From Pseudidiomarina sediminum DSM 21906 (lineage in GTDB: Bacteria > Pseudomonadota > Gammaproteobacteria > Enterobacterales > Alteromonadaceae), in the NCBI RefSeq assembly GCF_000423165.1, contig NZ_AUHL01000007.1:124001-188000 (forward strand): DNA of 64,000 nt, given 5' to 3'. Shown piece after piece: positions 1 to 64,000 of the stretch (position 1 is the stretch's first letter; every line of letters starts with the position of its first letter). The notes beneath the pieces are model-generated. The model saw only the letters and a list, made by a program, of their open reading frames with translations, did no database searches and had not been told where the DNA came from. Position numbers and translations under genes: made by a program.

Positions 1-639
1 CCAAGTCGCAAACTCGGCAAAGTCATCGGCATGAGCTTGTGCAGCATCATCGCCGGCGAGCACCCCAACTTGCACCGCAGCGATAATCAAAGCACCGGTT
101 TTTAGTTGGTGTACTTGCTCTAATTCCGCTTCCGTCAACTGTTTGCCAGTGGCTGCCAAATCAAGCGCTTGTCCGCCACACATGCCGCGACTTCCGCTGG
201 CCTTACCAAGCACACGTAGCATCGCGATTTGGCGACCGGTATCGACGTCTAATCCCGGTTGGCTGAGCAGTTCAAAGGCTAAGGTTTGCAGCGCGTCTCC
301 GGCTAAAATCGCCGTCGCTTCATCAAAGGCACGGTGGCAGGTGGGCTGGCCGCGGCGTAAGTCATCATCATCCATCGCAGGTAAGTCATCGTGGATAAGC
401 GAGTACGCGTGGATACACTCAATGGCTGCCGCGGCATGATCAAGCGCGCGTGATGGCGCGTTGCAAAGCTCACCGACAGCGTACGTTAAAAACGGCCGCA
501 CGCGCTTGCCGCCAAGCACCAACGCGTAGCGCATGGCATCTTGTAGACGGGCAGCTGGTGAAACGAAATGTTCAAGATGGTGATCTAACACGCGGTTAAT
601 GTCGTCGCGTTGACGTGCGAGTAACCCTTGCAAAGTCAC
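1..639 (-). CDS. ispA: Farnesyl diphosphate synthase IspA (3' end beyond window)
   Basis: Short-chain prenyl transferase that condenses DMAPP/GPP with IPP to make farnesyl diphosphate for quinones, undecaprenyl carrier and other isoprenoids. Reading the minus strand from a GTG at 639 gives 213 open codons to the window edge. The family core is visible: LGGKRVRP near residue 43 and the first aspartate-rich motif, DDLPAMDDDDLRRG, near residue 87; both bind the diphosphates through Mg2+. GSRGMCGGQALDL, typical of IspA, follows. The second aspartate-rich motif lies outside the window. The GTG start overlaps the TGA of xseB (GTGA), so the genes are translationally coupled, as in the xseB-ispA-dxs order of other gammaproteobacteria. 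There is no ATG start upstream, so ATG-only gene callers can miss it. Confidence 0.95.
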   Translation of the reverse strand, partial: MTLQGLLARQRDDINRVLDHHLEHFVSPAARLQDAMRYALVLGGKRVRPFLTYAVGELCNAPSRALDHAAAAIECIHAYSLIHDDLPAMDDDDLRRGQPTCHRAFDEATAILAGDALQTLAFELLSQPGLDVDTGRQIAMLRVLGKASGSRGMCGGQALDLAATGKQLTEAELEQVHQLKTGALIIAAVQVGVLAGDDAAQAHADDFAEFATW

Positions 640-884
640 GAGCGCTCATCTCCTTCACTACTGTTCTGTTCAGCGAATGGGGTTAGTGTTTCGCCGTTTT
701 GCTGTTGTAACAGCTGGCTGACTTTCTGCTCTGCCTGTTGCAATTTTTCTTGGCTGAGGCGTGAGAGTTTTACGGCCGTTTCGAATTCTTCTAGTGCTTT
801 TTCTAAAGGCAGCTCGCCTTGTTCAAGTTTCAGCACAATCTTTTCGAGTTCCGTAATGGCTTGTTCTAATGATAAGTCACTCAT
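636..884 (-). CDS. xseB: Exodeoxyribonuclease VII small subunit
   Basis: Small subunit of exonuclease VII, which degrades single-stranded DNA with XseA (encoded here near 22-23.5 kb). The 82-residue protein starting MSDLSLEQAITELEKIV has the two-helix, charged coiled-coil form of the family (E. coli 80 aa), with the typical LEQGELPLEKALEEFE segment. The reading frame is open upstream to 932, but the extra 16 residues do not look like the family, so I chose the ATG at 884. It overlaps ispA by 4 bp and is divergent from thiI. Confidence 0.93.
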   Translation of the reverse strand: MSDLSLEQAITELEKIVLKLEQGELPLEKALEEFETAVKLSRLSQEKLQQAEQKVSQLLQQQNGETLTPFAEQNSSEGDERS

Positions 885-1006
885 AGTGTTATCCAGTGTA
901 GATGGGCGCATCAGGTGCTTCGTATCGCGCACAAGTTACCCTGATTCCGATGGACCGTCAAATCAGTTATACTAGGGCGTTTTAACGCCAAATAAAGTGC
1001 TCTTCC

Positions 1007-2515
1007 ATGAAATTCGTTATTCGCTTACACGCCGAAATCACCATCAAAAGTAAAGGTGTCCGCAAACGTTACGGCAAAGTGCTCGTAAATAATCTGAAAA
1101 AGATCCTACAACGGGTCGACTTACCTGCCTCATCTCCGTTAAAAGTAGTGTGGTGTTGGGATCGCATTGAAGTGAAAACCGCCAGTCAAGATCCGCTGGT
1201 GGCGGCACAAATCAATGAAGAGCTACAACATGTGCCTGGTATTGCTTGGTACAGCCAATCTCATGAGCTGGAGTTGAATGATACTGAGCAAGCGGACTTT
1301 ACGCCGATTTTGGCACAAGTCTTGGCGATTTGGTCAGACCGTCTCGCGCATCGTAGCTTTGCGGTGCGGGTGAAACGAAAAGGCAAGCATGGGTTCAGCT
1401 CGCTTGACCTCGAACGTTACATTGGCGGCGGCGTTTTACAGCAGGTGGAAGCAACGCGCGTTGATTTGAAAAAGCCGGATGTTGAACTGCGCATTGAAGT
1501 CGATAACGAAATTGTGCGGGTGTTTGGCGACAAACAACAGGGGTTAGGTGGTTTCCCGCTGCCGACCCAAGAAACTGTGGTGAGCTTGTTGTCAGGTGGT
1601 TTTGACTCAAGTGTGGCGAGTTATCAGTTGATCCGCCGTGGCGCGCGAACGCATTTTTGCTTCTTTAACCTCGGTGGCGATCGACACGAAACTGGCGTAC
1701 GACAATCGGCGTATTTTTTATGGGAAAAATACGCAAGTTCGCACCCATTGAAGTTTATTAGTATTGATTTTGCTCCTGTGGTTGAAGAAATTTTGACGCA
1801 GGTCGACAACGGTTTGATGGGGGTGGTGTTAAAACGTCAGATGTTACGTACCGCACAAATCGTGGCACGTCGTATTAATGCGAGTGCTTTGGTCACCGGT
1901 GAAGCGCTTGGACAGGTATCGAGCCAGACCTTGAGTAATTTGAGTGTGATCGACGAAGCCGTCGAGACCCTAGTGTTACGTCCGTTAATTACGATGGACA
2001 AGCAAGAGATTATTAACCTTGCGGAGCACATAGGTACAGCTGATATTTCGCGTAGCATTCCGGAATATTGTGGGGTCATTTCGGTGAAGCCGACGGTAAA
2101 AGCGCAGCGTGATGCAATTGCCGAGGAAGAGGCTAAGCTTGATCCTGAACTCCTTTGGCGCGTTGTGAAAGCGGCCAAAGTGGAAGAAGTTCGTCATATT
2201 GGCGAAGTGACAGATGAGCAAGTGCACGCTGTCAGTGAAGTAGAACAAACGAGTGGCGATGAAATCATCATTGATATTCGTAGCAGTGACGAACAAGAGT
2301 TAAAACCGCTACGCAGTGCTGATGTAGGTGTACCGGTTGAGCATATTCCGTTTTTCAAATTAGCGACAGCTTTTACGGAACTTGCCACCGACAAACACTA
2401 TCTACTTTACTGTGAGAAAGGTGTCATGAGTAAGCTGCAAGCGCTCTATTTACAGGAGCAAGGGTTTACTAACGTTGGTGTTTTCCAGCCGAAGCAAAAG
2501 GGGTTGGAGCTGTAA
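1007..2515 (+). CDS. thiI: tRNA 4-thiouridine synthetase / thiamine sulfurtransferase ThiI
   Basis: Adenylates U8 of tRNA and transfers sulfur to form s4U; the rhodanese part also serves thiazole synthesis for thiamine. The 502 residues contain an N-terminal ferredoxin-like/THUMP region (about 60-165), a PP-loop ATP-binding motif SGGFDS at 196-201, and a C-terminal rhodanese domain from about 400. The catalytic cysteine is in LLYCEKG (Cys469). A second conserved cysteine is Cys355 (IPEYCGV), matching the partner that forms the disulfide in E. coli ThiI. Length is close to the 482 aa of E. coli. It is divergent from xseB-ispA. A small palindrome (GGCGTTTTAACGCC, 975-988) lies in the leader after a TATACT -10-like element at 968-973. 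Confidence 0.97.
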   Translation: MKFVIRLHAEITIKSKGVRKRYGKVLVNNLKKILQRVDLPASSPLKVVWCWDRIEVKTASQDPLVAAQINEELQHVPGIAWYSQSHELELNDTEQADFTPILAQVLAIWSDRLAHRSFAVRVKRKGKHGFSSLDLERYIGGGVLQQVEATRVDLKKPDVELRIEVDNEIVRVFGDKQQGLGGFPLPTQETVVSLLSGGFDSSVASYQLIRRGARTHFCFFNLGGDRHETGVRQSAYFLWEKYASSHPLKFISIDFAPVVEEILTQVDNGLMGVVLKRQMLRTAQIVARRINASALVTGEALGQVSSQTLSNLSVIDEAVETLVLRPLITMDKQEIINLAEHIGTADISRSIPEYCGVISVKPTVKAQRDAIAEEEAKLDPELLWRVVKAAKVEEVRHIGEVTDEQVHAVSEVEQTSGDEIIIDIRSSDEQELKPLRSADVGVPVEHIPFFKLATAFTELATDKHYLLYCEKGVMSKLQALYLQEQGFTNVGVFQPKQKGLEL

Positions 2516-2531
2516 TCACAAGGAAAAGCAC

Positions 2532-2903
2532 ATGAGTCGGAAGAAAAAATGGTCTGTAGTCATCTTTTTAGTGCTGTTGGTGGTGATCACGACGTCGTTT
2601 ATGATGCAGATCTCCACGGGCGGCCTTCCGACGTTCCCACACATTGATAAGGTCGTTCATTTCGTCTTTTTCTTTGCGTTGGCGTGGGCATTTTATCATG
2701 CCTTTCCAATTCCCATTGTCTGGGCGTTATTGATTTTGACGGCGTATGGTTTTCTGGTTGAGTATGTGCAGGGAACCTTGCCGCATCGTAGCGCCAGCTA
2801 TGGTGATTTGTTGGCAGACGCCGCGGGTGCTGGGAGTTTTTACTTGTATACGTGGTGGCGCGTTATGCGCCACCGTAAGCGCCAAGCTAAGCTTTCTTCT
2901 TAG
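2532..2903 (+). CDS. VanZ-like small membrane protein
   Basis: 123-residue integral membrane protein with about four hydrophobic segments (near 8-25, 42-58, 61-77 and 90-105). The HIDKVVHFVFFFALAWAF segment followed by EYVQGTLPHRSASYGDLLADAAG is characteristic of the VanZ-like family. VanZ itself is linked to teicoplanin resistance, but chromosomal proteobacterial members have no established role. The ATG at 2532 has AAGGA just upstream; the frame opens earlier, inside thiI, without a good start. It follows thiI by 16 bp, so it is probably co-transcribed. Its 3' end overlaps the convergent helicase gene by 17 bp. Confidence 0.8.
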   Translation: MSRKKKWSVVIFLVLLVVITTSFMMQISTGGLPTFPHIDKVVHFVFFFALAWAFYHAFPIPIVWALLILTAYGFLVEYVQGTLPHRSASYGDLLADAAGAGSFYLYTWWRVMRHRKRQAKLSS

Positions 2904-4101
2904 CTGCCGTCTTTTTACGTTTCTTCTTCTTCGCTTTTTTACGCGGATCAGGGAATTTGAACTGCGGTTTCAATTCGGCAAACACGCGACGTTCAATTTT
3001 CTCGCCTTGATAGCGTTCGATGCGGCCAAGCAGGTCGGCATCGTGCGCTTCAACTAAGGCAATGGCAACCCCTGATTTGCCAGCACGACCCGTGCGACCA
3101 ATACGGTGCAAATAGACATCGGCTTGGCGTGGTAAGTCAAAGTTCACCACCAGCTCCACATCTTCAATATCAATCCCACGCGCAGCAATATCCGTCGCGA
3201 TCAAGGTCGCGTCGCTGTAGGTTTCCATCCGTGCGATGATTTTCTGACGCTCATCTTGCGGCATGTCGCCACGTAGGGTGAGGTTCTTAATTTCCGCACT
3301 CCACAACTTGGCGGAGAGCTCTTCAACTTTTTCACGAGTACGCACGAAGATCACGCGACGCCCCGGATAATCTTTTAACAGCCGGAGGAGTAGTTGCAGT
3401 TTATGCTCGGCGGTGTCGGCTTGATACCAGCGTTGCAAGATTTTACCTTTCTCTCGCTTCGGTGGCTGCACCACAATGTGTTCAGGCTCTTTTTGAATCG
3501 CTGCGGAAAATTTCAGGACACCGGCACTTTCTAATGTCGCCGAGAACAACAGCGTCTGTTTGAGGTGCAATGCTGACTGCGCAATCATCTTCACCGGCTC
3601 GGCAAAGCCCATATCGAGCATACGGTCAGCTTCATCAATGATCAGCCACTCAATGTGCTCCAACTCGTATTGATCGGCATTCAGCAAATCGAGCAAACGC
3701 CCCGGTGTTGCCACCAAAATGTCATGTGGCTCTGCTAAAAGTGCATGTTGGGTACCGTAATTGACGCCACCGGTAATAAGCACGGTACGTAGGCCTGCGG
3801 TTTCTTCAAAGGCATCGGCTTGCTCAGCGATTTGCTGCGCTAACTCACGCGTAGGTGCCAAGATAAGCACGCGGGCGCTGCCCGGCTGCTGGCGCGGGAA
3901 ATCGAGCAAATGTTGCAGTGCAGGTAGCAAAAACGCTAAAGTCTTGCCGGTGCCCGTAGGCGAGTTGACCAATAAATCTTGGCCAGCAAGCGCCGCCGGA
4001 ATTACGGCTTGCTGAACTTTAGCTGGTTTATTCAGCTCGGCAGCGAGCAAAACATCAATTAACTCGTCGTCGAGTTCAAGTTGATCCCAATCTGGGGTCA
4101 T
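2887..4101 (-). CDS. srmB: DEAD-box ATP-dependent RNA helicase SrmB
   Basis: RNA helicase that acts early in 50S ribosomal subunit assembly. Counting from the ATG at 4101, the motifs are in order: Q-motif region near 28-35, Walker A SPTGTGKT at 47-54, PTRELA, TPGR, DEAD at 156-159 (IIDEADRMLDMGF), SAT at 187-189, and C-terminal ARGIDI and HRIGRTGRAG. The tail is lysine-rich, ending in runs of K, as expected for RNA binding. The sequence follows E. coli SrmB closely (LLPALQHLLDFPR, LLFSATLE). Divergent placement beside trmN6 also matches E. coli. The start is chosen because AAGGAA lies 7 bp before it; the frame extends eight codons further upstream. Confidence 0.93.
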   Translation of the reverse strand: MTPDWDQLELDDELIDVLLAAELNKPAKVQQAVIPAALAGQDLLVNSPTGTGKTLAFLLPALQHLLDFPRQQPGSARVLILAPTRELAQQIAEQADAFEETAGLRTVLITGGVNYGTQHALLAEPHDILVATPGRLLDLLNADQYELEHIEWLIIDEADRMLDMGFAEPVKMIAQSALHLKQTLLFSATLESAGVLKFSAAIQKEPEHIVVQPPKREKGKILQRWYQADTAEHKLQLLLRLLKDYPGRRVIFVRTREKVEELSAKLWSAEIKNLTLRGDMPQDERQKIIARMETYSDATLIATDIAARGIDIEDVELVVNFDLPRQADVYLHRIGRTGRAGKSGVAIALVEAHDADLLGRIERYQGEKIERRVFAELKPQFKFPDPRKKAKKKKRKKTAAKKKA

Positions 4102-4145
4102 GGTGCATTCCTTCCGTTGCAGCAAAAGCTGTGTTTGGGGTCAAA

Positions 4146-4850
4146 ATGGGCTTTCAATGTCGGCAATTTTATATCAAAGATGACCAATGTGCGATGAAAG
4201 TCAGCACAGATAGTCTCATTCTTGGCAGCTATGTGCCTCTGGAGGAGGTTTCCAGCGTGCTCGACATGGGCACCGGCAGCGGTTTACTGGCGTTAATGCT
4301 GGCACAACGCGCACCCACGGCACAGGTTGATGCCTTCGATGCAGATCCGCAAGCAGTGGCGCAAGCGCAAGCAAATGTGGCGGCCAGTCCTTGGCCTTCT
4401 CGTATCAAGGTAGAGCAAGCCTGCGTGAGTGATTGGCAGGGGGCTTACCATTACCAACGTATTGTTGTAAATCCGCCGTATTTCAGCGGTCATTTGGACA
4501 GTAGCTCACAGCAGCGGCAGTTGGCGCGCCAAGGGCAGGTGACGCCTATGGCTTGGCTTGAATGTGCCTTGCGGAATTTGGCGTTAGACGGACAGCTCTA
4601 CTGGGTTTTACCAGTCAGTCAAACGGAATTGTGGGGTGAGATTGCCCGAGGCTTAGGTTTGAAGAATTGCCGCACCCTGCAAGTGAAAACTACCGCACGT
4701 AAACCAGTGAAGCTGATGATTCAAGGCTGGCAGCGCGGCACGCCAAGCGAAGTGGTGGTTGAGCAACTGGTTATTCATGCTCAAGGTGGTGACTATAGTG
4801 AGGCGTATCGGCAACTGACCGGCGCATTTTACCTCGCCGGTCAGTACTAG
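4146..4850 (+). CDS. trmN6: tRNA1(Val) A37 N6-methyltransferase TrmN6 (YfiC)
   Basis: SAM-dependent methyltransferase that makes m6A37 in tRNA-Val. From the ATG at 4146 the protein has 234 residues. MGFQCRQFYI aligns with the NGFTFKQF start region of E. coli YfiC, followed by CAMKVSTDSLILGSY, SAM motif I DMGTGSG at about 40-46, and the adenine-N6 catalytic motif NPPY at 109-112. The C-terminus YSEAYRQLTGAFYL is also family-typical. An in-frame GTG at 4131 is an alternative start, but GGGG at 4137-4140 favours 4146. Transcription diverges from srmB with only about 45 bp between starts, so the promoters overlap. Confidence 0.92.
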   Translation: MGFQCRQFYIKDDQCAMKVSTDSLILGSYVPLEEVSSVLDMGTGSGLLALMLAQRAPTAQVDAFDADPQAVAQAQANVAASPWPSRIKVEQACVSDWQGAYHYQRIVVNPPYFSGHLDSSSQQRQLARQGQVTPMAWLECALRNLALDGQLYWVLPVSQTELWGEIARGLGLKNCRTLQVKTTARKPVKLMIQGWQRGTPSEVVVEQLVIHAQGGDYSEAYRQLTGAFYLAGQY

Positions 4851-4858
4851 TGACAGGG

Positions 4859-6535
4859 TTACAGGCCGAGCTGTTGTTTGCCTTGGTTGAAGGTGATATC
4901 CACTGGGATATTTGCTTCTGAGAGGCGGTCAAGATCGGCTTGGAGCTGAGGGCTCACGTTGCCCATCTCGTCAAACAATTGACCGACACCGTCGTAATCA
5001 CCGTCGCCTTGTAAAGTTAAGATCTTCTCTGACAGGCTCGCCATGGCGCTGCGCATCGCGTCCATATCAACAGCATATTGACCTTGTTCGTTGCGCGTGA
5101 AAGCACCGGCTTCGGCAAAGTAGTTAAAACGGATCATGTTGGCTTTACCGTGTGCACTTGCTGCACCGAAGCGCACCGAACGGAAGATCCCCGCCAAGAA
5201 GGTGGTGTAAAAATCTTCCAACTGCCCATCAGTGAGCACGCCTTTCTCAAGTAATTGCGTCACCATGTAAAGGCCAAGAATATCGGCTTTACCTTCTTCA
5301 AGTGGTGAAGCATGTTCTTTGAGCGCTTGTCGCACTGGGCCTTCGCCGGTGATGGTGTTCTTGATGCCTAGGCCGTGCGCAACTTCGTGGAACATGGTAT
5401 TGGCAAAAAACGCATCAAAGGTGATGTGTTTGCGTTGTTCCGGAACAATTAGTTCGTCAGCGATGGGCACTAAGATTTCGTCAAACTTCGCCCGCATAGC
5501 ATTTTTCAGCTGCAAGCGGCGTGTGCCTTTCTCAAGCTGAACTTGCTCATCGTTAGGGAGGTTGATAGCGATGGTTTTGCTGCCAGCATTCGAGTGTCCC
5601 GCATAGTACACGACATCGTACGCATTCAATTGCGCGCCAGCGCCAGGTACTTCGGCTTTGTACTCGGCGGCGACCGGCAGTCCTTGTTGCAATTCTGGCA
5701 AGTAAGCCGCGTATTTTTCGAGGCGTTGGCTCCATTCCATGTCTTTAATCAACACGTACGATTCGAATCCTGCGCGATACCCGTAGAGCTGGTCTTCGTA
5801 GGTTTCGATTGGACCGATGACCACATCAATGGCATTGTCGGTCATGTCCATCCAAGCGAAATCAGAGGCTTGATATTGATTGCTCTCAAAGGCTGTGGCG
5901 CGCATGGCCAAGTAATTCGCAAAAGCTTCGTTTTCGGCGAGTTTTGAGGCTTGACGCAATAAGTCAGCAGCTTCCATCAGTTCCTCGTGAAAAACGTCGC
6001 TGTAAGGGACGGAGAAAAGCTCACCTTGTTCGTTGCGCATGACCATAGTGTAGAGATTAATTTTGCCGTCAAAATCAGCTGCTTCGAACTCTTCTTTACT
6101 CATGTCTGCTGGGTAGAAGTTCGCACCAGCTGGTTTTTCAGCAAAGCCATTGACCACGGGGGTGTTGTTGTTTAAGCGGTCCCACGGGCCGTAATTGATG
6201 GTAACAAAGCGGCGTAAGTCTGGGTCATGGATGTTATCGAGCAGCTCATCTTTATCGCCTGGGTAGGCTTGCTGCCAGAACAAGTCGTCCATAATTTCCG
6301 ACGCTTCAATCAACAATGCGACCATTTCTTTTTGATTGGTCGACAAGTGGCTGAGGTCAGCGGTTAAATCTACTGGCTGATAAATCGCGAGACGATTTTC
6401 ATGGCCTGCAACGAGCGTGTAGCCGTCATCAACAGCGGTCTCATCTGCTGGCTCTGAGGGTGTTTTCGGACCGCAACCTGCTAATAAGAGCGCGGCACTT
6501 ACGCTTGAAAGCGCAAAAAGTTTAGAAAGCGTCAT
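4859..6535 (-). CDS. Lipoprotein metallopeptidase, M49 (dipeptidyl-peptidase III)-like
   Basis: 558-residue protein with a lipoprotein signal peptide (lipobox LLAGC, Cys21), so probably anchored in the envelope. Two zinc-site motifs are visible: HEVAH at 383-387 inside MFHEVAHGLG, and EEGKAD at 413-418. Their spacing and the second motif match the M49 dipeptidyl-peptidase III family, whose classic motifs are HEXXXH and EECRAD. The first motif here is the shorter HEXXH variant known in some M49 members. The likely activity is Zn-dependent peptide hydrolysis, but the exact specificity is not shown. The gene stands 34 bp downstream of rdgC's end on the same strand and is convergent with trmN6 (8 bp gap). 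Confidence 0.75.
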   Translation of the reverse strand: MTLSKLFALSSVSAALLLAGCGPKTPSEPADETAVDDGYTLVAGHENRLAIYQPVDLTADLSHLSTNQKEMVALLIEASEIMDDLFWQQAYPGDKDELLDNIHDPDLRRFVTINYGPWDRLNNNTPVVNGFAEKPAGANFYPADMSKEEFEAADFDGKINLYTMVMRNEQGELFSVPYSDVFHEELMEAADLLRQASKLAENEAFANYLAMRATAFESNQYQASDFAWMDMTDNAIDVVIGPIETYEDQLYGYRAGFESYVLIKDMEWSQRLEKYAAYLPELQQGLPVAAEYKAEVPGAGAQLNAYDVVYYAGHSNAGSKTIAINLPNDEQVQLEKGTRRLQLKNAMRAKFDEILVPIADELIVPEQRKHITFDAFFANTMFHEVAHGLGIKNTITGEGPVRQALKEHASPLEEGKADILGLYMVTQLLEKGVLTDGQLEDFYTTFLAGIFRSVRFGAASAHGKANMIRFNYFAEAGAFTRNEQGQYAVDMDAMRSAMASLSEKILTLQGDGDYDGVGQLFDEMGNVSPQLQADLDRLSEANIPVDITFNQGKQQLGL

Positions 6536-6569
6536 GGGTCACCTTAAAGTTGGTAGAGACGTTAGTTTT

Positions 6570-7478
6570 TTAATCTACGCTGATGTCATCGTCAAATAAA
6601 CTGACCAATTGCGGGAAGAAATTATGGATTTCGCTACTCAGCAAGGCAAAGTCGGCATCAATTTTTTCTTCGGCGGTGGCGTCGACCAATTTGTCTTGTT
6701 CGTCCATAAGAATATCGGTCGCTTTGAAGCGCTTAATGGCCATGTCTTGTTCAATCACCATCGTTAAACGCTCAGACCATACTACGGCAAGCTTGGTGAT
6801 TTGCTTGCCATGCTCAAGATGCGCAAGAATTTCAGGGCTGGTGAGCTCGTGGTTTTTACAACGGATAATGCCGCCTTCTTGGGCATCATCCCGTAATTCT
6901 GCTTCGTCGCCAAAATCAAAATCGCCCGGCATGTTGCCTTGCTTCAACCACTGGGTGAAGTAAAGCTCGGTTGGGTTTTCGCTAAACCACGGTTTGACTG
7001 GTAAGGAGCCTAAGCTGCCGCGCAACAAGCCTAGGAAGTCTTCGGCTTGGGTGCTGGCGGAAGCGTCAACGATGACAATACGGTGGTCCATATCGAGCAT
7101 TCCCCACGTCAGTTTGAAGCGGGTAAAGGCCTGCGGTAACAATTGATGCACGAGGTCTTCTTTCATCGACTGCTTTTCTTTGCCAACGACACGCCGACCT
7201 TGTTCGGCTTCCAACGCCTCAATTTGCTCGTCTAGCTGGGCGTTGACGACACTGGCTGGTAATACCTTTTCTTCTTTGCGCGCACAGAATAGGTAGCTTT
7301 GGCCAATTTTATGGAACAGCACTTCGCTGCGTGGGCCAAAAGGCGATGACCAGCCAAAGCTGGCCAGTTCGTTACGACCGCATGGCGTAAACACGTGTTC
7401 TTCAAGCGCTTGCTCGAGGTTGTCCGTTAATTCAAAGTCATCCGCTAACGTATAAATACGCAAATTACGAAACCACAT
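6570..7478 (-). CDS. rdgC: Recombination-associated protein RdgC
   Basis: Ring-shaped DNA-binding protein that limits RecA-mediated recombination and helps chromosome maintenance. The 302 residues (E. coli 303) begin MWFRNLRIYTL and contain the conserved stretch CGRNELASFGWSSPFG, then KPWFSENPTELYFTQWL and LTSPEILAHLEHGKQ. The family has no enzymatic motif. The gene precedes the M49-like lipoprotein and follows the histidine kinase on the same strand (30 bp gap). Confidence 0.95.
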   Translation of the reverse strand: MWFRNLRIYTLADDFELTDNLEQALEEHVFTPCGRNELASFGWSSPFGPRSEVLFHKIGQSYLFCARKEEKVLPASVVNAQLDEQIEALEAEQGRRVVGKEKQSMKEDLVHQLLPQAFTRFKLTWGMLDMDHRIVIVDASASTQAEDFLGLLRGSLGSLPVKPWFSENPTELYFTQWLKQGNMPGDFDFGDEAELRDDAQEGGIIRCKNHELTSPEILAHLEHGKQITKLAVVWSERLTMVIEQDMAIKRFKATDILMDEQDKLVDATAEEKIDADFALLSSEIHNFFPQLVSLFDDDISVD

Positions 7479-7508
7479 AAATCGTTCCTTGCTGTTGAAT
7501 ATCGCCGC

Positions 7509-9254
7509 TTACGCGCGGTCGATCACTTGGATAGGGAGCCTAATGTTATAAGTTAAGCCCTCTTGCGGGGCAGATTTCACGGCAATTTTACCTGTAAATG
7601 TCTGCACCACAAGGTTGTGAATAATGTGCGTGCCAAGGCCGCTACCACCGCTATCACGGCGGGTGGTGAAGAAAGGTGTGAATAATTGCTCGAGCTGCTC
7701 GGAGGTCAGGCCCTTACCGTCATCTTGATAATCAAGGTGTAGCCAGTCGCCATGTTGTGTGATGTCGAGCCGCAGGTGGCCTGCTTGCTCGTCATCAAAT
7801 GCGTGGATCAATGAGTTGAGCACTAAGTTGGTGATGATTTGTGCTAAGGCACCCGCATTACAACGTACTTTTATGCCGTCAGGACAGCTAAAGTGAATTT
7901 GGTGAGGGGTCGCTTTAAAACGCGGACGTAGTGCTTGAATCACGCTTTCCACATAGGTCTTAACCTCAATTTCGCGCACCGCATCAGAGGTTTGGTCGAC
8001 CGCCACTTGCTTGAAGCTGGTTAGTAATTCCGACGCGCGGTTGAGGTTGCTTTCCAATAACCCCGCACTTTCTAAACTAGCCCCCAACAATTCACGCAGT
8101 TGCGCTTCGGTCAGCTGTTTGGACTCTAATGCCGCGCGCATGGCTTCAAGCTTTTCACTCAGCACGCTGGCAGCGGTAATGCCAATACCCAGCGGGGTGT
8201 TCACATCATGGGTAATACCGGCCACCAAGCGACCGAGTGCAGCGAGCTTTTCAGCTTCAATAAGTTGGTCTTGTAAACGTTCAGAGGCGGTCACCGAAGT
8301 TTGCAACTGCATGTTAGTTTCACGCAAGTCTTCTTCGATAATTTTGCGCTGACGAATTTCGCGCTCGAGTTTTTCTTGGCGGCGCTCCAACTCATCTTTG
8401 CGACGCTCTAAGTCGGTTAAGACCTGACTTAAACTTGAGGTTTTGCGCGCAACTTCCTGTTCCAACATGGCGTTTTGCTCGTCACGTTGGCGGTTCGCCA
8501 GTAACAGTTGTTGCTGGGTGCGATGCAAGTCTTCTTGATAATCCTCAAGATTGTCGAGCAACTGGTTATAGGCTTGCTCCAGCATAGTGAACTCGGCATG
8601 CCGATTGCCTTTCAGGTTCAGCCGAGAATGCTCTAAGTCATCTAAGCGGAAATTGCGAATTTGCTGCGTCAAAATATTCATCGGTCGGTTCAGCATGCGG
8701 TTAAACGCCATGGTGAACAGGACAATCAGAAACGTACTTTTGATGATGGCGTTGCCGATAATGAAATAGAGGCTGATCATTAAGCGTTCAATGGCGATAT
8801 CACGGGTCGAGAACAAGGTAACGTCGCCGACATGGTTCAAGGTGCCAGCAAATTCAAAGATGATTGAGGAGTAGTAGCCGAATAGCCCGTCATGTTCGTC
8901 GATCACATAATCTTCAACATCAGCGTCGAGATTGAGTGCACTAATACTCTCCGTGAGCCCGAGTTTGACAATGATGTCACCGCTGTCATCACGAATAACA
9001 ATACCTTCAATGGCTGGAATATTGATCAGGCCCTCGGCAATCGACTCTATTTGAGCATTGTTATATTCCCACAAGGAGCGGGCGACCGAGCTACTAAAAG
9101 TACTGTGTTGGTTTTTGAGCTCCTGCACCAGTTGGTTTTTAGTATCCGAGTACTCGCCCCAAATCTGCACTATGGTCACCAGGGCCGTCAGTGCAAAATA
9201 GACTGACAACACATTGGTTAAAAGTGATTTCGAAATATGGGTCGTGCTCGCCAT
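7509..9254 (-). CDS. Membrane sensor histidine kinase without an adjacent response regulator
   Basis: 581-residue sensor kinase. A membrane segment at about 12-32, a periplasmic sensor region of roughly 125 residues, and a second membrane segment near 158-184 lead into a HAMP-like stretch. A long glutamate/glutamine/arginine-rich coiled coil (about 225-335) follows. The H-box is GITHDVNTPLG with the phospho-acceptor His349; the HDVNTPLG form is typical of HisKA subgroups with a complex coiled-coil linker. The ATPase domain shows LVLNSLIHAF (N box), DDGKGL and GSGLGTHIIHNL. No response regulator gene is next to it. It is divergent from the Pho-type promoter of the lipoprotein gene at 9463. Ligand and partner are unknown. 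Confidence 0.88.
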   Translation of the reverse strand: MASTTHISKSLLTNVLSVYFALTALVTIVQIWGEYSDTKNQLVQELKNQHSTFSSSVARSLWEYNNAQIESIAEGLINIPAIEGIVIRDDSGDIIVKLGLTESISALNLDADVEDYVIDEHDGLFGYYSSIIFEFAGTLNHVGDVTLFSTRDIAIERLMISLYFIIGNAIIKSTFLIVLFTMAFNRMLNRPMNILTQQIRNFRLDDLEHSRLNLKGNRHAEFTMLEQAYNQLLDNLEDYQEDLHRTQQQLLLANRQRDEQNAMLEQEVARKTSSLSQVLTDLERRKDELERRQEKLEREIRQRKIIEEDLRETNMQLQTSVTASERLQDQLIEAEKLAALGRLVAGITHDVNTPLGIGITAASVLSEKLEAMRAALESKQLTEAQLRELLGASLESAGLLESNLNRASELLTSFKQVAVDQTSDAVREIEVKTYVESVIQALRPRFKATPHQIHFSCPDGIKVRCNAGALAQIITNLVLNSLIHAFDDEQAGHLRLDITQHGDWLHLDYQDDGKGLTSEQLEQLFTPFFTTRRDSGGSGLGTHIIHNLVVQTFTGKIAVKSAPQEGLTYNIRLPIQVIDRA

Positions 9255-9360
9255 GCTATCGCTCGCTAAAGATTTGGTTCAGTTTATCGCAACAGCCTAG
9301 AAGCGCAACCGTGCAATGTGCTCAATTCCTCGCCATTAAAGTGTCAGCGAACTGTCACAC

Positions 9361-9416
9361 TTGTCATTAAGTGTTCATATGGGCGTAACGCTGCTGTCAT
9401 ATTTCATCCCTAAAGT
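9361..9416 (+). promoter_or_regulatory. Putative PhoB-dependent promoter of the lipoprotein/receptor pair
   Basis: Four 7-bp elements spaced exactly 11 bp apart: TTGTCAT (9361), TGTTCAT (9372), GCGTAAC (9383) and CTGTCAT (9394). The last ends 10 bp before TAAAGT (9411-9416), a -10-like hexamer. The Pho-box consensus is CTGTCAT direct repeats with 11-bp periodicity. Two further elements, GTGTCAG (9341) and CTGTCAC (9352), are also 11 bp apart but are offset by 9 bp from the main array. The inferred transcript starts about 40 nt before the ATG at 9463. The middle elements are weak matches. Confidence 0.6.
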
Positions 9417-9462
9417 GCGTTCACGAAAACTTATTTCGTCTTCAAATCCTACGGAGAACATC

Positions 9463-10932
9463 ATGAATCGCACTAAAGCTTTTGCTCTGTCAGCCTTAAC
9501 CGCATCATTGTTACTTGCTGGTTGTGGTGGTGACATTAATTTGACCCCAACATCAAATGATAACTCAACCAACAATAATGGTGGCGGCACGGTAGACACT
9601 AACAACTGTGCGTCATATGAATCAGCTGGCACCGAAGTGCGCGGCGAGAAAATCGGTGCAGACTGCGTCTATCCACGCAGCTTCTCAACTCCAGAAAGCC
9701 CATTGCTTGAAGACATTCGTTTGGTGGAATTGCCAGGCGGCGCGCACATCTTCCCGAATGGTTTATACGTGGGTGAGAACACTGAAGTTACTGCTGATGT
9801 AAACCTTGATGGCCCAACCTTGACCATCGATGCTGGCGCAACCTTGGCATTTGAAGACGGTGATGCGTTCATCCGTATCGCTCGTGGTGCCAACATTATG
9901 GCTGACGGTAACCGCAACGCGCCAATCACCTTCACTTCAGTACAAGAACTTGATGGTTTGATCACTGACCCTAACGCACGTGGCTTGTGGGGCGGTGTCG
10001 TTATCAATGGTCTTGGTATCTCGAACAAGTGTGATCAAAACGACCTTGCAAACTGCGTACTTCAAGGTGAAGGCGGCGCTGGTTTCTACGGTGGCGACAA
10101 CAACGAAGACGATTCTGGCTTGATGCGCTACGTGTTGGTTAAGTATGCAGGCTACGAAGTCTCACTTGATAACGAATTGAACGGTATTACCTTCAACACT
10201 GTGGGTTCAGGTAGCACCTTTGAGTACATCCAAGTACACAATAACTTGGACGACGGTATCGAATTCTTCGGCGGCGCTGCGAACGTTAAAAACGTGGTGT
10301 TAACCGGTAACGACGATGACTCGTTGGACTGGGCAGATGGCTGGCAAGGTAAAATTCAGTACATCCTCGTTAAACACGCTGATGACCGAGCGAACCGTGC
10401 TATCGAAGCCGATGGTAACAGCAAAAACAACGACGCTACCCCGTACTCAAACCCGATCATTGCGAACTTCACTTCAATCGGTTCTTTGACCGCAACAGAT
10501 GGCTCGGACGAGTCTGAAGGTGTGTTGTTGCGCCAGGGTACGCGTGGTGCATTGTATAACTTCATTATCACTGATGCGCGTGGCGAGTGTTTGGAAATCG
10601 ACCAAGACGCCACCTTAGCCAATGCTGCCAACGGCGACTTGACCATGTCGAACTCAGTCATCGCATGTCACGAAAACTTTAAAGATGTTGATGCACAGAA
10701 CTGGTTCCAGGCAGATGCTACCAACGTCACTTTGGATGAAAACGCAACCACGTTGATGTCTGGTTACGTTACGGCTAGCGAATTCAAAGACGCATCAGGC
10801 GCTCCAGTGACTGTTACTGCGAAGTCTGATTTGAGCAGCATCGACCCGTTCTTCGATGACGTTGATTTTGTCGGCGCGGTAAGCGAAGACAACGATTGGA
10901 CCAATGGCTGGACCGTAGGCCTGCGCGACTAA
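9463..10932 (+). CDS. Surface or periplasmic lipoprotein with predicted right-handed beta-helix
   Basis: 489-residue protein starting MNRTKAFALSALTASLLLAGC, so a lipoprotein (Cys21), followed by an Asn/Thr/Gly-rich linker. The body has short hydrophobic-turn repeats such as PTLTIDAGATLAFEDGD and GLWGGVVINGLGIS, then GSTFEYIQVHNNLDDGIEFFGG and VKNVVLTGNDDDSLDW. These resemble parallel beta-helix proteins often found beside TonB-dependent receptor genes. Many acidic Asp/Asn/Gly turns could bind metal or a phosphorylated ligand, which is inference. The ATG at 9463 has GGAG 6 bp upstream; the frame opens earlier at 9361 without support. It is 70 bp upstream of the receptor gene and probably co-transcribed. 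No catalytic motif was recognised. Confidence 0.78.
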   Translation: MNRTKAFALSALTASLLLAGCGGDINLTPTSNDNSTNNNGGGTVDTNNCASYESAGTEVRGEKIGADCVYPRSFSTPESPLLEDIRLVELPGGAHIFPNGLYVGENTEVTADVNLDGPTLTIDAGATLAFEDGDAFIRIARGANIMADGNRNAPITFTSVQELDGLITDPNARGLWGGVVINGLGISNKCDQNDLANCVLQGEGGAGFYGGDNNEDDSGLMRYVLVKYAGYEVSLDNELNGITFNTVGSGSTFEYIQVHNNLDDGIEFFGGAANVKNVVLTGNDDDSLDWADGWQGKIQYILVKHADDRANRAIEADGNSKNNDATPYSNPIIANFTSIGSLTATDGSDESEGVLLRQGTRGALYNFIITDARGECLEIDQDATLANAANGDLTMSNSVIACHENFKDVDAQNWFQADATNVTLDENATTLMSGYVTASEFKDASGAPVTVTAKSDLSSIDPFFDDVDFVGAVSEDNDWTNGWTVGLRD

Positions 10933-11002
10933 TCAAGGAATTGGAGCACATGGATGTGCAACTTTCTCCTGTCATTTTTAAGTCACGCATACGGAGCTTC
11001 CT

Positions 11003-13636
11003 ATGAAAAAGCAGGCTGTTTTAACTCACAGTAAACTGGGCTTGGCGATTGCGCTTGCATTGTCGAGTACAGTTGCGCAAGCCCAACAACAAGACGCCTC
11101 GGCAGCCGATGCTGCGATTGAAGAGGTGGTCACTACAGGAACGCGTTTGCAAGGCTCTGCTGCTGCCGTTGTTGAAGAGCGCAAAGCACAAGCTTTTGTT
11201 GCAGATATTCTTGGCGCAGAGCAAATTTCGCGCACCGGTGATAGTGATGCAGCGTCAGCGTTGCGTCGGGTGACCGGTTTGACCCTTGTTGATGGTAAAT
11301 TTATTTATGTTCGTGGTCTTGGTGAGCGTTATTCAAGCACGCAATTGAACGGTGCTTCAGTACCATCGCCAGATCCGACCCGTAACGTCATTCCTCTTGA
11401 TATGTTCCCAGCGAGCATTATCGAGAGTATGTCGGTGCAAAAATCGTACTCACCGGATATGCCAGCCAACTTTGGTGGTGGTAACGTTGATATTCGTACG
11501 GTTTCGATTCCGACGGATGAAATCTTTGATATCTCTATTGGTACTGGCTGGAACTCAAACTTTAGCGATGACGGTTTAAGCTACTCAGGTGGTGGTGATG
11601 ACTGGATGGGTAAAGATGATGGTACCCGTGCGTTGTCGCCAGAAATGTTGAGTGCGCTGGCGCGTTATCAAGAGTCGATCAACAGTGCGAGCATCGCCAG
11701 TTTTGAAGGGATCTCGATTGCCGAAGCTAACGAAATTAACCGTCAGCTCGCAGCGTCGATGAACACCGAAAACGAAGTGTACACTGAGTCAATGAAACCT
11801 GACCTGAAAGGCTCGTTGACCTACGGTAATAATTACGATTTAGGCAGTGATTTTACCTTTGGCTTCCTCGCTGGTGTGGATTACGACACGGGCTGGTCAA
11901 ACAGTGAAACGACCGAGAAAGTGCTAGGTATTGCCAACAGCGAGACGGTGATCAACCAAGCGAGTGAAAGTCGCGTCACCACTCAGGATGTTGAAGTAAG
12001 TGGTTTGTTGAATTTCGGTTTACAGTGGGGCGATTACCACCGCGTTGAAACCTCGACCATTTTCTTGCGTAATAGCTCGGACCGCGTTGAGCGAGGTGGC
12101 ATTGAAACGCCTAACTCGATTGATGAAGCGAACTTAAGCTACTACGACACGGACATTCGCTACGAACAGCGCGAGTTGTTGACCAACCAAATTCGTGGTT
12201 CACATTACTTCCCTGAGCTTTGGGGTTTTGCGTTGGATTGGCAATACGCTGATTCACGCGCCACCCGTGATGCGCCAGGTGAAGTGTTCTATCGCCAAAT
12301 CAATGACCGTGACTTGGGTGATGGCGTTGGGAACCTAGCCTTCCAGCAAACCCGTACCGCGACCACCTTGCAGTATCAGATCTTAGAAGATGATGCGCAA
12401 GACTGGCGCGTTGATGGTGAATTGCCGTTGTACTTTGGTGGCATGGAAGTGCTGGTCAAAGGTGGTGGACAAGTATCGAAGAAAGCGCGTTCGTCGTTTT
12501 CACGTCGTTTCGCTATCAGTGCTGAAGGTGTTGCCAACGAAGCCTTGCAAAACGTTGGCTACAACGACCTGTTCAGCGATGCCAATATCTTAGATGGTGA
12601 CTTTGGTTTGTCGTTGTTCGGTGCGCCAACAGCAACCGACCCGAACTACCTCGCGGCACAACAAGTTGAAGCGGGTTACGGTCTTGCCGATATCCAGTTG
12701 AACAGTGACTGGCGTGTCAGTGGCGGTTTGCGTTGGGAGCAGTACACCCAAGTCGCCGCGCAGCTTGATATTCGTGACATGACCATGATTGGTGATATCG
12801 AGAACGCTGGCCGCATTGAAGATGACGTGTATGGTTCGTTAGCACTTACTTATCAGCTGAATGACGAAATGCAATTGCGCTTCGGTTACGGGAGTACGGT
12901 TGTACGTCCGGATTTGCGTGAGTTGACAGAGGTTATCTTCGTTGACCCAATCACCAACTTTAAAGTACGTGGTAACAGTGAGTTACTGACCACTGACATC
13001 GATAACTTTGATGTCCGTTGGGAATGGTACTTACCGTCTGGCGAAAACTACTCGGTAGCTATGTTCTACAAAGACTTGGCGAACCCTATCGAAGCCGTTG
13101 AAGCTAAGGGTACTGACTCGGATCGCGTGATCACCTTCTTGAATGGTCAATCAGGTGAAGTCTATGGTTTGGAATTTGAGTTCCTTAAAGACTTAACCAG
13201 TATTGCTGATGGTTTGTTCTTGTCAGGTAACTTCACGTTGTCTGATTCGGAAATCAGCATTGCCAACACCGGTAACGTCGAGTTGACGAATAACACGCGT
13301 CGGATGACGGGCCATTCGAAGTACGTGACCAACTTACAGCTAGGTTATGACTCGTTAAATGGTGAACATAGTGCCTCGTTGATCTATAACGTTGCCGGTG
13401 AACGGATTGCGTTCGCTGGGGTCAAACAAGGTGAGATGGGCATTGACGATGCGTTTGAGCAACCGTTCCACAGCTTAGACTTTGTTTACACCTATTACCC
13501 AGACTTCAACTCGAAGTTGAAGTTTAAGGTGCAAAACATGCTTGGTGAAGATGTTGAGATTGAGCAGAACGATCGCTTGATTCAGACCCGTACGGTTGGC
13601 ACAGGGATTAGCCTCGAGTACAGCTACTCATTCTAA
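11003..13636 (+). CDS. TonB-dependent outer-membrane receptor
   Basis: 877 residues with a Sec signal peptide ending near AQAQ (about residue 28). A short TonB-box-like EEVVTTGTR is followed by a plug domain with the hallmark YVRGLGERYSSTQLNGASVP and a GGGNVDIRT strand. A beta-barrel runs to a C-terminal aromatic ending (LEYSYSF), as needed for BAM insertion. It is distinct from the two Oar-like receptors in this window because it lacks the N-terminal carboxypeptidase-regulatory-like domain. It follows the beta-helix lipoprotein, which may be its surface partner, and precedes the TonB2-type operon (with the channel gene between). An ACGGAGC ribosome site precedes the ATG. The substrate cannot be read from sequence; the context suggests a phosphorus source. 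Confidence 0.9.
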   Translation: MKKQAVLTHSKLGLAIALALSSTVAQAQQQDASAADAAIEEVVTTGTRLQGSAAAVVEERKAQAFVADILGAEQISRTGDSDAASALRRVTGLTLVDGKFIYVRGLGERYSSTQLNGASVPSPDPTRNVIPLDMFPASIIESMSVQKSYSPDMPANFGGGNVDIRTVSIPTDEIFDISIGTGWNSNFSDDGLSYSGGGDDWMGKDDGTRALSPEMLSALARYQESINSASIASFEGISIAEANEINRQLAASMNTENEVYTESMKPDLKGSLTYGNNYDLGSDFTFGFLAGVDYDTGWSNSETTEKVLGIANSETVINQASESRVTTQDVEVSGLLNFGLQWGDYHRVETSTIFLRNSSDRVERGGIETPNSIDEANLSYYDTDIRYEQRELLTNQIRGSHYFPELWGFALDWQYADSRATRDAPGEVFYRQINDRDLGDGVGNLAFQQTRTATTLQYQILEDDAQDWRVDGELPLYFGGMEVLVKGGGQVSKKARSSFSRRFAISAEGVANEALQNVGYNDLFSDANILDGDFGLSLFGAPTATDPNYLAAQQVEAGYGLADIQLNSDWRVSGGLRWEQYTQVAAQLDIRDMTMIGDIENAGRIEDDVYGSLALTYQLNDEMQLRFGYGSTVVRPDLRELTEVIFVDPITNFKVRGNSELLTTDIDNFDVRWEWYLPSGENYSVAMFYKDLANPIEAVEAKGTDSDRVITFLNGQSGEVYGLEFEFLKDLTSIADGLFLSGNFTLSDSEISIANTGNVELTNNTRRMTGHSKYVTNLQLGYDSLNGEHSASLIYNVAGERIAFAGVKQGEMGIDDAFEQPFHSLDFVYTYYPDFNSKLKFKVQNMLGEDVEIEQNDRLIQTRTVGTGISLEYSYSF

Positions 13637-13662
13637 TTCTTGGCACAGTAAGTAAATGACCC

Positions 13663-13687
13663 ACGGGAGCTTCGGCTCCCGTTTTTA
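13663..13687 (+). terminator. Rho-independent terminator after the TonB receptor
   Basis: Perfect 8-bp stem (ACGGGAGC / GCTCCCGT) with a TTCG loop followed directly by TTTTT, 27 bp after the receptor stop codon. A weaker hairpin (AAGGC / GCCTT, 13722-13736) with a T-run follows in the leader of the next gene. Confidence 0.9.
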
Positions 13688-13767
13688 TTGGCTAGACATC
13701 ACTGTGGTGACGTCACATAATAAGGCTCCGTGCCTTTTTTATTCTTCAACGCAGGCAGATCGCGACC

Positions 13768-15045
13768 ATGATGCATGATGATCTTCAAGAAACCGTAGAC
13801 TCCGTCCAACAATGGCTCGTTGAACGTCCCGACATGGACATGTTGGTACACTTGGTTTTGTTGCTGCTTGGTGCGTGGCTGGCGAACTTCATCGTCAAAA
13901 AAGTCCTCCTACGTGGTTTGTTGAGCCTCTTAGATTACACGCCTGCGGGTAAAGACCGACAAGCGATTGAGCGTAATATCGTTGCGCGACTGGCCAATGT
14001 CGTGCCGGCCTTTGTCTTAGCGTTTGGCATTAAGACAGTACCGAACGTCGGTGAAACACTTGCCACTGTGGTAGTGAATGTCAGTTTTGCCTTTATGGTG
14101 ATTACTGTGGCAAGGGCGTTGAGTGGCTTTTTGACCATTGTTAATACCGTCTATGACCGCAAACCTGACGCCCACTTGCGTCCGATCAAAGGCTATATTC
14201 AGGTCGCTAAAATTGTCATTTACACGGTTGCGACCATTCTCATGGTGGCAGCACTAATTGATAAGTCGCCCGTGATTTTACTCTCGGGTCTTGGTGCCAT
14301 GGCCGCGGTGTTGTTACTGGTATTCCAAGACACCATTTTGAGTTTAGTCGCGAGTGTGCAAATTACCTCGAACGATATTATTCGTGTCGGTGATTGGGTG
14401 GAGATGCCAAACCTCAACGCTGACGGTGATGTGATTGATATTGCCCTGCACCAGGTGAAAGTGCAGAACTGGGATAAAACCATCACCTTTATTCCAACCC
14501 GTCGTTTTATTAATGACCCGTTTAAAAACTGGCGCGGCATGCAAGAGTCGGGTGGGCGTCGGATCAAGCGCAGCCTATTGCTCGACCAACAAAGCTTGCA
14601 CTTTATGAGTGACGATGAGTTGCAAGCAATGAAGCGCTTTCGCTTACTGAAAGATTATCTTGCCGAGAAGCAAAAAGAGATTGATGAGTGGAATCAGGAA
14701 TTGCGCGAGGCCGGTAAAGAGCCGGTAAATACCCGTCGCATCACCAATATCGGCACTTTCCGAGCCTATGTGAAAGAGTATTTGAAGCATCATGCTTCGG
14801 TGCATCAGAACATGACCTTAATGGTGCGTCAGTTGAACCCAACCGCCGACGGTTTGCCGTTGGAAATCTATTGTTTCACCAATACCACCGCGTGGACGGA
14901 GTATGAGGCGATTCAATCAGATATCTTTGATCATCTGTTGTCGATCTTGCCAGAGTTTGGCTTGCGCGTGTTCCAACACCCAAGCGGTATTGATATGCGC
15001 GAGATGACACGAAACTTACATGAAACTGGCACAAAAGATTCATGA
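13768..15045 (+). CDS. ybdG: Mechanosensitive channel of the MscS family, YbdG type
   Basis: 425-residue inner-membrane protein aligned end to end with E. coli YbdG (415 aa), a small osmotic-shock channel. Several membrane helices lie in the first 200 residues. The pore-helix region LLSGLGAMAAVLLLVFQDTILSLV is diagnostic, then the beta domain GDWVEMP, DGDVIDI and QNWDKTITFIPT, and the C-terminal GGRRIKRS, MTNIGTFRAY-like and NMTLMVRQL segments. Two ATGs stand in tandem (13768, 13771) with no clear Shine-Dalgarno preference. It sits between the receptor's terminator and the Pho-type promoter of the next operon, so it appears to be its own transcription unit. Confidence 0.9.
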   Translation: MMHDDLQETVDSVQQWLVERPDMDMLVHLVLLLLGAWLANFIVKKVLLRGLLSLLDYTPAGKDRQAIERNIVARLANVVPAFVLAFGIKTVPNVGETLATVVVNVSFAFMVITVARALSGFLTIVNTVYDRKPDAHLRPIKGYIQVAKIVIYTVATILMVAALIDKSPVILLSGLGAMAAVLLLVFQDTILSLVASVQITSNDIIRVGDWVEMPNLNADGDVIDIALHQVKVQNWDKTITFIPTRRFINDPFKNWRGMQESGGRRIKRSLLLDQQSLHFMSDDELQAMKRFRLLKDYLAEKQKEIDEWNQELREAGKEPVNTRRITNIGTFRAYVKEYLKHHASVHQNMTLMVRQLNPTADGLPLEIYCFTNTTAWTEYEAIQSDIFDHLLSILPEFGLRVFQHPSGIDMREMTRNLHETGTKDS

Positions 15046-15100
15046 TGACATAAAAGTGACATAAACCAGTCACGAACCTGTCACAGAACTGCCGTATCTT
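15045..15100 (+). promoter_or_regulatory. Putative PhoB-dependent promoter of the TonB2-type operon
   Basis: Four boxes with strict 11-bp spacing: ATGACAT (15045), GTGACAT (15056), CAGTCAC (15067) and CTGTCAC (15078). After exactly 10 bp comes TATCTT (15095-15100) as -10. The spacers are AT-rich for the first two. This is one of the most regular arrays in the window and lies 37 bp before the first ATG of the operon. The first box begins at the stop codon of the ybdG-like gene. Confidence 0.75.
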
Positions 15101-15136
15101 GCACACCATCATTCATAACGTGTGCAGGGTGTTTCC

Positions 15137-15910
15137 ATGAAACCAAGTTTCGCTTACGCATTGGTGTTTGCAGGTATGCTTGCAAGCAGCAATGCGATGG
15201 CACAGGAGCAGGCGCTAGAGCCTGTCGTTGATGCCGCCAACGAAATTAATCAATCCGCTCGCTCATCGCAGCTTACCGTCGATAAAATCGCTGATTCGAC
15301 GCAAGAACGGATGCAGCAATACAAGCAAATCAATCGCCAGATTGAGGGCCTTGAAGTTTATGTTCAACAGCTCGAGCGTCAGTTGCAATCGCAACAGGTC
15401 GAACAAAACGAGCTGAGCGCTTCTATCGATGAAGTGAGCGTGGTGGAACGTCAAATCACCCCGTTGATGCTACGTATGATCAACAGCCTCGATACCTTTA
15501 TTGCCCTTGATGTGCCTTTCTTAAACGAAGAGCGACAGTCGCGTTTGGCCAGCCTTGAAGAGCTCATGGATCGTGCCGACGTTGATGTGTCTGAGAAATT
15601 CCGTCGGGTCATGGAAGCGTACCAAATTGAAGCTGAGTATGGTCGCACCATCGAAGCTTACAACGGTGAAATGGAACTGGCCGGTCAAACCCAAGAAGTT
15701 GAGTTTTTGCGCGTAGGTCGTACGGCGTTGATTTATAAAACCCGTAATGGCGACAGCATGGGTGTTTGGAATCAGCAGCAACGTGAATGGCAACCGCTGG
15801 ATGCAAGTTATAAAAACGGCATTCAAGAAGCGTTGCGCGTCGCACGTAAACAGTTGGCACCAGACTTATTAATGCTGCCAATTTTTGCTAACGCCCAGGC
15901 AGGAGAATAA
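15137..15910 (+). CDS. DUF3450 periplasmic coiled-coil protein of a TonB2-type system
   Basis: 257-residue exported protein: signal peptide through about residue 23 (SNAMAQ), then a predicted coiled coil (KQINRQIEGLEVYVQQLERQ) and a globular C-terminal half containing GRTALIYKTRNGDSMGVWN. This matches DUF3450 proteins encoded directly upstream of ttpC-exbB2-exbD2-tonB2 in Vibrio, Shewanella and relatives. The role is probably to assist or brace the TonB complex in the periplasm; the biochemical function is not established. The ATG at 15137 is preferred over a GTG at 15122. It is the first gene of a six-gene operon, 3 bp before ttpC. Confidence 0.85.
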   Translation: MKPSFAYALVFAGMLASSNAMAQEQALEPVVDAANEINQSARSSQLTVDKIADSTQERMQQYKQINRQIEGLEVYVQQLERQLQSQQVEQNELSASIDEVSVVERQITPLMLRMINSLDTFIALDVPFLNEERQSRLASLEELMDRADVDVSEKFRRVMEAYQIEAEYGRTIEAYNGEMELAGQTQEVEFLRVGRTALIYKTRNGDSMGVWNQQQREWQPLDASYKNGIQEALRVARKQLAPDLLMLPIFANAQAGE

Positions 15911-15913
15911 CCC

Positions 15914-17269
15914 ATGATGAAGCTTAAACATTGCCTCAGCGCTCTTGTTTTATTAATGACCGCGCCTGTGCTTGCACAAGAACCGGTGAACTTGGATCAA
16001 TTGTTGCAACAGTTGAAAGAAGGCAAGTTCGCGCAATCACAAGAAAACCAAGCGCGTGAAGCGCGTTTTCGTTCGCAAGCTGCCGAGCAAGAACAAATTC
16101 TACGTGACGCTATTGCCAAGCGTGACCGTTTAGAAGCGCTAAGCTCACGTTTAGAAACTGAGTTTGAAGCGAACGAAACAGAATTGGCGAACTTAGAAGA
16201 TGCGTTAACGCAACGCATGGGCTCGCTGAAAGAGTTGTTTGGTGTGTTGCAGCAAGTCGCCGGTGATACCGCCAGTAACCTGCAAAACTCGTACGTGTCA
16301 GTTGAGTATCCAGGCCGTAGCGAACAATTAAGCGACTTGGCGCAAAAGATGGGCTCAAGCGCGAAGTTGGCCAGTATCGAAGAAATTGAGTCGGTCTGGT
16401 ACGCCCTTCAGCAAGAGATGACGGAGTCAGGCAAAGTAAGCAAGTTTGACACTACCGTAACCTTGGCCAGTGGCGAGAAAGTAACAAAGCCTGTGGTGCG
16501 TGTCGGTACTTTCAATATGGTTGCTGACGGCAACTACTTGGAGCTTATCCCTGGCACCGACGCGGTCGCAGAATTGGTGCGTCAGCCCGGCAGCCGCTAT
16601 CTGTCAACGGTCGAAGCTCTGGAAGCTGGTGACAAAAGCCCAGTACGTTTTGCGCTTGACCCAACCGGTGGTTCGATTCTTGGTTTGCTCGTACAAGCAC
16701 CTAGTATCGGTGAGCGTATCGACCAAGGCTCAACGGTTGGTTACATCATTCTTGGCCTCGGCTTGATTGGTCTGCTGATTGCCCTTGAGCGTTTCGTTAC
16801 CTTGACCCTAATGGGTGGCAAAGTGAAGCGTCAGCTGAAGCAGCAAAAAGCCCAGCAAGACAATCCACTTGGCCGTGTCATGTTGGTGCAGGACAAATAT
16901 CCGAACGCTGACACTGAAACGCTCGAATTGAAATTGAGCGAAGCGATCTTACGCGAAGTACCGAAGATCACGCGCAACTTAACCTTTATCAAGATTATCT
17001 CTGTGGTCGCCCCTCTGCTCGGTTTGTTGGGTACGGTGACCGGTATGATCAATACCTTCCAAGCGATTACCTTGTTTGGTACGGGTGACCCGAAATTGAT
17101 GGCCGGCGGTATCTCGCAAGCCTTGGTGACCACGGTACTTGGCTTGGTGGTAGCGATTCCGATGACCTTGTTGTTCGCAACGCTGAACACGCGTAGTAAG
17201 AACTTGGTGCACGTACTGCAAGAACAAGCGTCTGGAATTATCGCGGAGCGCTCTGAGCGAGGTCAGTAA
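15914..17269 (+). CDS. ttpC: TtpC-like MotA/TolQ/ExbB proton-channel protein with long periplasmic domain
   Basis: 451 residues. A signal peptide (to about 21, VLAQ) and a charged coiled-coil periplasmic half (about 25-270) precede a MotA/TolQ/ExbB domain. Its membrane segments are YIILGLGLIGLLIALERFV, VVAPLLGLLGTVTGMINTF and LVTTVLGLVVAIPMTLLFA. This architecture defines TtpC, the extra component needed by Vibrio TonB2 systems to energise outer-membrane receptors. The gene overlaps exbB by one base (TAATG), showing translational coupling. Confidence 0.88.
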   Translation: MMKLKHCLSALVLLMTAPVLAQEPVNLDQLLQQLKEGKFAQSQENQAREARFRSQAAEQEQILRDAIAKRDRLEALSSRLETEFEANETELANLEDALTQRMGSLKELFGVLQQVAGDTASNLQNSYVSVEYPGRSEQLSDLAQKMGSSAKLASIEEIESVWYALQQEMTESGKVSKFDTTVTLASGEKVTKPVVRVGTFNMVADGNYLELIPGTDAVAELVRQPGSRYLSTVEALEAGDKSPVRFALDPTGGSILGLLVQAPSIGERIDQGSTVGYIILGLGLIGLLIALERFVTLTLMGGKVKRQLKQQKAQQDNPLGRVMLVQDKYPNADTETLELKLSEAILREVPKITRNLTFIKIISVVAPLLGLLGTVTGMINTFQAITLFGTGDPKLMAGGISQALVTTVLGLVVAIPMTLLFATLNTRSKNLVHVLQEQASGIIAERSERGQ

Positions 17270-17802
17270 TGATGATGTTCTTTATCGACTTTTACAGTGC
17301 GATTCAGGACTTTGTGGAAACCGGTGGGCAGGTATTGCTGGTCATCGGGATCCTCATCTTCATCATGTGGTTAATGATTCTGGAACGCATTTTTTATTAC
17401 AGCCGGGGTCATCAAAGTGAGAAGCGTCGTGTACTGGATACATGGCAGCAACGTGCGGACAAGTCGTCATGGAATGCTGAGCAAATTCGCCAAGCCATGA
17501 TCTCTCGCGTGACACTCGCACTTGGTGGTCGGTTACCGGTGTTACAAGCACTGGTTGCGCTGTGCCCATTACTTGGTTTGATGGGAACGGTTACCGGAAT
17601 GATTGAAGTATTTGATGTGATGGCCGTAGCAGGTACGGGGAATGCGCGCTCGATGGCCGCCGGGGTGTCGAAAGCGACCATCCCAACCATGGCCGGTATG
17701 GTCGGTGCTTTGTCAGGCGTGTTTGCGACCACCTGGTTACAACGTACGGCGAAGCGTGAGCGGTTAAAACTCGAAGACCGCATGTTAATGGAACATCACT
17801 AA
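17269..17802 (+). CDS. exbB: ExbB-type proton channel subunit
   Basis: 177-residue inner-membrane protein of the MotA/TolQ/ExbB family, the short ExbB2 type. A membrane segment near 20-40 is followed by a cytoplasmic loop and two further helices with LCPLLGLMGTVTGMIEVF and ATIPTMAGMVGALSGVFATTW. It forms the proton-conducting pentamer with ExbD that drives TonB. Two in-frame ATG codons follow the first; the first overlaps the ttpC stop and is preferred. It is followed by exbD after 12 bp. Confidence 0.92.
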   Translation: MMMFFIDFYSAIQDFVETGGQVLLVIGILIFIMWLMILERIFYYSRGHQSEKRRVLDTWQQRADKSSWNAEQIRQAMISRVTLALGGRLPVLQALVALCPLLGLMGTVTGMIEVFDVMAVAGTGNARSMAAGVSKATIPTMAGMVGALSGVFATTWLQRTAKRERLKLEDRMLMEHH

Positions 17803-17814
17803 TAGGGCTGAGTT

Positions 17815-18222
17815 ATGAAACAACATTTTGCCAATTTGATTGACGAAGAAGAAACGCAAATTGATATGACGCCGATGCTCGACGTGGTGTTCATCATGTT
17901 GATCTTCTTTATCGTGACCGCAACCTTCGTGAAAGAAGCTGGTATCGATGTAAACCGCCCAGAAGCGGCAACTGCGGTGCAAAAAGACCGCGCTAATATT
18001 TTGGTCGCGATCAGTGACTCGGGTGAGATTTGGATCAACAAGCGTCAAGTTGACGTGCGTGCGGTGCAAGCCAATATTGAGCGTCTTTATGCAGAGAACC
18101 CACAAGGTTCAGTGGTGATTCAAGCCGACAAAAAAGCGACCACGGAAACCCTAATTAAAGTCATGGACGCTGCGCGTGCTGCGGGTGTGTTCGACGTTTC
18201 AATTGCTGCACAGGATGATTAA
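17815..18222 (+). CDS. exbD: ExbD-type biopolymer transport protein
   Basis: 135 residues with a single N-terminal membrane helix. The key aspartate in the family motif IDMTPMLDVVFIMLIFF is present, and a periplasmic domain ends LIKVMDAARAAGVFDVSIA. It couples the proton motive force to TonB with ExbB. It is tightly packed, with tonB 3 bp downstream. Confidence 0.94.
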   Translation: MKQHFANLIDEEETQIDMTPMLDVVFIMLIFFIVTATFVKEAGIDVNRPEAATAVQKDRANILVAISDSGEIWINKRQVDVRAVQANIERLYAENPQGSVVIQADKKATTETLIKVMDAARAAGVFDVSIAAQDD

Positions 18223-18225
18223 ACC

Positions 18226-18831
18226 ATGCGTTTGTTAGCTGCATTAGTTACCGCCGCACTGGTTACCTTAGGGCTGTTCTATCTGATGCAGTCGTTCATC
18301 AGTGGCGGGGAGGGCGCGATGTCTGAACCGCCAAAAGGCAGTGTTTTGGACTTCGTGCGGGTCAAACCTGAAGAAGTGGTGCAAGAAAAAGAGCGCAAAC
18401 CACAGCGTCCACCTGAGCCAGAGCAGCCGCCAGCGGATTTACCGCAGCCCCAAATGGATAGTAGCGACATTGATCCAAGTGCGGGTGGCTACGATTTCTC
18501 GGCGGTCGGTCAAGCGGACACGGGCTTGTCGGGTGGTATGAATCTTGATGCCAGCGATGGTGAGTACTTACCTATCGTAAAAGTGCAAGCGGCTTATCCT
18601 CGCCGTGCGCTCCAGCGTGGCATTCAAGGTTACGTCGTGGTGGAGTTCACGGTGACCAAGCAAGGCACAGTACGCAATCCGCGGGTTGTGGACGCTGAGC
18701 CGGAACAGATTTTTGACCAAGCAGCAATGGACGCTGTATTGAAATTTAAATACAAGCCTCGGGTCGTCAATGGTGAGACGGTGGAAGTAGAAGGCGTACA
18801 AAACCGAATTACCTTCGAGATTGATGGTTAG
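18226..18831 (+). CDS. tonB: TonB energy-transducing protein
   Basis: 201 residues: an N-terminal membrane anchor (about 4-24), a proline/glutamate/lysine-rich periplasmic spacer (QRPPEPEQPPADLPQPQ) and a TonB C-terminal domain (YPRRALQRGIQGYVVVEFTV ... AVLKFKYKPRVVNGE). It carries energy from ExbBD/TtpC to TonB boxes of outer-membrane receptors. The spacer is short, as in TonB2-class proteins. Regulation is inferred from the Pho-type promoter upstream of the operon. Confidence 0.95.
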   Translation: MRLLAALVTAALVTLGLFYLMQSFISGGEGAMSEPPKGSVLDFVRVKPEEVVQEKERKPQRPPEPEQPPADLPQPQMDSSDIDPSAGGYDFSAVGQADTGLSGGMNLDASDGEYLPIVKVQAAYPRRALQRGIQGYVVVEFTVTKQGTVRNPRVVDAEPEQIFDQAAMDAVLKFKYKPRVVNGETVEVEGVQNRITFEIDG

Positions 18832-18841
18832 GAGAACAAAC

Positions 18842-20104
18842 ATGCGTAAACTGATGCTACTGGCAAGTGTAACTTTACTAGCGTTGCTACCTTCATTGAC
18901 GGCATTCGCGCAGGACACTAAGCGCGTTCCGGCGTTGCGTGAACAAGTTTATTCGCAATTGGCGCGCGCCCAGGAATTGGCTGATGCCGGTGATGTTGAT
19001 GCGGGGCTTGCTGCGTTGAAAAACGTCGAGAGCAAACTCAGTAGCATGAACAGTTACGAGCGTGCCATGCTGTGGAACTTCTACGGTTACATGTATTACG
19101 GCAAGGACCGCATTGGCGAAGCAATCACTTACTTCGCCAAGGTTGTTGACGAAGATCCTATTCCTGAAGCGTTGCAGCAAAACACCTTGTTTAGCCTAGC
19201 GCAGCTCTCCATGGGGCAGGGTGAATACCAACATGCGCTCACCTACCTTGATCGCTGGCAAGCCATTGTCGGTGATGAGAATGCCAGTAAAGCCGATGTG
19301 TTGCGGGCTCAAGCGCTGTATCAGAAAGGCGATTATCAGCAAGCCTTGGCGCCGATCAAACGTGCTATCGCCGCAGCTGAAGCAAAAGGTGAAGTGGGTG
19401 ATGAGAACTGGTACGTCTTGCAGCGCGCCTTGCACTATGAGCTTGAGCAGCCAGAGCAAATCGCCGCGATTCTTGAGCGCATGATCAAGCATTTCAACAA
19501 GCCTGAGTATTGGGTGCAGTTAGCCGGCGTATACGGACAGCTGGGCCAAGAGAAGCAACAGTTGGCAATGCTCGAAGCGGCTTATCAACAGGGCTTCTTG
19601 GAAAAAGGTCAGGACTTCCAAATGTTGGTGCAAAGCTACTTCTTCGCAGGTATTCCTTTTAAAGCGGGTCAAGTGATGGAATACGCACTTGCGCAAGAAA
19701 TTCTGCCAGCGGATTTACGTAACCTGAAGTTGTTAGCGCAAAGCTGGATTGCCGCCCGTGAAACCGATAAAGCGGTGGACGCGCTCGAGCGTGCCGCGGC
19801 CTTAAGTGATGACGGCGAGCTGGACGCGCAGCGTGCGCAAGTATTGTTGAACGCTGAACGTTATAGCCAAGCCATCGTGGCAGCTCAGCAAGCGTTAAAG
19901 AAAGGTAATTTAGATAAACCAGGTACCATGCACCTTGTGATTGGTATGGCTGAATTGGAACAAGAAAACTATAATCCTGCGTTACAAGCGTTTGCGCGAG
20001 CGAAAGCTTTTGAAGATGCGCGTAAAGCAGCGGCACAGTGGGAACGTTTCGCAGCCTCAGAAAAGCAGCAAGCAGAACGGATGAAGGAACTGGTTTCGTC
20101 ATAA
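18842..20104 (+). CDS. TPR-repeat periplasmic protein closing the TonB2-type operon
   Basis: 420 residues from the ATG at 18842 (AGGAG 8 bp upstream); the frame opens at 18821 inside tonB. A signal peptide ends near AFAQ (about residue 24). The rest is made of alpha-helical repeat pairs of the tetratricopeptide type, for example MLWNFYGYMYYGKDRIGEA, and LLNAERYSQAIVAAQQAL. TPR proteins of this type end TonB2 operons in Vibrio and Shewanella, where they are thought to assist the complex. The molecular role is unknown. Confidence 0.82.
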   Translation: MRKLMLLASVTLLALLPSLTAFAQDTKRVPALREQVYSQLARAQELADAGDVDAGLAALKNVESKLSSMNSYERAMLWNFYGYMYYGKDRIGEAITYFAKVVDEDPIPEALQQNTLFSLAQLSMGQGEYQHALTYLDRWQAIVGDENASKADVLRAQALYQKGDYQQALAPIKRAIAAAEAKGEVGDENWYVLQRALHYELEQPEQIAAILERMIKHFNKPEYWVQLAGVYGQLGQEKQQLAMLEAAYQQGFLEKGQDFQMLVQSYFFAGIPFKAGQVMEYALAQEILPADLRNLKLLAQSWIAARETDKAVDALERAAALSDDGELDAQRAQVLLNAERYSQAIVAAQQALKKGNLDKPGTMHLVIGMAELEQENYNPALQAFARAKAFEDARKAAAQWERFAASEKQQAERMKELVSS

Positions 20105-20147
20105 AAGCGACATCAAACTTTTACTTAACTGCAAAAAAACTGACACA

Positions 20148-20181
20148 GAGTCATGAAATTGTCATAAAAGTGCCATAAGCT
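20148..20181 (+). promoter_or_regulatory. Putative PhoB-dependent promoter of the porin gene
   Basis: Boxes GAGTCAT (20148) and TTGTCAT (20159) are 11 bp apart; 10 bp later comes TAAGCT (20176-20181) as a -10 candidate. A third box-like GTGCCAT (20170) continues the 11-bp phase and overlaps the -10. Another CTGACAC lies at 20140, out of phase. Confidence 0.6.
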
Positions 20182-20189
20182 ATACGCCG

Positions 20190-20212
20190 TTGGGCAGCCT
20201 TTCGCTGCCCAA
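20190..20212 (+). other. Stable hairpin in the porin 5' leader
   Basis: Perfect 9-bp stem TTGGGCAGC / GCTGCCCAA with loop CTTTC, placed between the proposed promoter and the porin ATG (20242). No T-run follows, so it is unlikely to be a terminator. It could stabilise the transcript 5' end or be a regulatory structure. Confidence 0.6.
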
Positions 20213-20241
20213 AACTTGGTTTAGCTAGTTTAGGTGCACTT

Positions 20242-21177
20242 ATGGCAATCAAAAACAACGCTTGGATGATGTTGCTGCTGCTGGTAAGCGGTTCTGCAGT
20301 TGCGCAACAAGAAGAAACCTCAGGGATAGATTTTTACGGTCGTGCAAATGTATCGTTGCAGAGCAACGATAATGGCGACGGCAGCGAAACAGAGCTGGAA
20401 AGTAACTCCTCACGGGTTGGCGTCAAAGGTTGGCAGCGCCTGAACGATGATCTCGACGTTATTTTTCAACTCGAATGGCAAGTCGATCTCACTGACTTAG
20501 GCGGTGACGACAATTTAAAGTCGCGAAATCAGTTCATTGGTTTGCGCGGTAATTTCGGTGAATTAACCGTTGGCCGGCGCGATACCGTGTTGAAAACCAT
20601 GCAAGGCGATATCGACCAGTTCAGCGACTATGAAGCTGATGTAAAAGCCTTGTTCGAAGGCGAAAACCGTCTTAACAACACCATTTCTTATTACTCTCCG
20701 AGCTTTGCCAACGTCCGCTTTGCCTCGAGCATTATTTTGAGTGAAGGCGATACCCAAGATGACGGCTACTCCTTAGCCGTGACTTATGGTGATACCAAGC
20801 TCAAAGCTACGCCGTATTATTTTGGGGCGGCGATGGATCGCGATGTTGATGGTTATGACATTGAGCGCTTAGTGGGTTACACCAAAGTTGCTGACACTAT
20901 GTTTGGTTTGATGTGGCAACAAGAGCAAGCGGTGGATGGTACTAACGAAGCCGATGGTTTTGTCGCCAGTGTGAAACAAGACATTGGGCAATTTAGCCTT
21001 AAGGCGCAATACCAAATGATGTCGTTTACTGCCGGTGATGACGACTCGATTGCACTGGGTGTGGACTATCACTTCACCAAAGAAACTCGGGTTTATGTTT
21101 GGTACACCGGACGTGATTTGGACACGCGCGATGCCGAGCAAAGCTATGTTGCCGTGGGTATTCGTCATAGCTTCTAA
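20242..21177 (+). CDS. Small Gram-negative porin, probably phosphate-starvation induced
   Basis: 311-residue outer-membrane beta-barrel. The signal peptide is cleaved near AVAQ (about 22), then comes the general porin pattern GIDFYGRANVSLQSND, NSSRVGVKGWQRL, FIGLRGNFGELTVGR and NNTISYYSP. It ends in a terminal Phe (VAVGIRHSF) for BAM recognition. It is smaller than classic trimeric porins (about 340-370 aa). It has its own Pho-type promoter and leader hairpin and stands directly after the TonB2-type operon. Specificity for phosphate or nucleotides is inference. Confidence 0.88.
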   Translation: MAIKNNAWMMLLLLVSGSAVAQQEETSGIDFYGRANVSLQSNDNGDGSETELESNSSRVGVKGWQRLNDDLDVIFQLEWQVDLTDLGGDDNLKSRNQFIGLRGNFGELTVGRRDTVLKTMQGDIDQFSDYEADVKALFEGENRLNNTISYYSPSFANVRFASSIILSEGDTQDDGYSLAVTYGDTKLKATPYYFGAAMDRDVDGYDIERLVGYTKVADTMFGLMWQQEQAVDGTNEADGFVASVKQDIGQFSLKAQYQMMSFTAGDDDSIALGVDYHFTKETRVYVWYTGRDLDTRDAEQSYVAVGIRHSF

Positions 21178-21244
21178 GGTCTGAGTTTTAACCCGTCGCA
21201 AAGAAGCGTACACTATCGCCATGATTGAGCAACAGTAGTGCATC

Positions 21245-22177
21245 ATGGCGAACTTTCTTTATATCGCTGGTTACGTCTTTATTGGTTTATTACTGCGTCG
21301 TAGCCCGCAATTTCCTCAAAATACCGGTCAAATTCTCAATGCTTATGTGATTTATGTCGCATTGCCGGCGTTGGTGTTTCAAAAAATCCCTTATCTGACC
21401 TTTGGTAAAGAGCTGTTGTATCCGGCCCTGATGCCGTGGATCTTGCTTTTGCTGACCGTACCGGCAGTGCTGGCGATAGCGCGTTGGCGCGGTTGGTCAC
21501 GTTCAACTACGGGCGCGATGTTGATTGTGATCCCGTTGGGCAATACTTCATTTATCGGTTTTCCGATGATTGAAGCCTTCTTTGGCCCCGAAGGTATCCC
21601 TTATGCATTGCTGTATGATCAGTTGGGTTCTTTCTTTATCCTCTCGATTTACGCCACCATTATCGCTGCGGTCTATAGCCACGACCCCGGTGAGGATAGC
21701 CATCGTCCTAGTGCGAAGACCATCGCTTGGAAGATTATTAAGTTTCCTCCTTTTGTCGCGCTGTTGGCTGCATTTGCGGTGCGTGGCGTGGAGTACCCTG
21801 AAGTGGCGCAGCATTTCATTGATTCGTTAGCGGTGACCCTAGTGCCGGTGATTATGGTTGCGGTTGGCTTTCAATTGCGTTTTCGATTGCCGCAAGAAGA
21901 TCGCGGTCCACTCGTCTGGGCGCTGGGGCTGAAATTGGTGGCCACGCCACTCGTGGCGCTCGCACTTCTCATCGGCTTTGGTTTGGATGACTTGGCGGTG
22001 CAGGTGACCATTATGGAAGCCGCGATGCCAGCGATGATTTCTGCCGGTGCTCTGGCCATCATGGCTGGCTTAGCACCGACATTATCAGCGGCAGTGGTTG
22101 GTTATGGTGTGCTCGCGTGTTTCGCCACCTTGCCGTTGTGGTACTTTATTTTGCAGTACCTTCAACAGCTCATTTAG
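21245..22177 (+). CDS. AEC (auxin efflux carrier) family transporter
   Basis: 310-residue inner-membrane protein with about ten hydrophobic segments and the family features [11 protein letters not shown] at the N-terminus, [20 protein letters not shown] in the middle and [18 protein letters not shown] near the end. AEC members export or import small organic acids and amino-acid-like anions; the substrate here is unknown. Its stop overlaps the convergent xseA stop by 8 bp. Confidence 0.85.
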
Positions 22178-23501
22178 CAGCAATTTTCTGCGCCTGAAAT
22201 TCTCCCTCGGCCACCTTCACTGAGAAGGTTTCCCCTACAGCGAGCTGCTCCGGAGCACGGATCAGTTCGCCTTGCTCTGACCGCACCACAGCATAGCCCC
22301 GCGCAATCGTTTGCAACGGACTCACCAACTGCAGATTCTGTATACGGTTTTGTTGTTGCTGCTGGTAGCGTGTCAGGGTTTGCTTGATGGCGGTCGCGGC
22401 GCGCTGCTGCAAGCGCTCAACTTGCTGCGTTAACATTGGCAGTTGCCGTTGCGGATGTAAACTCGCTAAGCGTTGTTGCTGTTGCACGACACGTTGTTGG
22501 GTGTACTGCTGCTGGCGCCTGATGGCATGATTGGCGCGCACCATCAACTCGTCCAAACGTTGGCTATGCAACTGTAAGCGTCGTTGTGGATGTTGTTGCT
22601 GCAGGCGCTGCTGCCAATGCTGTAAGGTCTGTTGAGTAAAGCTTCGCTGGCGCTGCCAGTACTGTTGCAGGCGATGCTCGAGCTGTTGCAAGCGTTGCAA
22701 GGTTTCGCGCTGGTCGCGACTCACCAACTCTGCAGCTGCAGAAGGTGTTGGGGCACGCACATCGGCGACGTAGTCGGCGATGGTAAAGTCCACTTCATGG
22801 CCGACCGCACTGATCACCGGTAATGGGCAACTGTGGAGTGCATAGGCCAGTTGCTCGTCATTGAAGCACCACAGATCTTCTAGTGAGCCACCACCGCGCG
22901 CCACAATAAGAACATCGACTTCGTCGCGGGCGCAGGCGCGTTGCAATGCGAACAGTAGATCATTTACTGCAGCTTGGCCTTGTACCGCACTTGGATAAAT
23001 GATCACTTCAACTTGCGGGTCGCGGCGCTTTAAAACAGCCAAGATATCGCGAACAGCTGCCCCAGTGGGCGAGGTAATCACCCCGACCCGTTTAATTTTC
23101 TCTGGTAACGGGAGTTTGTGATCGCTGGCAAACAGCCCCTCGGCTTGCAGTTTCCGCTTCAACTGTTCATAGCGTTGCTGTAACAAGCCGGCACCGGCAT
23201 CCTCCATATGCTCAACGATGAGCTGGTAATCACCGCGCGGTTCGTACACCGTAAGCTTGGCTCGTACCAACACTTGCATCCCATGTTGCGGGCGCACTTT
23301 GGCGCGTTGATTGGCATTGCGGAACATCGCCGCTTTAATTTGGGCGCGCTCATCTTTGAGGGTAAAGTACCAATGTCCAGAGCCAGGCGCAGCAAAGTTC
23401 GAAATTTCTCCAATTAGCCAAATGGAGCCAAAACCTTGCTCAAGTACTTGACGTACTTCAGCATTCAACTGTGTCACCGTGAAAATGGCAGCATTTGTCA
23501 T
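22170..23501 (-). CDS. xseA: Exodeoxyribonuclease VII large subunit
   Basis: Catalytic subunit of exonuclease VII; partner of XseB encoded at 636-884. An N-terminal OB-fold ([13 protein letters not shown] ... GHWYFTLKD) is followed by the catalytic exonuclease core with [47 protein letters not shown] and [24 protein letters not shown] long glutamine/arginine-rich coiled coil (about 275-410) and a C-terminal [13 protein letters not shown] segment follow. From the ATG at 23501 it is 443 aa (E. coli 456). The frame also allows a TTG at 23519. It is divergent from guaB. Confidence 0.96.
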
Positions 23502-23533
23502 GTGAGAAAACCTACTCAAGCGAAAAAAATCAG

Positions 23534-23562
23534 TTTACTGAAAAGCCAATTACGAGTAAAAT
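23534..23562 (+). promoter_or_regulatory. Probable sigma-70 promoter of guaBA
   Basis: TTTACT (23534-23539) and TAAAAT (23557-23562) are separated by 17 bp and lie about 38 bp before the guaB ATG, in the xseA/guaB divergent region. Confidence 0.5.
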
Positions 23563-23599
23563 CCACCCGCAACATTAACTCAGCTAGTGGGATGTTGCC

Positions 23600-25069
23600 A
23601 TGCTACGAATCGCTCAAGAAGCTCTTACCTTTGACGATGTTTTACTCGTCCCCGGTCACTCGACCGTTTTACCTCATACTGCGGACCTGCGCACGCGTTT
23701 AACTCGCGACATTGAATTGAATATGCCAATGGTTTCAGCGGCGATGGATACCGTGACTGAAGCAGCATTGGCAATTGCGCTCGCGCAAGAAGGTGGCCTT
23801 GGTTTTATCCACAAAAATATGACCATTGCTGAGCAAGCGGCTCACGTGCGTCGAGTGAAAAAATACGAAAGTGGTATGGTTTCTGATCCTGTTACGGTTT
23901 CTCCTGAAACCACGCTTGGCGAAATTCGTGCATTGAGCGTTGAACATGGCTTCCACGGTTTCCCTGTGGTTGAAGCCAGTGGTGAGCTGGTCGGCATTAT
24001 CACAGGCCGTGACGCCCGTGCTGAAAGCGATAACAGTAAGCAAGTGACCACTATCATGACACCAAAGGCAAATTTGGTGACCGTGAAAGAGAGTGCCGAT
24101 AGCGAAGAAATTCTTGGTTTGATGCACAAGCACCGTATCGAGAAAATTTTGGTGGTTGATGACGCCTTCCATTTGCGCGGCATGATCACCTTAAAAGATT
24201 TTACCAAAGCTGAGAACAAACCAAACGCCTGTAAAGACGAATTAGGTCGTTTACGCGTTGGTGCAGCTGTTGGCGTAGGTCCAGGTACCGAAGAGCGTAT
24301 CGAAGCTTTAGTTGAAGCTGGCGTTGACGTATTGTTGATTGATACCTCACACGGCCACTCGCAAGGTGTGATTGATCGCGTTGCGTACGTACGTAAAAAC
24401 TACCCTGATATTCAAATCATTGCCGGTAACGTTGCCACTGGCGCTGGCGCGAAAGCACTGGCCGATGCTGGTGTTGATGCCGTTAAAGTTGGTATTGGTC
24501 CAGGCTCAATTTGTACCACGCGTATCGTTACCGGTTGTGGCGTACCGCAAATTACTGCAATCAGCGACGCTGTTGATGCACTAAAAGGTACAGGCATTCC
24601 AGTGATTGCAGACGGTGGTATCCGTTTCTCCGGCGACATTGCTAAAGCGATTGCCGCAGGTGCGGACTGTGTCATGGTCGGTAGCATGTTGGCCGGTACC
24701 GAAGAATCACCGGGCGAAGTTGAGCTGTATCAAGGCCGTTATTACAAGTCGTACCGTGGCATGGGTAGCTTAGGTGCGATGAACCAACGTCACGGTTCAT
24801 CAGATCGCTACTTCCAAGCGTCGAATGAAGCGGAGAAGCTGGTTCCTGAAGGTATCGAAGGTCGTATCGCCTATAAAGGCCCGATTGCGACCATCGTGCA
24901 TCAGCAAATGGGCGGTTTACGTTCGGCCATGGGTCTCACCGGCTGTGCCACCATTAAAGAAATGCGTACCAAGCCACAGTTTGTTCGTGTAACAGCTGCG
25001 GGTATGGGCGAGTCGCACGTTCATGACGTGCAAATCACCAAAGAAGCTCCTAACTACCGGATGGGTTAA
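23600..25069 (+). CDS. guaB: IMP dehydrogenase
   Basis: Oxidises IMP to XMP with NAD+, the committed step of GMP synthesis. 489 residues (E. coli 488). The N-terminal barrel half begins [13 protein letters not shown], two CBS domains lie near 95-200, and the phosphate-binding and catalytic loop [15 protein letters not shown] contains the active-site cysteine. The flap motif [18 protein letters not shown] is also present. It is followed by guaA after 6 bp, forming the classic guaBA operon. Confidence 0.98.
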
Positions 25070-25075
25070 GTCAAC

Positions 25076-26650
25076 ATGCAAGATATTCATGCGCATCGTA
25101 TATTGATTCTCGATTTTGGTTCACAGTACACGCAGCTGATTGCGCGTCGTATCCGTGAGCTCGGCGTTTATTGTGAGCTTTGGGCTTGGGATGTAAGCGC
25201 GGAACAAATCAAAGACTTTAACCCGAACGGCATTATTTTGTCGGGCGGCCCTGAGTCGGTCACCGAAGCCAATTCACCACGTGCTCCTGAGTACGTGTTT
25301 GAAGCGGGCGTGCCGGTACTGGGCGTTTGCTACGGCATGCAAACCATGGCAGCTCAGCTGGGTGGGCAAGTACAAGGTTCGACGGAGCGTGAGTTTGGTT
25401 ACGCGCAAGTTGAGCGTACGGAGCCATGTCCGTTGTTCCACCACATTGAAGATGCGGTGCATGAGAACGGCAATCCATTACTCGACGTCTGGATGAGCCA
25501 CGGCGATAAAGTTGTCGCGATTCCGGAAGGCTTCCATATTGTCGCGCAAACGCCAACCTGCCCTGTCGCAGCTATGGCAGATGATGTACGCGATTTTTAT
25601 GGTGTGCAGTTCCACCCTGAAGTGACCCATACCCGTCAGGGCATGCGGATGCTTGAGCATTTCGTCGTGGAAATCTGTGAGTGCGAAACCAACTGGACCG
25701 CAGCACAAATTATCGATGACGCTGTTGCGCGTATTCGCGAGCAAGTGGGTACCGGTAAAGTGGTCTTAGGTTTGTCAGGTGGCGTCGATAGTTCAGTGAC
25801 AGCAATGTTGTTGCATCGTGCCGTTGGCGAACAATTGACCTGTGTCTTCGTTGACAACGGTTTATTGCGCTGGCAAGAAGCTGAGCAGGTGATGGATATG
25901 TTCGGTGACCACTACGGTTTGAACATTGTCCACGTTGATGCGGAAAATCGCTTCTTAGACGCCTTAGCGGGCGAAAAAGATCCAGAAGCCAAGCGTAAAA
26001 TCATTGGCCGTGTGTTCATCGAGATCTTTGATGAGCAAGCGAGCGCCATTCAAAATGTTTCTTTCCTTGCGCAAGGTACTATTTACCCAGACGTTATTGA
26101 GTCAGCTGGCTCGGCGACCGGTAAAGCGCATGTGATCAAGTCGCACCACAACGTGGGCGGTTTGCCAGAAGACATGAAGCTTGAATTGGTTGAACCATTG
26201 CGCGAATTGTTCAAAGACGAAGTGCGCAAGATTGGTCTAGAGCTCGGCTTACCGTATGACATGTTGTACCGTCACCCGTTCCCAGGTCCAGGCCTTGGGG
26301 TGCGTGTTTTGGCCGAAGTGAAGAAAGAGTACTGTGACCTCCTGCGTCGCGCGGACCATATCTTCATTACCGAGCTACGCAACGCAGGTATCTACCATGA
26401 CGTGAGCCAAGCTTTCGCCGTGTTCTTACCAGTACGTTCAGTAGGCGTGATGGGCGATGCGCGTAAATACGATTGGGTGATTGCACTACGTGCCGTCGAA
26501 ACCATCGACTTTATGACCGCACGCTGGGCACACCTGCCTTATGAGCTGCTTGAGAAAGTCTCCAATCGCATCATCAATGAAATCGACGGTATTTCGCGCG
26601 TGGTGTATGACATCTCAGGCAAACCACCGGCGACCATTGAGTGGGAATAA
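25076..26650 (+). CDS. guaA: GMP synthase (glutamine-hydrolysing)
   Basis: Amidates XMP to GMP using glutamine and ATP. 524 residues. A class I glutamine amidotransferase domain (1-200) shows [15 protein letters not shown], the catalytic cysteine in GVCYGMQ, and the His-Glu pair in [11 protein letters not shown]. The ATP pyrophosphatase domain has LSGGVDSSV (about 232-240), and the C-terminal dimerisation domain ends KPPATIEWE. It is co-transcribed with guaB and ends at a strong terminator. Confidence 0.98.
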
Positions 26651-26685
26651 CCTGCGCATTGCACAGGTTGTGTTCTACCTTGTTG

Positions 26686-26710
26686 AAGCCCGCTTGTTAG
26701 CGGGCTTTTT
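26686..26710 (+). terminator. Rho-independent terminator after guaA
   Basis: Nine-bp stem AAGCCCGCT / AGCGGGCTT with loop TGTT, then a T-run. It overlaps the 3' end of the convergent acetyltransferase gene. Confidence 0.9.
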
Positions 26711-27236
26711 GTTGGTTAGCGTCTAAGGCGTAGATGCACAGTAGGTCGTGGCAGTCGGGGAGAGTAAGGTCGTGTTTAACCTTGCGGCGTAAGGTAGCGC
26801 CGAGGCGTTTGACAATGTTGATGCTGGCGTGGTTGCTCTCAAGACAATGAAACTCGAACACGCGCACCCCTTGTTCGCGTGCCAGAGCGGGGACCATGGT
26901 CTGCAAAACCTGGTCAACCACACGTTGGCCTCTGGCGTTATCGGCAAGCCAATATCCCAGCTCGCTGACGCGCGACATTGGATCGATGGATTTGATCGCG
27001 AAGACGCCACTAAATTGTCCATTGAATTGGATTGAGAACCAAGCTGCACCGGGCATATCGCTGCGAATTCGGCTGTCAATGTAGGCTTCGGCACTGTTAC
27101 AATCGATGACGTGTTTTTCCCACGGCATGTAGTGCGAAAGATTCTCCCGACTAAACTCAACCGCTGCGAGGAAGGCTTGCGCATCGGAGCGTTGCAGCGG
27201 CGCAAGGCAAATTTCGTTAGAGATAACGCGTTCCAT
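26697..27236 (-). CDS. GNAT-family N-acetyltransferase, RimJ/RimL-like
   Basis: 179 residues. The N-terminal MERVISNEICLAPLQRSDAQAF is typical of RimJ/RimL-type GNATs. The acetyl-CoA region is around VSELGYWLADNARGQRVVDQVL, followed by VFEFHCLESNHASINIVKRLGATLRR, the ESxNxxSxxxxxxxGF-like motif of the subgroup. The likely substrate is a protein N-terminal or small-molecule amine; it cannot be determined. The ATG at 27236 has a GAGG motif upstream. A truncated relic of a second copy lies at 27869-27972. The gene overlaps the guaA terminator. Confidence 0.82.
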   Translation of the reverse strand: MERVISNEICLAPLQRSDAQAFLAAVEFSRENLSHYMPWEKHVIDCNSAEAYIDSRIRSDMPGAAWFSIQFNGQFSGVFAIKSIDPMSRVSELGYWLADNARGQRVVDQVLQTMVPALAREQGVRVFEFHCLESNHASINIVKRLGATLRRKVKHDLTLPDCHDLLCIYALDANQQKAR

Positions 27237-27397
27237 GGAACCTCGATAAAGTGATGTCGCGAGTGGCGATTAGGCAGTGGCTTTTCTCGTTATCGCACAG
27301 AGCTGCTGACCGACGCAAGAGAAATGATGAACGCGGTATGTGGACCCGTGAAAGTGAATAACTCCAATACATAAACAAGAGCTGTGGAGACAAGTGA

Positions 27398-27880
27398 ATG
27401 AGTATGTCATTAACGATTGAAAAGACGACTCCCGCCGAAGCACCAATGGCGTTGTTTTTGCTAGCAGACCCATTTGAAGCTAAGGTTCGGTCGTATTTAG
27501 ATGTGTCCGAGTGCTTTGTGGCCCGTTTGGGAACCAAAATAGTTGGGGTCTGTAGTGTGATACAACGACGACCTCGAGTGTATGAGTTAATGAATATTGC
27601 CATAGATTCCGACGACCAACAGCGTGGCTATGGTAGTGCTTTATTAAAGTGGGTCATAGCGTATTATAGGGAAAAAGGTGCTCGTCAGCTTGAGGTGGGA
27701 ACAGGGTCTTTTGGTTATCAACTGACTTTTTATCAGCGGTATGGCTTTCGTGTCACAAGTATCGAGCGCGATTTTTTCGTGAGTAACTACCCCGAACCTA
27801 TTCTTGAAGAGGGAATTCAGTTAAGGGATATGTTGCGCCTGACTTTGTTGCTCATTGGTGGTTCGGCACCTAATGCGTAG
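27398..27880 (+). CDS. GNAT-family N-acetyltransferase
   Basis: 160 residues with the GNAT core: ELMNIAIDSDDQQRGYGSALLKWVI holds the acetyl-CoA pyrophosphate loop (Q-R-G-Y-G), followed by LEVGTGSFGYQLTFYQRYGFRV. The substrate is unknown. Base composition is visibly more AT-rich than the flanking core genes, suggesting later acquisition. Its last codons and TAG stop fall at the edge of sequence belonging to the relic of the neighbouring acetyltransferase, so the C-terminus may have been altered by that rearrangement. Two starts are possible (27398, and the second Met at 27404). Confidence 0.8.
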   Translation: MSMSLTIEKTTPAEAPMALFLLADPFEAKVRSYLDVSECFVARLGTKIVGVCSVIQRRPRVYELMNIAIDSDDQQRGYGSALLKWVIAYYREKGARQLEVGTGSFGYQLTFYQRYGFRVTSIERDFFVSNYPEPILEEGIQLRDMLRLTLLLIGGSAPNA

Positions 27881-27972
27881 ATGCATAGAAGGTCGTGGCA
27901 TTCGCGAGAGAGCAAGGTCGTGTTCGATCTTGCGGCGCAAGACGAATTTCGTTGAGGATAACGCGTTTCATG
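27869..27972 (-). pseudogene. Internally deleted relic of the RimJ/L-like acetyltransferase gene
   Basis: On the minus strand an ATG at 27972 begins MKRVILNEIRLAP, matching MERVISNEICLAP of the intact gene at 26697-27236. After about 12 codons the similarity jumps to the 3' end: in another frame the segment reads RECHDLLCIYAL against DCHDLLCIYAL. About 430 bp of the middle is missing. The DNA upstream of the ATG (27973 to about 28000) is also similar to that upstream of the intact gene. It is a duplicated copy that decayed by deletion and frameshift and is not expected to make protein. Confidence 0.8.
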
Positions 27973-28043
27973 GAGCTTCGATAAAGCGACGCCGTAACGG
28001 GCGGGAAAGCGCAAACTAAACCTTCAGAATTAGAGAGAGCTAT

Positions 28044-28577
28044 ATGACGAATAGTGTTTATATCGCGACCAGCTTAGATGGTTACATTGCCGATAAAAAT
28101 GGCGGTTTGGACTGGCTCGAAAGCGTACCGAATCCAGAAAATGTAGATATTGGCTGGGCTGATTTTATCGCGCACATTGATGCGTTGGTGATGGGGCGTA
28201 CTACCTTCGAAACCGTTTGTGGTTTCGATATGGAATGGCCCTATACTAAGCCTGTCTTCGTGTTAAGCAATACCATGCATGCTATTCCAATTGCATATCA
28301 AGGGAAAGCCGAATGCCTCCCTGGACCTTTAGAGCAGGTTGTTGAGACGTTGCACCAGCGGGGCTTCAAAAACCTCTACATTGACGGCGGGAAGACCATT
28401 CAGGGATTCCTTCAGGCGGACTTAATTGATGACTTGATTATTACGCGCATTCCGGTAGTGCTTGGTGGCGGAATACCGCTGTTTGGTTCGCTCTCCGAGC
28501 ATTTAATGTTTGAACATGTGAGTACTAAAGTAGCCTTGAATGAGCTTGTTCAAACGCACTATCGACGTAAGCGCTAA
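28044..28577 (+). CDS. RibD C-terminal / dihydrofolate reductase-like protein
   Basis: 177 residues of the dihydrofolate-reductase superfamily (RibD_C type): TNSVYIATSLDGYIADKNGGLDWL at the start, then ALVMGRTTFETV, and LYIDGGKTIQGFLQADLIDDLIITRIPVVLGGGIPLF. Such YwjB/YyaP-like proteins bind NAD(P)H, but their substrates are unknown. It is probably not the housekeeping DHFR. The gene lies in the accessory patch beside GNAT genes and ends at a bidirectional terminator. Confidence 0.85.
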   Translation: MTNSVYIATSLDGYIADKNGGLDWLESVPNPENVDIGWADFIAHIDALVMGRTTFETVCGFDMEWPYTKPVFVLSNTMHAIPIAYQGKAECLPGPLEQVVETLHQRGFKNLYIDGGKTIQGFLQADLIDDLIITRIPVVLGGGIPLFGSLSEHLMFEHVSTKVALNELVQTHYRRKR

Positions 28578-28609
28578 TTGAGTCCACAACAACAAGTGAT
28601 TAGAGAATA

Positions 28610-28647
28610 AAAAAACCGCAGGTGAGTGATCACTTGCGGTTTTTTTA
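28610..28647. terminator. Bidirectional rho-independent terminator
   Basis: AAAAAAACCGCA and TGCGGTTTTTTT flank a further pairing GGTGA / TCACT, giving a long hairpin with an A-run on one side and a T-run on the other. It serves the convergent genes ending at 28577 (+) and 28663 (-). Confidence 0.9.
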
Positions 28648-28662
28648 TATCAACGCTTGCGC

Positions 28663-29142
28663 TTAGTTGCTTGGCTGATGTTTTTCCATGAACGGCTGCA
28701 AGCGCTCCATCAGTTTCGCTTGGCTCTTTTGTGCTTCTTCCATACCGATACGCGCACCGGCTTGCATCAACTCAGGGGCAAGTTCGATGAACTTCTGACC
28801 AGCTTCGCTTGAATAAAAGTCGATAAGTGCATCAATTTCAGCTTTGCTGAAGCTCTCGGCATAGAGTTGTGCCGCTTGCTTGGTGATGCTGTCATGATCG
28901 ATGTCGTTAAAGAACCAGTCTTTGTAAATCTTGGTCAATTCTTGCTTTTCGTCTGCGTTGAGCTGCAAGCCTTGGGCAATTTGATCCAGCATTGGCATCA
29001 TGGCGTCAAAGCCACCGGTCATTTGCTTTTCAATTTCCATCACGTCCATCAGTTCGTAAACGGAATCCATTTTGGCATCCGCCATCGCGCTGAATGGGCT
29101 TGCCAATGCGGCAACAAGAACTAGTTTAGGTAAAAATTTCAC
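28663..29142 (-). CDS. Exported DUF2059-domain protein
   Basis: 159-residue protein with a signal peptide (to about AMA, residue 22), then an alpha-helical domain containing YELMDVMEIEKQMTGGFDAMMP and DALIDFYSSEAGQKFIELAPELMQ. The second segment is the signature of DUF2059. The location is periplasmic; the function is not known. It shares strand and short spacing (20 bp) with the exported protein upstream at 29163-30095. Confidence 0.83.
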   Translation of the reverse strand: MKFLPKLVLVAALASPFSAMADAKMDSVYELMDVMEIEKQMTGGFDAMMPMLDQIAQGLQLNADEKQELTKIYKDWFFNDIDHDSITKQAAQLYAESFSKAEIDALIDFYSSEAGQKFIELAPELMQAGARIGMEEAQKSQAKLMERLQPFMEKHQPSN

Positions 29143-29162
29143 GAGAACTCCTTGGTTTTGAA

Positions 29163-30095
29163 TTACTGGAAGTGAATTCCAGTGATGTCGTATTCGTAGA
29201 TATAACGTTTGCCGTGTGCATCAGCAAAGTAAAATTCCATCTCGATGGTATCATCGAGGGCGTTGTTGTGGTCAAGTAACTCGACTAAAAACCAATACGT
29301 CGGTGGACGGTTAATTTGCTCGAACTTGCGCTCTTTGACGACTTTAAACTTGGTTGGGTAGCCAATGCGCTCGAAATACGCGAACAATGTTTTTAAGCCG
29401 CGCTCATAGATACCTTTGTTTCGTTCGGGGGAACGAGGGTCAAGGTGTTGCATTAATCCAAAGCGATTTTTAATACCGACATCGTTGATAAAAGATTGAA
29501 TAATATCAAGGTGTGGTTTGACATCTTTAGGTTGGGTATTGCTTACCGCCTCTTTAAGTTTGGCCGAGGTTGGGTAGATGACGTCCATGTAGTGGTCCAT
29601 GCTGACCATCGGGCTCATGTACTCAATAAATGTCAGTGGGCCTTTTTCATATTCCGCTTTAAAGGTCGCGTAACTGTCGTCCAGATGGTCTGAGTAATTC
29701 TGGAAAAACTGGTATCCCGAGGCATGGTCAAGGTGTCTGAAGTCTGAGATATCGACCAATTCAGAGAACAGTAAGGTGTCGAAATTAATAAAGTTCTTCT
29801 GGTTACTGAAAATGAAAACATCGTTGGTCCAACGCTTGTCGCCTTTTTCGATAATCAGCATGAACTCATAAAAGACTTTATCTTGTTCGGGCATAAAATT
29901 GAGGCGTTGTTTATCGACAGCATGATAGGTGTTTGCTGTGATGCCTTCGCTAAGTTCAATTTTATACTCTTCGCCTAAGGCTAAAATTTCATCAGCAATT
30001 TCGATGTTGATGTAGTTTTTAGCGATGGCGGAACTGCAAAACAGTAGCGAAATAGAGACGAGTAGACTAAAAAGCAAGCTAGCGCGCTTTGGCAT
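29163..30095 (-). CDS. Exported protein of unknown function
   Basis: 310 residues from the ATG at 30095, chosen because AGGA lies 8-12 bp upstream and the protein then starts with a clean signal peptide (MPKRASLLFSLLVSISLLFCSSAIA). The mature part is mixed alpha/beta, rich in Tyr, Phe and Asp, with segments HYMDVIYPTSAKLKEAV and RGLKTLFAYFERIGYPTKF. I recognise no catalytic motif or family. It may be co-transcribed with the DUF2059 gene. The sequence is AT-richer than the core genes. Confidence 0.7.
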   Translation of the reverse strand: MPKRASLLFSLLVSISLLFCSSAIAKNYINIEIADEILALGEEYKIELSEGITANTYHAVDKQRLNFMPEQDKVFYEFMLIIEKGDKRWTNDVFIFSNQKNFINFDTLLFSELVDISDFRHLDHASGYQFFQNYSDHLDDSYATFKAEYEKGPLTFIEYMSPMVSMDHYMDVIYPTSAKLKEAVSNTQPKDVKPHLDIIQSFINDVGIKNRFGLMQHLDPRSPERNKGIYERGLKTLFAYFERIGYPTKFKVVKERKFEQINRPPTYWFLVELLDHNNALDDTIEMEFYFADAHGKRYIYEYDITGIHFQ

Positions 30096-30239
30096 GATGA
30101 CATCCTGTGTGAAAGCGAAAAAGCGATCCTGCCGCATGATGCGTCAGGATCGCTTGGAAAAGGCGGTGTCGTAAGGTTTACCCCTACAACAGGAAGCAAA
30201 ATTTAACAGCGCTAAAAAAGTGTGTCAATTACGTTAATG

Positions 30240-30665
30240 TTAATTTTCACAGTCGGCTTGCAGCCACTTGCGCTCGGCATGCGCAATCGCTTGCCCTTCG
30301 TTGGTCATCACGGTTTTCATGGTGTAGTGCTGGTCACTGTGTAAGGTTACCGTGGTTTCAACTTGGGTCGTACGCGGACCCATTTTACAAGCCGCTTGGC
30401 CTTCAATGACCTTACCGTTGCGTTGTATGTCGATATCTTGGCAGTTAATTTCATTCCATTTCTGCTCCATCAACGCGGCAATATCTGAGGTTTCATCAGC
30501 AGATAGGCATTGTTTTACGGTCTTCTTTTCGGTGAGTTCAGCTGGCAACCCTTCGCCTTCAAGATATTTGGTCGATTCCCAGAGGCCTGGCTTAAGATCA
30601 TTGGCTAGCGCAGGCGCGGCAAGAGTCGTGAGAGCGAGTACTGGTAGTAGTTTGCGGAAAGACAT
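30240..30665 (-). CDS. Exported DUF3617-domain protein
   Basis: 141-residue periplasmic protein: signal peptide MSFRKLLPVLALTTLAAPALA, then DLKPGLWESTKYLEGEG, the characteristic opening of DUF3617. Several cysteines are present (VKQCLSADET, NCQDID, AACKMG, LQADCEN) and could form disulfides. The function is unknown in the family. It is a single gene; a 144-bp gap separates it from the downstream exported protein gene. Confidence 0.83.
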   Translation of the reverse strand: MSFRKLLPVLALTTLAAPALANDLKPGLWESTKYLEGEGLPAELTEKKTVKQCLSADETSDIAALMEQKWNEINCQDIDIQRNGKVIEGQAACKMGPRTTQVETTVTLHSDQHYTMKTVMTNEGQAIAHAERKWLQADCEN

Positions 30666-30972
30666 AGCTGTCTCCTTCTAACGGATGAGCGGAAGTCGTT
30701 GATGACGCGATACTAACGCCCTCCTAAAGTGAGGGTCAACGCGCAAGCTGTGTAGATTGTGTAAAGCTTAGATGATTGATTTTCTGCGCTAAAATTAAGT
30801 CCTTCTGGTGATGGTTGGCGCCGTTTCCATAAAAATTTCGTCTATGTGAAATACCGCGACGGTGCTACTATAATGCACTTAAATGAAGTGCTCGGTGCAC
30901 TTACCGATTCGTGTGTTGCTGGACTGAAAAGGTGACTTTTGCTCTATATTCCATCGACAGGGAGTAGCTAGT
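30666..30972. other. Intergenic region before mltF
   Basis: About 307 bp with no supported gene. It holds the putative mltF promoter and a short inverted repeat GCACTT-AAATG-AAGTGC (about 30875-30891) right after the -10 element. No RNA gene or mobile-element end was seen. Confidence 0.5.
30846..30874 (+). promoter_or_regulatory. Putative mltF promoter
   Basis: A consensus -10 TATAAT (30869-30874) with a weak -35 GTGAAA (30846-30851) at 17-bp spacing. The inverted repeat GCACTT / AAGTGC begins one base after the -10. Confidence 0.4.
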
Positions 30973-32385
30973 GTGACGCGTTTCTTTGCGTTATTAGCTC
31001 TTCTTTTTCTCGTTGGCTGTGCGCCGCAACCGCAGCCCGATCACCTCACTCAAATCCAAGAGCGCGGGGTGTTACGAGTGGGCACTTTGCTTGGCCCCAC
31101 TACCTATTACCATGATCTTGAAAGTGAAACCGGCCTTGAGTACGCATTGGCCGCTAACTTTGCTGAGCAACTCGGCGTAGAACTTGAAGTTGTCTCGCGC
31201 TATAACCTCAACGATCTCTTCACCTTACTTGACCAGCATCAGGTTGACGTGGTTGCGGCTGGACTCGATCGTACCCCCGCCCGTGATCGCCGTTATCGCT
31301 TTGGGCCACCGTATCAAGAAGTGGCACAACGCTTGGTTTATCGTCAGGGCTCGCGTGCTCGTCCTCGCGAATGGAGCCAAGTCGACGATGAAGTGGTGGT
31401 GGTGGCCGGCAGCAGTCATCATGACTGGCTGCAGCGCAATGCCAAGAATTATCCCAACTTGCGCTGGCGTGCAACGAATGAGCACGACGCTGCAGAGTTA
31501 TTACGGGCGGTGATTGATGGTGACATTGCCTTTACCATCACCGACAGCAACATTTTAGATATGCAGCGCCGCTATTTCCCGAATATCAGCGTTGCGTTTA
31601 CCGTGCGCGATGATCTTGATATCAGCTGGATGCTCGCTGCTGAACGTGACGCTTCGCTCTATGCTGAAGTGTTGAAATTCTTTGGTGAATTACGTGGCTC
31701 AGGTGAATTGGCGCGTTTGGTGGATCAGTATTTTGGTCATGCAGCGCAATTTAACTATGTCGATACCAGCGCCTTTATCAAAGCCGTACAAACCAGCTTG
31801 CCGAAGTATCGAGACTTTTTTGTCGAGCACTCGGGGCGTTTGGATTGGCGCTTACTTGCCGCTATTTCCTACCAAGAAAGCTTGTGGAACCCGCGCGCTG
31901 TCTCTCCCACAGGCGTACGGGGGTTGATGATGCTGACACTACCCACGGCAGAGGCGATGGGGGTCACCAGTCGCTTGAATCCAGAACAGAGTATTCGCGG
32001 TGGCGCACGTTACTTTGAACGCATGCACGATACCATTCCGGCGCGAATTCCTGAGCCTGACCGCACATGGTTTGCGTTAGCCGCCTATAATATTGGTTAC
32101 GGTCACCTTGAGGATGCGCGGGTTCTCACCGAGCGCCAAGGTGCGGACCCTGACCGTTGGATTGATGTGCGCAAGCGGTTACCGCTGTTGCGTCAGAAAA
32201 AGTATTACCGTCAAACGCGCTATGGTTTTGCGCGTGGTGATGAACCCGTGCGCTATGTAGGAAACATACGTCGCTATTACGATACCTTGGTGTGGTTGGA
32301 TGAGAGAGGACGCATTCCAGCGCAACCGATAGAGATTTCACTTCCTAGCGGGAGTGGAGATGAGGCCCCAGATGCGCAGCAATAA
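30973..32385 (+). CDS. mltF: Membrane-bound lytic murein transglycosylase F
   Basis: 470-residue outer-membrane lipoprotein (lipobox VGC at about residue 16). The N-terminal half is a solute-binding (SBP family 3) domain, RGVLRVGTLLGPTTYYHD to about 265. The C-terminal half is an SLT goose-lysozyme-like domain with the catalytic glutamate in AAISYQESLWNPRAVSPTGVRGLMML, then LAAYNIGYGHLEDA. It cleaves peptidoglycan to 1,6-anhydro-muropeptides. It starts with GTG after GGGAG. It neighbours purL and tadA, as in E. coli. Confidence 0.95.
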   Translation: MTRFFALLALLFLVGCAPQPQPDHLTQIQERGVLRVGTLLGPTTYYHDLESETGLEYALAANFAEQLGVELEVVSRYNLNDLFTLLDQHQVDVVAAGLDRTPARDRRYRFGPPYQEVAQRLVYRQGSRARPREWSQVDDEVVVVAGSSHHDWLQRNAKNYPNLRWRATNEHDAAELLRAVIDGDIAFTITDSNILDMQRRYFPNISVAFTVRDDLDISWMLAAERDASLYAEVLKFFGELRGSGELARLVDQYFGHAAQFNYVDTSAFIKAVQTSLPKYRDFFVEHSGRLDWRLLAAISYQESLWNPRAVSPTGVRGLMMLTLPTAEAMGVTSRLNPEQSIRGGARYFERMHDTIPARIPEPDRTWFALAAYNIGYGHLEDARVLTERQGADPDRWIDVRKRLPLLRQKKYYRQTRYGFARGDEPVRYVGNIRRYYDTLVWLDERGRIPAQPIEISLPSGSGDEAPDAQQ

Positions 32386-32491
32386 ACGACTTCCCGCTCA
32401 GACCCGTCGCCGAGCGTGGCTACGAAAACGTGACAGTTTGAAGAACCATCGTCGACAAAAGTGGTTTCGGTTGTGTGAAAAAGACGATTAA
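32360..32491 (+). CDS. Possible 43-residue highly basic protein
   Basis: A short reading frame starts at ATG 32360 inside the 3' end of mltF (overlap 26 bp) and ends TAA at 32489-32491. GGAG lies 5 bp upstream of the ATG; an inner ATG is at 32372. The product is very basic (over one third Arg/Lys, with the core TRRRAWLRKRDSLKNHRRQK) and ends in CEKDD. No family recognised. The frame fills most of the mltF-purL gap and has a plausible ribosome site, but I cannot show conservation, so it could be chance. Confidence 0.4.
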   Translation: MRPQMRSNKRLPAQTRRRAWLRKRDSLKNHRRQKWFRLCEKDD

Positions 32492-32496
32492 ACCTT

Positions 32497-32502
32497 TATA
32501 AT
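32497..32502 (+). promoter_or_regulatory. Putative purL -10 element
   Basis: A perfect TATAAT about 58 bp before the purL GTG. The upstream GTGAAA at 32475 is only a weak -35. No clear PurR palindrome is visible. Confidence 0.4.
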
Positions 32503-32560
32503 ATGCGGCTTCTTTAGTCAGTCGTTCAAGCCATCCACTGCCAACCTGGAGATTAACCCT

Positions 32561-35500
32561 GTGGAGATAGTACGCGGCGCCCCAGCCCTATCTGAGTTTC
32601 GTACCGAAAAGTTGTTAAAACGGTTACAGCAAGCTGATGTTCCTGTGCAGGATATCTACGCTGAATTCATGCACTTTGTTGATGTCACAGCTCCGCTGAA
32701 TGACGAACAGCAACAAGTGTTACGCAAATTGCTCACCTATGGTCCAGCCCTAGCGCAACATCTACCTGAAGGTCGTCTGTTGTTAGTGACACCTCGTCAG
32801 GGCACCATTTCTCCATGGTCATCTAAAGCATCGGATATTGCGCATAACTGTGGTTTACAGCAAGTCCGCCGCATCGAGCGTGGTATTGCATACTACTTAA
32901 CAGGTACGTTGAGTGATGCTGATGTCGAGCGCGCGCAAGCGATTTTGCATGATCGCATGACCGAGTCGGTGATGGATGACATGCAAGCCGCCAGTTGCTT
33001 GTTTGCCGCAGCAGAGCCTGCGCCACTTGCATCGGTAGATATCCTTGCCGGCGGTCGCGACGCGTTGGCGAAGGCGAACATCTCGATGGGTTTAGCCTTG
33101 GCAGATGATGAAGTTGATTACTTGTATGAGAACTTCACGCAACTTGGCCGTAACCCGAACGACATTGAGCTCTACATGTTTGCTCAGGCAAACTCGGAGC
33201 ATTGCCGTCACAAGATCTTCAATGCAGATTGGACCATTGATGGCAAAGAACAGATCAAATCGCTGTTCAAAATGATCAAAAATACCTATGAAGCGACCCC
33301 TGAGTATGTATTGTCAGCGTATAAAGACAATGCAGCGGTCATGGTCGGTTCAGAAGCTGGACGTTTCTATCCGTATCCAGCGGGCACGGCAGCAGCTGGT
33401 GAGTACAGCTACCACCACGAGCCTGTGCATATTTTAATGAAGGTGGAAACTCACAACCACCCAACGGCGATTTCGCCGTTCCCAGGCGCGGCAACAGGTT
33501 CAGGCGGTGAAATCCGTGATGAAGGTGCAACGGGTCGTGGTGCTAAGCCGAAAGCAGGATTGGTTGGCTTTAGTGTGTCAAACCTTCGTATTCCGGGTTT
33601 TGAACAGCCGTGGGAAGAAGATTTCGGTAAGCCAGATCGGATTGTGACGGCCCTTGAGATTATGTTGGACGGCCCACTCGGTGGTGCTGCGTTCAACAAC
33701 GAGTTTGGTCGCCCAGCCTTAACCGGTTATTTCCGTACCTTTGAAGAGCGCGTCGACAGCCATAATGGTGTTGAAGTACGTGGTTACCATAAGCCGATCA
33801 TGATTGCCGGCGGTATGGGGAACATTCGCGAAAATCACGTCGAGAAAGGTGAAATTCCAGTAGGCGCCAAGTTAGTTGTTCTTGGTGGTCCGGCGATGAA
33901 TATCGGTCTGGGTGGTGGGGCGGCATCGTCGATGACATCGGGCACCTCAAGTGAAGATTTAGACTTCGCCTCAGTTCAGCGTGACAACCCAGAAATGGAA
34001 CGTCGTTGCCAAGAGGTGATTGATCGCTGCTGGCAGTTGGGTGAGAAGAACCCGATTGCCTTTATCCACGACGTCGGTGCCGGTGGCTTGTCTAACGCTA
34101 TGCCAGAACTGGTGAGTGATGGTGGTCGCGGTGGTAAGTTCGAGCTACGTGCTATTCCAAATGATGAACCGGGCATGTCACCGTTGGCGATCTGGTGTAA
34201 CGAGTCACAAGAACGCTATGTATTGGCGATCGATGCGTCACGCATGGAAACCTTTGAAGCCATTTGTAAGCGTGAGCGCGCACCATATGCCGTTATCGGT
34301 GAAGCGATTGAAGAAGAGCACTTGTCATTAACTGACAGCCACTTCGAGAACAAGCCGATTGACTTGCCATTAGATGTGTTGCTTGGCAAGCCGCCGAAAA
34401 TGCATCGTGATGTAACCTCGCAGCGTGCAGAAGGCCAAGCCCTAGCAACCCAAGGTATTGAACTTGCTGAAGCTGCGGAGCGTTTATTGCGTTTACCAGC
34501 GATTGCTGAAAAAACCTTCTTAATTACCATTGGTGACCGTACCGTAACCGGTTTGGTTGCGCGTGACCAAATGGTCGGTCCTTGGCAGATCCCTGTCGCG
34601 GACGTTGCTGTTACAGCCGCGAGCTATGACTCCTATGCGGGTGAAGCAATGGCAATGGGTGAGCGTACGCCGTTGGCATTGTTAGACTTTGCCGCCTCAG
34701 CGAAAATGGCGGTCGGTGAAGCTTTAACCAACATTGCGGCAGCCGACATCGGTGATTTGAAGCATATTAAATTGTCAGCAAACTGGATGGCAGCAGCAGG
34801 ACACCCTGGTGAAGACGCTGGTTTGTATGAAGCTGTGAAAGCCGTCGGTGAAGAGCTTTGTCCTGAGCTAGGCATTACCATTCCAGTGGGTAAAGACTCG
34901 ATGTCGATGAAAACCCAGTGGCAAGAAAACGGTGAAGATAAAGCGGTGACGGCACCATTAAGCCTGGTGATTACTGCCTTTGGCCGCGTGCGTGATGTGC
35001 GTCGTACGGTAACGCCGCAGTTGCGTACCGATTTAGGTGAGACCAAGTTGGTGTTGATTGATCTTGGCGCTGGCCAAGGTCGTATGGGTGGTTCAGCCTT
35101 GGCGCAAGTCTATCGCCAGTTAGGTAAGGAAACCCCGACGGTAGATAAAGCTGCGCACCTTGCTGGCTTTTTCAACGCGACCCAACAGCTTATCCACGAT
35201 AAGAAGGTCGTCGCGTACCATGACCGTTCAGACGGCGGTCTGTTTGTGACTGTGGCGGAAATGGCGTTTGCCGGTAACTGTGCAGCAGCCGTTGCGCTTG
35301 ATAACGTGCATGCGGATGATTTGACTGCTTTATACAACGAAGAGCTTGGCGCGGTATTGCAAGTGCGTGCGAGTGACCTTGATAACGTATTAGCTGCCTA
35401 CGCTGACGCTGGTCTTGCGGAGATGACGCATGTGATTGGTGACGTTATGGAAGGTGACCAGTTGACCTTTTCCCGTAACGGCAATGCAGTTCTCAGCGAA

Positions 35501-36457
35501 GCGCGTAGCCATTATCGTAAAGTTTGGGCGGAAACCACGCATCAGATGCAGCGTTTGCGCGATAACCCAGCTTGTGCGGATGAAGAGTTTGCTTTGAAGC
35601 AAGATCCGAAAAACAGTGGTTTGTTTGCGGATTTGACCTTTGATACCAGTGAAGATATCGCGGCGCCTTACATCAATACCGGCCGTGACCCGATGATCGC
35701 TATCTTGCGTGAGCAGGGCGTCAACTCCCATGTGGAAATGGCTGCGGCCTTCGATCGCGCTGGTTTTGCTGCCATTGACGTGCACATGAGTGATATCTTA
35801 AGCGGTCGCATTAGTCTTGATAGCTTTGATGGCTTGGTTGCCTGTGGTGGTTTCTCGTACGGTGACGTACTAGGTGCCGGTGAAGGTTGGGCGAAGTCGA
35901 TTCTGTTTAACAGTCGTGCCCGCGATGAGTTTTCGGCGTTCTTTGAGCGTGATAAAACCTTCGCATTAGGTGTGTGTAACGGCTGTCAGATGCTGTCGAA
36001 CTTACGTGACTTGATTCCTGGTGCAGAAGCTTGGCCTCACTTTGTGACCAACCGCTCAGAACGCTTTGAAGCGCGCTTTAGTATGGTTGAAGTACAGCAA
36101 AGCCCGTCGTTGTTCTTTAACGGCATGCAAGGCTCTAAGATGCCGATTGCGGTGTCTCACGGTGAAGGACGTGCCGAGTTCAAAGGCAACAACTTAGCGA
36201 CAGTGACTGAGCAAGGTTTAGTTGCGTTACGTTATATCAATGCCAATGGCTCGGTGGCCAGTCAGTATCCAGCCAACCCGAACGGTTCACCGGAAGGTAT
36301 TACCGGTTTAACCACGCCTGACGGTCGTGTCTCGATTATGATGCCGCACCCTGAGCGTGTGTTCCGTACCGTGGCGAACAGCTGGCACCCTGACGACTGG
36401 AGTGAAGATAGCCCGTGGATGCGGATGTTCCGTAACGCGCGTGTTTATCTTGGCTAA
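32561..36457 (+). CDS. purL: Phosphoribosylformylglycinamidine synthase (large fused form)
   Basis: Converts FGAR to FGAM with glutamine and ATP in purine synthesis. 1298 residues, starting GTG, nearly collinear with E. coli PurL (1295). The N-terminal PurS-like and linker region (1-215) is followed by two AIRS-type synthetase halves with [26 protein letters not shown] and [12 protein letters not shown]. The C-terminal class I glutaminase has its nucleophile in LGVCNGCQM and the catalytic His/Glu in [11 protein letters not shown]. It ends at a strong terminator. Confidence 0.98.
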
Positions 36458-36476
36458 TCGCCTCTAGCGCAAATTG

Positions 36477-36502
36477 AAAAACCGCCTTCGGGCGGTTTTT
36501 TT
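36477..36502 (+). terminator. Rho-independent terminator after purL
   Basis: Stem ACCGCC / GGCGGT with TTCG loop, flanked by AAAA and TTTTTTT, 20 bp after the purL stop. Confidence 0.9.
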
Positions 36503-36541
36503 GTGTCTGTTGGCTAAGTAGTCTCGTCAGCAGCAGGCAAT

Positions 36542-36571
36542 AAAAAACCCGGCTCATTGAGCCGGGTTTTT
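36542..36571. terminator. Terminator of the Oar-like receptor gene (bidirectional)
   Basis: AAAAAACCCGGCTC / GAGCCGGGTTTTT hairpin located 18 bp beyond the stop of the minus-strand receptor gene. A-run and T-run on both sides allow use in either direction. Confidence 0.9.
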
Positions 36572-36588
36572 GCGTTCTAAGATTTAAC

Positions 36589-39500
36589 TTAGAAGTCGTA
36601 CTGGAAGCCTAAACGGATGCTCCAAAGTGAAGGAGAACCGGCACGGCCTTGTACGCCATTGATACGTGGGCTGATGTCTTCGAATACCCACTGGTTCTGG
36701 TCGTTGATGCTAACTTCAGCAACGTTAACCGCACGTGGGAAGCTTGTTTCGTACAATACGCCCCAGTCGTCGTTTAACAAGTTAGTGAAGTTATCTACTA
36801 CGAAGTAGATGCTTGATTTGTGACCGTCCATGAAACCTGGCAATTCTTGCTCAACTTTCAAGTCCATTTTGTGCCACCAATCGCTGTTGAACGCGTTACG
36901 CTCGGCGATACCGCCTGCATACTTGTCCAAACCTGCATCGCTCAAGAACTGCAAGAAGGTGTCGATTTCACCGCTAGTTAGGCTATCGCCCCAAACAACG
37001 TTGGCATCGTCAGCACCTGTTGGTACGTACAACAATGAACGACCACGGGTGATGTCACCCACATCAGCGTTCATGGTGAAGCTGTATGGACGGCCTTTGT
37101 TCGCAGATGCGAATACGCTGAAGGTAGTGTCATAACCACTTAAGAACTCAGCAGTGTAAGTACCACGGAACGTGAAGCGGTGCGGGATCTCGTAGTTAGA
37201 GGTCGCGATGCCTGGGTTCTCGCTGTCAGCAGTTGCCAAGTTGGTGTAGTTTGAGTACGCCACTGAGCTGGTCATTGGGTTCACGTCTTCTGCTTTGTTC
37301 CAAGCATAAGCAAGTGACCAATCGAAGCCCCAGTCGTGCTCTTTAGATACCGCGAAGCTGATGCTGGTTTGCTTACCAGAGTCACCATCTACGTTAGTCA
37401 GCATGAAGGCATCAGAACCGTTACGCTCGTACACTGGACGACCGTCAGGAGCTGTACCTACTTGTACCGCACGTAAGTCACGTACGATAGCAGCGTCTTG
37501 CTTACGTGTGTGCAAGAAGTCAGCCATGAATACGTAGTCGTTTTCAGTAACGTAGGTTGCGCCTAATGCGTATTTCCACTCGCTAGGAAGTTCGAAGTTC
37601 GGATCCAAAGCGTTCACTGGACCACGACCCGCTGCAGCAGCAACTTCGTCGATCATTTCAAGTGGGATGTCGAGGATTGGGCTACCAGAACCGTAGTCCA
37701 TGTCATCAAACAAGTTCACATCAAAACGGTTTGACTCATACAAGGTTACACCGTTGTTTGAGTAGTTGTTTGACAACCAAACGTTCGGGTTACCGCCAGA
37801 GTATAGACCTACACCACCACGGATTTCTAACTGATCGTCAACGACCCAGTTCATACCAACACGCGGCTGCAATAAACCTTCGCCGTCAAGTGTCGCGGTG
37901 TTTTCGAAACCGTAAGTGTCCAAGAACGATTGGTTCAACGTAGGTTCGTCGCTGGTGGTGTACCAGTCGTAACGTAAGCCAACAGTCAAAGTAAGGTCTT
38001 TATCGATGAAGTAGTATTCATCCTGACCATATACAGTGTTCACTGCATACTTGAATTTCGCAGCGCCGTCTTCAGGGTTGTTGGTGCCCGCAGCGTTTTC
38101 ATAGATGATGCGGTCAACAAAGCCATTTTCGAAGTCGTCGATTGAACCGAAACGGTGCTCACCTTGCGCTTCTTGGATGAACAAGTTGTACACGTCATAG
38201 CTTTCGTATTCATAACCGAAAGTGAAGGTGTGGTCGTTCAACAAGTAAGTACCTGACACTTTGTAGAAGTTCGTGTCGTACGCAAGTTTGTTCGCGTGAC
38301 GTGAATCGTCAGCACCTAAATAGATGGTGTTACCGTTGTGACGGATTTGCACTTCACCGATGTCGTTGCCGCCCAATGGGTCAACACGGTTCTCAAGTTC
38401 TGAGTAACCCGCACGGATTTCGGTTGAGAAGTTGTACGTCCAGTCAGAGTACAACTGTGCTACGTATGAAGTGAACTCAGCACCACGCTCATAGAAGTGG
38501 TTTGAGAACTCTAACTCGTCGTCGTCGCCGTCAGACTGAGAGATTGAGTAGCCATCATTGTAGTTGTACGTGAATGACGCACGGTGATCTTGGTTGATGT
38601 ACCAGTCAAGTTTCGCAAGAATCTTTTCATCTTCTACCGGCAAGCTTGCTGGGAAGTTACCTGGTTCGAAGCCGTAGACGTTACGCGCGATGTCTGCGAT
38701 ACGGTCAAGGTCAGCTTGCGTTACGCCAAGCACTGGCGTTGCAACGTTTGCATCTTCAGGACCACGGTCGAAAGTGTCTGAACCTTCAAGCTTCTCGTAA
38801 GCTACGAAAGCAAACAATTTGTCTTTGACTAATGCACCACCACCGTTGAAACCGTAACGCTTCTCGTTGAATGCGCCGATGTTCACGTCGTCACCTTCAA
38901 GCTTGTCGCCAGTCAATGAGTCGTTGGTGTAGTCAAAGAACACGCTACCGAATAATTCGTTTTCACCAGACTTGGTTACAGCGTTGATGTTACACGCGGT
39001 GAAACCACCGTACTGAACATCAAATGGTGCCAATTCAACAGCAACCTGCTCAATAGCGTCGTAAGAGAAAGGCATACGCTCAGTTGGGTAACCGCTTGAG
39101 TTCAAGCCGAAGTTATCGTTGGTACGCACACCATCAACAGTCAAGCTATTGAAACGTGGGTTAGCACCACCACACTGAATGTCACGTGCGTTTGTTTCGT
39201 TGATGTAGATACGTGGATCGATTTGAACAACGTCTTTGATGTCACGGTTCGCAGAAGGTTGGTTCTGTAAGTCGCTTAGGTTGAAGTTTGACGCTGGGCT
39301 GTTCGCACCAGAAGTCATGGTCAAACGACGACCCGCAACTTCAATACGCTCAACGCTCTGTTGAGAGACTTGAACGCTTAAGTTTTCAGTTTCACCTAGG
39401 GTAAGGTAAACATCCTTAACAACTTCGGTGTTACCGCGTGCGTCAGTTACGGTCAAAGTGTAAGGACCGCCTACTGCAAGACCACGCGCTGAGAACAAAC

Positions 39501-39702
39501 CGTTAGCGTTTGCAGTCAGAGACGTAGAAGTACCGGTACGCTCGTCACGAAGCGTAACCTGAGCATTTGAGATGGCTTCACCTGCTTGAGAGGTGACGAC
39601 ACCGCGAATGCTTGAAGAAGTTTCTTGAGCAGTTGCGGTTGCAGATAGACCAATAGCGAGGGCTACTGCAGCTGCAATGCGGCTGGTTTTATGTTTCAAC
39701 AT
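36589..39702 (-). CDS. Oar-like TonB-dependent receptor (copy 1)
   Basis: 1037-residue outer-membrane receptor from the ATG at 39702 (AGGAAA upstream). A signal peptide to about residue 26 (ATAQ) is followed by a carboxypeptidase-regulatory-like domain (SSIRGVVTSQAGEAISNAQV) and a plug with GGANPRFNSLTVDGVRTNDNF. The large barrel ends WSIRLGFQYDF. This layout is that of Oar/OmpA-related TonB-dependent transporters, which import large or unusual substrates. It is similar in plan to the receptor at 40399-43644 but divergent in sequence, and the pair flanks tadA. Unlike that copy, no Pho-type box array was found upstream; a TTGTCA-N8-TGACAA palindrome lies there instead. Confidence 0.9.
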   Translation of the reverse strand: MLKHKTSRIAAAVALAIGLSATATAQETSSSIRGVVTSQAGEAISNAQVTLRDERTGTSTSLTANANGLFSARGLAVGGPYTLTVTDARGNTEVVKDVYLTLGETENLSVQVSQQSVERIEVAGRRLTMTSGANSPASNFNLSDLQNQPSANRDIKDVVQIDPRIYINETNARDIQCGGANPRFNSLTVDGVRTNDNFGLNSSGYPTERMPFSYDAIEQVAVELAPFDVQYGGFTACNINAVTKSGENELFGSVFFDYTNDSLTGDKLEGDDVNIGAFNEKRYGFNGGGALVKDKLFAFVAYEKLEGSDTFDRGPEDANVATPVLGVTQADLDRIADIARNVYGFEPGNFPASLPVEDEKILAKLDWYINQDHRASFTYNYNDGYSISQSDGDDDELEFSNHFYERGAEFTSYVAQLYSDWTYNFSTEIRAGYSELENRVDPLGGNDIGEVQIRHNGNTIYLGADDSRHANKLAYDTNFYKVSGTYLLNDHTFTFGYEYESYDVYNLFIQEAQGEHRFGSIDDFENGFVDRIIYENAAGTNNPEDGAAKFKYAVNTVYGQDEYYFIDKDLTLTVGLRYDWYTTSDEPTLNQSFLDTYGFENTATLDGEGLLQPRVGMNWVVDDQLEIRGGVGLYSGGNPNVWLSNNYSNNGVTLYESNRFDVNLFDDMDYGSGSPILDIPLEMIDEVAAAAGRGPVNALDPNFELPSEWKYALGATYVTENDYVFMADFLHTRKQDAAIVRDLRAVQVGTAPDGRPVYERNGSDAFMLTNVDGDSGKQTSISFAVSKEHDWGFDWSLAYAWNKAEDVNPMTSSVAYSNYTNLATADSENPGIATSNYEIPHRFTFRGTYTAEFLSGYDTTFSVFASANKGRPYSFTMNADVGDITRGRSLLYVPTGADDANVVWGDSLTSGEIDTFLQFLSDAGLDKYAGGIAERNAFNSDWWHKMDLKVEQELPGFMDGHKSSIYFVVDNFTNLLNDDWGVLYETSFPRAVNVAEVSINDQNQWVFEDISPRINGVQGRAGSPSLWSIRLGFQYDF

Positions 39703-39734
39703 GATGTTGCTTTCCTGGGTTGTGGTTAAACAAA

Positions 39735-39754
39735 TTGTCATTATTGGGTGACAA
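39735..39754. promoter_or_regulatory. Operator-like inverted repeat upstream of Oar-like receptor copy 1
   Basis: TTGTCA-N8-TGACAA, perfect 6-bp arms, lies 33 bp upstream of the receptor ATG, between the probable promoter and the ribosome site. The regulator is unknown, and the arms resemble single Pho-box halves but with the wrong geometry. Confidence 0.4.
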
Positions 39755-39805
39755 ATGCTAAGCGACTACTGTTACAGTTTGATGAAAAGAGTAGTCAAAA
39801 TTTAA

Positions 39806-40294
39806 TCAATTCACACGTTTTTCACGAAACTTTTTTAATTTTGCAAGTTCACGCTTTTTTCTGAAAAAGTTCTGCAAGATCGTTGCTGATTGCTCCTGAA
39901 GTACGCCACTTATTACCTCTACTTGATGGTTCATCGAGGGGTGGTTCAGTACTTGGATTGCGGTGCCTGTTGCACCGGTACGCGGATCAGGCGTTGCGAA
40001 CACCACGGTTTTGATGCGCGCATGTACAATAAGCCCCGCACACATGGCGCAGGGCTCGAGAGAAACATAGAGTGTTGTGTCAACCAAACGATAGTTGGCG
40101 AGGTGTTGACCGGCAGCACGAATGGCTTGCGCTTCAGCGTGAGCTGAAGGGTCATTACGGCGGATCACTTCATTGAAGCCTTCACCGATGATCTGATGAT
40201 CATGGACGATCACAGCTCCCACCGGCACTTCACCGAGGGATTCAGCTTGTTGTGCCAGTTCAATAGCCCGGCGCATGTAGCGTTCGTGGTCCAT
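39806..40294 (-). CDS. tadA: tRNA-specific adenosine deaminase TadA
   Basis: Deaminates A34 to inosine in tRNA-Arg(ACG). 162 residues starting MDHERYMRRAIELAQQAESLGEVPVGAVIV. The cytidine/deoxycytidylate deaminase zinc site is complete: HAEAQAI (His ligand and catalytic Glu) and PCAMC (two Cys ligands) in LEPCAMCAGLIVHARI. The reading frame is open upstream to 40435, but that stretch crosses the receptor terminator and receptor coding sequence, so the ATG at 40294 is the start. Its location near purL and mltF matches E. coli, except that receptor genes are inserted on both sides. Confidence 0.96.
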   Translation of the reverse strand: MDHERYMRRAIELAQQAESLGEVPVGAVIVHDHQIIGEGFNEVIRRNDPSAHAEAQAIRAAGQHLANYRLVDTTLYVSLEPCAMCAGLIVHARIKTVVFATPDPRTGATGTAIQVLNHPSMNHQVEVISGVLQEQSATILQNFFRKKRELAKLKKFREKRVN

Positions 40295-40330
40295 TAGCGA
40301 TCTCTTAAGAAAGCATTTGGCGCGCATTCT

Positions 40331-40366
40331 AAAAAAAAGCCCCCGCAATTGCGAGGGCTTTTTGAT
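40331..40366 (-). terminator. Terminator of Oar-like receptor copy 2
   Basis: AAAAAGCCC ... GGGCTTTTT arms around a self-complementary CGCAATTGCG core, 33 bp past the receptor stop and 37 bp before the tadA start. Confidence 0.88.
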
Positions 40367-40398
40367 CTTTTTTGAACTTTTTTTGACAACTGTCAGGA

Positions 40399-43300
40399 TT
40401 AGAAGCGGTAGCGTACGCCGATCTTCGCCTGCCACGTTGAACGCTCAGGTTGGTAACGCGTTGGCGCACTATTAATTGCGTCAAAGCGGTCACCACTGTT
40501 GTACGGTGCACTGTAGATGTAACGACCTTCGTCGTCGAGGTCTACGGCAACGATTTCACGAACGTTATCGCCGTACGGTAACACGTGTTTCTGACCGGCA
40601 TCTTTGTCGAAGATAGCAATCAAGTTACGTACGTTGATGTACAACTCACCTTTGTGGTCATTGAACAAACCTGGAATTTCTTGAGTGTATTTGAAATCAA
40701 GGTTCGTGGTCCAAGGCGCACGACGGGTGTTACGTGGTGCATAACCGCCTGCGTACTGGTCAAGACCTGCTTCAGCCAAGTAAACCGCCAACGTATCGTA
40801 ATCTAAACCACCGCTGTACAACACGTTCGGATCGTCCGCACCTGTTGGAATGTATGGCAAGTAACGTGGTGTACTATCAAACTGGCTTTGGTCACCGAAG
40901 CCGTTGAAGCGATAGGTGTTATACGCATAGCCCCAAGGACGACCTGAGTAACGTTCCCAGAACAAGCCGAAGGTTGACTGGTAACCGCTGAACAATTCAG
41001 TGCGGTAAGTTAAGTCAGCCATCAGACGATGCTCAACCATGTACGATGCAGTACCGGCTTCAACATTGTTCGGGTCAATAGTTACAGGGTAACGGAAGTT
41101 TGATACCGCAGTACTTGAACTACCGGCAACCGCTTCTTCGATGTCTTGGTTGGTGTAGCTCATACGCAAGCTTAAACCGTTGTCCCAAGCTTTACCCAAA
41201 GTTGTGGTGAAGATTTTGCTGCTACCGCCGTCGCCGTTGGTCAACATCAAGTCATAACGCTCAACACCGTTGTCGTCACCGATACCCATAGGTGTGTGGT
41301 CATCAAGAGGATCGTCAACCACATAGATGATACGGCCGCCGTCAGCAGTCGTTACTACGTTACCTTCGCTATCAAGAAGTGGACGACGCGCCAAGTCAAC
41401 CCACTGCACGTCATCTTTACGACGGCTGTAGATGTATTCTAGGCTGGCGAACCAGTCTTCACCCAACATTGGAATGTCGAAACGCTCGAAGTCGACCGCT
41501 AAGCTTGCACGCCAGTCTGTCGGCAATTCGAAGTCAGGGTCGATAGCGTTAACATAACCGTCCTGCGTCAAGGCGCCTTGAACGATATCAGGTACATTAG
41601 CTGGATCAACATCGTTTAGGTATGCTGATGATGGCAGGCTGCTGGTATTAAACTGCGAGAAAGCCATACCGCTGTTGGTGTATGAGTTTGAGACCCAAAC
41701 ATTTGGACGACCACCGCCGTAACGACCGAAGCCACCACGTAGTTTAGTATCGTCAGTTAACTGATATTTGAAGCCAAAGCGTGGCAAGATCAAATCTTTA
41801 CCGTCTAGGTTCTCAGTGTTGGCAAAACCATAACGCTCGGCAAACAATGGGTTATAGGTTGGCTTATCTTTGGCAAAGATACGCTCATAGCGCACACCAA
41901 AAGTTAGCTCAAGATCCCACGTTGGTGCCCAAGTGTCTTGGATGTAGAAGGCTTGCTGACCTTGAGTAAAGTCGGCTGCTGCGTCATTCAAGTCACCGGT
42001 TAAGCTACCTGCGTAGTAGAAACGGTTCGCCTGCTTGTTCGCAAAGTTCTCAAGGCTCCAGAACTGCCAAGAACCTAAAGCGTTTTGGACGAACAAGTTG
42101 TAGATGTCTGTTGACGAGTACATGTAGCCGAAACCAAGTGCGTGATCACCTAACAGGTATTCACCGTTTGCTTGGAATTCAAAGGTACTGTTGTCACCGT
42201 AGTTGGCGTGACGTGAGTAGTCAGGGCCAAAGTTTACTTCGTTACGGTTGTTATCTACTTGAACGGTGATTTCACCGATGCTACGACCGTTTAATGGTTC
42301 CTGCAGGGCTTCAACTTCTTTGTACGACAATTTAATGTCGCTGGAGAAGTTGGCACTCCAGTTTGAATAGAGCTGCAACGCGTAAGCGTTCAATGTCTGT
42401 TCATTGTCGTACCAGTTTGATGACAATGAAATTGAACCATCGTTACCGTAGTGACCACGGATCGAGTTACCAGTGGTGTGCTGATAGGTAAAGGCTGCAC
42501 GGTGTTCGTTGCTGATGTTCCAGTCCAACTTCACCAACAACTTCTCGTCGTTTTCTTCGGTTGAACGGTTCCAGTCACCCAGCTGCGCGTCAGTTAAACC
42601 GTAAACTTCTTTCGCGATGCGGATCACTTCGTCGATTTGTTCTTGTGTGACATTTGAGTCGTTTGACGCTGCAGAACCTTTAGGGCCACGGTATGGCGCA
42701 TTGGTTTCGTCAGACTTCTCGTAGTTTACGTAGAAGAACAAAGTGTCTTCGATGATAGGACCACCGACACCAACACCGAAGGTTTTTTCTGAGTAATCGA
42801 CTGCAGGTACGCCTGCTTCTTCGTCGTAGATTGAACGGCTAGGATCGCCGGCCAAGCTGTCGCTGGTGTACTGATAGAACAATGAGGTATCAAATTCGTT
42901 GGTACCTGATTTAGTTACCGCGTTCACTTTAGCGCCGGTAAAGTTGCTGTCTTTTGCGTTAAACGGCATGACATCAACATTCAACTGTGCAATCGCATCA
43001 ATTGAAATTGGTGAACCTTGGGTTGGGTAACCGTTGCTGTTCAAACCGAAGTCATCGTTTTGCGCGATACCATCAACAGTAATTGAGTTGTATTTCGGGT
43101 TGTTACCCGCAACGACCAATTGGTCGCCGTCGCCAAGCTGAGTGGCAAGTGGGTTCAAACGCACGATTTCTTTCAAGTCACGGCCATAGGTTGGCAATGA
43201 TTGGATTTGTTCTTCGCCAAACGAGCTGCTTGAACCGTTGTTCAATTGTGCATAGTTGATGGCTTGGCCAGTAACGCTGATGCGCTCGACGTTGCCTTGA

Positions 43301-43644
43301 TCAAGCTGGGCGTTTAAGCGGAAGGTTTCACCTAACTTCAAGAAGACTTCTGAGTACTGCGCATCTTGATACACATCAGAATCTAAAGTGATACGGTATG
43401 GACCGCCGACACGCAAACCGCTGGCGATGAAGTTACCGTTTGCATCGGTCATAACTTGGGTGCGCGAACCTGAAGGAACGTGCTCAATCACTACTTTAGT
43501 GTTGGCAGCACCGTTACCTTGTGGACCGAGAATTTCGCCTCGCATAGATGCCGAGGTGTCTTGTGCTACTGCTGCTGTTGAGGCCAAGCCTAGAGCAACC
43601 GCGATAGCACTAGCTGTGCGCGAAAATCGCAGAGATGTACTCAT
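40399..43644 (-). CDS. Oar-like TonB-dependent receptor (copy 2), putative Pho-regulated
   Basis: 1081-residue outer-membrane receptor: signal peptide to about residue 27 (AAVAQ), carboxypeptidase-regulatory-like domain (SMRGEILGPQGNGAANTKVV) and a plug with NNPKYNSITVDGIAQNDDF. The long beta-barrel ends WQAKIGVRYRF. It shares the layout of copy 1. On its upstream side is a Pho-type promoter with the proper -10 spacing, shared with the divergent nuclease-like lipoprotein gene, and phoBR follows that gene. The likely task is TonB-driven uptake during phosphate limitation; the ligand is unknown. Confidence 0.9.
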   Translation of the reverse strand: MSTSLRFSRTASAIAVALGLASTAAVAQDTSASMRGEILGPQGNGAANTKVVIEHVPSGSRTQVMTDANGNFIASGLRVGGPYRITLDSDVYQDAQYSEVFLKLGETFRLNAQLDQGNVERISVTGQAINYAQLNNGSSSSFGEEQIQSLPTYGRDLKEIVRLNPLATQLGDGDQLVVAGNNPKYNSITVDGIAQNDDFGLNSNGYPTQGSPISIDAIAQLNVDVMPFNAKDSNFTGAKVNAVTKSGTNEFDTSLFYQYTSDSLAGDPSRSIYDEEAGVPAVDYSEKTFGVGVGGPIIEDTLFFYVNYEKSDETNAPYRGPKGSAASNDSNVTQEQIDEVIRIAKEVYGLTDAQLGDWNRSTEENDEKLLVKLDWNISNEHRAAFTYQHTTGNSIRGHYGNDGSISLSSNWYDNEQTLNAYALQLYSNWSANFSSDIKLSYKEVEALQEPLNGRSIGEITVQVDNNRNEVNFGPDYSRHANYGDNSTFEFQANGEYLLGDHALGFGYMYSSTDIYNLFVQNALGSWQFWSLENFANKQANRFYYAGSLTGDLNDAAADFTQGQQAFYIQDTWAPTWDLELTFGVRYERIFAKDKPTYNPLFAERYGFANTENLDGKDLILPRFGFKYQLTDDTKLRGGFGRYGGGRPNVWVSNSYTNSGMAFSQFNTSSLPSSAYLNDVDPANVPDIVQGALTQDGYVNAIDPDFELPTDWRASLAVDFERFDIPMLGEDWFASLEYIYSRRKDDVQWVDLARRPLLDSEGNVVTTADGGRIIYVVDDPLDDHTPMGIGDDNGVERYDLMLTNGDGGSSKIFTTTLGKAWDNGLSLRMSYTNQDIEEAVAGSSSTAVSNFRYPVTIDPNNVEAGTASYMVEHRLMADLTYRTELFSGYQSTFGLFWERYSGRPWGYAYNTYRFNGFGDQSQFDSTPRYLPYIPTGADDPNVLYSGGLDYDTLAVYLAEAGLDQYAGGYAPRNTRRAPWTTNLDFKYTQEIPGLFNDHKGELYINVRNLIAIFDKDAGQKHVLPYGDNVREIVAVDLDDEGRYIYSAPYNSGDRFDAINSAPTRYQPERSTWQAKIGVRYRF

Positions 43645-43731
43645 CGTTCTAAATTTCCTGGGTTTATAGTGAATTCAAATCTTGAAAGGCAATACCGCTT
43701 GAAACTGAGCCTTATGAAAAAATGCTACGAT

Positions 43732-43765
43732 TTTATAACACTTGTTTATGTCATAAATGTGACAG
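43732..43765 (-). promoter_or_regulatory. Putative PhoB-dependent promoter of Oar-like receptor copy 2
   Basis: Read on the minus strand: CTGTCAC (43765-43759), 4 bp, ATGACAT (43754-43748), then exactly 10 bp and TATAAA (43737-43732) as -10. On the plus strand the same boxes read ATGTCAT and GTGACAG and could also act on the divergent nuclease gene, but no -10 stands at the proper distance there. Confidence 0.65.
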
Positions 43766-43862
43766 TATTTTAAACAAATTAGATACCAATTGCACCGATA
43801 ATCTGGAACGAATACAGTAAAAAAGTGTCTGAGGCGTTTCGCCAAATTGGAGATGAAGTGTG

Positions 43863-45059
43863 ATGAAGCCAGTCCTGTTCTCGGTTGTAGCTGTGTTAAG
43901 CGTGGTCCTAGGTGGGTGTGATATGCCGAAAGAAAAAAGTCCTGAACCGGTAACCTTACGCGTTGCCTCCTTTAATGTCAGTATGGACGCTTCGAATTAC
44001 ATCGCTGCGGAAAAATGGCAAAGCGAAGGTGCGCAAGCGCTTCCGAATGCCTTGGCGAACCAGCATCCTCAGATTAAGGCGATCGCTGAAATTATTCAGC
44101 ACACCCGTCCAGATGTGTTGTTATTAAATGAGTTCGATTACCTTCCCGAAGCAGATGTGCTCACGCGGTTTCAAGACGACTATTTGGCTGTCAGTCAAAA
44201 TGGTGAAGCGCCCATCGCTTATCCCTACGTGTATTGGGCGCCCGTGAATACCGGTCGAGCCAGCCCGTTTGACTTAAACCGTGATGGTAAAACCACCGGC
44301 GTGGGGGATGATGCCTGGGGCTATGGCAACTATCTTGGCCAGTATGGTATGGCGATCTTGTCGCGCTATCCGATTGATACACAAGCGACGCGAACCTTTC
44401 AGTTCTTCAAATGGAAAGATTTACCGGGGGCTTTACGGCCATTGGTGCCGGGTAGCCATGAAGGTTGGTACAGCTCGAATGCTTGGGCGGAGATGCCACT
44501 GAGTTCAAAGTCACACTGGGACGTGGTAATTGACGTGAAAGGAACGCCGCTACATATTTTGGCGAGCCATCCAACGCCTCCTGTGTTCGATGGTGAAGAG
44601 AACCGTAACGGCCGCCGTAATCATGATGAAATTCGCTTTTGGGTGGAGTATATCGCTGCGCGCAATAATGACTTTATTTACGATGACCAAGGCCGTCGTG
44701 GTGGTTTGGCCAAGGCGCAACGCTTTGTTATTGCTGGCGATTTGAATGCTTCTATTGAAAGTCCTGATAATGTGCCTGGAGCAATCGAACAGTTACTTGA
44801 GCATCAAGCCATTCAAGGCGACTTTATTCCAGAAAGTGCTGGCGGTGCAGCCCACTCGCCCGATAATCCGCTGGCAGCGCAGCATACTGCGGGCTGGCGT
44901 AAACGCGCAGATTACGTGTTGCCATCAAGTTATGGCCTGCGAATTATTGACGGTGGTGTCTTTTGGCCAGCAGAAGGCGAAGCCAAAGCGGAATTAGTGA
45001 GCGATCGCAAGCGCTCTTCCGACCACCGTTTAGTCTGGATTGACATCCAAATGCAGTAA
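43863..45059 (+). CDS. Endonuclease/exonuclease/phosphatase-family lipoprotein
   Basis: 398 residues from the ATG at 43863 (GTG at 43860 is an alternative). Lipobox VLGGC (Cys19) places it in the envelope, possibly on the surface. The EEP-fold signature is present: LRVASFNVSMD near the start, LLLNEFDY with the metal-binding Glu, IAGDLNASIE, and the terminal SDHRLVWIDIQ with the Asp-His pair. A DLNRDGKTTGVGDDAWGYG insert resembles a calcium-binding loop. Related proteins hydrolyse DNA, phosphodiesters or phosphomonoesters. Its position between a Pho-type promoter and phoB suggests release of phosphate from extracellular esters, which is inference. Confidence 0.83.
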   Translation: MKPVLFSVVAVLSVVLGGCDMPKEKSPEPVTLRVASFNVSMDASNYIAAEKWQSEGAQALPNALANQHPQIKAIAEIIQHTRPDVLLLNEFDYLPEADVLTRFQDDYLAVSQNGEAPIAYPYVYWAPVNTGRASPFDLNRDGKTTGVGDDAWGYGNYLGQYGMAILSRYPIDTQATRTFQFFKWKDLPGALRPLVPGSHEGWYSSNAWAEMPLSSKSHWDVVIDVKGTPLHILASHPTPPVFDGEENRNGRRNHDEIRFWVEYIAARNNDFIYDDQGRRGGLAKAQRFVIAGDLNASIESPDNVPGAIEQLLEHQAIQGDFIPESAGGAAHSPDNPLAAQHTAGWRKRADYVLPSSYGLRIIDGGVFWPAEGEAKAELVSDRKRSSDHRLVWIDIQMQ

Positions 45060-45078
45060 ATTTCACAAAAATGTCGTA

Positions 45079-45112
45079 GATTCATAAAAGTGTCACACAA
45101 TGAAGCAATAAT
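45079..45112 (+). promoter_or_regulatory. Putative PhoB-dependent promoter of phoBR
   Basis: GATTCAT (45079) and GTGTCAC (45090) are 11 bp apart, followed after 10 bp by AATAAT (45107-45112). The first box is degenerate. This would give autoregulation of phoB, as known in E. coli. Confidence 0.55.
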
Positions 45113-45144
45113 GACACCGCATGGAAACGACTAGGTGAAGTAGA

Positions 45145-45831
45145 ATGTCACGAAAAATTTTGATTGTTGAAGACGAGGCGCCCATCCGCGAAATGTTGAG
45201 TTTTGTCATGGAGCAGCATGGCTATCAAGCGGTGGAAGCAAATGATTATCAAGTGGCCCTTGAGAAAATCGTTGAGCCTTTCCCTGATATGATTTTGTTG
45301 GACTGGATGTTGCCGGGAGGCTCGGGAATCCAGTTAGCGAAAAAGCTAAAAAGTGACGATTTTACCCGCAATATTCCGATCATCATGCTAACTGCGCGTG
45401 GTGAAGAAGAAGATAAAGTACGTGGTTTAGAAGTCGGTGCGGACGATTACATTACCAAACCCTTCTCACCAAAAGAATTGATGGCGCGCATGCGTGCGGT
45501 ATTCCGCCGTGTCGCTCCAACGGCGTTGGACGAGCCATTAGAAATTGATGGTTTGAAGCTCGATCCGATTTCGCATCGGGTCTCGGCCTACAACGACCGT
45601 TTGGACATGGGGCCAACCGAATTTAAATTACTTCATTTCTTTATGACACACCCTGATCGCGTGTATAGTCGTGAGCAGTTACTCGACAACGTGTGGGGCA
45701 CCAATGTCTATGTTGAAGACCGGACGGTGGACGTTCACATTCGTCGCTTACGCAAAGCGATTGAAATGCATGGCCATGACCGTATGGTACAGACCGTCCG
45801 TGGTGTCGGTTACCGCTTCTCAGCACGTTAA
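45145..45831 (+). CDS. phoB: Phosphate regulon response regulator PhoB
   Basis: 228-residue OmpR/PhoB-family regulator (E. coli 229). The receiver domain shows acidic pocket residues in [11 protein letters not shown], the phospho-acceptor Asp53 in [12 protein letters not shown] and Lys in [10 protein letters not shown]. The winged-helix DNA-binding domain (about 130-228) has [31 protein letters not shown] and [11 protein letters not shown]. It activates Pho-box promoters when phosphate is scarce. phoR follows after 20 bp. Confidence 0.97.
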
Positions 45832-45851
45832 TCAGCGACGGAGTCATCCTT

Positions 45852-47159
45852 ATGGATAGGAAGTACTCCATCGTTTTCATTCTGCGCGGCTTTTTGTGGT
45901 ACATCTTGCCATTAGCCGCGCTAGGATGGCTATTCGGTCACTTCTGGCAAATTCTAAGCCTCGGCCTGCTTGGTATCCTCGCTTGGCACTATTACTTCCA
46001 ATACAAATTGGTGGACTGGCTATGGCATCGTCGTACGTTGCTGCCGCCAAGTGCGCCAGGTAGTTGGAGTTACATTTACGATGGCATTTATCGCACCCAG
46101 CGTCGCAGTCAACAGCGGCGGCGCGCGTTAGCACGTATCTTGCGTCGTTTTCGTGAAGCTTCTGAGGCGATCCCTGATGCAGCAATCGTGTTTCGCCATG
46201 ACGGTGGTCTGATTTGGTGCAATAAGCTCGGGCAGTTTTATTTCGGTTTGAAATGGCCCGGCGATACCGGGATTCGTTTATCGAACTTGATTCGCCATCC
46301 AGAGTTTCTTAGTTATCTGCAAAAAGGTGATTTCAGCGAATCGATGTATTTGCCGTCACCCGTCCGCGAAGAAATTGAACTTGAAGTGCGCATCATGCCG
46401 TACAGCGATGATCAGTACCTACTGATGGCGCGCGACGTGACCCAAGTACGTCAGCTTGAGCAAATGCGTAAAGACTTCGTTGCCAACGTCTCGCACGAGC
46501 TGAAAACACCATTGACGGTGATGCAAGGCTATTTAGAAATGATGGCCGATGACGTTAGCGCAATGCCGCCGGCGTTGTTACAAAAAGCCGTGGCTGACAT
46601 GAATGGGCAAAGCACGCGGATGCGCAATTTGGTCGATCAATTACTGTCATTGTCTCGTATTGATAGCGCCCGCGGTGATATTTTTGAGCGCGTGGTGGCT
46701 GTTCCGGAACTGTTAAAACGTCTACACCATGATGCTGAGCGTTTGAACGCCGACAAGCAGCACCAGTTAAACTTTGAGATTGCCGCTGAGTCGATGTATG
46801 GCCGCGAAGATGAGCTGCGTAGTGTGTTCTCAAACTTGATCACTAACGCGATTCACTACACGCCTGCCGGCGGTACCATTAAAGTGCGCTGGCATAAGGT
46901 GGGCGATCACATGGAGTTTAGTGTCGCCGATACTGGGCCGGGTATTCCTGCTGAACACATTCCGCGTTTGACCGAGCGGTTTTATCGTATTGATAAAGAC
47001 CGCAACAGCAGCAAAGGTGGCTCAGGCCTTGGCCTCGCCATCGTGAAACAAGCGGTTGATCACCACCACTGTAAATTAAACATCGACTCGATCGTGGGTA
47101 AAGGCACGACCTTTACCGTTCGCGTCCCCGAAGAATTGATCGTTTCCCCAAAAGCCTAG
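45852..47159 (+). CDS. phoR: Phosphate regulon sensor kinase PhoR
   Basis: 435 residues (E. coli 431). Two N-terminal hydrophobic helices (about 7-48) without a real periplasmic domain are typical of PhoR. A PAS domain (about 98-195) contains AIPDAAIVFRHDGGLIWCN. The HisKA domain has His215 in VANVSHELKTPLTV. The ATPase domain shows NLITNAIHYTP, DTGPGI and SKGGSGLGLAIVK. It phosphorylates PhoB and receives the signal through PstSCAB/PhoU, all encoded next. Confidence 0.96.
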   Translation: MDRKYSIVFILRGFLWYILPLAALGWLFGHFWQILSLGLLGILAWHYYFQYKLVDWLWHRRTLLPPSAPGSWSYIYDGIYRTQRRSQQRRRALARILRRFREASEAIPDAAIVFRHDGGLIWCNKLGQFYFGLKWPGDTGIRLSNLIRHPEFLSYLQKGDFSESMYLPSPVREEIELEVRIMPYSDDQYLLMARDVTQVRQLEQMRKDFVANVSHELKTPLTVMQGYLEMMADDVSAMPPALLQKAVADMNGQSTRMRNLVDQLLSLSRIDSARGDIFERVVAVPELLKRLHHDAERLNADKQHQLNFEIAAESMYGREDELRSVFSNLITNAIHYTPAGGTIKVRWHKVGDHMEFSVADTGPGIPAEHIPRLTERFYRIDKDRNSSKGGSGLGLAIVKQAVDHHHCKLNIDSIVGKGTTFTVRVPEELIVSPKA

Positions 47160-47201
47160 GTGTGACAGATTTTTGGCAAAAAGATGACAGATTGTCGTCA
47201 A

Positions 47202-47235
47202 ATGTCATTAAACTGTCACATTGACATTCTAAACT
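47202..47235 (+). promoter_or_regulatory. Putative PhoB-dependent promoter of pstS
   Basis: ATGTCAT (47202) and CTGTCAC (47213) are 11 bp apart and are followed after exactly 10 bp by TAAACT (47230-47235). Further TGACA/TGTC elements occur at 47184, 47192 and 47221 but are out of phase. The pstS ATG is 56 bp downstream. Confidence 0.75.
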
Positions 47236-47290
47236 TCGCCATGTCATTTGAACAAAAGCTGAAACATCAGCATTGACACTTGGAGTCACT

Positions 47291-48262
47291 ATGAACGTCA
47301 AATCAGTATTTCTCGCTTTAGGTTTAGCTGGTCTAGTTGCAACCTCTGCACACGCGCAGAAAGCGACAGACAACTTACCTGAATATGAAAAAGTCAGTGG
47401 ATTATCTGGCAACTTATCGTCTGTAGGATCAGACACCTTAGCGAACATGATGACCTTCTGGGCAGAAGAGTTTAAACGCCTCTACCCGAACGTGAACATG
47501 CAAATTCAAGCTGCTGGCTCATCAACTGCGCCACCAGCGTTAACCGAAGGCACCTCAAACTTCGGGCCAATGAGCCGTGCGATGAAGTCGAAAGAAATTG
47601 AAGCTTTCGAAAAACGTCACGGTTACAAGCCCACACCTGTACGTGTCGCGATTGATGCCTTGGCAGTATTCGCACACAAAGATAACCCAATTCAGGGCAT
47701 GACCATTGCTGAAGTTGATGCAGTCTTTAGTACCACACGTTTATGCGGTGCTACTGCAGAAGTACAGCGTTGGGGTGATTTAGGTTTACAAGGTAGCTGG
47801 GCAGGTCGCGACTTACAGTTGTATGGTCGTAACTCAGTTTCAGGCACCTACGGTTATTTTAAAGAAGTGGCGTTGTGTGACGGTGACTTCCGTGCCAACG
47901 TGAATGAGCAACCAGGTTCTGCATCAGTAGTACAGTCGGTTTCAACTTCATTAAACGCGATTGGTTACTCAGGTATCGGTTACCTTACTTCTGGTGTGAA
48001 AACCGTCCCATTAGCGGTCGAAGAAGGTGGTGAATACGTGGATGCAACCACTGAGAACGCGTTAGCAGGTAAGTACCCACTGTCACGTTTCCTCTACGTA
48101 TACGTGAACAAGCACCCGAACAAGCCGCTTGACCCTGCAACAGCTGAGTTCTTACGCATGGTATTGTCGAAGACCGGTCAGCAAATTGTCGATAAAGACG
48201 GTTACATTCCGCTGCCACGCATGGTGGTAGAGCAAGAGCTAGAAAAGCTCGGTTTGAATTAA
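47291..48262 (+). CDS. pstS: Phosphate-binding protein PstS
   Basis: 323-residue periplasmic binding protein: signal peptide to about residue 23 (SAHAQ), then the phosphate-loop motif [13 protein letters not shown] near 48. [27 protein letters not shown] and the anion-binding [15 protein letters not shown] near 180 follow. This is the PBP-like type common in Vibrio and Alteromonadales rather than a close E. coli PstS homologue. The ATG at 47291 has TTGGAG upstream. Pho-type promoter upstream, terminator downstream; pstC has its own promoter. Confidence 0.94.
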
Positions 48263-48265
48263 AAC

Positions 48266-48294
48266 AAAAAGCCCGGCAGCCGCCGGGTTTTTTC
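48266..48294 (+). terminator. Terminator after pstS
   Basis: CCCGGC / GCCGGG stem with AGCC loop, preceded by AAAAAG and followed by TTTTTT. It would limit read-through, allowing high PstS relative to the permease. Confidence 0.9.
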
Positions 48295-48334
48295 TTTCAG
48301 CAACACCCCTTAAAATTTCAGTTTTATGACGGCC

Positions 48335-48368
48335 ATGTAACAATACTGTCATAGTTGGTCTATATAAT
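48335..48368 (+). promoter_or_regulatory. Putative PhoB-dependent promoter of pstCAB-phoU
   Basis: ATGTAAC (48335) and CTGTCAT (48346) are 11 bp apart and are followed after 10 bp by a perfect TATAAT (48363-48368), 44 bp before the pstC ATG. Confidence 0.7.
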
Positions 48369-48411
48369 TCCCATTGTAAAACTTTAACTTGCACAACCAC
48401 TCGAGGTTACG

Positions 48412-50652
48412 ATGGCGGCAGTAAAACCCTCTATGGGGGCCAGCAATTACCGACTATTTAAAGACCGCGCCGCACGCTGGGGAGTCAGCTTTGGCGGCAT
48501 TATGGTCTTGGTCGCGTTGTTGCTGATCTTCTTTTATTTGCTTTATGTAATTGAGCCGATTTTCCGTGGCGTAGAAGTCAATCACGTTCGCAGCTTTAAG
48601 AGTCCAAGCGAACAAGTGGTGGCAATGGGCATGGAAGAGCAGTCAGAAATTGGCTATCAGCTTACTGCCGACGGTGCGTTGGTTTACTTTGCTATGCAAG
48701 ATAAGCCAGCGTCAGAGTGGCAGGCTGGACAAGAGCTTCTGCGCGCACAGCTTACTGAGCAAACGCCGACCGCGTTCACCAAAACGCAGCCACAGAACAA
48801 TCGCTATGCGTTCGCCTTACCAGGTGGTTCGGTACAAATCGTGCAGCCGAAGTTTGCCTCGCGTTTTGTCGATGGCAAGCGTTACACCGAGCCACGTTTT
48901 GACGGCGTGAATGACGACGATATCTTGCAGGTTGATCCGCAGGGGCAGGACATTACCAAACTTGCCTACGAGTTTGATGGCGAGTCGAAATTATTCGCAA
49001 TGCAAACCGTCGACGAACGCGTGTTGGTCAACTTCATTCAGGCCAAGCGCAACTTTTTAAGTGGTGCGGTTGAACTCAATTCTAAAGTCAGTGATTTGCC
49101 TATTGTGGGCGCGGTTGACGAATTACGCGTGACGCCTGATCTGCGCCAAGTGTTGGTACGTCAAGGCAACCGTTTCTGGGTGTTTGACGTAACGCGCAGT
49201 GGTGCGGTGCGTGAACGCCAGATGATTACCATCGACAGTCGTCAATACGGCAAAGTAACCAGTATGGCGTTACTTGCTGGCGCGAGTTCAGTGCTGTTTG
49301 GTCATGACAACGGTACTGTCAGTCAGTGGTTTGAAGTCGCTGGCAACGATGGTCGCCGGTACCAGTTTATCCGTGACTTCAAGGTTGCCGATAGTCCGGT
49401 TGAAGCCATTGTCGTGGAGTACTTCCGCCGGACGTTTTATACCATTGCGGGCAATGGTGAAATGGGAGTGTTCCATACCACTTCTGAAGCGGATTTGTAT
49501 CGCGGCCACCCTGAAGCGCTGCAGGCTGAAAGCTTGGTGATTGACCCACGCGCCAATACCTTGTTAATGCAAACCGATAACGAATTGCATGTGTTCGACT
49601 TACACAATGAGCACCCAGAAGTTACGTGGAGTGGCTTGTGGCAGGAAGTGTGGTACGAAGGTTATCCAGAGCCTGATTATATTTGGCAGTCGACCTCGGG
49701 TTCAGATGACTTTGAGCCTAAGTTCAGCTTAGTGCCAATCTCGTTCGGTACTATCAAAGCGGCCGCATACGCCATGTTGTTTGCCGTACCTATCGGCTTG
49801 GCAGCAGCGATTTACACGGCGTACTTTATGTCGCCGGGCGTGCGTAAAGTGGTGAAACCGACCGTAGAAATTATGGAAGCCTTGCCAACGGTTATTTTGG
49901 GTTTCTTGGCGGGACTTTGGTTAGCGCCGGTAATTGAGCACTACTTGCCCGGCATTATTGCGGTGATTTTCCTCGTACCGCTGGCAATTATCCTGTTCGC
50001 CTTGATTGCTTCACGGTTACCGGCCAGCCTGCGTACGCGCTTTACTGATGGCCGTGCTGCACTGATTTTGGTGCCTGTCGTCGCTTTGGTCGGTTGGTTG
50101 TCGTTCCAGTTGTCGCCAGTGTTCGAGCAGTGGTTATTTGACGGCAACGTGCGTCAGTATTTGACCAACGAGCTTGGCATTACCTTTGACCAGCGCAACT
50201 CGCTTGTGGTGGGTATCGCGATGGGCTTTGCGGTTATCCCAACCATCTTCTCAATTGCCGAAGATGCGGTATTTAGTGTGCCGAAGCATTTATCGAACGG
50301 TTCTTTGGCGCTTGGCGCAACTACTTGGCAAACGCTGACCAAAGTGGTGTTGCTTACAGCGAGCCCAGGTATTTTCTCGGCCGTGATGATGGGGCTTGGT
50401 CGTGCCGTGGGTGAAACCATGATTGTCTTGATGGCGACCGGTAACACGCCAATCATGGACTGGAACATTTTCGAAGGTATGCGCACCTTGTCGGCCAACA
50501 TTGCGGTCGAAATGCCAGAGTCAGAAGTGGGTAGTTCGCACTACCGCATCTTATTCTTGGCGGCGTTTGTACTGTTTGTTTTCACGTTCGCGTTTAACAC
50601 TGTGGCTGAGCTTGTCCGCCAACGGTTACGCGACAAATATAGCTCGATGTAA
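48412..50652 (+). CDS. pstC: Phosphate ABC transporter permease PstC, large form
   Basis: 746 residues, more than twice E. coli PstC (319). One N-terminal membrane helix (about 23-47) is followed by a periplasmic insert of roughly 380 residues with repeated beta-rich segments, resembling a propeller. The permease core begins near 440 (FGTIKAAAYAMLFAVPIGLAAAIYTAYFM), with the cytoplasmic coupling motif around SNGSLALGATTWQTLTKVVL and GRAVGETMIVLMATGN. The large form is shared with marine gammaproteobacteria. It leads the pstCAB-phoU operon. Confidence 0.94.
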   Translation: MAAVKPSMGASNYRLFKDRAARWGVSFGGIMVLVALLLIFFYLLYVIEPIFRGVEVNHVRSFKSPSEQVVAMGMEEQSEIGYQLTADGALVYFAMQDKPASEWQAGQELLRAQLTEQTPTAFTKTQPQNNRYAFALPGGSVQIVQPKFASRFVDGKRYTEPRFDGVNDDDILQVDPQGQDITKLAYEFDGESKLFAMQTVDERVLVNFIQAKRNFLSGAVELNSKVSDLPIVGAVDELRVTPDLRQVLVRQGNRFWVFDVTRSGAVRERQMITIDSRQYGKVTSMALLAGASSVLFGHDNGTVSQWFEVAGNDGRRYQFIRDFKVADSPVEAIVVEYFRRTFYTIAGNGEMGVFHTTSEADLYRGHPEALQAESLVIDPRANTLLMQTDNELHVFDLHNEHPEVTWSGLWQEVWYEGYPEPDYIWQSTSGSDDFEPKFSLVPISFGTIKAAAYAMLFAVPIGLAAAIYTAYFMSPGVRKVVKPTVEIMEALPTVILGFLAGLWLAPVIEHYLPGIIAVIFLVPLAIILFALIASRLPASLRTRFTDGRAALILVPVVALVGWLSFQLSPVFEQWLFDGNVRQYLTNELGITFDQRNSLVVGIAMGFAVIPTIFSIAEDAVFSVPKHLSNGSLALGATTWQTLTKVVLLTASPGIFSAVMMGLGRAVGETMIVLMATGNTPIMDWNIFEGMRTLSANIAVEMPESEVGSSHYRILFLAAFVLFVFTFAFNTVAELVRQRLRDKYSSM

Positions 50653-50666
50653 GCGAGAGGATTTCC

Positions 50667-52322
50667 ATGAAACAATGGTTTAACTCAGGAAAACCGTGGA
50701 TTTGGCTCACCGCAGGTGCGGTCAGCGTTAGTCTCATTGCGGTCATCGGGCTGCTGATGTTAATTGGTGCACGCGGGTTATCGTTCTTCTGGCCAGCTGA
50801 AATTCACCAGATGGAAGTACGTGGCACCGATGGCACCGTTTCGACCGTGATTGGTGAAGTGTACGACACGGAAACCGTGCCGATGGAACGGTTGCGCGAG
50901 TCTGGTGTGCAGTTGGAGAATTACAACGAAGACACGCTCGAGCGTTGGTTGTTAAAAATCGGCAACCGTGAATACGTGCCTTTGGATTTCACGTGGGTGT
51001 TAGCTCCGCAGGTGATCAAAGACGAAACACCGGCTGATTTGGCGGTCTTGGAACGTTCAAAAGACGGTAACTTTTATGGTTACGTGGTGGACGTGCTCGA
51101 GAATGGCAATTCGGTGGTAAACGACGCTGATGTGCGTGACGTACTGCAACAACGTATTGACCGTGTGGTCGAGCTGAACGAGCAAGCGTCTGATCTGCAA
51201 GATTCAGAAATTGGTGCGATTAACTACGCGCTGAATAACTTGCGACTTGAGCGTCGTAGTTTAGAGTTGCAGGGGCAATTGACCAGCGAAGAAGAAGCGC
51301 GCATTAGCGCTGAAGAAGCGCAATTACGTGCCGATTATCAGGTGCTGGAGCAACAGCTGTTTGAACTGCGGGAACAAGCTAGCCGTGATGAAGTGGTGAT
51401 GCGTGACATGCGTGGTGTCGAGCTGACCCTGCCGATGTATCGGATGTTGGCGGTGCACTTCCCGAATGACATGGGCTTCTTTGCCAAGTTAGGACATTTC
51501 TTTGTTCAAATTGGTAAGTTTGTCAGCGATGATCCGCGTGAAGCCAACACCGAAGGTGGGGTGTTCCCAGCGATTTTTGGTACCGTGTTCATGGTCTTGC
51601 TGATGTCAGTGATTGTGACGCCATTTGGTGTGATTGCGGCCATTTACTTACATGAATACGCGGGCAAAAATGCCATTACCCGCTTGATTCGTATCGCTGT
51701 GATCAACCTTGCCGGGGTACCCTCGATTGTGTACGGCGTGTTTGGTTTGGGCTTCTTTGTTTATATGGTCGGTGGCTCGCTGGATCAGTTGTTCTATCCG
51801 GAGGCCTTACCAAGCCCAACCTTTGGTACGCCAGGGGTGATGTGGGCAGCAATTACCTTGGCTATTTTGACCCTGCCGGTGGTGATTGTTTCGACCGAGG
51901 AAGGCTTGTCACGTATTCCAAGCACTTTGCGTGAAGGCAGTTTGGCGCTTGGCGCAACCAAGGCGGAAACCTTGTGGCGTATCATTATTCCGATGGCATC
52001 GCCAGCGATTATGACCGGCTTGATCTTAGCGGTCGCGCGTGCCGCCGGTGAGGTAGCGCCGCTGATGTTGGTGGGCGTGGTGAAGTCGGCACCGATGTTG
52101 CCAGTCGACGGTAACTTCCCGTACTTCCACTTGGATCGTAAATTTATGCACTTAGGCTTCCACATCTATGATGTTGGTTTCCAAAGTCCAAACGTAGAAG
52201 CTGCGCGTCCTTTGGTGTACGCCACTTCATTCTTGTTGGTGACCGTGATTGTCGGGTTAAACCTGACCGCCATTGGCGTTCGGAACCATCTACGTGAAAA
52301 ATATCGCTCACTTGAGCATTAA
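50667..52322 (+). CDS. pstA: Phosphate ABC transporter permease PstA, large form
   Basis: 551 residues against 296 in E. coli. After an N-terminal membrane helix (about 15-38) comes a periplasmic insert containing a coiled coil (about 165-250, rich in Glu/Gln/Leu). The permease core starts with FPAIFGTVFMVLLMSVIVTPFGVIAAIYLHEYA and has the coupling motif REGSLALGATKAETLWRIIIP and ARAAGEVAPLMLVG. It forms the membrane channel with PstC. It follows pstC by 14 bp and precedes pstB by 28 bp. Confidence 0.94.
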   Translation: MKQWFNSGKPWIWLTAGAVSVSLIAVIGLLMLIGARGLSFFWPAEIHQMEVRGTDGTVSTVIGEVYDTETVPMERLRESGVQLENYNEDTLERWLLKIGNREYVPLDFTWVLAPQVIKDETPADLAVLERSKDGNFYGYVVDVLENGNSVVNDADVRDVLQQRIDRVVELNEQASDLQDSEIGAINYALNNLRLERRSLELQGQLTSEEEARISAEEAQLRADYQVLEQQLFELREQASRDEVVMRDMRGVELTLPMYRMLAVHFPNDMGFFAKLGHFFVQIGKFVSDDPREANTEGGVFPAIFGTVFMVLLMSVIVTPFGVIAAIYLHEYAGKNAITRLIRIAVINLAGVPSIVYGVFGLGFFVYMVGGSLDQLFYPEALPSPTFGTPGVMWAAITLAILTLPVVIVSTEEGLSRIPSTLREGSLALGATKAETLWRIIIPMASPAIMTGLILAVARAAGEVAPLMLVGVVKSAPMLPVDGNFPYFHLDRKFMHLGFHIYDVGFQSPNVEAARPLVYATSFLLVTVIVGLNLTAIGVRNHLREKYRSLEH

Positions 52323-52350
52323 TTAACAGGCAGAGGCGAAAGGTCTTACT

Positions 52351-53169
52351 ATGATTTCGGTAACTCCGACAAACCAACAGACAGAAAGTCTTGATTTGGA
52401 CAACTTAACCGCGGCACAAACCGCGTTGGAAATTCGCAACCTGAATCTGCATTATGGCGATGCTCAAGCGCTGCATAACATTTCCATGGCGATTCCGAAG
52501 AACCGTGTGACGGCCTTCATCGGCCCGTCAGGTTGTGGTAAATCAACGCTCTTGCGTTGCATCAACCGCATGAATGATTTGGTTGAGATTTGTAAGGTCA
52601 GCGGTGAAATTCTGCTGCATGAAAAAAACATCTACGACAAAGATGTCGATGCCGCTGAATTGCGCCGTCGTGTCGGTATGGTGTTCCAGCGCCCGAACCC
52701 GTTCCCTAAGTCTATTTATGAGAACGTGGTCTATGGCATGCGTCTGCAAGGCGTCAACGATCGCCGTACCCTTGATGAAGTGGTCGAACGGTCATTGAAA
52801 GGTGCAGCACTTTGGGACGAAGTGAAAGATCGTTTGAATGCCAGTGCTTTTGGTCTTTCTGGCGGTCAGCAACAGCGTTTGGTGATTGCCCGTGCGATTG
52901 CGATTGAGCCTGAAGTATTGCTCTTGGACGAGCCAACCTCGGCGTTGGACCCAATCTCAACTTTGACCATTGAAGAGTTGATCACCGAGTTGAAAGAGCA
53001 GTATACGGTCGTCATTGTTACGCATAACATGCAACAAGCGGCGCGGGTTTCTGACCAAACGGCGTTTATGTATATGGGTAAGTTGATTGAGTACGCCGAT
53101 ACCAATACCTTATTCACCACACCAACGCAGAAGCAGACGGAAGATTACATCACCGGTCGTTACGGTTAA
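52351..53169 (+). CDS. pstB: Phosphate ABC transporter ATP-binding protein PstB
   Basis: 272 residues. Walker [11 protein letters not shown]-loop in [22 protein letters not shown] signature LSGGQQQR, Walker [13 protein letters not shown] and the switch His in [13 protein letters not shown]. The [11 protein letters not shown] region is characteristic of PstB. It powers phosphate import through PstCA. phoU follows after 12 bp. Confidence 0.98.
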
Positions 53170-53181
53170 TAGGAGAGGGGT

Positions 53182-53904
53182 ATGGATAAGTTAAATATGA
53201 GCCGGCACATCTCCGGCAAGTTTAATGACGAGCTTGATGCAGTGCGTACCCAGGTGATGACCATGGGCGGCTTAGTTGAACAGCAACTGCGTGACTCGTT
53301 GTTGGCGATTGAGACCTCTGACCATGAACTGGCGGAGCAAATTCTGCAGCGTGATTATAAAATCAACGCCTTAGAAGTGCAGATAGATGAAGCTTGTGTG
53401 CAGATCATCGCCAAGCGCCAACCGGCGGCGAGCGACTTACGTTTGGTGATTGCGATTTTTAAAACCATCGCTGATCTCGAACGTATTGGTGACGAAGCTG
53501 AGCGCATCGCACGTGTTGCTTTGGAGAGCTTCAACAATGATCATCAGCAATTCTTGGTGAGCTTGGAAAATCTTGGTCAGCACGTGCTGAGCATGTTGCA
53601 CGGTGTGCTTGATGCCTTCGCGCGGATGGACTTGGACAGCGCTTATGATGTGCACCAAATGGATGCGCAAGCGGACCGTCAGTACGAAGCCTTAACGCGT
53701 CAATTGATGACCTACATGATGGAAGACCCGCGTGGCATTCCAAAGGTGATGAATGTACTTTGGTCGGCGCGTTCGCTGGAGCGGATTGGTGACCGTTGTC
53801 AGAACATTGCTGAGTACATTATCTTCTTCGTGAAAGGTAAAGACGTACGTCACGTATCACCGGAGTCGATGGCGCGCGCGGTCGGCAAAAAAGAGCAAGA
53901 TTAA
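53182..53904 (+). CDS. phoU: Phosphate signalling regulator PhoU
   Basis: 240 residues forming two three-helix PhoU repeats, each with a metal-binding E/DxxxD-type motif ([16 protein letters not shown] in the first, [15 protein letters not shown] in the second). It connects the Pst transporter to PhoR and keeps the Pho regulon off in phosphate excess. It is the last gene of the pst operon, followed by a hairpin terminator. Confidence 0.97.
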
Positions 53905-53915
53905 TCTCATGCTTG

Positions 53916-53961
53916 AGACGAGGGCGGCTGGCGACAATGGCCGACCCTCGTCGTCATTTTA
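53916..53961 (+). terminator. Hairpin terminator after phoU
   Basis: Stem GACGAGGG / CCCTCGTC with inner pairing CGGC / GCCG, then ATTTTAT. The T-run is short, so termination may be partial. Confidence 0.6.
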
Positions 53962-54040
53962 TCGCTTTCCATTGAGCCTTTCTCTGCGGTGTGTTTATAC
54001 TGACGCCTCTTCAGATTGATGTTTTTGGAAAGGATGCCCA

Positions 54041-54787
54041 ATGTTCCTTGTTGTTCCCACCCCACAAGCTGTTGCGGATTTGGTCAGCACACTTGTCTAT
54101 CAACACATCAAAGCAAAACCTGCAGCGGTGCTCGGGCTCGCGACAGGCGGCACGATGGAGCCTATTTACGCGGCCTTGGTGGCAAAGCTGCAACAACAGC
54201 CGCTGCCATTGGAGAAGCTAACGACCTTTAATTTAGATGAGTACGTGGGCTTAAGCGCAGCACATCCGCAGAGTTACCATTACTTTATGCAGCAACATTT
54301 GTTTGCGCCGCTTGGGCTTGCACCGTCGCAAGTGCATTTGCCCGATGGTAATTGTCGCAACAGTGCGGAAGAATGCCAGGCGTATTCTGAGCAAATTGCC
54401 GCAGCGGGCGGTTTAGATCTGCAGTTGTTGGGGATTGGGAGCAATGGCCATATCGGTTTTAACGAGCCGGGCACCCCCTTCGATTGCAACACCCACGAGA
54501 TTGAACTGACGGCACAAACACGGCAGGACAACTTACGTTTTTTTGCCGATGCGGCAGAGGTTCCGACCCACGCCATTACCATGGGGATCTGCGAGATCAT
54601 GGCAGCGCGCGAAGTGATCTTAGTGGCCACAGGACAGCGCAAAGCTGACATCATCGCGCAACTCTATGCCAGTGGGGTGGATGAGCAATTACCGGCGTCG
54701 GTGTTGAAGCAACACCGTAATTTGAAAGTGATTATTGATGAGGACGCTGCGGCATTACTGCCAACGCATTTGCAACAGGCGGGCTAG
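54041..54787 (+). CDS. nagB: Glucosamine-6-phosphate deaminase
   Basis: Converts glucosamine-6-phosphate to fructose-6-phosphate and ammonia. 248 residues, closer in length to the non-allosteric Bacillus type (about 242) than to E. coli NagB (266). Motifs: LATGGTMEPIYAALV (phosphate loop), TTFNLDEYVGL (catalytic Asp), LLGIGSNGHIGFNEPGTPF (His/Glu), and VPTHAITMGICEIM. AAGGA precedes the ATG. No nagA, nagE or regulator gene is adjacent, so it stands alone between phoU and serA. Confidence 0.93.
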   Translation: MFLVVPTPQAVADLVSTLVYQHIKAKPAAVLGLATGGTMEPIYAALVAKLQQQPLPLEKLTTFNLDEYVGLSAAHPQSYHYFMQQHLFAPLGLAPSQVHLPDGNCRNSAEECQAYSEQIAAAGGLDLQLLGIGSNGHIGFNEPGTPFDCNTHEIELTAQTRQDNLRFFADAAEVPTHAITMGICEIMAAREVILVATGQRKADIIAQLYASGVDEQLPASVLKQHRNLKVIIDEDAAALLPTHLQQAG

Positions 54788-54833
54788 TAAGGCGATTGGC
54801 GAGTCGATGGCAAACCACCGACTCGCGAACAGC

Positions 54834-56075
54834 TTAGTACAAGACACGTGCCCGTACGGTGCCATCGATAGCACGCAACGTCGCTAATAAATCATCAGCA
54901 ATGCTGCTGCCTTTTGGCGTTTGAATGTCGATAACCACGTAACCGATATCCGCATCAGTTTGTAGGTACTGACCTGAAACGTTGATGTCTTGTTCGGCCA
55001 AAATTTGGTTGATTTTGGTCAAAATACCCGGCTTGTTGTGGTGAATGTGCAACAAGCGGCGTGCACCACCATGCGCGGGAAGTGATACTTCAGGGAAGTT
55101 CACTGCCGACAAGGTTGAGCCGTTATCTGAGTAGTGCGCCAGTTTACCAGCTACTTCCACCCCAATGTTCTCTTGGGCTTCCTGAGTTGAACCGCCCACA
55201 TGTGGCGTTAACAAGCAGTTGTCGAATTCGCGCAGTGGCGAAATGAATTCGTCGTTGTTACTGCTCGGCTCGACCGGGAAAACGTCGATAGCAGCACCGG
55301 CGAGATGACCTGAACGCAGACCTTCAGCAAGCGCATCAATGTCGACCACGGTACCGCGTGAAGCGTTGATCAGTAACGCGCCAGGCTTCATTGCGGCAAT
55401 TTGCTCAGGGCCGATCATCCACTGGGTTTGTGCTGTTTCTGGTACGTGTAACGTCACCACATCGGCTTGTGCCAAAAGCTGATCGAGGCTGCCAACGGCG
55501 TGGGCGTTGCCAAGCGGAAGCTTGGTTTCGATGTCATAAAAACGCACTTGCATACCGAGTTGCTCGGCCAAGATACTGAGCTGGCTACCAATATGGCCAT
55601 AGCCGATAATGCCAAGCACTTTGCCACGGGCCTCATACGAGCCTGCTGCCGATTTATCCCAAGCCCCACGATGCGCAGCGGCGTTACGCTCAGGTACGCG
55701 GCGCAATAACATAATGATTTCAGCTAAGACCAGCTCGGCCACACTACGGGTGTTCGAGAACGGCGCGTTGAAGACGACGACACCGTGCTGACGTGCAGCT
55801 TTCAGATCGACTTGGTTGGTACCGATACAGAAACAACCGACGCCAATCAGTTTTTCCGCGGCGGCAAAGACTTTCTCAGTAAGGTGCGTACGCGAGCGAA
55901 TGCCTAAAAAGTGCACATCTTTGATGCGCTCGCACAGCTCGTCTTCGTCCAATGAGGTTTTGACGTACTCGATAGAGTGGTAGCCCTGTTGTTTCAACAC
56001 TTCTACTGCGCTGTCGTGTACTCCTTCGAGTAATAAGATTTTAATGCGTTCTTTCGCCAAAGATACTTGTGTCAT
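54834..56075 (-). CDS. serA: D-3-phosphoglycerate dehydrogenase
   Basis: First enzyme of serine biosynthesis. 413 residues from the ATG at 56075; MTQVSLAKERIKILLLEGVH aligns with the MAKVSLEKDKIKFLL start of E. coli SerA (410 aa). The upstream GTG at 56084, which overlaps the rpiA stop, is an alternative. NAD-binding GIIGYGHIGSQLSILAE, catalytic Arg in NASRGTVVD and His in LTPHVGGST are present. A C-terminal ACT domain (GILTKINQILAEQDINVSGQYL) gives serine feedback. The rpiA-serA order is conserved. Confidence 0.97.
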   Translation of the reverse strand: MTQVSLAKERIKILLLEGVHDSAVEVLKQQGYHSIEYVKTSLDEDELCERIKDVHFLGIRSRTHLTEKVFAAAEKLIGVGCFCIGTNQVDLKAARQHGVVVFNAPFSNTRSVAELVLAEIIMLLRRVPERNAAAHRGAWDKSAAGSYEARGKVLGIIGYGHIGSQLSILAEQLGMQVRFYDIETKLPLGNAHAVGSLDQLLAQADVVTLHVPETAQTQWMIGPEQIAAMKPGALLINASRGTVVDIDALAEGLRSGHLAGAAIDVFPVEPSSNNDEFISPLREFDNCLLTPHVGGSTQEAQENIGVEVAGKLAHYSDNGSTLSAVNFPEVSLPAHGGARRLLHIHHNKPGILTKINQILAEQDINVSGQYLQTDADIGYVVIDIQTPKGSSIADDLLATLRAIDGTVRARVLY

Positions 56076-56080
56076 GTCAC

Positions 56081-56755
56081 TCACTTAATTGTTTGAATAC
56101 CATTCTCATCAGCAACAATGGCGATGTTGGCGCCGCGTTGAGCGAAGAGACCGTTGGTTACCACACCAACAATTGAGTTCAGTTGTTGTTCAAGATGGAT
56201 CGGATCGAGGATATCAAAGTTATGCACGTCGATGATCCAGTTGCCATTATCGGTGACAACACCTTCACGCCATACCGGGTCACCGCCAAGTTTGACGATC
56301 TCACGGCCAACGTAGGAACGTGCCATGGGCACCACTTCCACTGGAATTGGAAAGCTGCCAAGCCGACCCACTTGCTTGCTACTGTCGACAATACAGATAA
56401 AAGTATCAGCGACTGCGGCGATGATCTTTTCGCGTGTAAGCGCGCCACCGCCACCTTTAACCATGCGCAAATGCTCGTCAATTTCATCGGCACCATCAAC
56501 GTAAATCGGAACTTCACTGACGGCATTCAGGTCCAGCACAGGAATGCCATGCTGTTTTAAACGCGCGGTGGAGGCTTCAGAACTTGAAACCGCAGCATCG
56601 ATATCGTCTTTGATTTCGGCCAGTAAGTCGATGAAGTAATTGACGGTCGAACCTGTGCCAATGCCAATTACCGCTTGCTTGGGTAATTGTTCTTTGACAA
56701 GGTCAAAAGCTGCTTGTGCAGCACGTTGTTTGAGCTGTTCTTGGGAGGTAGCCAT
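56081..56755 (-). CDS. rpiA: Ribose-5-phosphate isomerase A
   Basis: Interconverts ribose-5-phosphate and ribulose-5-phosphate. 224 residues (E. coli 219) with [35 protein letters not shown] (catalytic Asp), [14 protein letters not shown] and [10 protein letters not shown]. It shares the operon with fau upstream (45 bp) and serA downstream. Confidence 0.98.
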
Positions 56756-56800
56756 GCCTGCTTCCTGAGTGAGTGGGCTATGGCGTTTTAGTATACAAGT

Positions 56801-57421
56801 TTAGCGCCTAAAGTCCCACACTTTTGCAGGGCAAATTACCCTTGGTAACGGCACGTCCCAACTGGCGGTCGGCAACTGTTCGACAAATTGTTCGTCCAGC
56901 GCTAAACCAATCGGTTGCAAATTCGGGAAATGACCCGCGCGCCAACCGGCCAAGGTACGGTCATAGAAACCACCCCCCATGCCCATGCGGTTGCCTTGCG
57001 CGTCAAACCCGACCAAAGGTACCAACAGAATGTCGACCTGTTGCAAGGGCACCACATCTTGGCAGCGCAGCGCTGGCTCTGGAATGTTGTAGTCGTTGCG
57101 ATGCCATTGGGTGTTGTCATCGGTATGCAGTAACAGCAAATGGCGCGGCACAATGGGGTGTAGTACCGGTAGTGCCAATTGATGACCGGCCGCCTGCAAG
57201 GTGGCGTTGATACGTTGGGTCGGTAGCTCTGCACGGACACTGTAGTAGCTGCCAATGCGACAAGGCTGCTGGAGCTCTGGCAGCGCGAGGAGCTGGCGTT
57301 CAACCGCATGTTCTGCAGCAAGGCGCTCGGCGCTGGTGAGTTGGCCACGTCTGGTGAGCAACTGTTTGCGCAATTGCTGTCGTTCGGAGTCGCTGCTATT
57401 CTGAGTGAAATTCTTTTTCAT
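56801..57421 (-). CDS. fau: 5-formyltetrahydrofolate cyclo-ligase
   Basis: ATP-dependent conversion of 5-formyl-THF to 5,10-methenyl-THF. 206 residues: N-terminal RQQLRKQLLTRRGQLTSAER, central RIGSYYSVRAELPTQRI, and the phosphate-binding VPLVGFDAQGNRMGMGGGFYDRTLA. In other gammaproteobacteria this gene (ygfA) follows the 6S RNA gene in one transcript. Here an opposite-strand amidohydrolase gene separates the two, so only 15 bp lies between this start and the divergent gene start. Confidence 0.95.
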   Translation of the reverse strand: MKKNFTQNSSDSERQQLRKQLLTRRGQLTSAERLAAEHAVERQLLALPELQQPCRIGSYYSVRAELPTQRINATLQAAGHQLALPVLHPIVPRHLLLLHTDDNTQWHRNDYNIPEPALRCQDVVPLQQVDILLVPLVGFDAQGNRMGMGGGFYDRTLAGWRAGHFPNLQPIGLALDEQFVEQLPTASWDVPLPRVICPAKVWDFRR

Positions 57422-57436
57422 AGAGTGAGTTATAGC

Positions 57437-58999
57437 ATGATGAAACGGTTCCTGACTACGCTTGTTTCAGCCTCAGCACTAGTGGCAACCAGCTTCGTGG
57501 CAGCCGCACCACCCAAAGCTCCAGCGCGCGGTGAGCAAGGTGAAGGGCCGTATCAGCGCTTGATCTTACGCGGGGTGAATTTGATTAATGGCGAAGGGGC
57601 GCCCATGCAAGGGCCGGTCGATATTGTTATCGAAAATGACCGGATCAAGAACGTGGTGAGTGTTGGGCATCCGGGCGTGCCCATTTTGCCAGAACGTCGC
57701 CCTAAGGCTGGCCCCAATGACAAAGAAATGGATCTGACGGGTCACTACGTATTGCCCGGGTTGGTGGAAATGCACGGTCATATTGGTGGTTCGGCCGAGG
57801 GCATTCCGGCCGAATACGTGTTGAAACTATGGTTGGCGCACGGCATCACTACAGTGCGTGAACCGGGCAGTTTTAACGGCCTTGAGTGGACTAAGTGGCA
57901 TCAACAGCAAGCAGCTGAGAACAGCATTGTCGCGCCCCGTATTATTCCCTATGTCGGGTATGGTATGGGGGCCGAAGAGCCGATCTTTAAACCTGAGCAA
58001 GCCCGTGACTGGGTGCGTGGTATTAAGCGCCAAGGCGCAAGCGGCATTAAGTTTTTTGGTGCGCGCCCTGAGATCATTGCGGCGGCGTTAGATGAAGCGC
58101 AAAAGCAAGGGCTCGGTACCATGATGCACCACGCCCAGTTAAATGTGGTGCGTACCAATGTGGTCGACTCGGCGCGGCTCGGGTTGGATAGTATGGAGCA
58201 TTGGTATGGTTTACCTGAGGCCTTGTTCACCGAGCAAGTGATTCAAGATTACCCGGTCGATTATAACTACAACAATGAACAAGATCGCTTTGCCGCAGCG
58301 GGGCGCTTGTGGGCGCAAGCTGCGGAGCCGGGCAGTGAGCGTTGGAATGCGGTGCGTGATGAATTGATTGCGCTCGACTTTACCATCAACCCAACCTTAA
58401 CCATTTATGAAGCCAGTCGCGATTTAATGCGCGAGCGTCAAGCGATTTGGCATGATGAGTATACGTTGCCGCAGTTGTGGGACTTCTTTGAGCCAAGCCG
58501 CTATGCCCATGGTTCGTACTGGTTCGATTGGACCACCGAAGAAGAAGTTGCGTGGCGCAAGAACTACCAGAAGTGGATGCAGTTCTTGAATGATTTTCAT
58601 GATCACGGCGGCCGTATTACCACAGGCTCGGATGCTGGCTACATTTACAAAATCTATGGTTTTGGTTTTGTGCGTGAGTTGGAATTGTTACGTGAAGCTG
58701 GCTTGAACCCATTAGAAGTGGTGCAAGCGGCGACCCTAAATGGCGCCGAAGCTCTGGGTCTTGAACACGACATTGGCAGTATTGTGCCGGGCAAAAAAGC
58801 GGATTTAGTGGTGGTGGCTGAAAACCCTTTAGCCAACTTTAAAGTGCTGTACGGCACAGGTCACTTCAAACTTGACGACAACAACCAGCCGATGCGTACC
58901 AAAGGCGTTCGCTACACCATCAAAGATGGCATTGTTTATGACGCACAAGAGTTGTTAAGCGATGTGCGCCAGATTGTGGCTGACGCGAAGAAAGGGTGA
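57437..58999 (+). CDS. Exported amidohydrolase-family protein
   Basis: 520 residues from the ATG at 57437 (a second ATG follows directly); the open frame begins earlier inside fau without support. A signal peptide to about residue 24 (FVAAA) is followed by the metal-dependent hydrolase fold: HYVLPGLVEMHGHIGGS with the HxH metal ligands, GIKFFGARPEIIAAALDEAQ, MMHHAQLN, and TTGSDAGY with the late Asp. The C-terminal GLEHDIGSIVPGKKADLVVV is typical of imidazolonepropionase-like amidohydrolases. The substrate, perhaps a dipeptide or cyclic amide, is unknown. It is inserted between the 6S RNA gene and fau, and its stop codon touches the 6S 3' end. Confidence 0.85.
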   Translation: MMKRFLTTLVSASALVATSFVAAAPPKAPARGEQGEGPYQRLILRGVNLINGEGAPMQGPVDIVIENDRIKNVVSVGHPGVPILPERRPKAGPNDKEMDLTGHYVLPGLVEMHGHIGGSAEGIPAEYVLKLWLAHGITTVREPGSFNGLEWTKWHQQQAAENSIVAPRIIPYVGYGMGAEEPIFKPEQARDWVRGIKRQGASGIKFFGARPEIIAAALDEAQKQGLGTMMHHAQLNVVRTNVVDSARLGLDSMEHWYGLPEALFTEQVIQDYPVDYNYNNEQDRFAAAGRLWAQAAEPGSERWNAVRDELIALDFTINPTLTIYEASRDLMRERQAIWHDEYTLPQLWDFFEPSRYAHGSYWFDWTTEEEVAWRKNYQKWMQFLNDFHDHGGRITTGSDAGYIYKIYGFGFVRELELLREAGLNPLEVVQAATLNGAEALGLEHDIGSIVPGKKADLVVVAENPLANFKVLYGTGHFKLDDNNQPMRTKGVRYTIKDGIVYDAQELLSDVRQIVADAKKG

Positions 59000-59179
59000 T
59001 CACCCAAGGTGCCGCTGCGTGCTTTGGCCCTTGAACCCACTGGTTCAAGGCGGGGCGCAATCTAGCGGCCGTAGGCTTCTCGATACGGGTCGAGCTTGCT
59101 CAATAGCCGTTCGGTGAGCCCCTGGACTGATGACATCGGCTCAGGGACATTAGCGTGCTGGCGCACACCCCAGGTGATC
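58998..59179 (-). ncRNA. ssrS: 6S RNA
   Basis: 182-nt segment immediately downstream of zapA on the same strand, the standard location of ssrS. The RNA reads GATCACC at the 5' end and GGTGATC at the 3' end, forming the closing helix. Conserved blocks follow E. coli 6S RNA: GTCCCTGAGCCGAT near the 5' bubble, CGAGAAGCCT in the middle, and CCTTGAACC-AGTG-GGTTCAAGG as the 3' hairpin before the CGCAGCGGC arm. Length matches E. coli (184 nt). It binds sigma-70 RNA polymerase in stationary phase and mimics an open promoter. Only 8 bp separates it from the zapA stop. Confidence 0.92.
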
Positions 59180-59187
59180 CTAACTGG

Positions 59188-59505
59188 TTACGATTTGTTG
59201 TGACGACCCGGACGCTGGTCACTGGTGACTTGCTCAAGGGTCTCTTGCAGCAATTTAATTTTTTCCTCGAGTTCACGAATGCGCTGCTGTTGTTCGTGCT
59301 CAAGACGCGCGCCTTCATGACATAAGTTCAATGCTGCCATGACCGCGATTTGTTCTGGGTGGCTAAGGCGCGTGGCCTGCCGAATCTGTCCTAGTTTATG
59401 ATTCAGCTTGTCCGCCGCTTGCTGCAAAGCTATTTCTTGTCCCTCGGGACAATTCACTTTGTAGTAACGGTCCATCAACTTGATGTCCATGGTGCGTTGA
59501 CTCAT
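59188..59505 (-). CDS. zapA: Cell division protein ZapA
   Basis: 105-residue protein that bundles FtsZ filaments at the Z ring. The N-terminal MDIKLMDRYYKVNCPEGQEIALQQAA dimer domain is followed by EQIAVMAALNLCHE and a C-terminal coiled coil (EHEQQQRIRELEEKIKLLQETLEQV). It is upstream of 6S RNA on the same strand and divergent from ygfB, as in other gammaproteobacteria. Confidence 0.94.
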   Translation of the reverse strand: MSQRTMDIKLMDRYYKVNCPEGQEIALQQAADKLNHKLGQIRQATRLSHPEQIAVMAALNLCHEGARLEHEQQQRIRELEEKIKLLQETLEQVTSDQRPGRHNKS

Positions 59506-59639
59506 GTCGGAGATTCCTTGCTGATTAATTAACGACGTCGGGCGCTATTATGACATGCCTTGTGGGGCGTTGTCAGCTAGCCTGAAAGGTTTGACAGTGG
59601 TAGGATGCTTAGCAACGTAAAGTAATGGAAAAGTGACGC

Positions 59640-60239
59640 ATGTCAGATAAGAAAATTGAATCATCACAGGATCAAACCAGTTCCCAACGCTATGACCGCC
59701 TCACTGAGCTGTTTGAGCGTAGCGGTTTGTTGTCCAATGCCGCTGAAATTCATGGCTTGTTGACCGGCATGGTCGCAGGCGGGGCGAGCATTGAAGGCGA
59801 ACAATGGTTATTGCTACTTAGTGATTTGATTAACGATGGGCAGTCGTTGCCGCCAGCAGTGCGCGAAACGATTAAAGAATTGGCCGCAGAAAGCTGCGCC
59901 AGCCTGCATGACCCAGATCTTGGCTTCCAACTCGAACTACCCAGTGATCACGCGCCATTGCAAGAGCGGTTGCAGGCACTGACAGCATGGGTACAGTCAT
60001 TCTTGGTGGGGTTTGGGGTGAATCAGACCAACCTCGCGGGCCTGTCAGAAGACTTGCGTGAAGCCATTGATGACATGGTTGAAATTGCCAAATTAGATCT
60101 CGAAGTCGACGACGACGAAGAAGCTGAGCGCGCTTATTTTGAGATTGTGGAGTACTTGCGTATTTCCGCAATGTTGTGCTTTAACGAGCTGGGCAAAAAC
60201 GCCAATACGGAATGCAAGACCAATAAAACTTTACACTAA
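59640..60239 (+). CDS. ygfB: YgfB/YecA (UPF0149) family protein
   Basis: 199 residues (E. coli YgfB 192), acidic and alpha-helical: LTELFERSGLLSNAAEIHGLLTGMVAGG near the start, WVQSFLVGFGVNQTNLAGLSEDLREAIDDM in the middle and the acidic LDLEVDDDEEAERAYFEIVEYLRISAML near the end. The family has no enzymatic motif; in some species it influences regulators of peptidoglycan recycling. It begins the ygfB-pepP-ubiH-ubiI cluster, with pepP 38 bp downstream. Confidence 0.93.
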   Translation: MSDKKIESSQDQTSSQRYDRLTELFERSGLLSNAAEIHGLLTGMVAGGASIEGEQWLLLLSDLINDGQSLPPAVRETIKELAAESCASLHDPDLGFQLELPSDHAPLQERLQALTAWVQSFLVGFGVNQTNLAGLSEDLREAIDDMVEIAKLDLEVDDDEEAERAYFEIVEYLRISAMLCFNELGKNANTECKTNKTLH

Positions 60240-60277
60240 TTTTGCAGCTTACGAATAACTGAGAGAGCGAGGTCCAC

Positions 60278-61603
60278 ATGGCGGTTACGTTGCCACGTTC
60301 TGAGTATCAACAGCGCCGCAAGGCGCTGCTCCAATGGCTGGCGGAGCAACCGCAAACGGCCATCGCGATTATCCCCGGCGCGAGCTTACAAACGCGCAGT
60401 AATGACACCGAGTATCCATTTCGACAAAACAGCGATTTTTATTACCTGACCGGTTTCAACGAGCCTGACGCTTGTTTGGTGTTGGCGCCCCATGCCGACT
60501 GCCAAGTACAACTGTTCTGCCAAGCTAAAGATCCCCAGCAAGAAGTATGGCACGGCCGTCGGCTGGGGACAGCCGCTGCGGTTGCAACGCTTGGCGTTGA
60601 TGTGGCCTATGACGCTGATGACCTCGATGAACATTTACTGCATTTGTTTGATGGGGTGGAACTGGTGTTTACCGACCATGACAACCAAGCTTTTACCGCG
60701 CATTGCCAAGAACTGGCGGCGGAACTGCGCCAACAAGCGCGGCGCGGCGTGTACCCGCCGTCGCAGTGGCAGCATTTGTCGCCGTGGTTGCATGCTCAGC
60801 GCTTACGCAAGTCAGACGCTGAAATTGCGGTGATGCGTGAAGCTGCGCGTATTAGTGTTGACGCCCATAAGCGCGCCATGCGTTTTGCCGCACCGGGACG
60901 TTTTGAGTATCAAGTCGCGGCTGAGTTAGAGCATGAATTTGTCATGCAAGGCGCTGCCGCTGCAGCCTATGGCACCATTTGCGGCAGTGGCGACAATGCC
61001 TGCATTTTGCATTACACCGAAAATAGCGCGGTAATGGGTGACGGTGATTTGTTGCTGATTGACGCTGGCGCTGAGTATCAGGGCTATGCCGCGGATATTA
61101 CCCGTACCTTTCCAGTGAATGGGCGTTTTAGTGATGATCAGCGCGCCTTGTATGAATGGGTGCTGAAAGCACAAGAAGCGGCGTTGGCGACGGTGAAGCC
61201 CGGCTCGACCCTTGAGCGTGCGCATGAAGCCGCCGCCTTTGTGATCACCGAAGGTTTAGTGGCGCTGGGTATTTTACAAGGCAAAGTGAATGCGCACTGG
61301 CAGCAAGCGAGCTATCGGCGTTTCTTTATTCATGGCTTAGGCCACTGGTTAGGTCTCGATGTTCATGACGTAGGTCAAGCTCCGCAAACGGATAAAGTGT
61401 TACCGTTCGAGCCCGGTATGGTGATTACCGTTGAGCCTGGCGTGTATATTCCGGTGGATGCCGAAGACATTGATCCGCGTTGGCGTGGCTTAGGTATTCG
61501 TATTGAAGATGACGTGGTAATCACCGCAGATGGTTATGAGAACCTCACCGATGAGGTTCCAAAAACAGTGGCAGAGATTGAAGCGTGGATGCAAAGCAAG
61601 TAA
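60278..61603 (+). CDS. pepP: Xaa-Pro aminopeptidase II (aminopeptidase P)
   Basis: Removes N-terminal residues preceding proline. 441 residues, equal to E. coli PepP. An N-terminal creatinase-like domain (QNSDFYYLTGFNEPDACLVL) is followed by the pita-bread metallopeptidase. The dinuclear Mn site residues are in LLIDAGAEYQGYAADITRTF (two Asp), FFIHGLGHWLGLDVHDVG (His), ITVEPGVYI (Glu) and GIRIEDDVVI (Glu). The 3' end overlaps ubiH by 19 bp. Confidence 0.97.
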   Translation: MAVTLPRSEYQQRRKALLQWLAEQPQTAIAIIPGASLQTRSNDTEYPFRQNSDFYYLTGFNEPDACLVLAPHADCQVQLFCQAKDPQQEVWHGRRLGTAAAVATLGVDVAYDADDLDEHLLHLFDGVELVFTDHDNQAFTAHCQELAAELRQQARRGVYPPSQWQHLSPWLHAQRLRKSDAEIAVMREAARISVDAHKRAMRFAAPGRFEYQVAAELEHEFVMQGAAAAAYGTICGSGDNACILHYTENSAVMGDGDLLLIDAGAEYQGYAADITRTFPVNGRFSDDQRALYEWVLKAQEAALATVKPGSTLERAHEAAAFVITEGLVALGILQGKVNAHWQQASYRRFFIHGLGHWLGLDVHDVGQAPQTDKVLPFEPGMVITVEPGVYIPVDAEDIDPRWRGLGIRIEDDVVITADGYENLTDEVPKTVAEIEAWMQSK

Positions 61604-62793
61604 CTCATGATGTGATAATTGCTGGTGGCGGCCTTGTCGGTTCGTTGGCTGCAGTGCTGTTGGCTCGACAACGGCCTGACCTTTCGATTGTGGTGGTAGA
61701 ACCACAACCGCAGGGACCTGTGCCTGATAAGCGCACCATAGCGCTTGCGGCGGCAACCGTTGGTTTGCTGCAGCGCCAACAGTTGTGGCAGCCGTTGACA
61801 GAGGTGTCCGAAGCGATTCAGCACATTCATGTGAGTGATCGTGGTTACCTAGGTGCCACCCGTTTGCACGCTGAACAAGAAGGCGTTGCGGCACTGGGAC
61901 AAGTGGTACCGGCTGCCGCACTGAATCGCGTGCTTTATGATGCCATCGCCGAGCTCGCCAATGTGACTTGGTTCGCCGGTGCGCGCGTGAGTCAACTTGA
62001 GCAACACAGCGACTTTGTTGCCGTTACACTTGCCGGTGAGACTGAGCTTCAGCAACTGGCTGGCCGTTTAGTGGTTGCCGCAGATGGACAGCAGTCGTTT
62101 GTCCGCGAAGCCGTTGGTATTCAGATGCAGACCACCGACTACGGGCAGGTTGGCATTATTGCTAATGTGCAGCTGGAACGTGATATGGACGGTTGGGCCT
62201 ACGAGCGCTTTACCGAGACAGGTCCGCTGGCGCTGCTACCTCTGCCGAACAAACAAGCATCACTGGTGTGGAGTGTCACCGAAGCGCAAGCAGAGGTGAT
62301 GCAACAGTGGTCAGCGGCGACTTTTGTCGCTGAATTACAACAAGCGTTTGGCTATCGTGCTGGGCGTATTCTTAGTGTCGGCGAGCGTTTTCAGTACCCG
62401 CTGAAGTTACATCTTGCGGAGCGTAGCGTTGCCCATCGCGTGGTGGTGATTGGTAATGCGTCGCATACCTTGCACCCGATTGCTGGGCAGGGCTTTAATC
62501 TTGGCGTGCGTGATGCCATCTGCTTGAGTCAGCAATTGGCGCACGCGACCGACGTTGGCAGTTACACCACGCTGGCCGATTACTGGCAACAACGCGAAGG
62601 TGATTACAACAGCATTATTGGCTTAACCGATATGCTGGTGCGCGGTTTCTCTAATCAGCACTGGCCGCTGACCTGTGCCCGTAACCTCGCCTTACTGGGC
62701 TTAGATGCCTTACCGCCATTACGCCAAGCTTTCGCCCGTCGCACCATGGGCTTAGCGCAAATGCCAAGCGGCGTTCGCGCGCAGGAGAAGTAA
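61585..62793 (+). CDS. ubiH: 2-octaprenyl-6-methoxyphenol hydroxylase UbiH
   Basis: FAD-dependent monooxygenase of ubiquinone synthesis. 402 residues with the dinucleotide-binding motif DVIIAGGGLVGSLAAVLLA at the N-terminus and LVVAADGQQSFVREAVGI (DG motif). VVVIGNASHTLHPIAGQGFNLGVRDA is the FAD-phosphate GD-type motif, with Asn where many paralogues have Asp; this Asn is common in UbiH. It overlaps pepP upstream and is followed by ubiI after 1 bp, the order seen in E. coli. Confidence 0.94.
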   Translation: MDAKQVTHDVIIAGGGLVGSLAAVLLARQRPDLSIVVVEPQPQGPVPDKRTIALAAATVGLLQRQQLWQPLTEVSEAIQHIHVSDRGYLGATRLHAEQEGVAALGQVVPAAALNRVLYDAIAELANVTWFAGARVSQLEQHSDFVAVTLAGETELQQLAGRLVVAADGQQSFVREAVGIQMQTTDYGQVGIIANVQLERDMDGWAYERFTETGPLALLPLPNKQASLVWSVTEAQAEVMQQWSAATFVAELQQAFGYRAGRILSVGERFQYPLKLHLAERSVAHRVVVIGNASHTLHPIAGQGFNLGVRDAICLSQQLAHATDVGSYTTLADYWQQREGDYNSIIGLTDMLVRGFSNQHWPLTCARNLALLGLDALPPLRQAFARRTMGLAQMPSGVRAQEK

Positions 62794-62794
62794 C

Positions 62795-63934
62795 ATGACC
62801 CAACACTTTATTATTGTCGGTGGCGGCATGATTGGCTTAGCCAGCGCCATTGGCTTGCGTCAGCAAGGCCATCGGGTCACCTTGCTCGAGCGCGGTCCAG
62901 CGCCGAGTTACAGTGACAGCACTGAATTACGGGTGAGCGCCATTGCCCACCATAGTCGTGATTTATTAACGCAATTAGGCGTCTGGCAACAGTTGCCGCA
63001 ACAGCGTCTTGGTCCTTATACCGCAATGGAAGTTTGGGACCACGATAGCTTCGGGCGCATTCACTTTCATGCCGGCGAAGTGCAGCAAGATGATCTTGGT
63101 GCCATTGTCGAAAACCGCGTACTGGAACATCATTTGTGGCAGCGCGCCGCCGAAGTTGGGGTTGAGTTACGCCCAGAGACGACCGTGACCGCGCATGAAA
63201 TCAGTGCCGACCAGGTCAGTGTGACTGCGGGTGGCAGCACGATCGTTGGCGACTACCTGATTGCCGCCGATGGTAACCGTTCGCCATTACGGCAAGCGGC
63301 AGGTTTGCCGATCACCTATTGGGATTATGAACAAACTGGCTGCGTGGCGGTGATCCGTTGTGCACAACCTCACGGTGGTTGCGCCCGACAGGTGTTTTTA
63401 CCCACAGGCCCGGTCGCGTGGCTGCCGTTAGGTGAGCCTAATTTAGTCTCCTTAGTATGGTCGGCGGACGATGCCTTGGCTGACGAACTACGGGAACTTG
63501 ACGATCAAGCCTTTGCCAACCGTTTGCAAGCCGTCAGTGACCAAGCCCTTGGCCAACTGGAAGTGGTGTCCGCGCGAGGGTATTTCCCATTACGCATGCA
63601 ATACGCCCAGCAGTGGGTACAGCAGCGCTTGCTGTTGATTGGTGATGCTGCCCATAGTATTCATCCGCTGGCGGGGCAGGGCGCGAACCTAGGTTTTGGC
63701 GATGTGATTGCCTTGCTTGAGGTGACCGCCAATGACTTCGCGCACAAAGAGCTGCGCAATTGGGAACGTGAGCGTAAAGTGGCGGCGGTGCAAATGATCA
63801 GCGCCATGGAAAGCTTCAAGCGCGGCTTTGGTAGTGCTAATCCATTGCTGAAAGTGGTGCGCGGGATTGGTTTTCGCGTGGCCGATAAGGTTGGCCCACT
63901 CAAGCGTTTGTTAGTGCAGGCCGCGTTAGGCTAA
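62795..63934 (+). CDS. ubiI: 2-octaprenylphenol C5-hydroxylase UbiI (VisC-like)
   Basis: FAD monooxygenase paralogue of UbiH. 379 residues (E. coli UbiI 400): FIIVGGGMIGLASAIGLRQQGHRV, LRVSAIAHHSRDLL, YLIAADGNRSPLRQAAGLP and LLIGDAAHSIHPLAGQGANLGFGD. Assignment to UbiI rather than UbiF rests on its place directly after ubiH and on overall similarity. It is the last gene of the cluster. Confidence 0.88.
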   Translation: MTQHFIIVGGGMIGLASAIGLRQQGHRVTLLERGPAPSYSDSTELRVSAIAHHSRDLLTQLGVWQQLPQQRLGPYTAMEVWDHDSFGRIHFHAGEVQQDDLGAIVENRVLEHHLWQRAAEVGVELRPETTVTAHEISADQVSVTAGGSTIVGDYLIAADGNRSPLRQAAGLPITYWDYEQTGCVAVIRCAQPHGGCARQVFLPTGPVAWLPLGEPNLVSLVWSADDALADELRELDDQAFANRLQAVSDQALGQLEVVSARGYFPLRMQYAQQWVQQRLLLIGDAAHSIHPLAGQGANLGFGDVIALLEVTANDFAHKELRNWERERKVAAVQMISAMESFKRGFGSANPLLKVVRGIGFRVADKVGPLKRLLVQAALG

Positions 63935-63941
63935 CCCAATC

Positions 63942-64000
63942 TTAAATCCGTTCCTGAATAAACTGTGCCAATTGTTGCGCTGCTGAGTTTTCAGCGGCGC
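63942..64000 (-). CDS. C-terminus of an unidentified gene (5' part beyond window)
   Basis: A minus-strand frame enters from the window edge and stops with TAA (TTA at 63942-63944). The last residues read AAENSAAQQLAQFIQERI. It is convergent with ubiI at 7 bp. The tail is compatible with a LysR-type regulator or another helical C-terminus, but 19 codons are too few to decide. Confidence 0.45.
   Translation of the reverse strand, partial: AAENSAAQQLAQFIQERI

Follow-up and report, generated by a model that had tools for sequence, protein, structure and literature searches.

A conserved PhoB-type promoter precedes a TonB2/TtpC operon that probably energises phosphorus uptake

We found a complete six-gene TonB2/TtpC operon behind four tandem PhoB-type half-sites in Pseudidiomarina sediminum DSM 21906, and we consider it probable that this operon is a PhoB-controlled energiser for phosphorus uptake across the outer membrane. 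The operon lies in a stretch of 64,000 nucleotides (contig NZ_AUHL01000007.1, positions 124,001 to 188,000), hereafter the window. PhoB control had been proposed in a sequence-only reading of this DNA, and it is supported by a promoter array conserved in relatives, by the lack of Fur-box enrichment and by a neighbourhood of phoB-phoR-pstS and a lipoprotein/TonB-dependent receptor (TBDR) pair. The usual view is that phosphorus crosses the outer membrane via porins, for example PhoE and OprP, and TonB motors have been studied mainly via iron, B12 and glycans. If our reading is true, abundant marine bacteria spend proton-motive force on outer-membrane import of phosphorus compounds.

Results

A complete TonB2/TtpC operon follows four half-sites in 11-bp register

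The operon occupies positions 15137-20104 of the forward strand and consists of ttpB (DUF3450; 15137-15910; PF11932, E = 9.4e-88), ttpC (a DUF3450-like N-terminus followed by a MotA/TolQ/ExbB domain, MotA_ExbB; 15914-17269), exbB (17269-17802; PF01618), exbD (17815-18222; PF02472), tonB (TonB_C; 18226-18831; PF03544) and ttpD, recognised by a domain match as a TPR protein (18842-20104). All six genes are present with open reading frames and stand in the TonB2/TtpC order, as the sequence-only reading had described. The operon tonB is the top-scoring of five TonB_C matches in the genome, which also encodes PhoB and PhoR; phoB (45145-45831; TIGR02154, 365.5 bits, above the cut-off of 296.2) and phoR (45852-47159; PF11808) lie on the forward strand of the window.

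Upstream of ttpB, four half-sites span 15045-15088 on the forward strand, starting at 15045 (ATGACATAAAA), 15056 (GTGACATAAAC), 15067 (CAGTCACGAAC) and 15078 (CTGTCACAGAA), and a -10 hexamer TATCTT (15095-15100) begins exactly 10 bp 3' of the last 7-bp core, CTGTCAC. Both the exact 11-bp steps and this spacing had been claimed and were borne out. When the window was scanned on both strands with a matrix built from E. coli PhoB sites, the operon array was the best three-repeat and four-repeat match on either strand. The core pattern GWCAY at 11-bp steps gave one four-repeat and two overlapping three-repeat matches in the window, all at this array, against a mean of 0 for both classes in 20 Markov-resampled windows; two-repeat matches numbered 9 against a resampled mean of 2.55. 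Across the 2.62-Mb genome, the three-repeat core without mismatch occurs only at the operon array, whereas allowing up to one mismatch yields 11 matches against 8 in a reversed control, so that the looser pattern has no discriminating power. A chance origin of the array was rejected on the basis of the resampled means, the sole mismatch-free genome match and the matrix rank. We also rejected the idea that the boxes serve another gene, since the MscS-like gene upstream has the same orientation and stops at 15045, and no divergent gene was recognised at the site.

The same geometry had been reported before pstS and pstC and is present at both. At pstC (Pho boxes and -10 at 48335-48368, forward strand) CTGTCAT is followed after 10 bp by TATAAT at 48363-48368, and at pstS (47202-47235, forward strand) the matrix scan found Pho boxes with a weaker -10, TAAACT.

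The promoter is conserved among close orthologues

Close TtpB orthologues, defined by E < 1e-70, were found in 112 genomes, the best genome beneath the cut-off having 1.8e-56. We scored the promoters of 70 of these, our own included and the other 42 left out; the 70 comprised the 30 best matches and 40 chosen mainly for extra genera. With a threshold of 12 for the three-unit matrix score, 60 of the 70 promoters, own locus included, reached it, compared with 1.3% of shuffles. A second set, the best 80 of 384 loci, which contains many close relatives and overlaps the first, gave 76 of 80 (shuffles, 0.9%). Promoters below threshold thus numbered 10/70 and 4/80; among the 70 loci, 38 of 40 genera had at least one promoter scoring at least 12, and only the genera g14 and g19 had none. 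No promoter reached the threshold in 21 paralogous loci or in 20 loci outside the family, the latter including three from one genome and some ending at contig edges; a model in which all TtpB loci inherited the array was rejected on these counts. The Fisher p of 4e-19 was computed ignoring shared ancestry. Since at these loci the upstreams of 99 among 1155 further ORFs, Pho genes included, also scored at least 12 (52 of them at least 16), the matrix score by itself is not specific; the top-scoring of these upstreams belong largely to porin, pstS/phoB-like and lipoprotein genes.

A motif-free count of self-matches in the orthologous upstreams peaked at lags 11 (175) and 22 (116), against 25-72 at the other lags between 6 and 29; in the 21 paralogous upstreams lags 11 and 22 gave 14 and 11, and the others 4-23. 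The commonest 7-mer among the orthologous upstreams was TGTCACA (48 regions). In a scan of -10 distances, in which the anchor in our own promoter lay one unit too far, a match of at least 4/6 was present in 63% of promoters exactly 10 bp past the last core and in 0-17% at 25 other distances. The family has thus kept the boxes, the periodicity of 11/22 bp and the spacing of the -10, where loss of the boxes in relatives had been named in advance as evidence against PhoB control. In a quick TtpC tree, the close orthologues formed one side of a branch (53 rows, SH-aLRT 100); TtpB similarity, and not the promoter, had defined their grouping.

A divergent TtpB has a Pho array before it in 8 of the 9 genomes having that gene, and in 5/5 stretches read a TBDR lies downstream of the motor genes; promoter and receptor are of the same kind as those of the first lineage. 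Because the TtpC placement of this second lineage is unsure (one row on a very long branch), we offer a separate origin as a suggestion.

The operon is linked to a lipoprotein/TBDR pair and to Pho genes

Two forward-strand genes upstream of the operon encode a lipoprotein with a lipobox and predicted strand-rich structure (9463-10932) and, adjoining it, a TBDR (11003-13636; Plug, TonB_dep_Rec) that, from synteny, is the probable client of the operon's TonB unit. The lipobox cysteine C21 is invariant in 13/13 family members. A search of NCBIfam gave no family for the lipoprotein, and Pfam gave none for the 13 members except a single weak lipid-attachment match in 1/13. Against the sequences of solved structures, the TBDR had no match and the lipoprotein two (E 0.45-0.47), both in the signal-peptide region. 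A fold search produced 207 matches with E <= 10, of which none reached E <= 0.001. As we read their names, most of the 50 listed are enzymes acting on glycans or phage tailspikes with a parallel beta-helix, and such a helix is the probable fold of the lipoprotein. The signature IPR011050, which recurs in the comparison below, denotes the pectin-lyase fold. At two further loci, lipoprotein homologues with a TBDR stand beside T2SS genes (T2SSC at L275; GspD/GspE/prepilin peptidase at L276). By gene layout, the pair looks ElpS-type.

Among 120 loci, the operon had on the same strand nearby a TBDR in 74, the lipoprotein in 72, phoB or phoR in 48 and pstS in 46; at 87 loci there was the lipoprotein or some gene of the Pho/Pst set. 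Most Alteromonas loci show the row (phoB-)phoR-pstS-lipoprotein-TBDR-TonB operon, the pair being absent beside the operon at L098 and L104, and no lipoprotein was seen inside the Idiomarina loci read. Counting the lipoprotein as absent from any genome not among the 121 listed with a match, the operon TtpB and the lipoprotein co-occur in 111 of 147 genomes; TtpB stands alone in 1, the lipoprotein alone in 10, and 25 have neither. The lipoprotein is thus found in 111/112 operon-bearing genomes. Its own promoter does less well than that of the operon, with at least 12 in 41/68 group-1 and 14/20 extra loci, in a wider scan run without a shuffled control. Synteny and co-occurrence are what support calling the putative unit dedicated.

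Discussion

In this regulator family, phosphate scarcity makes PhoR phosphorylate PhoB. Dimers of PhoB-P on the four tandem half-sites would bring RNA polymerase to the -10 hexamer 10 bp downstream. The operon would then supply an inner-membrane ExbB-ExbD-TonB motor with TtpB, TtpC and TtpD as accessories, if they function as in Vibrio. TonB would drive phosphate-starvation TBDRs, first the partner of the neighbouring ElpS-type lipoprotein and probably also a Pho-promoted receptor (40399-43644). These receptors may import a phosphorus compound too large or too dilute for porins, say an organophosphate, nucleotide or polyphosphate; phosphate released in the periplasm would enter through PstSCAB. 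We also lean, on comparative sequence grounds, towards a broader view: Alteromonas, Idiomarina, Pseudoalteromonas and Colwellia would share a complete, self-powered importer (PhoBR as phosphate sensor, a lipoprotein on the surface, a TBDR, a dedicated motor of the TonB2 type, and Pst), often as one phosphate-starvation island, and the divergent second gammaproteobacterial lineage would make a private TonB motor for phosphorus a recurrent solution, not an oddity. Under our reading, ElpS-type lipoproteins and one TtpB/TtpC/TtpD clade acquire a function that can be tested, and candidate marker genes become available for the use of organic phosphorus where oceans are poor in P.

Parts of this arrangement have precedents, namely P. 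aeruginosa exbB2D2-tonB4 under PhoB/VreI and Pi-induced TBDTs. A literature search covering texts outside subscription and supplements gave, among the matches listed, no PhoB-controlled TonB operon in this group. According to the accessible text of PMC6957404, the Vibrio TonB2 system (ttpB2-ttpC2-exbB2-exbD2-tonB2-ttpD2), with the same six components in identical order, serves siderophores and is iron-regulated; unlike it, the present operon has a Pho array, no Fur enrichment and frequent phoBR-pstS linkage. Vibrio TonB3 has six TonB2-like proteins and an operon that also includes a gene for an outer-membrane receptor, and it is unable to replace TonB1/TonB2 for siderophores (PMC6957404), but, as a reference title in that paper has it, it is under Lrp/CRP control. 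The accessible text on P. aeruginosa PUMA3 (PMC4971064, PMC7035377) describes PhoB-dependent TonB motor genes in low phosphate with a promoter Pho box: exbB2D2-tonB4, termed a still uncharacterised TonB system, is expressed from PphdA and needs both PhoB and sigmaVreI at low Pi. It differs from the present operon in this sigma factor and in lying beside phdA/pdtB and PA0696-PA0701, and no Ttp genes are named there. In Caulobacter crescentus, the phosphate-starvation lipoprotein ElpS (CC0170) adjoins the TBDR gene CC0171 as here, and the homologues beside T2SS genes repeat its layout, but the accessible text mentions no TonB motor alongside (PMC2996285, PMC11208175). In another phylum, Flavobacterium johnsoniae has, besides the PusCD complexes, Fjoh_0545/0546 in its phoBR cluster, a Pi-induced TBDT and a lipoprotein with signature IPR011050; the main text has 0 occurrences of ExbB (PMC8115612).

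The main competitor to a phosphorus-dedicated unit accepts PhoB control but makes the operon a general spare energiser, phosphate stress raising TonB capacity for all receptors, including those for iron and carbon. The five TonB_C proteins could share clients, V. vulnificus TonB1 and TonB2 are described as redundant for several siderophores (PMC6957404), and the lipoprotein persists in the 10 genomes lacking the operon, so another TonB can serve the client; the four other TonB_C matches speak for caution over exclusivity. Against this competitor stand the operon's frequent physical proximity to phoBR-pstS and to a specific TBDR/lipoprotein pair, the near-obligate co-occurrence of the lipoprotein and the same-type TBDR directly 3' of the second-lineage motor genes, and we regard it as unlikely, but not negligible. 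That a Pho-induced TonB unit acts in signalling or secretion (ElpS-type lipoprotein display, or cell-surface signalling as in PUMA3) and not in import would fit ElpS secretion by the T2SS (PMC2996285) and the position of exbB2D2-tonB4 beside two-partner secretion genes (PMC4971064, PMC7035377). We think this improbable: the partner is an ordinary Plug and barrel receptor, the linkage is to pstS, and no sigma/anti-sigma pair or secretion gene was seen among the 30 window proteins scanned.

Two further explanations concern the promoter. OmpR-family sites are generally tandem repeats with a pitch of about 10-11 bp, so that another member of the family might bind these repeats. They might also be non-functional, as PhoB motifs can be inert and most E. 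coli PhoB sites are reported to lie within genes, many of them inert (PMC10294691). However, the letters are those of the PhoB core TGTCA, with TGTCACA as the commonest 7-mer, the -10 spacing is conserved, pstC has the same geometry and phoBR-pstS often adjoin, which makes either version very improbable. Least credible, and rejected here, is an iron/Fur-controlled system of the Vibrio kind whose Pho promoter is a mere resemblance. V. vulnificus tonB2 shares the six-gene order; it carries a putative Fur box, and iron limitation induces it (PMC6957404). Clear Fur/iron control would count against PhoB, and we checked for it at sequence level with a consensus scan, a crude test. The best Fur match in our own promoter was 10/19, and the group-1 mean of 11.34 was not above the 11.36 of Markov-resampled controls, with at least 14 in 1/70; there was no excess in group-1 or in the 21 paralogous loci.

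Other Pho-type promoters in the window

PhoB-type repeats also precede other genes of the window. Directly downstream of the operon, a three-unit array (20148-20180, forward strand; matrix scan, one mismatch in the core pattern) stands before an outer-membrane porin gene (Porin_4 domain match; 20242-21177, forward strand). The array before the same porin scores highly in many relatives, and the porin is likely to belong to the operon's regulon. Before the lipoprotein gene, weaker repeats of irregular spacing lie at 9330-9371 (forward strand; three-unit score 13.3). The second TBDR (40399-43644) has on the reverse strand a Pho-type promoter at 43732-43765, with CTGTCAC, ATGACAT and, after 10 bp, TATAAA. 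Finally, a second array of three 11-bp units (15004-15036, forward strand; three-unit score 21.8) falls within the 3'-terminal part of the MscS-like gene upstream of the operon; its register is shifted by 8 bp relative to the main array.

Results

A conserved Pho-type promoter precedes the TonB2/TtpC operon

The window covers 64 kb of contig C4 of the 2.62-Mb genome. All six ORFs of the operon, encoding DUF3450 (TtpB), TtpC, ExbB, ExbD, TonB and TPR (TtpD) proteins (15137-20104), are open; four 11-bp repeats start upstream at 15045, 15056, 15067 and 15078, and the hexamer TATCTT lies 10 bp past the final 7-bp core. Every coordinate that the sequence-only reading had assigned to these elements proved correct, and the like geometry that it had described before pstC (CTGTCAT, 10 bp, TATAAT) and pstS (CTGTCAC, 10 bp, TAAACT) was confirmed. 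A pattern of four GWCAY cores at 11-bp intervals matched the window once, at the operon promoter, to which the three-repeat matches were also confined, and both patterns averaged 0 matches in 20 Markov-resampled windows. Across the whole genome, the three-repeat core had exactly two matches at 0 mismatches, both inside the operon array. With one mismatch allowed, there were 11 matches versus 8 in the reversed control, so this loose pattern proves nothing; the array before the porin gene at 20242 is one of these 11. That porin gene (20242-21177), with its own Pho array (20148-20180), lies directly 3' of the operon, as it does in many Idiomarina and Pseudidiomarina loci, and the porin is a passive channel alongside the active system. 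A further three-repeat Pho-type array (15004-15036), absent from the sequence-only reading, was found in the 3'-terminal part of the MscS-like gene, its phase shifted by 8 bp relative to the main array; it may serve as a distal PhoB site or have no function.

A search for TtpB covered 147 genomes from the same GTDB family. A match was present in all 147, and 112 carried a close orthologue (E < 1e-70), set off by an E-value gap from more distant paralogues; the nearest named relatives, among the best 80 of 384 loci, were Pseudidiomarina and Idiomarina. The 300 bp upstream were scored with one matrix built from E. coli sites. A three-unit score of at least 12 was reached by 60 of 70 orthologous loci in a set spread over genera, own locus included (dinucleotide shuffles, 1.3%), and by 76 of 80 named orthologous loci (shuffles, 0.9%), indicating that the boxes attributed to PhoB are kept in relatives. 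At least one such promoter was found in 38 of the 40 genera of the 70-locus set, the exceptions being g14 and g19. None of 21 paralogous TtpB loci within the family and none of 20 TtpB loci elsewhere in the class reached 12. As a broader control, upstream regions belonging to the remaining ORFs of the 80 named loci scored at least 12 in 99 of 1155 cases and at least 16 in 52 of 1155; the top-scoring ones precede porin, lipoprotein and pstS/phoB-like genes, which are likely to be other Pho genes.

Motif-free self-similarity of the orthologous upstream regions gave 175 counts at lag 11 and 116 at lag 22 (other lags, 25-72), and no such signal was seen in paralogue upstream regions (14 and 11; other lags, 4-23). 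TGTCACA was the commonest 7-mer of the orthologous regions, occurring in 48. A -10 match (at least 4/6) peaked exactly 10 bp past the last core, at 63% versus 0-17% at 25 other distances, in a script whose anchor lies one unit too far in some promoters, including that of the window. In a quick TtpC tree, a branch with support of 100 separated the close orthologues (53 rows) from 21 rows of paralogues and 18 of outside loci; named members of the orthologous group belong to Idiomarinaceae, Alteromonadaceae, Colwelliaceae and Pseudoalteromonadaceae. The family paralogues formed three clusters (L210 and L212; L209, L211 and L213-L215; L116 and 13 others), and Pho boxes were absent from all three (0/21).

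The operon is often linked to Pho genes and a lipoprotein-receptor pair

Most Alteromonas loci carry phoR-pstS-lipoprotein-TBDR-ttpB-ttpC-exbB-exbD-tonB-ttpD on one strand, where TBDR is a TonB-dependent receptor, and this row opens with phoB wherever the stretch extends far enough; two Alteromonas loci (L098 and L104) have the operon without the adjoining pair. The order is TonB operon-porin-transporter-phoB-phoR-pstS in several Idiomarina; in the window and part of Pseudidiomarina, lipoprotein and TBDR are followed by an MscS gene and then the operon, and in one Pseudoalteromonas locus the pair lies downstream. Same-strand matches in 120 loci, some cut by contig ends, comprised TBDR in 74, lipoprotein in 72, phoB or phoR in 48 and pstS in 46; any Pho/Pst match or lipoprotein occurred in 87. 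Where PstB was the only such match, it may represent a different ABC ATPase. Among the 147 genomes, 111 had both close TtpB and lipoprotein, 1 TtpB alone, 10 lipoprotein alone and 25 neither, a co-occurrence whose significance is inflated by shared ancestry. Among eight genomes examined of the ten with lipoprotein only, PhoB/PhoR-like genes lay within the stretch in 7 and lipoprotein upstream regions scored at least 12 in 6, the latter with no shuffled control.

A histidine kinase gene (7509-9254; CHASE5 match just below cut-off) and its unnamed neighbour (6570-7478) stay beside the island in Idiomarina and Pseudidiomarina, and the kinase gene adjoins phoB in many Alteromonas loci; it is possibly an extra sensor.

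The lipoprotein (9463-10932; 489 aa) has a lipobox cysteine invariant in 13/13 aligned members, and no Pfam family was found for it. Its predicted structure is strand-rich (mean pLDDT 85.6; residues 1-44 disordered). Fold matches were weak, none at E<=0.001; the names of the matches listed suggest parallel beta-helix proteins. By profile search, family members occurred in 18 of 200 genomes across the phylum, and 9 of 10 stretches from other genomes carry a homologue paired with a TBDR. Two of these include T2SS genes (T2SSC in L275; GspD, GspE and prepilin peptidase in L276), the layout published, in the available part of that paper, for ElpS/CC0171 in Caulobacter (PMC2996285). We use "ElpS-type" as a putative label based on gene layout and published reports. 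In many Alteromonas (L069, L079, L093, L099), the lipoprotein ORF upstream of the TBDR is ~930 aa and is matched twice by the window protein, indicating tandem duplication. The pair also lies near tryptophan-halogenase-like genes in two genomes of different families (L272 and L280). A second TBDR gene in the window (OMP_b-brl_4 + CarboxypepD_reg; 40399-43644) has a Pho-type promoter with exact spacing (43732-43765, minus strand), which a divergent Exo_endo_phos gene (43860-45059) adjoins.

A model for the operon and its precedents

To the observed parts, promoter, conservation and linkage of the operon we add a model in which, judging from sequence, PhoB-P would bind the array and activate the operon, whose products would assemble into a TonB2-type motor; this motor would probably couple to the neighbouring TBDR, its likely client, which would import a phosphorus compound. 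According to the available portions of the cited papers, tonB2 of Vibrio vulnificus has the same six-gene order (PMC6957404), and in P. aeruginosa PUMA3 the motor genes exbB2D2-tonB4 belong to a PhoB-dependent regulon, the PphdA promoter requires PhoB and sigmaVreI, and the TonB system is termed uncharacterised (PMC4971064, PMC7035377). These portions also describe ElpS as a Caulobacter phosphate-starvation lipoprotein with the TBDR CC0171 (PMC2996285), and Pi-induced TonB-dependent transporters (TBDTs) in Caulobacter (PMC11208175) and Flavobacterium (PMC8115612). The Flavobacterium phoBR cluster includes the Pi-induced Fjoh_0545 (TBDT) and Fjoh_0546 (lipoprotein FII, IPR011050), and the FI/FII/FIII lipoproteins were likened to a low-Pi-inducible C. 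crescentus lipoprotein (PMC8115612). Among the results listed and passages available in a search of the open-access literature, no report of a Pho-promoted six-gene TtpC-type motor was found. A motor of this kind that lies directly under a Pho promoter, is shared by a large marine clade and frequently has phoBR-pstS and its receptor pair encoded nearby appears to be new.

A second lineage carries a similar arrangement

In genome G508, a divergent operon encoding DUF3450, TtpC (34% identical), ExbB/ExbD/TonB-like and TPR proteins starts with a Pho array and continues into TBDR and ElpS-type lipoprotein genes. The divergent TtpB was present in 9 of 41 genomes of this family, all in one genus. 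In a 530-bp scan with no shuffled control, eight of these nine genomes had an array scoring at least 12, the exception being G642, which lacks it. Of five stretches read from this lineage, all contained the TBDR, three the lipoprotein, two a divergently oriented PhoB relative (52-53% identity) and one pstCAB relatives. Its TtpC lies on a very long branch in the quick tree, and a separate origin is possible. At L150, an outside locus with the pair adjoining, a correctly spaced site was seen by eye, with a matrix score of 9.6, below 12. G508 has two copies of the divergent TtpB (L278 and L279), both 100% identical to the query and with identical promoter scores; the second of them is ~15 kb from the lipoprotein gene, which does not adjoin the TBDR match.
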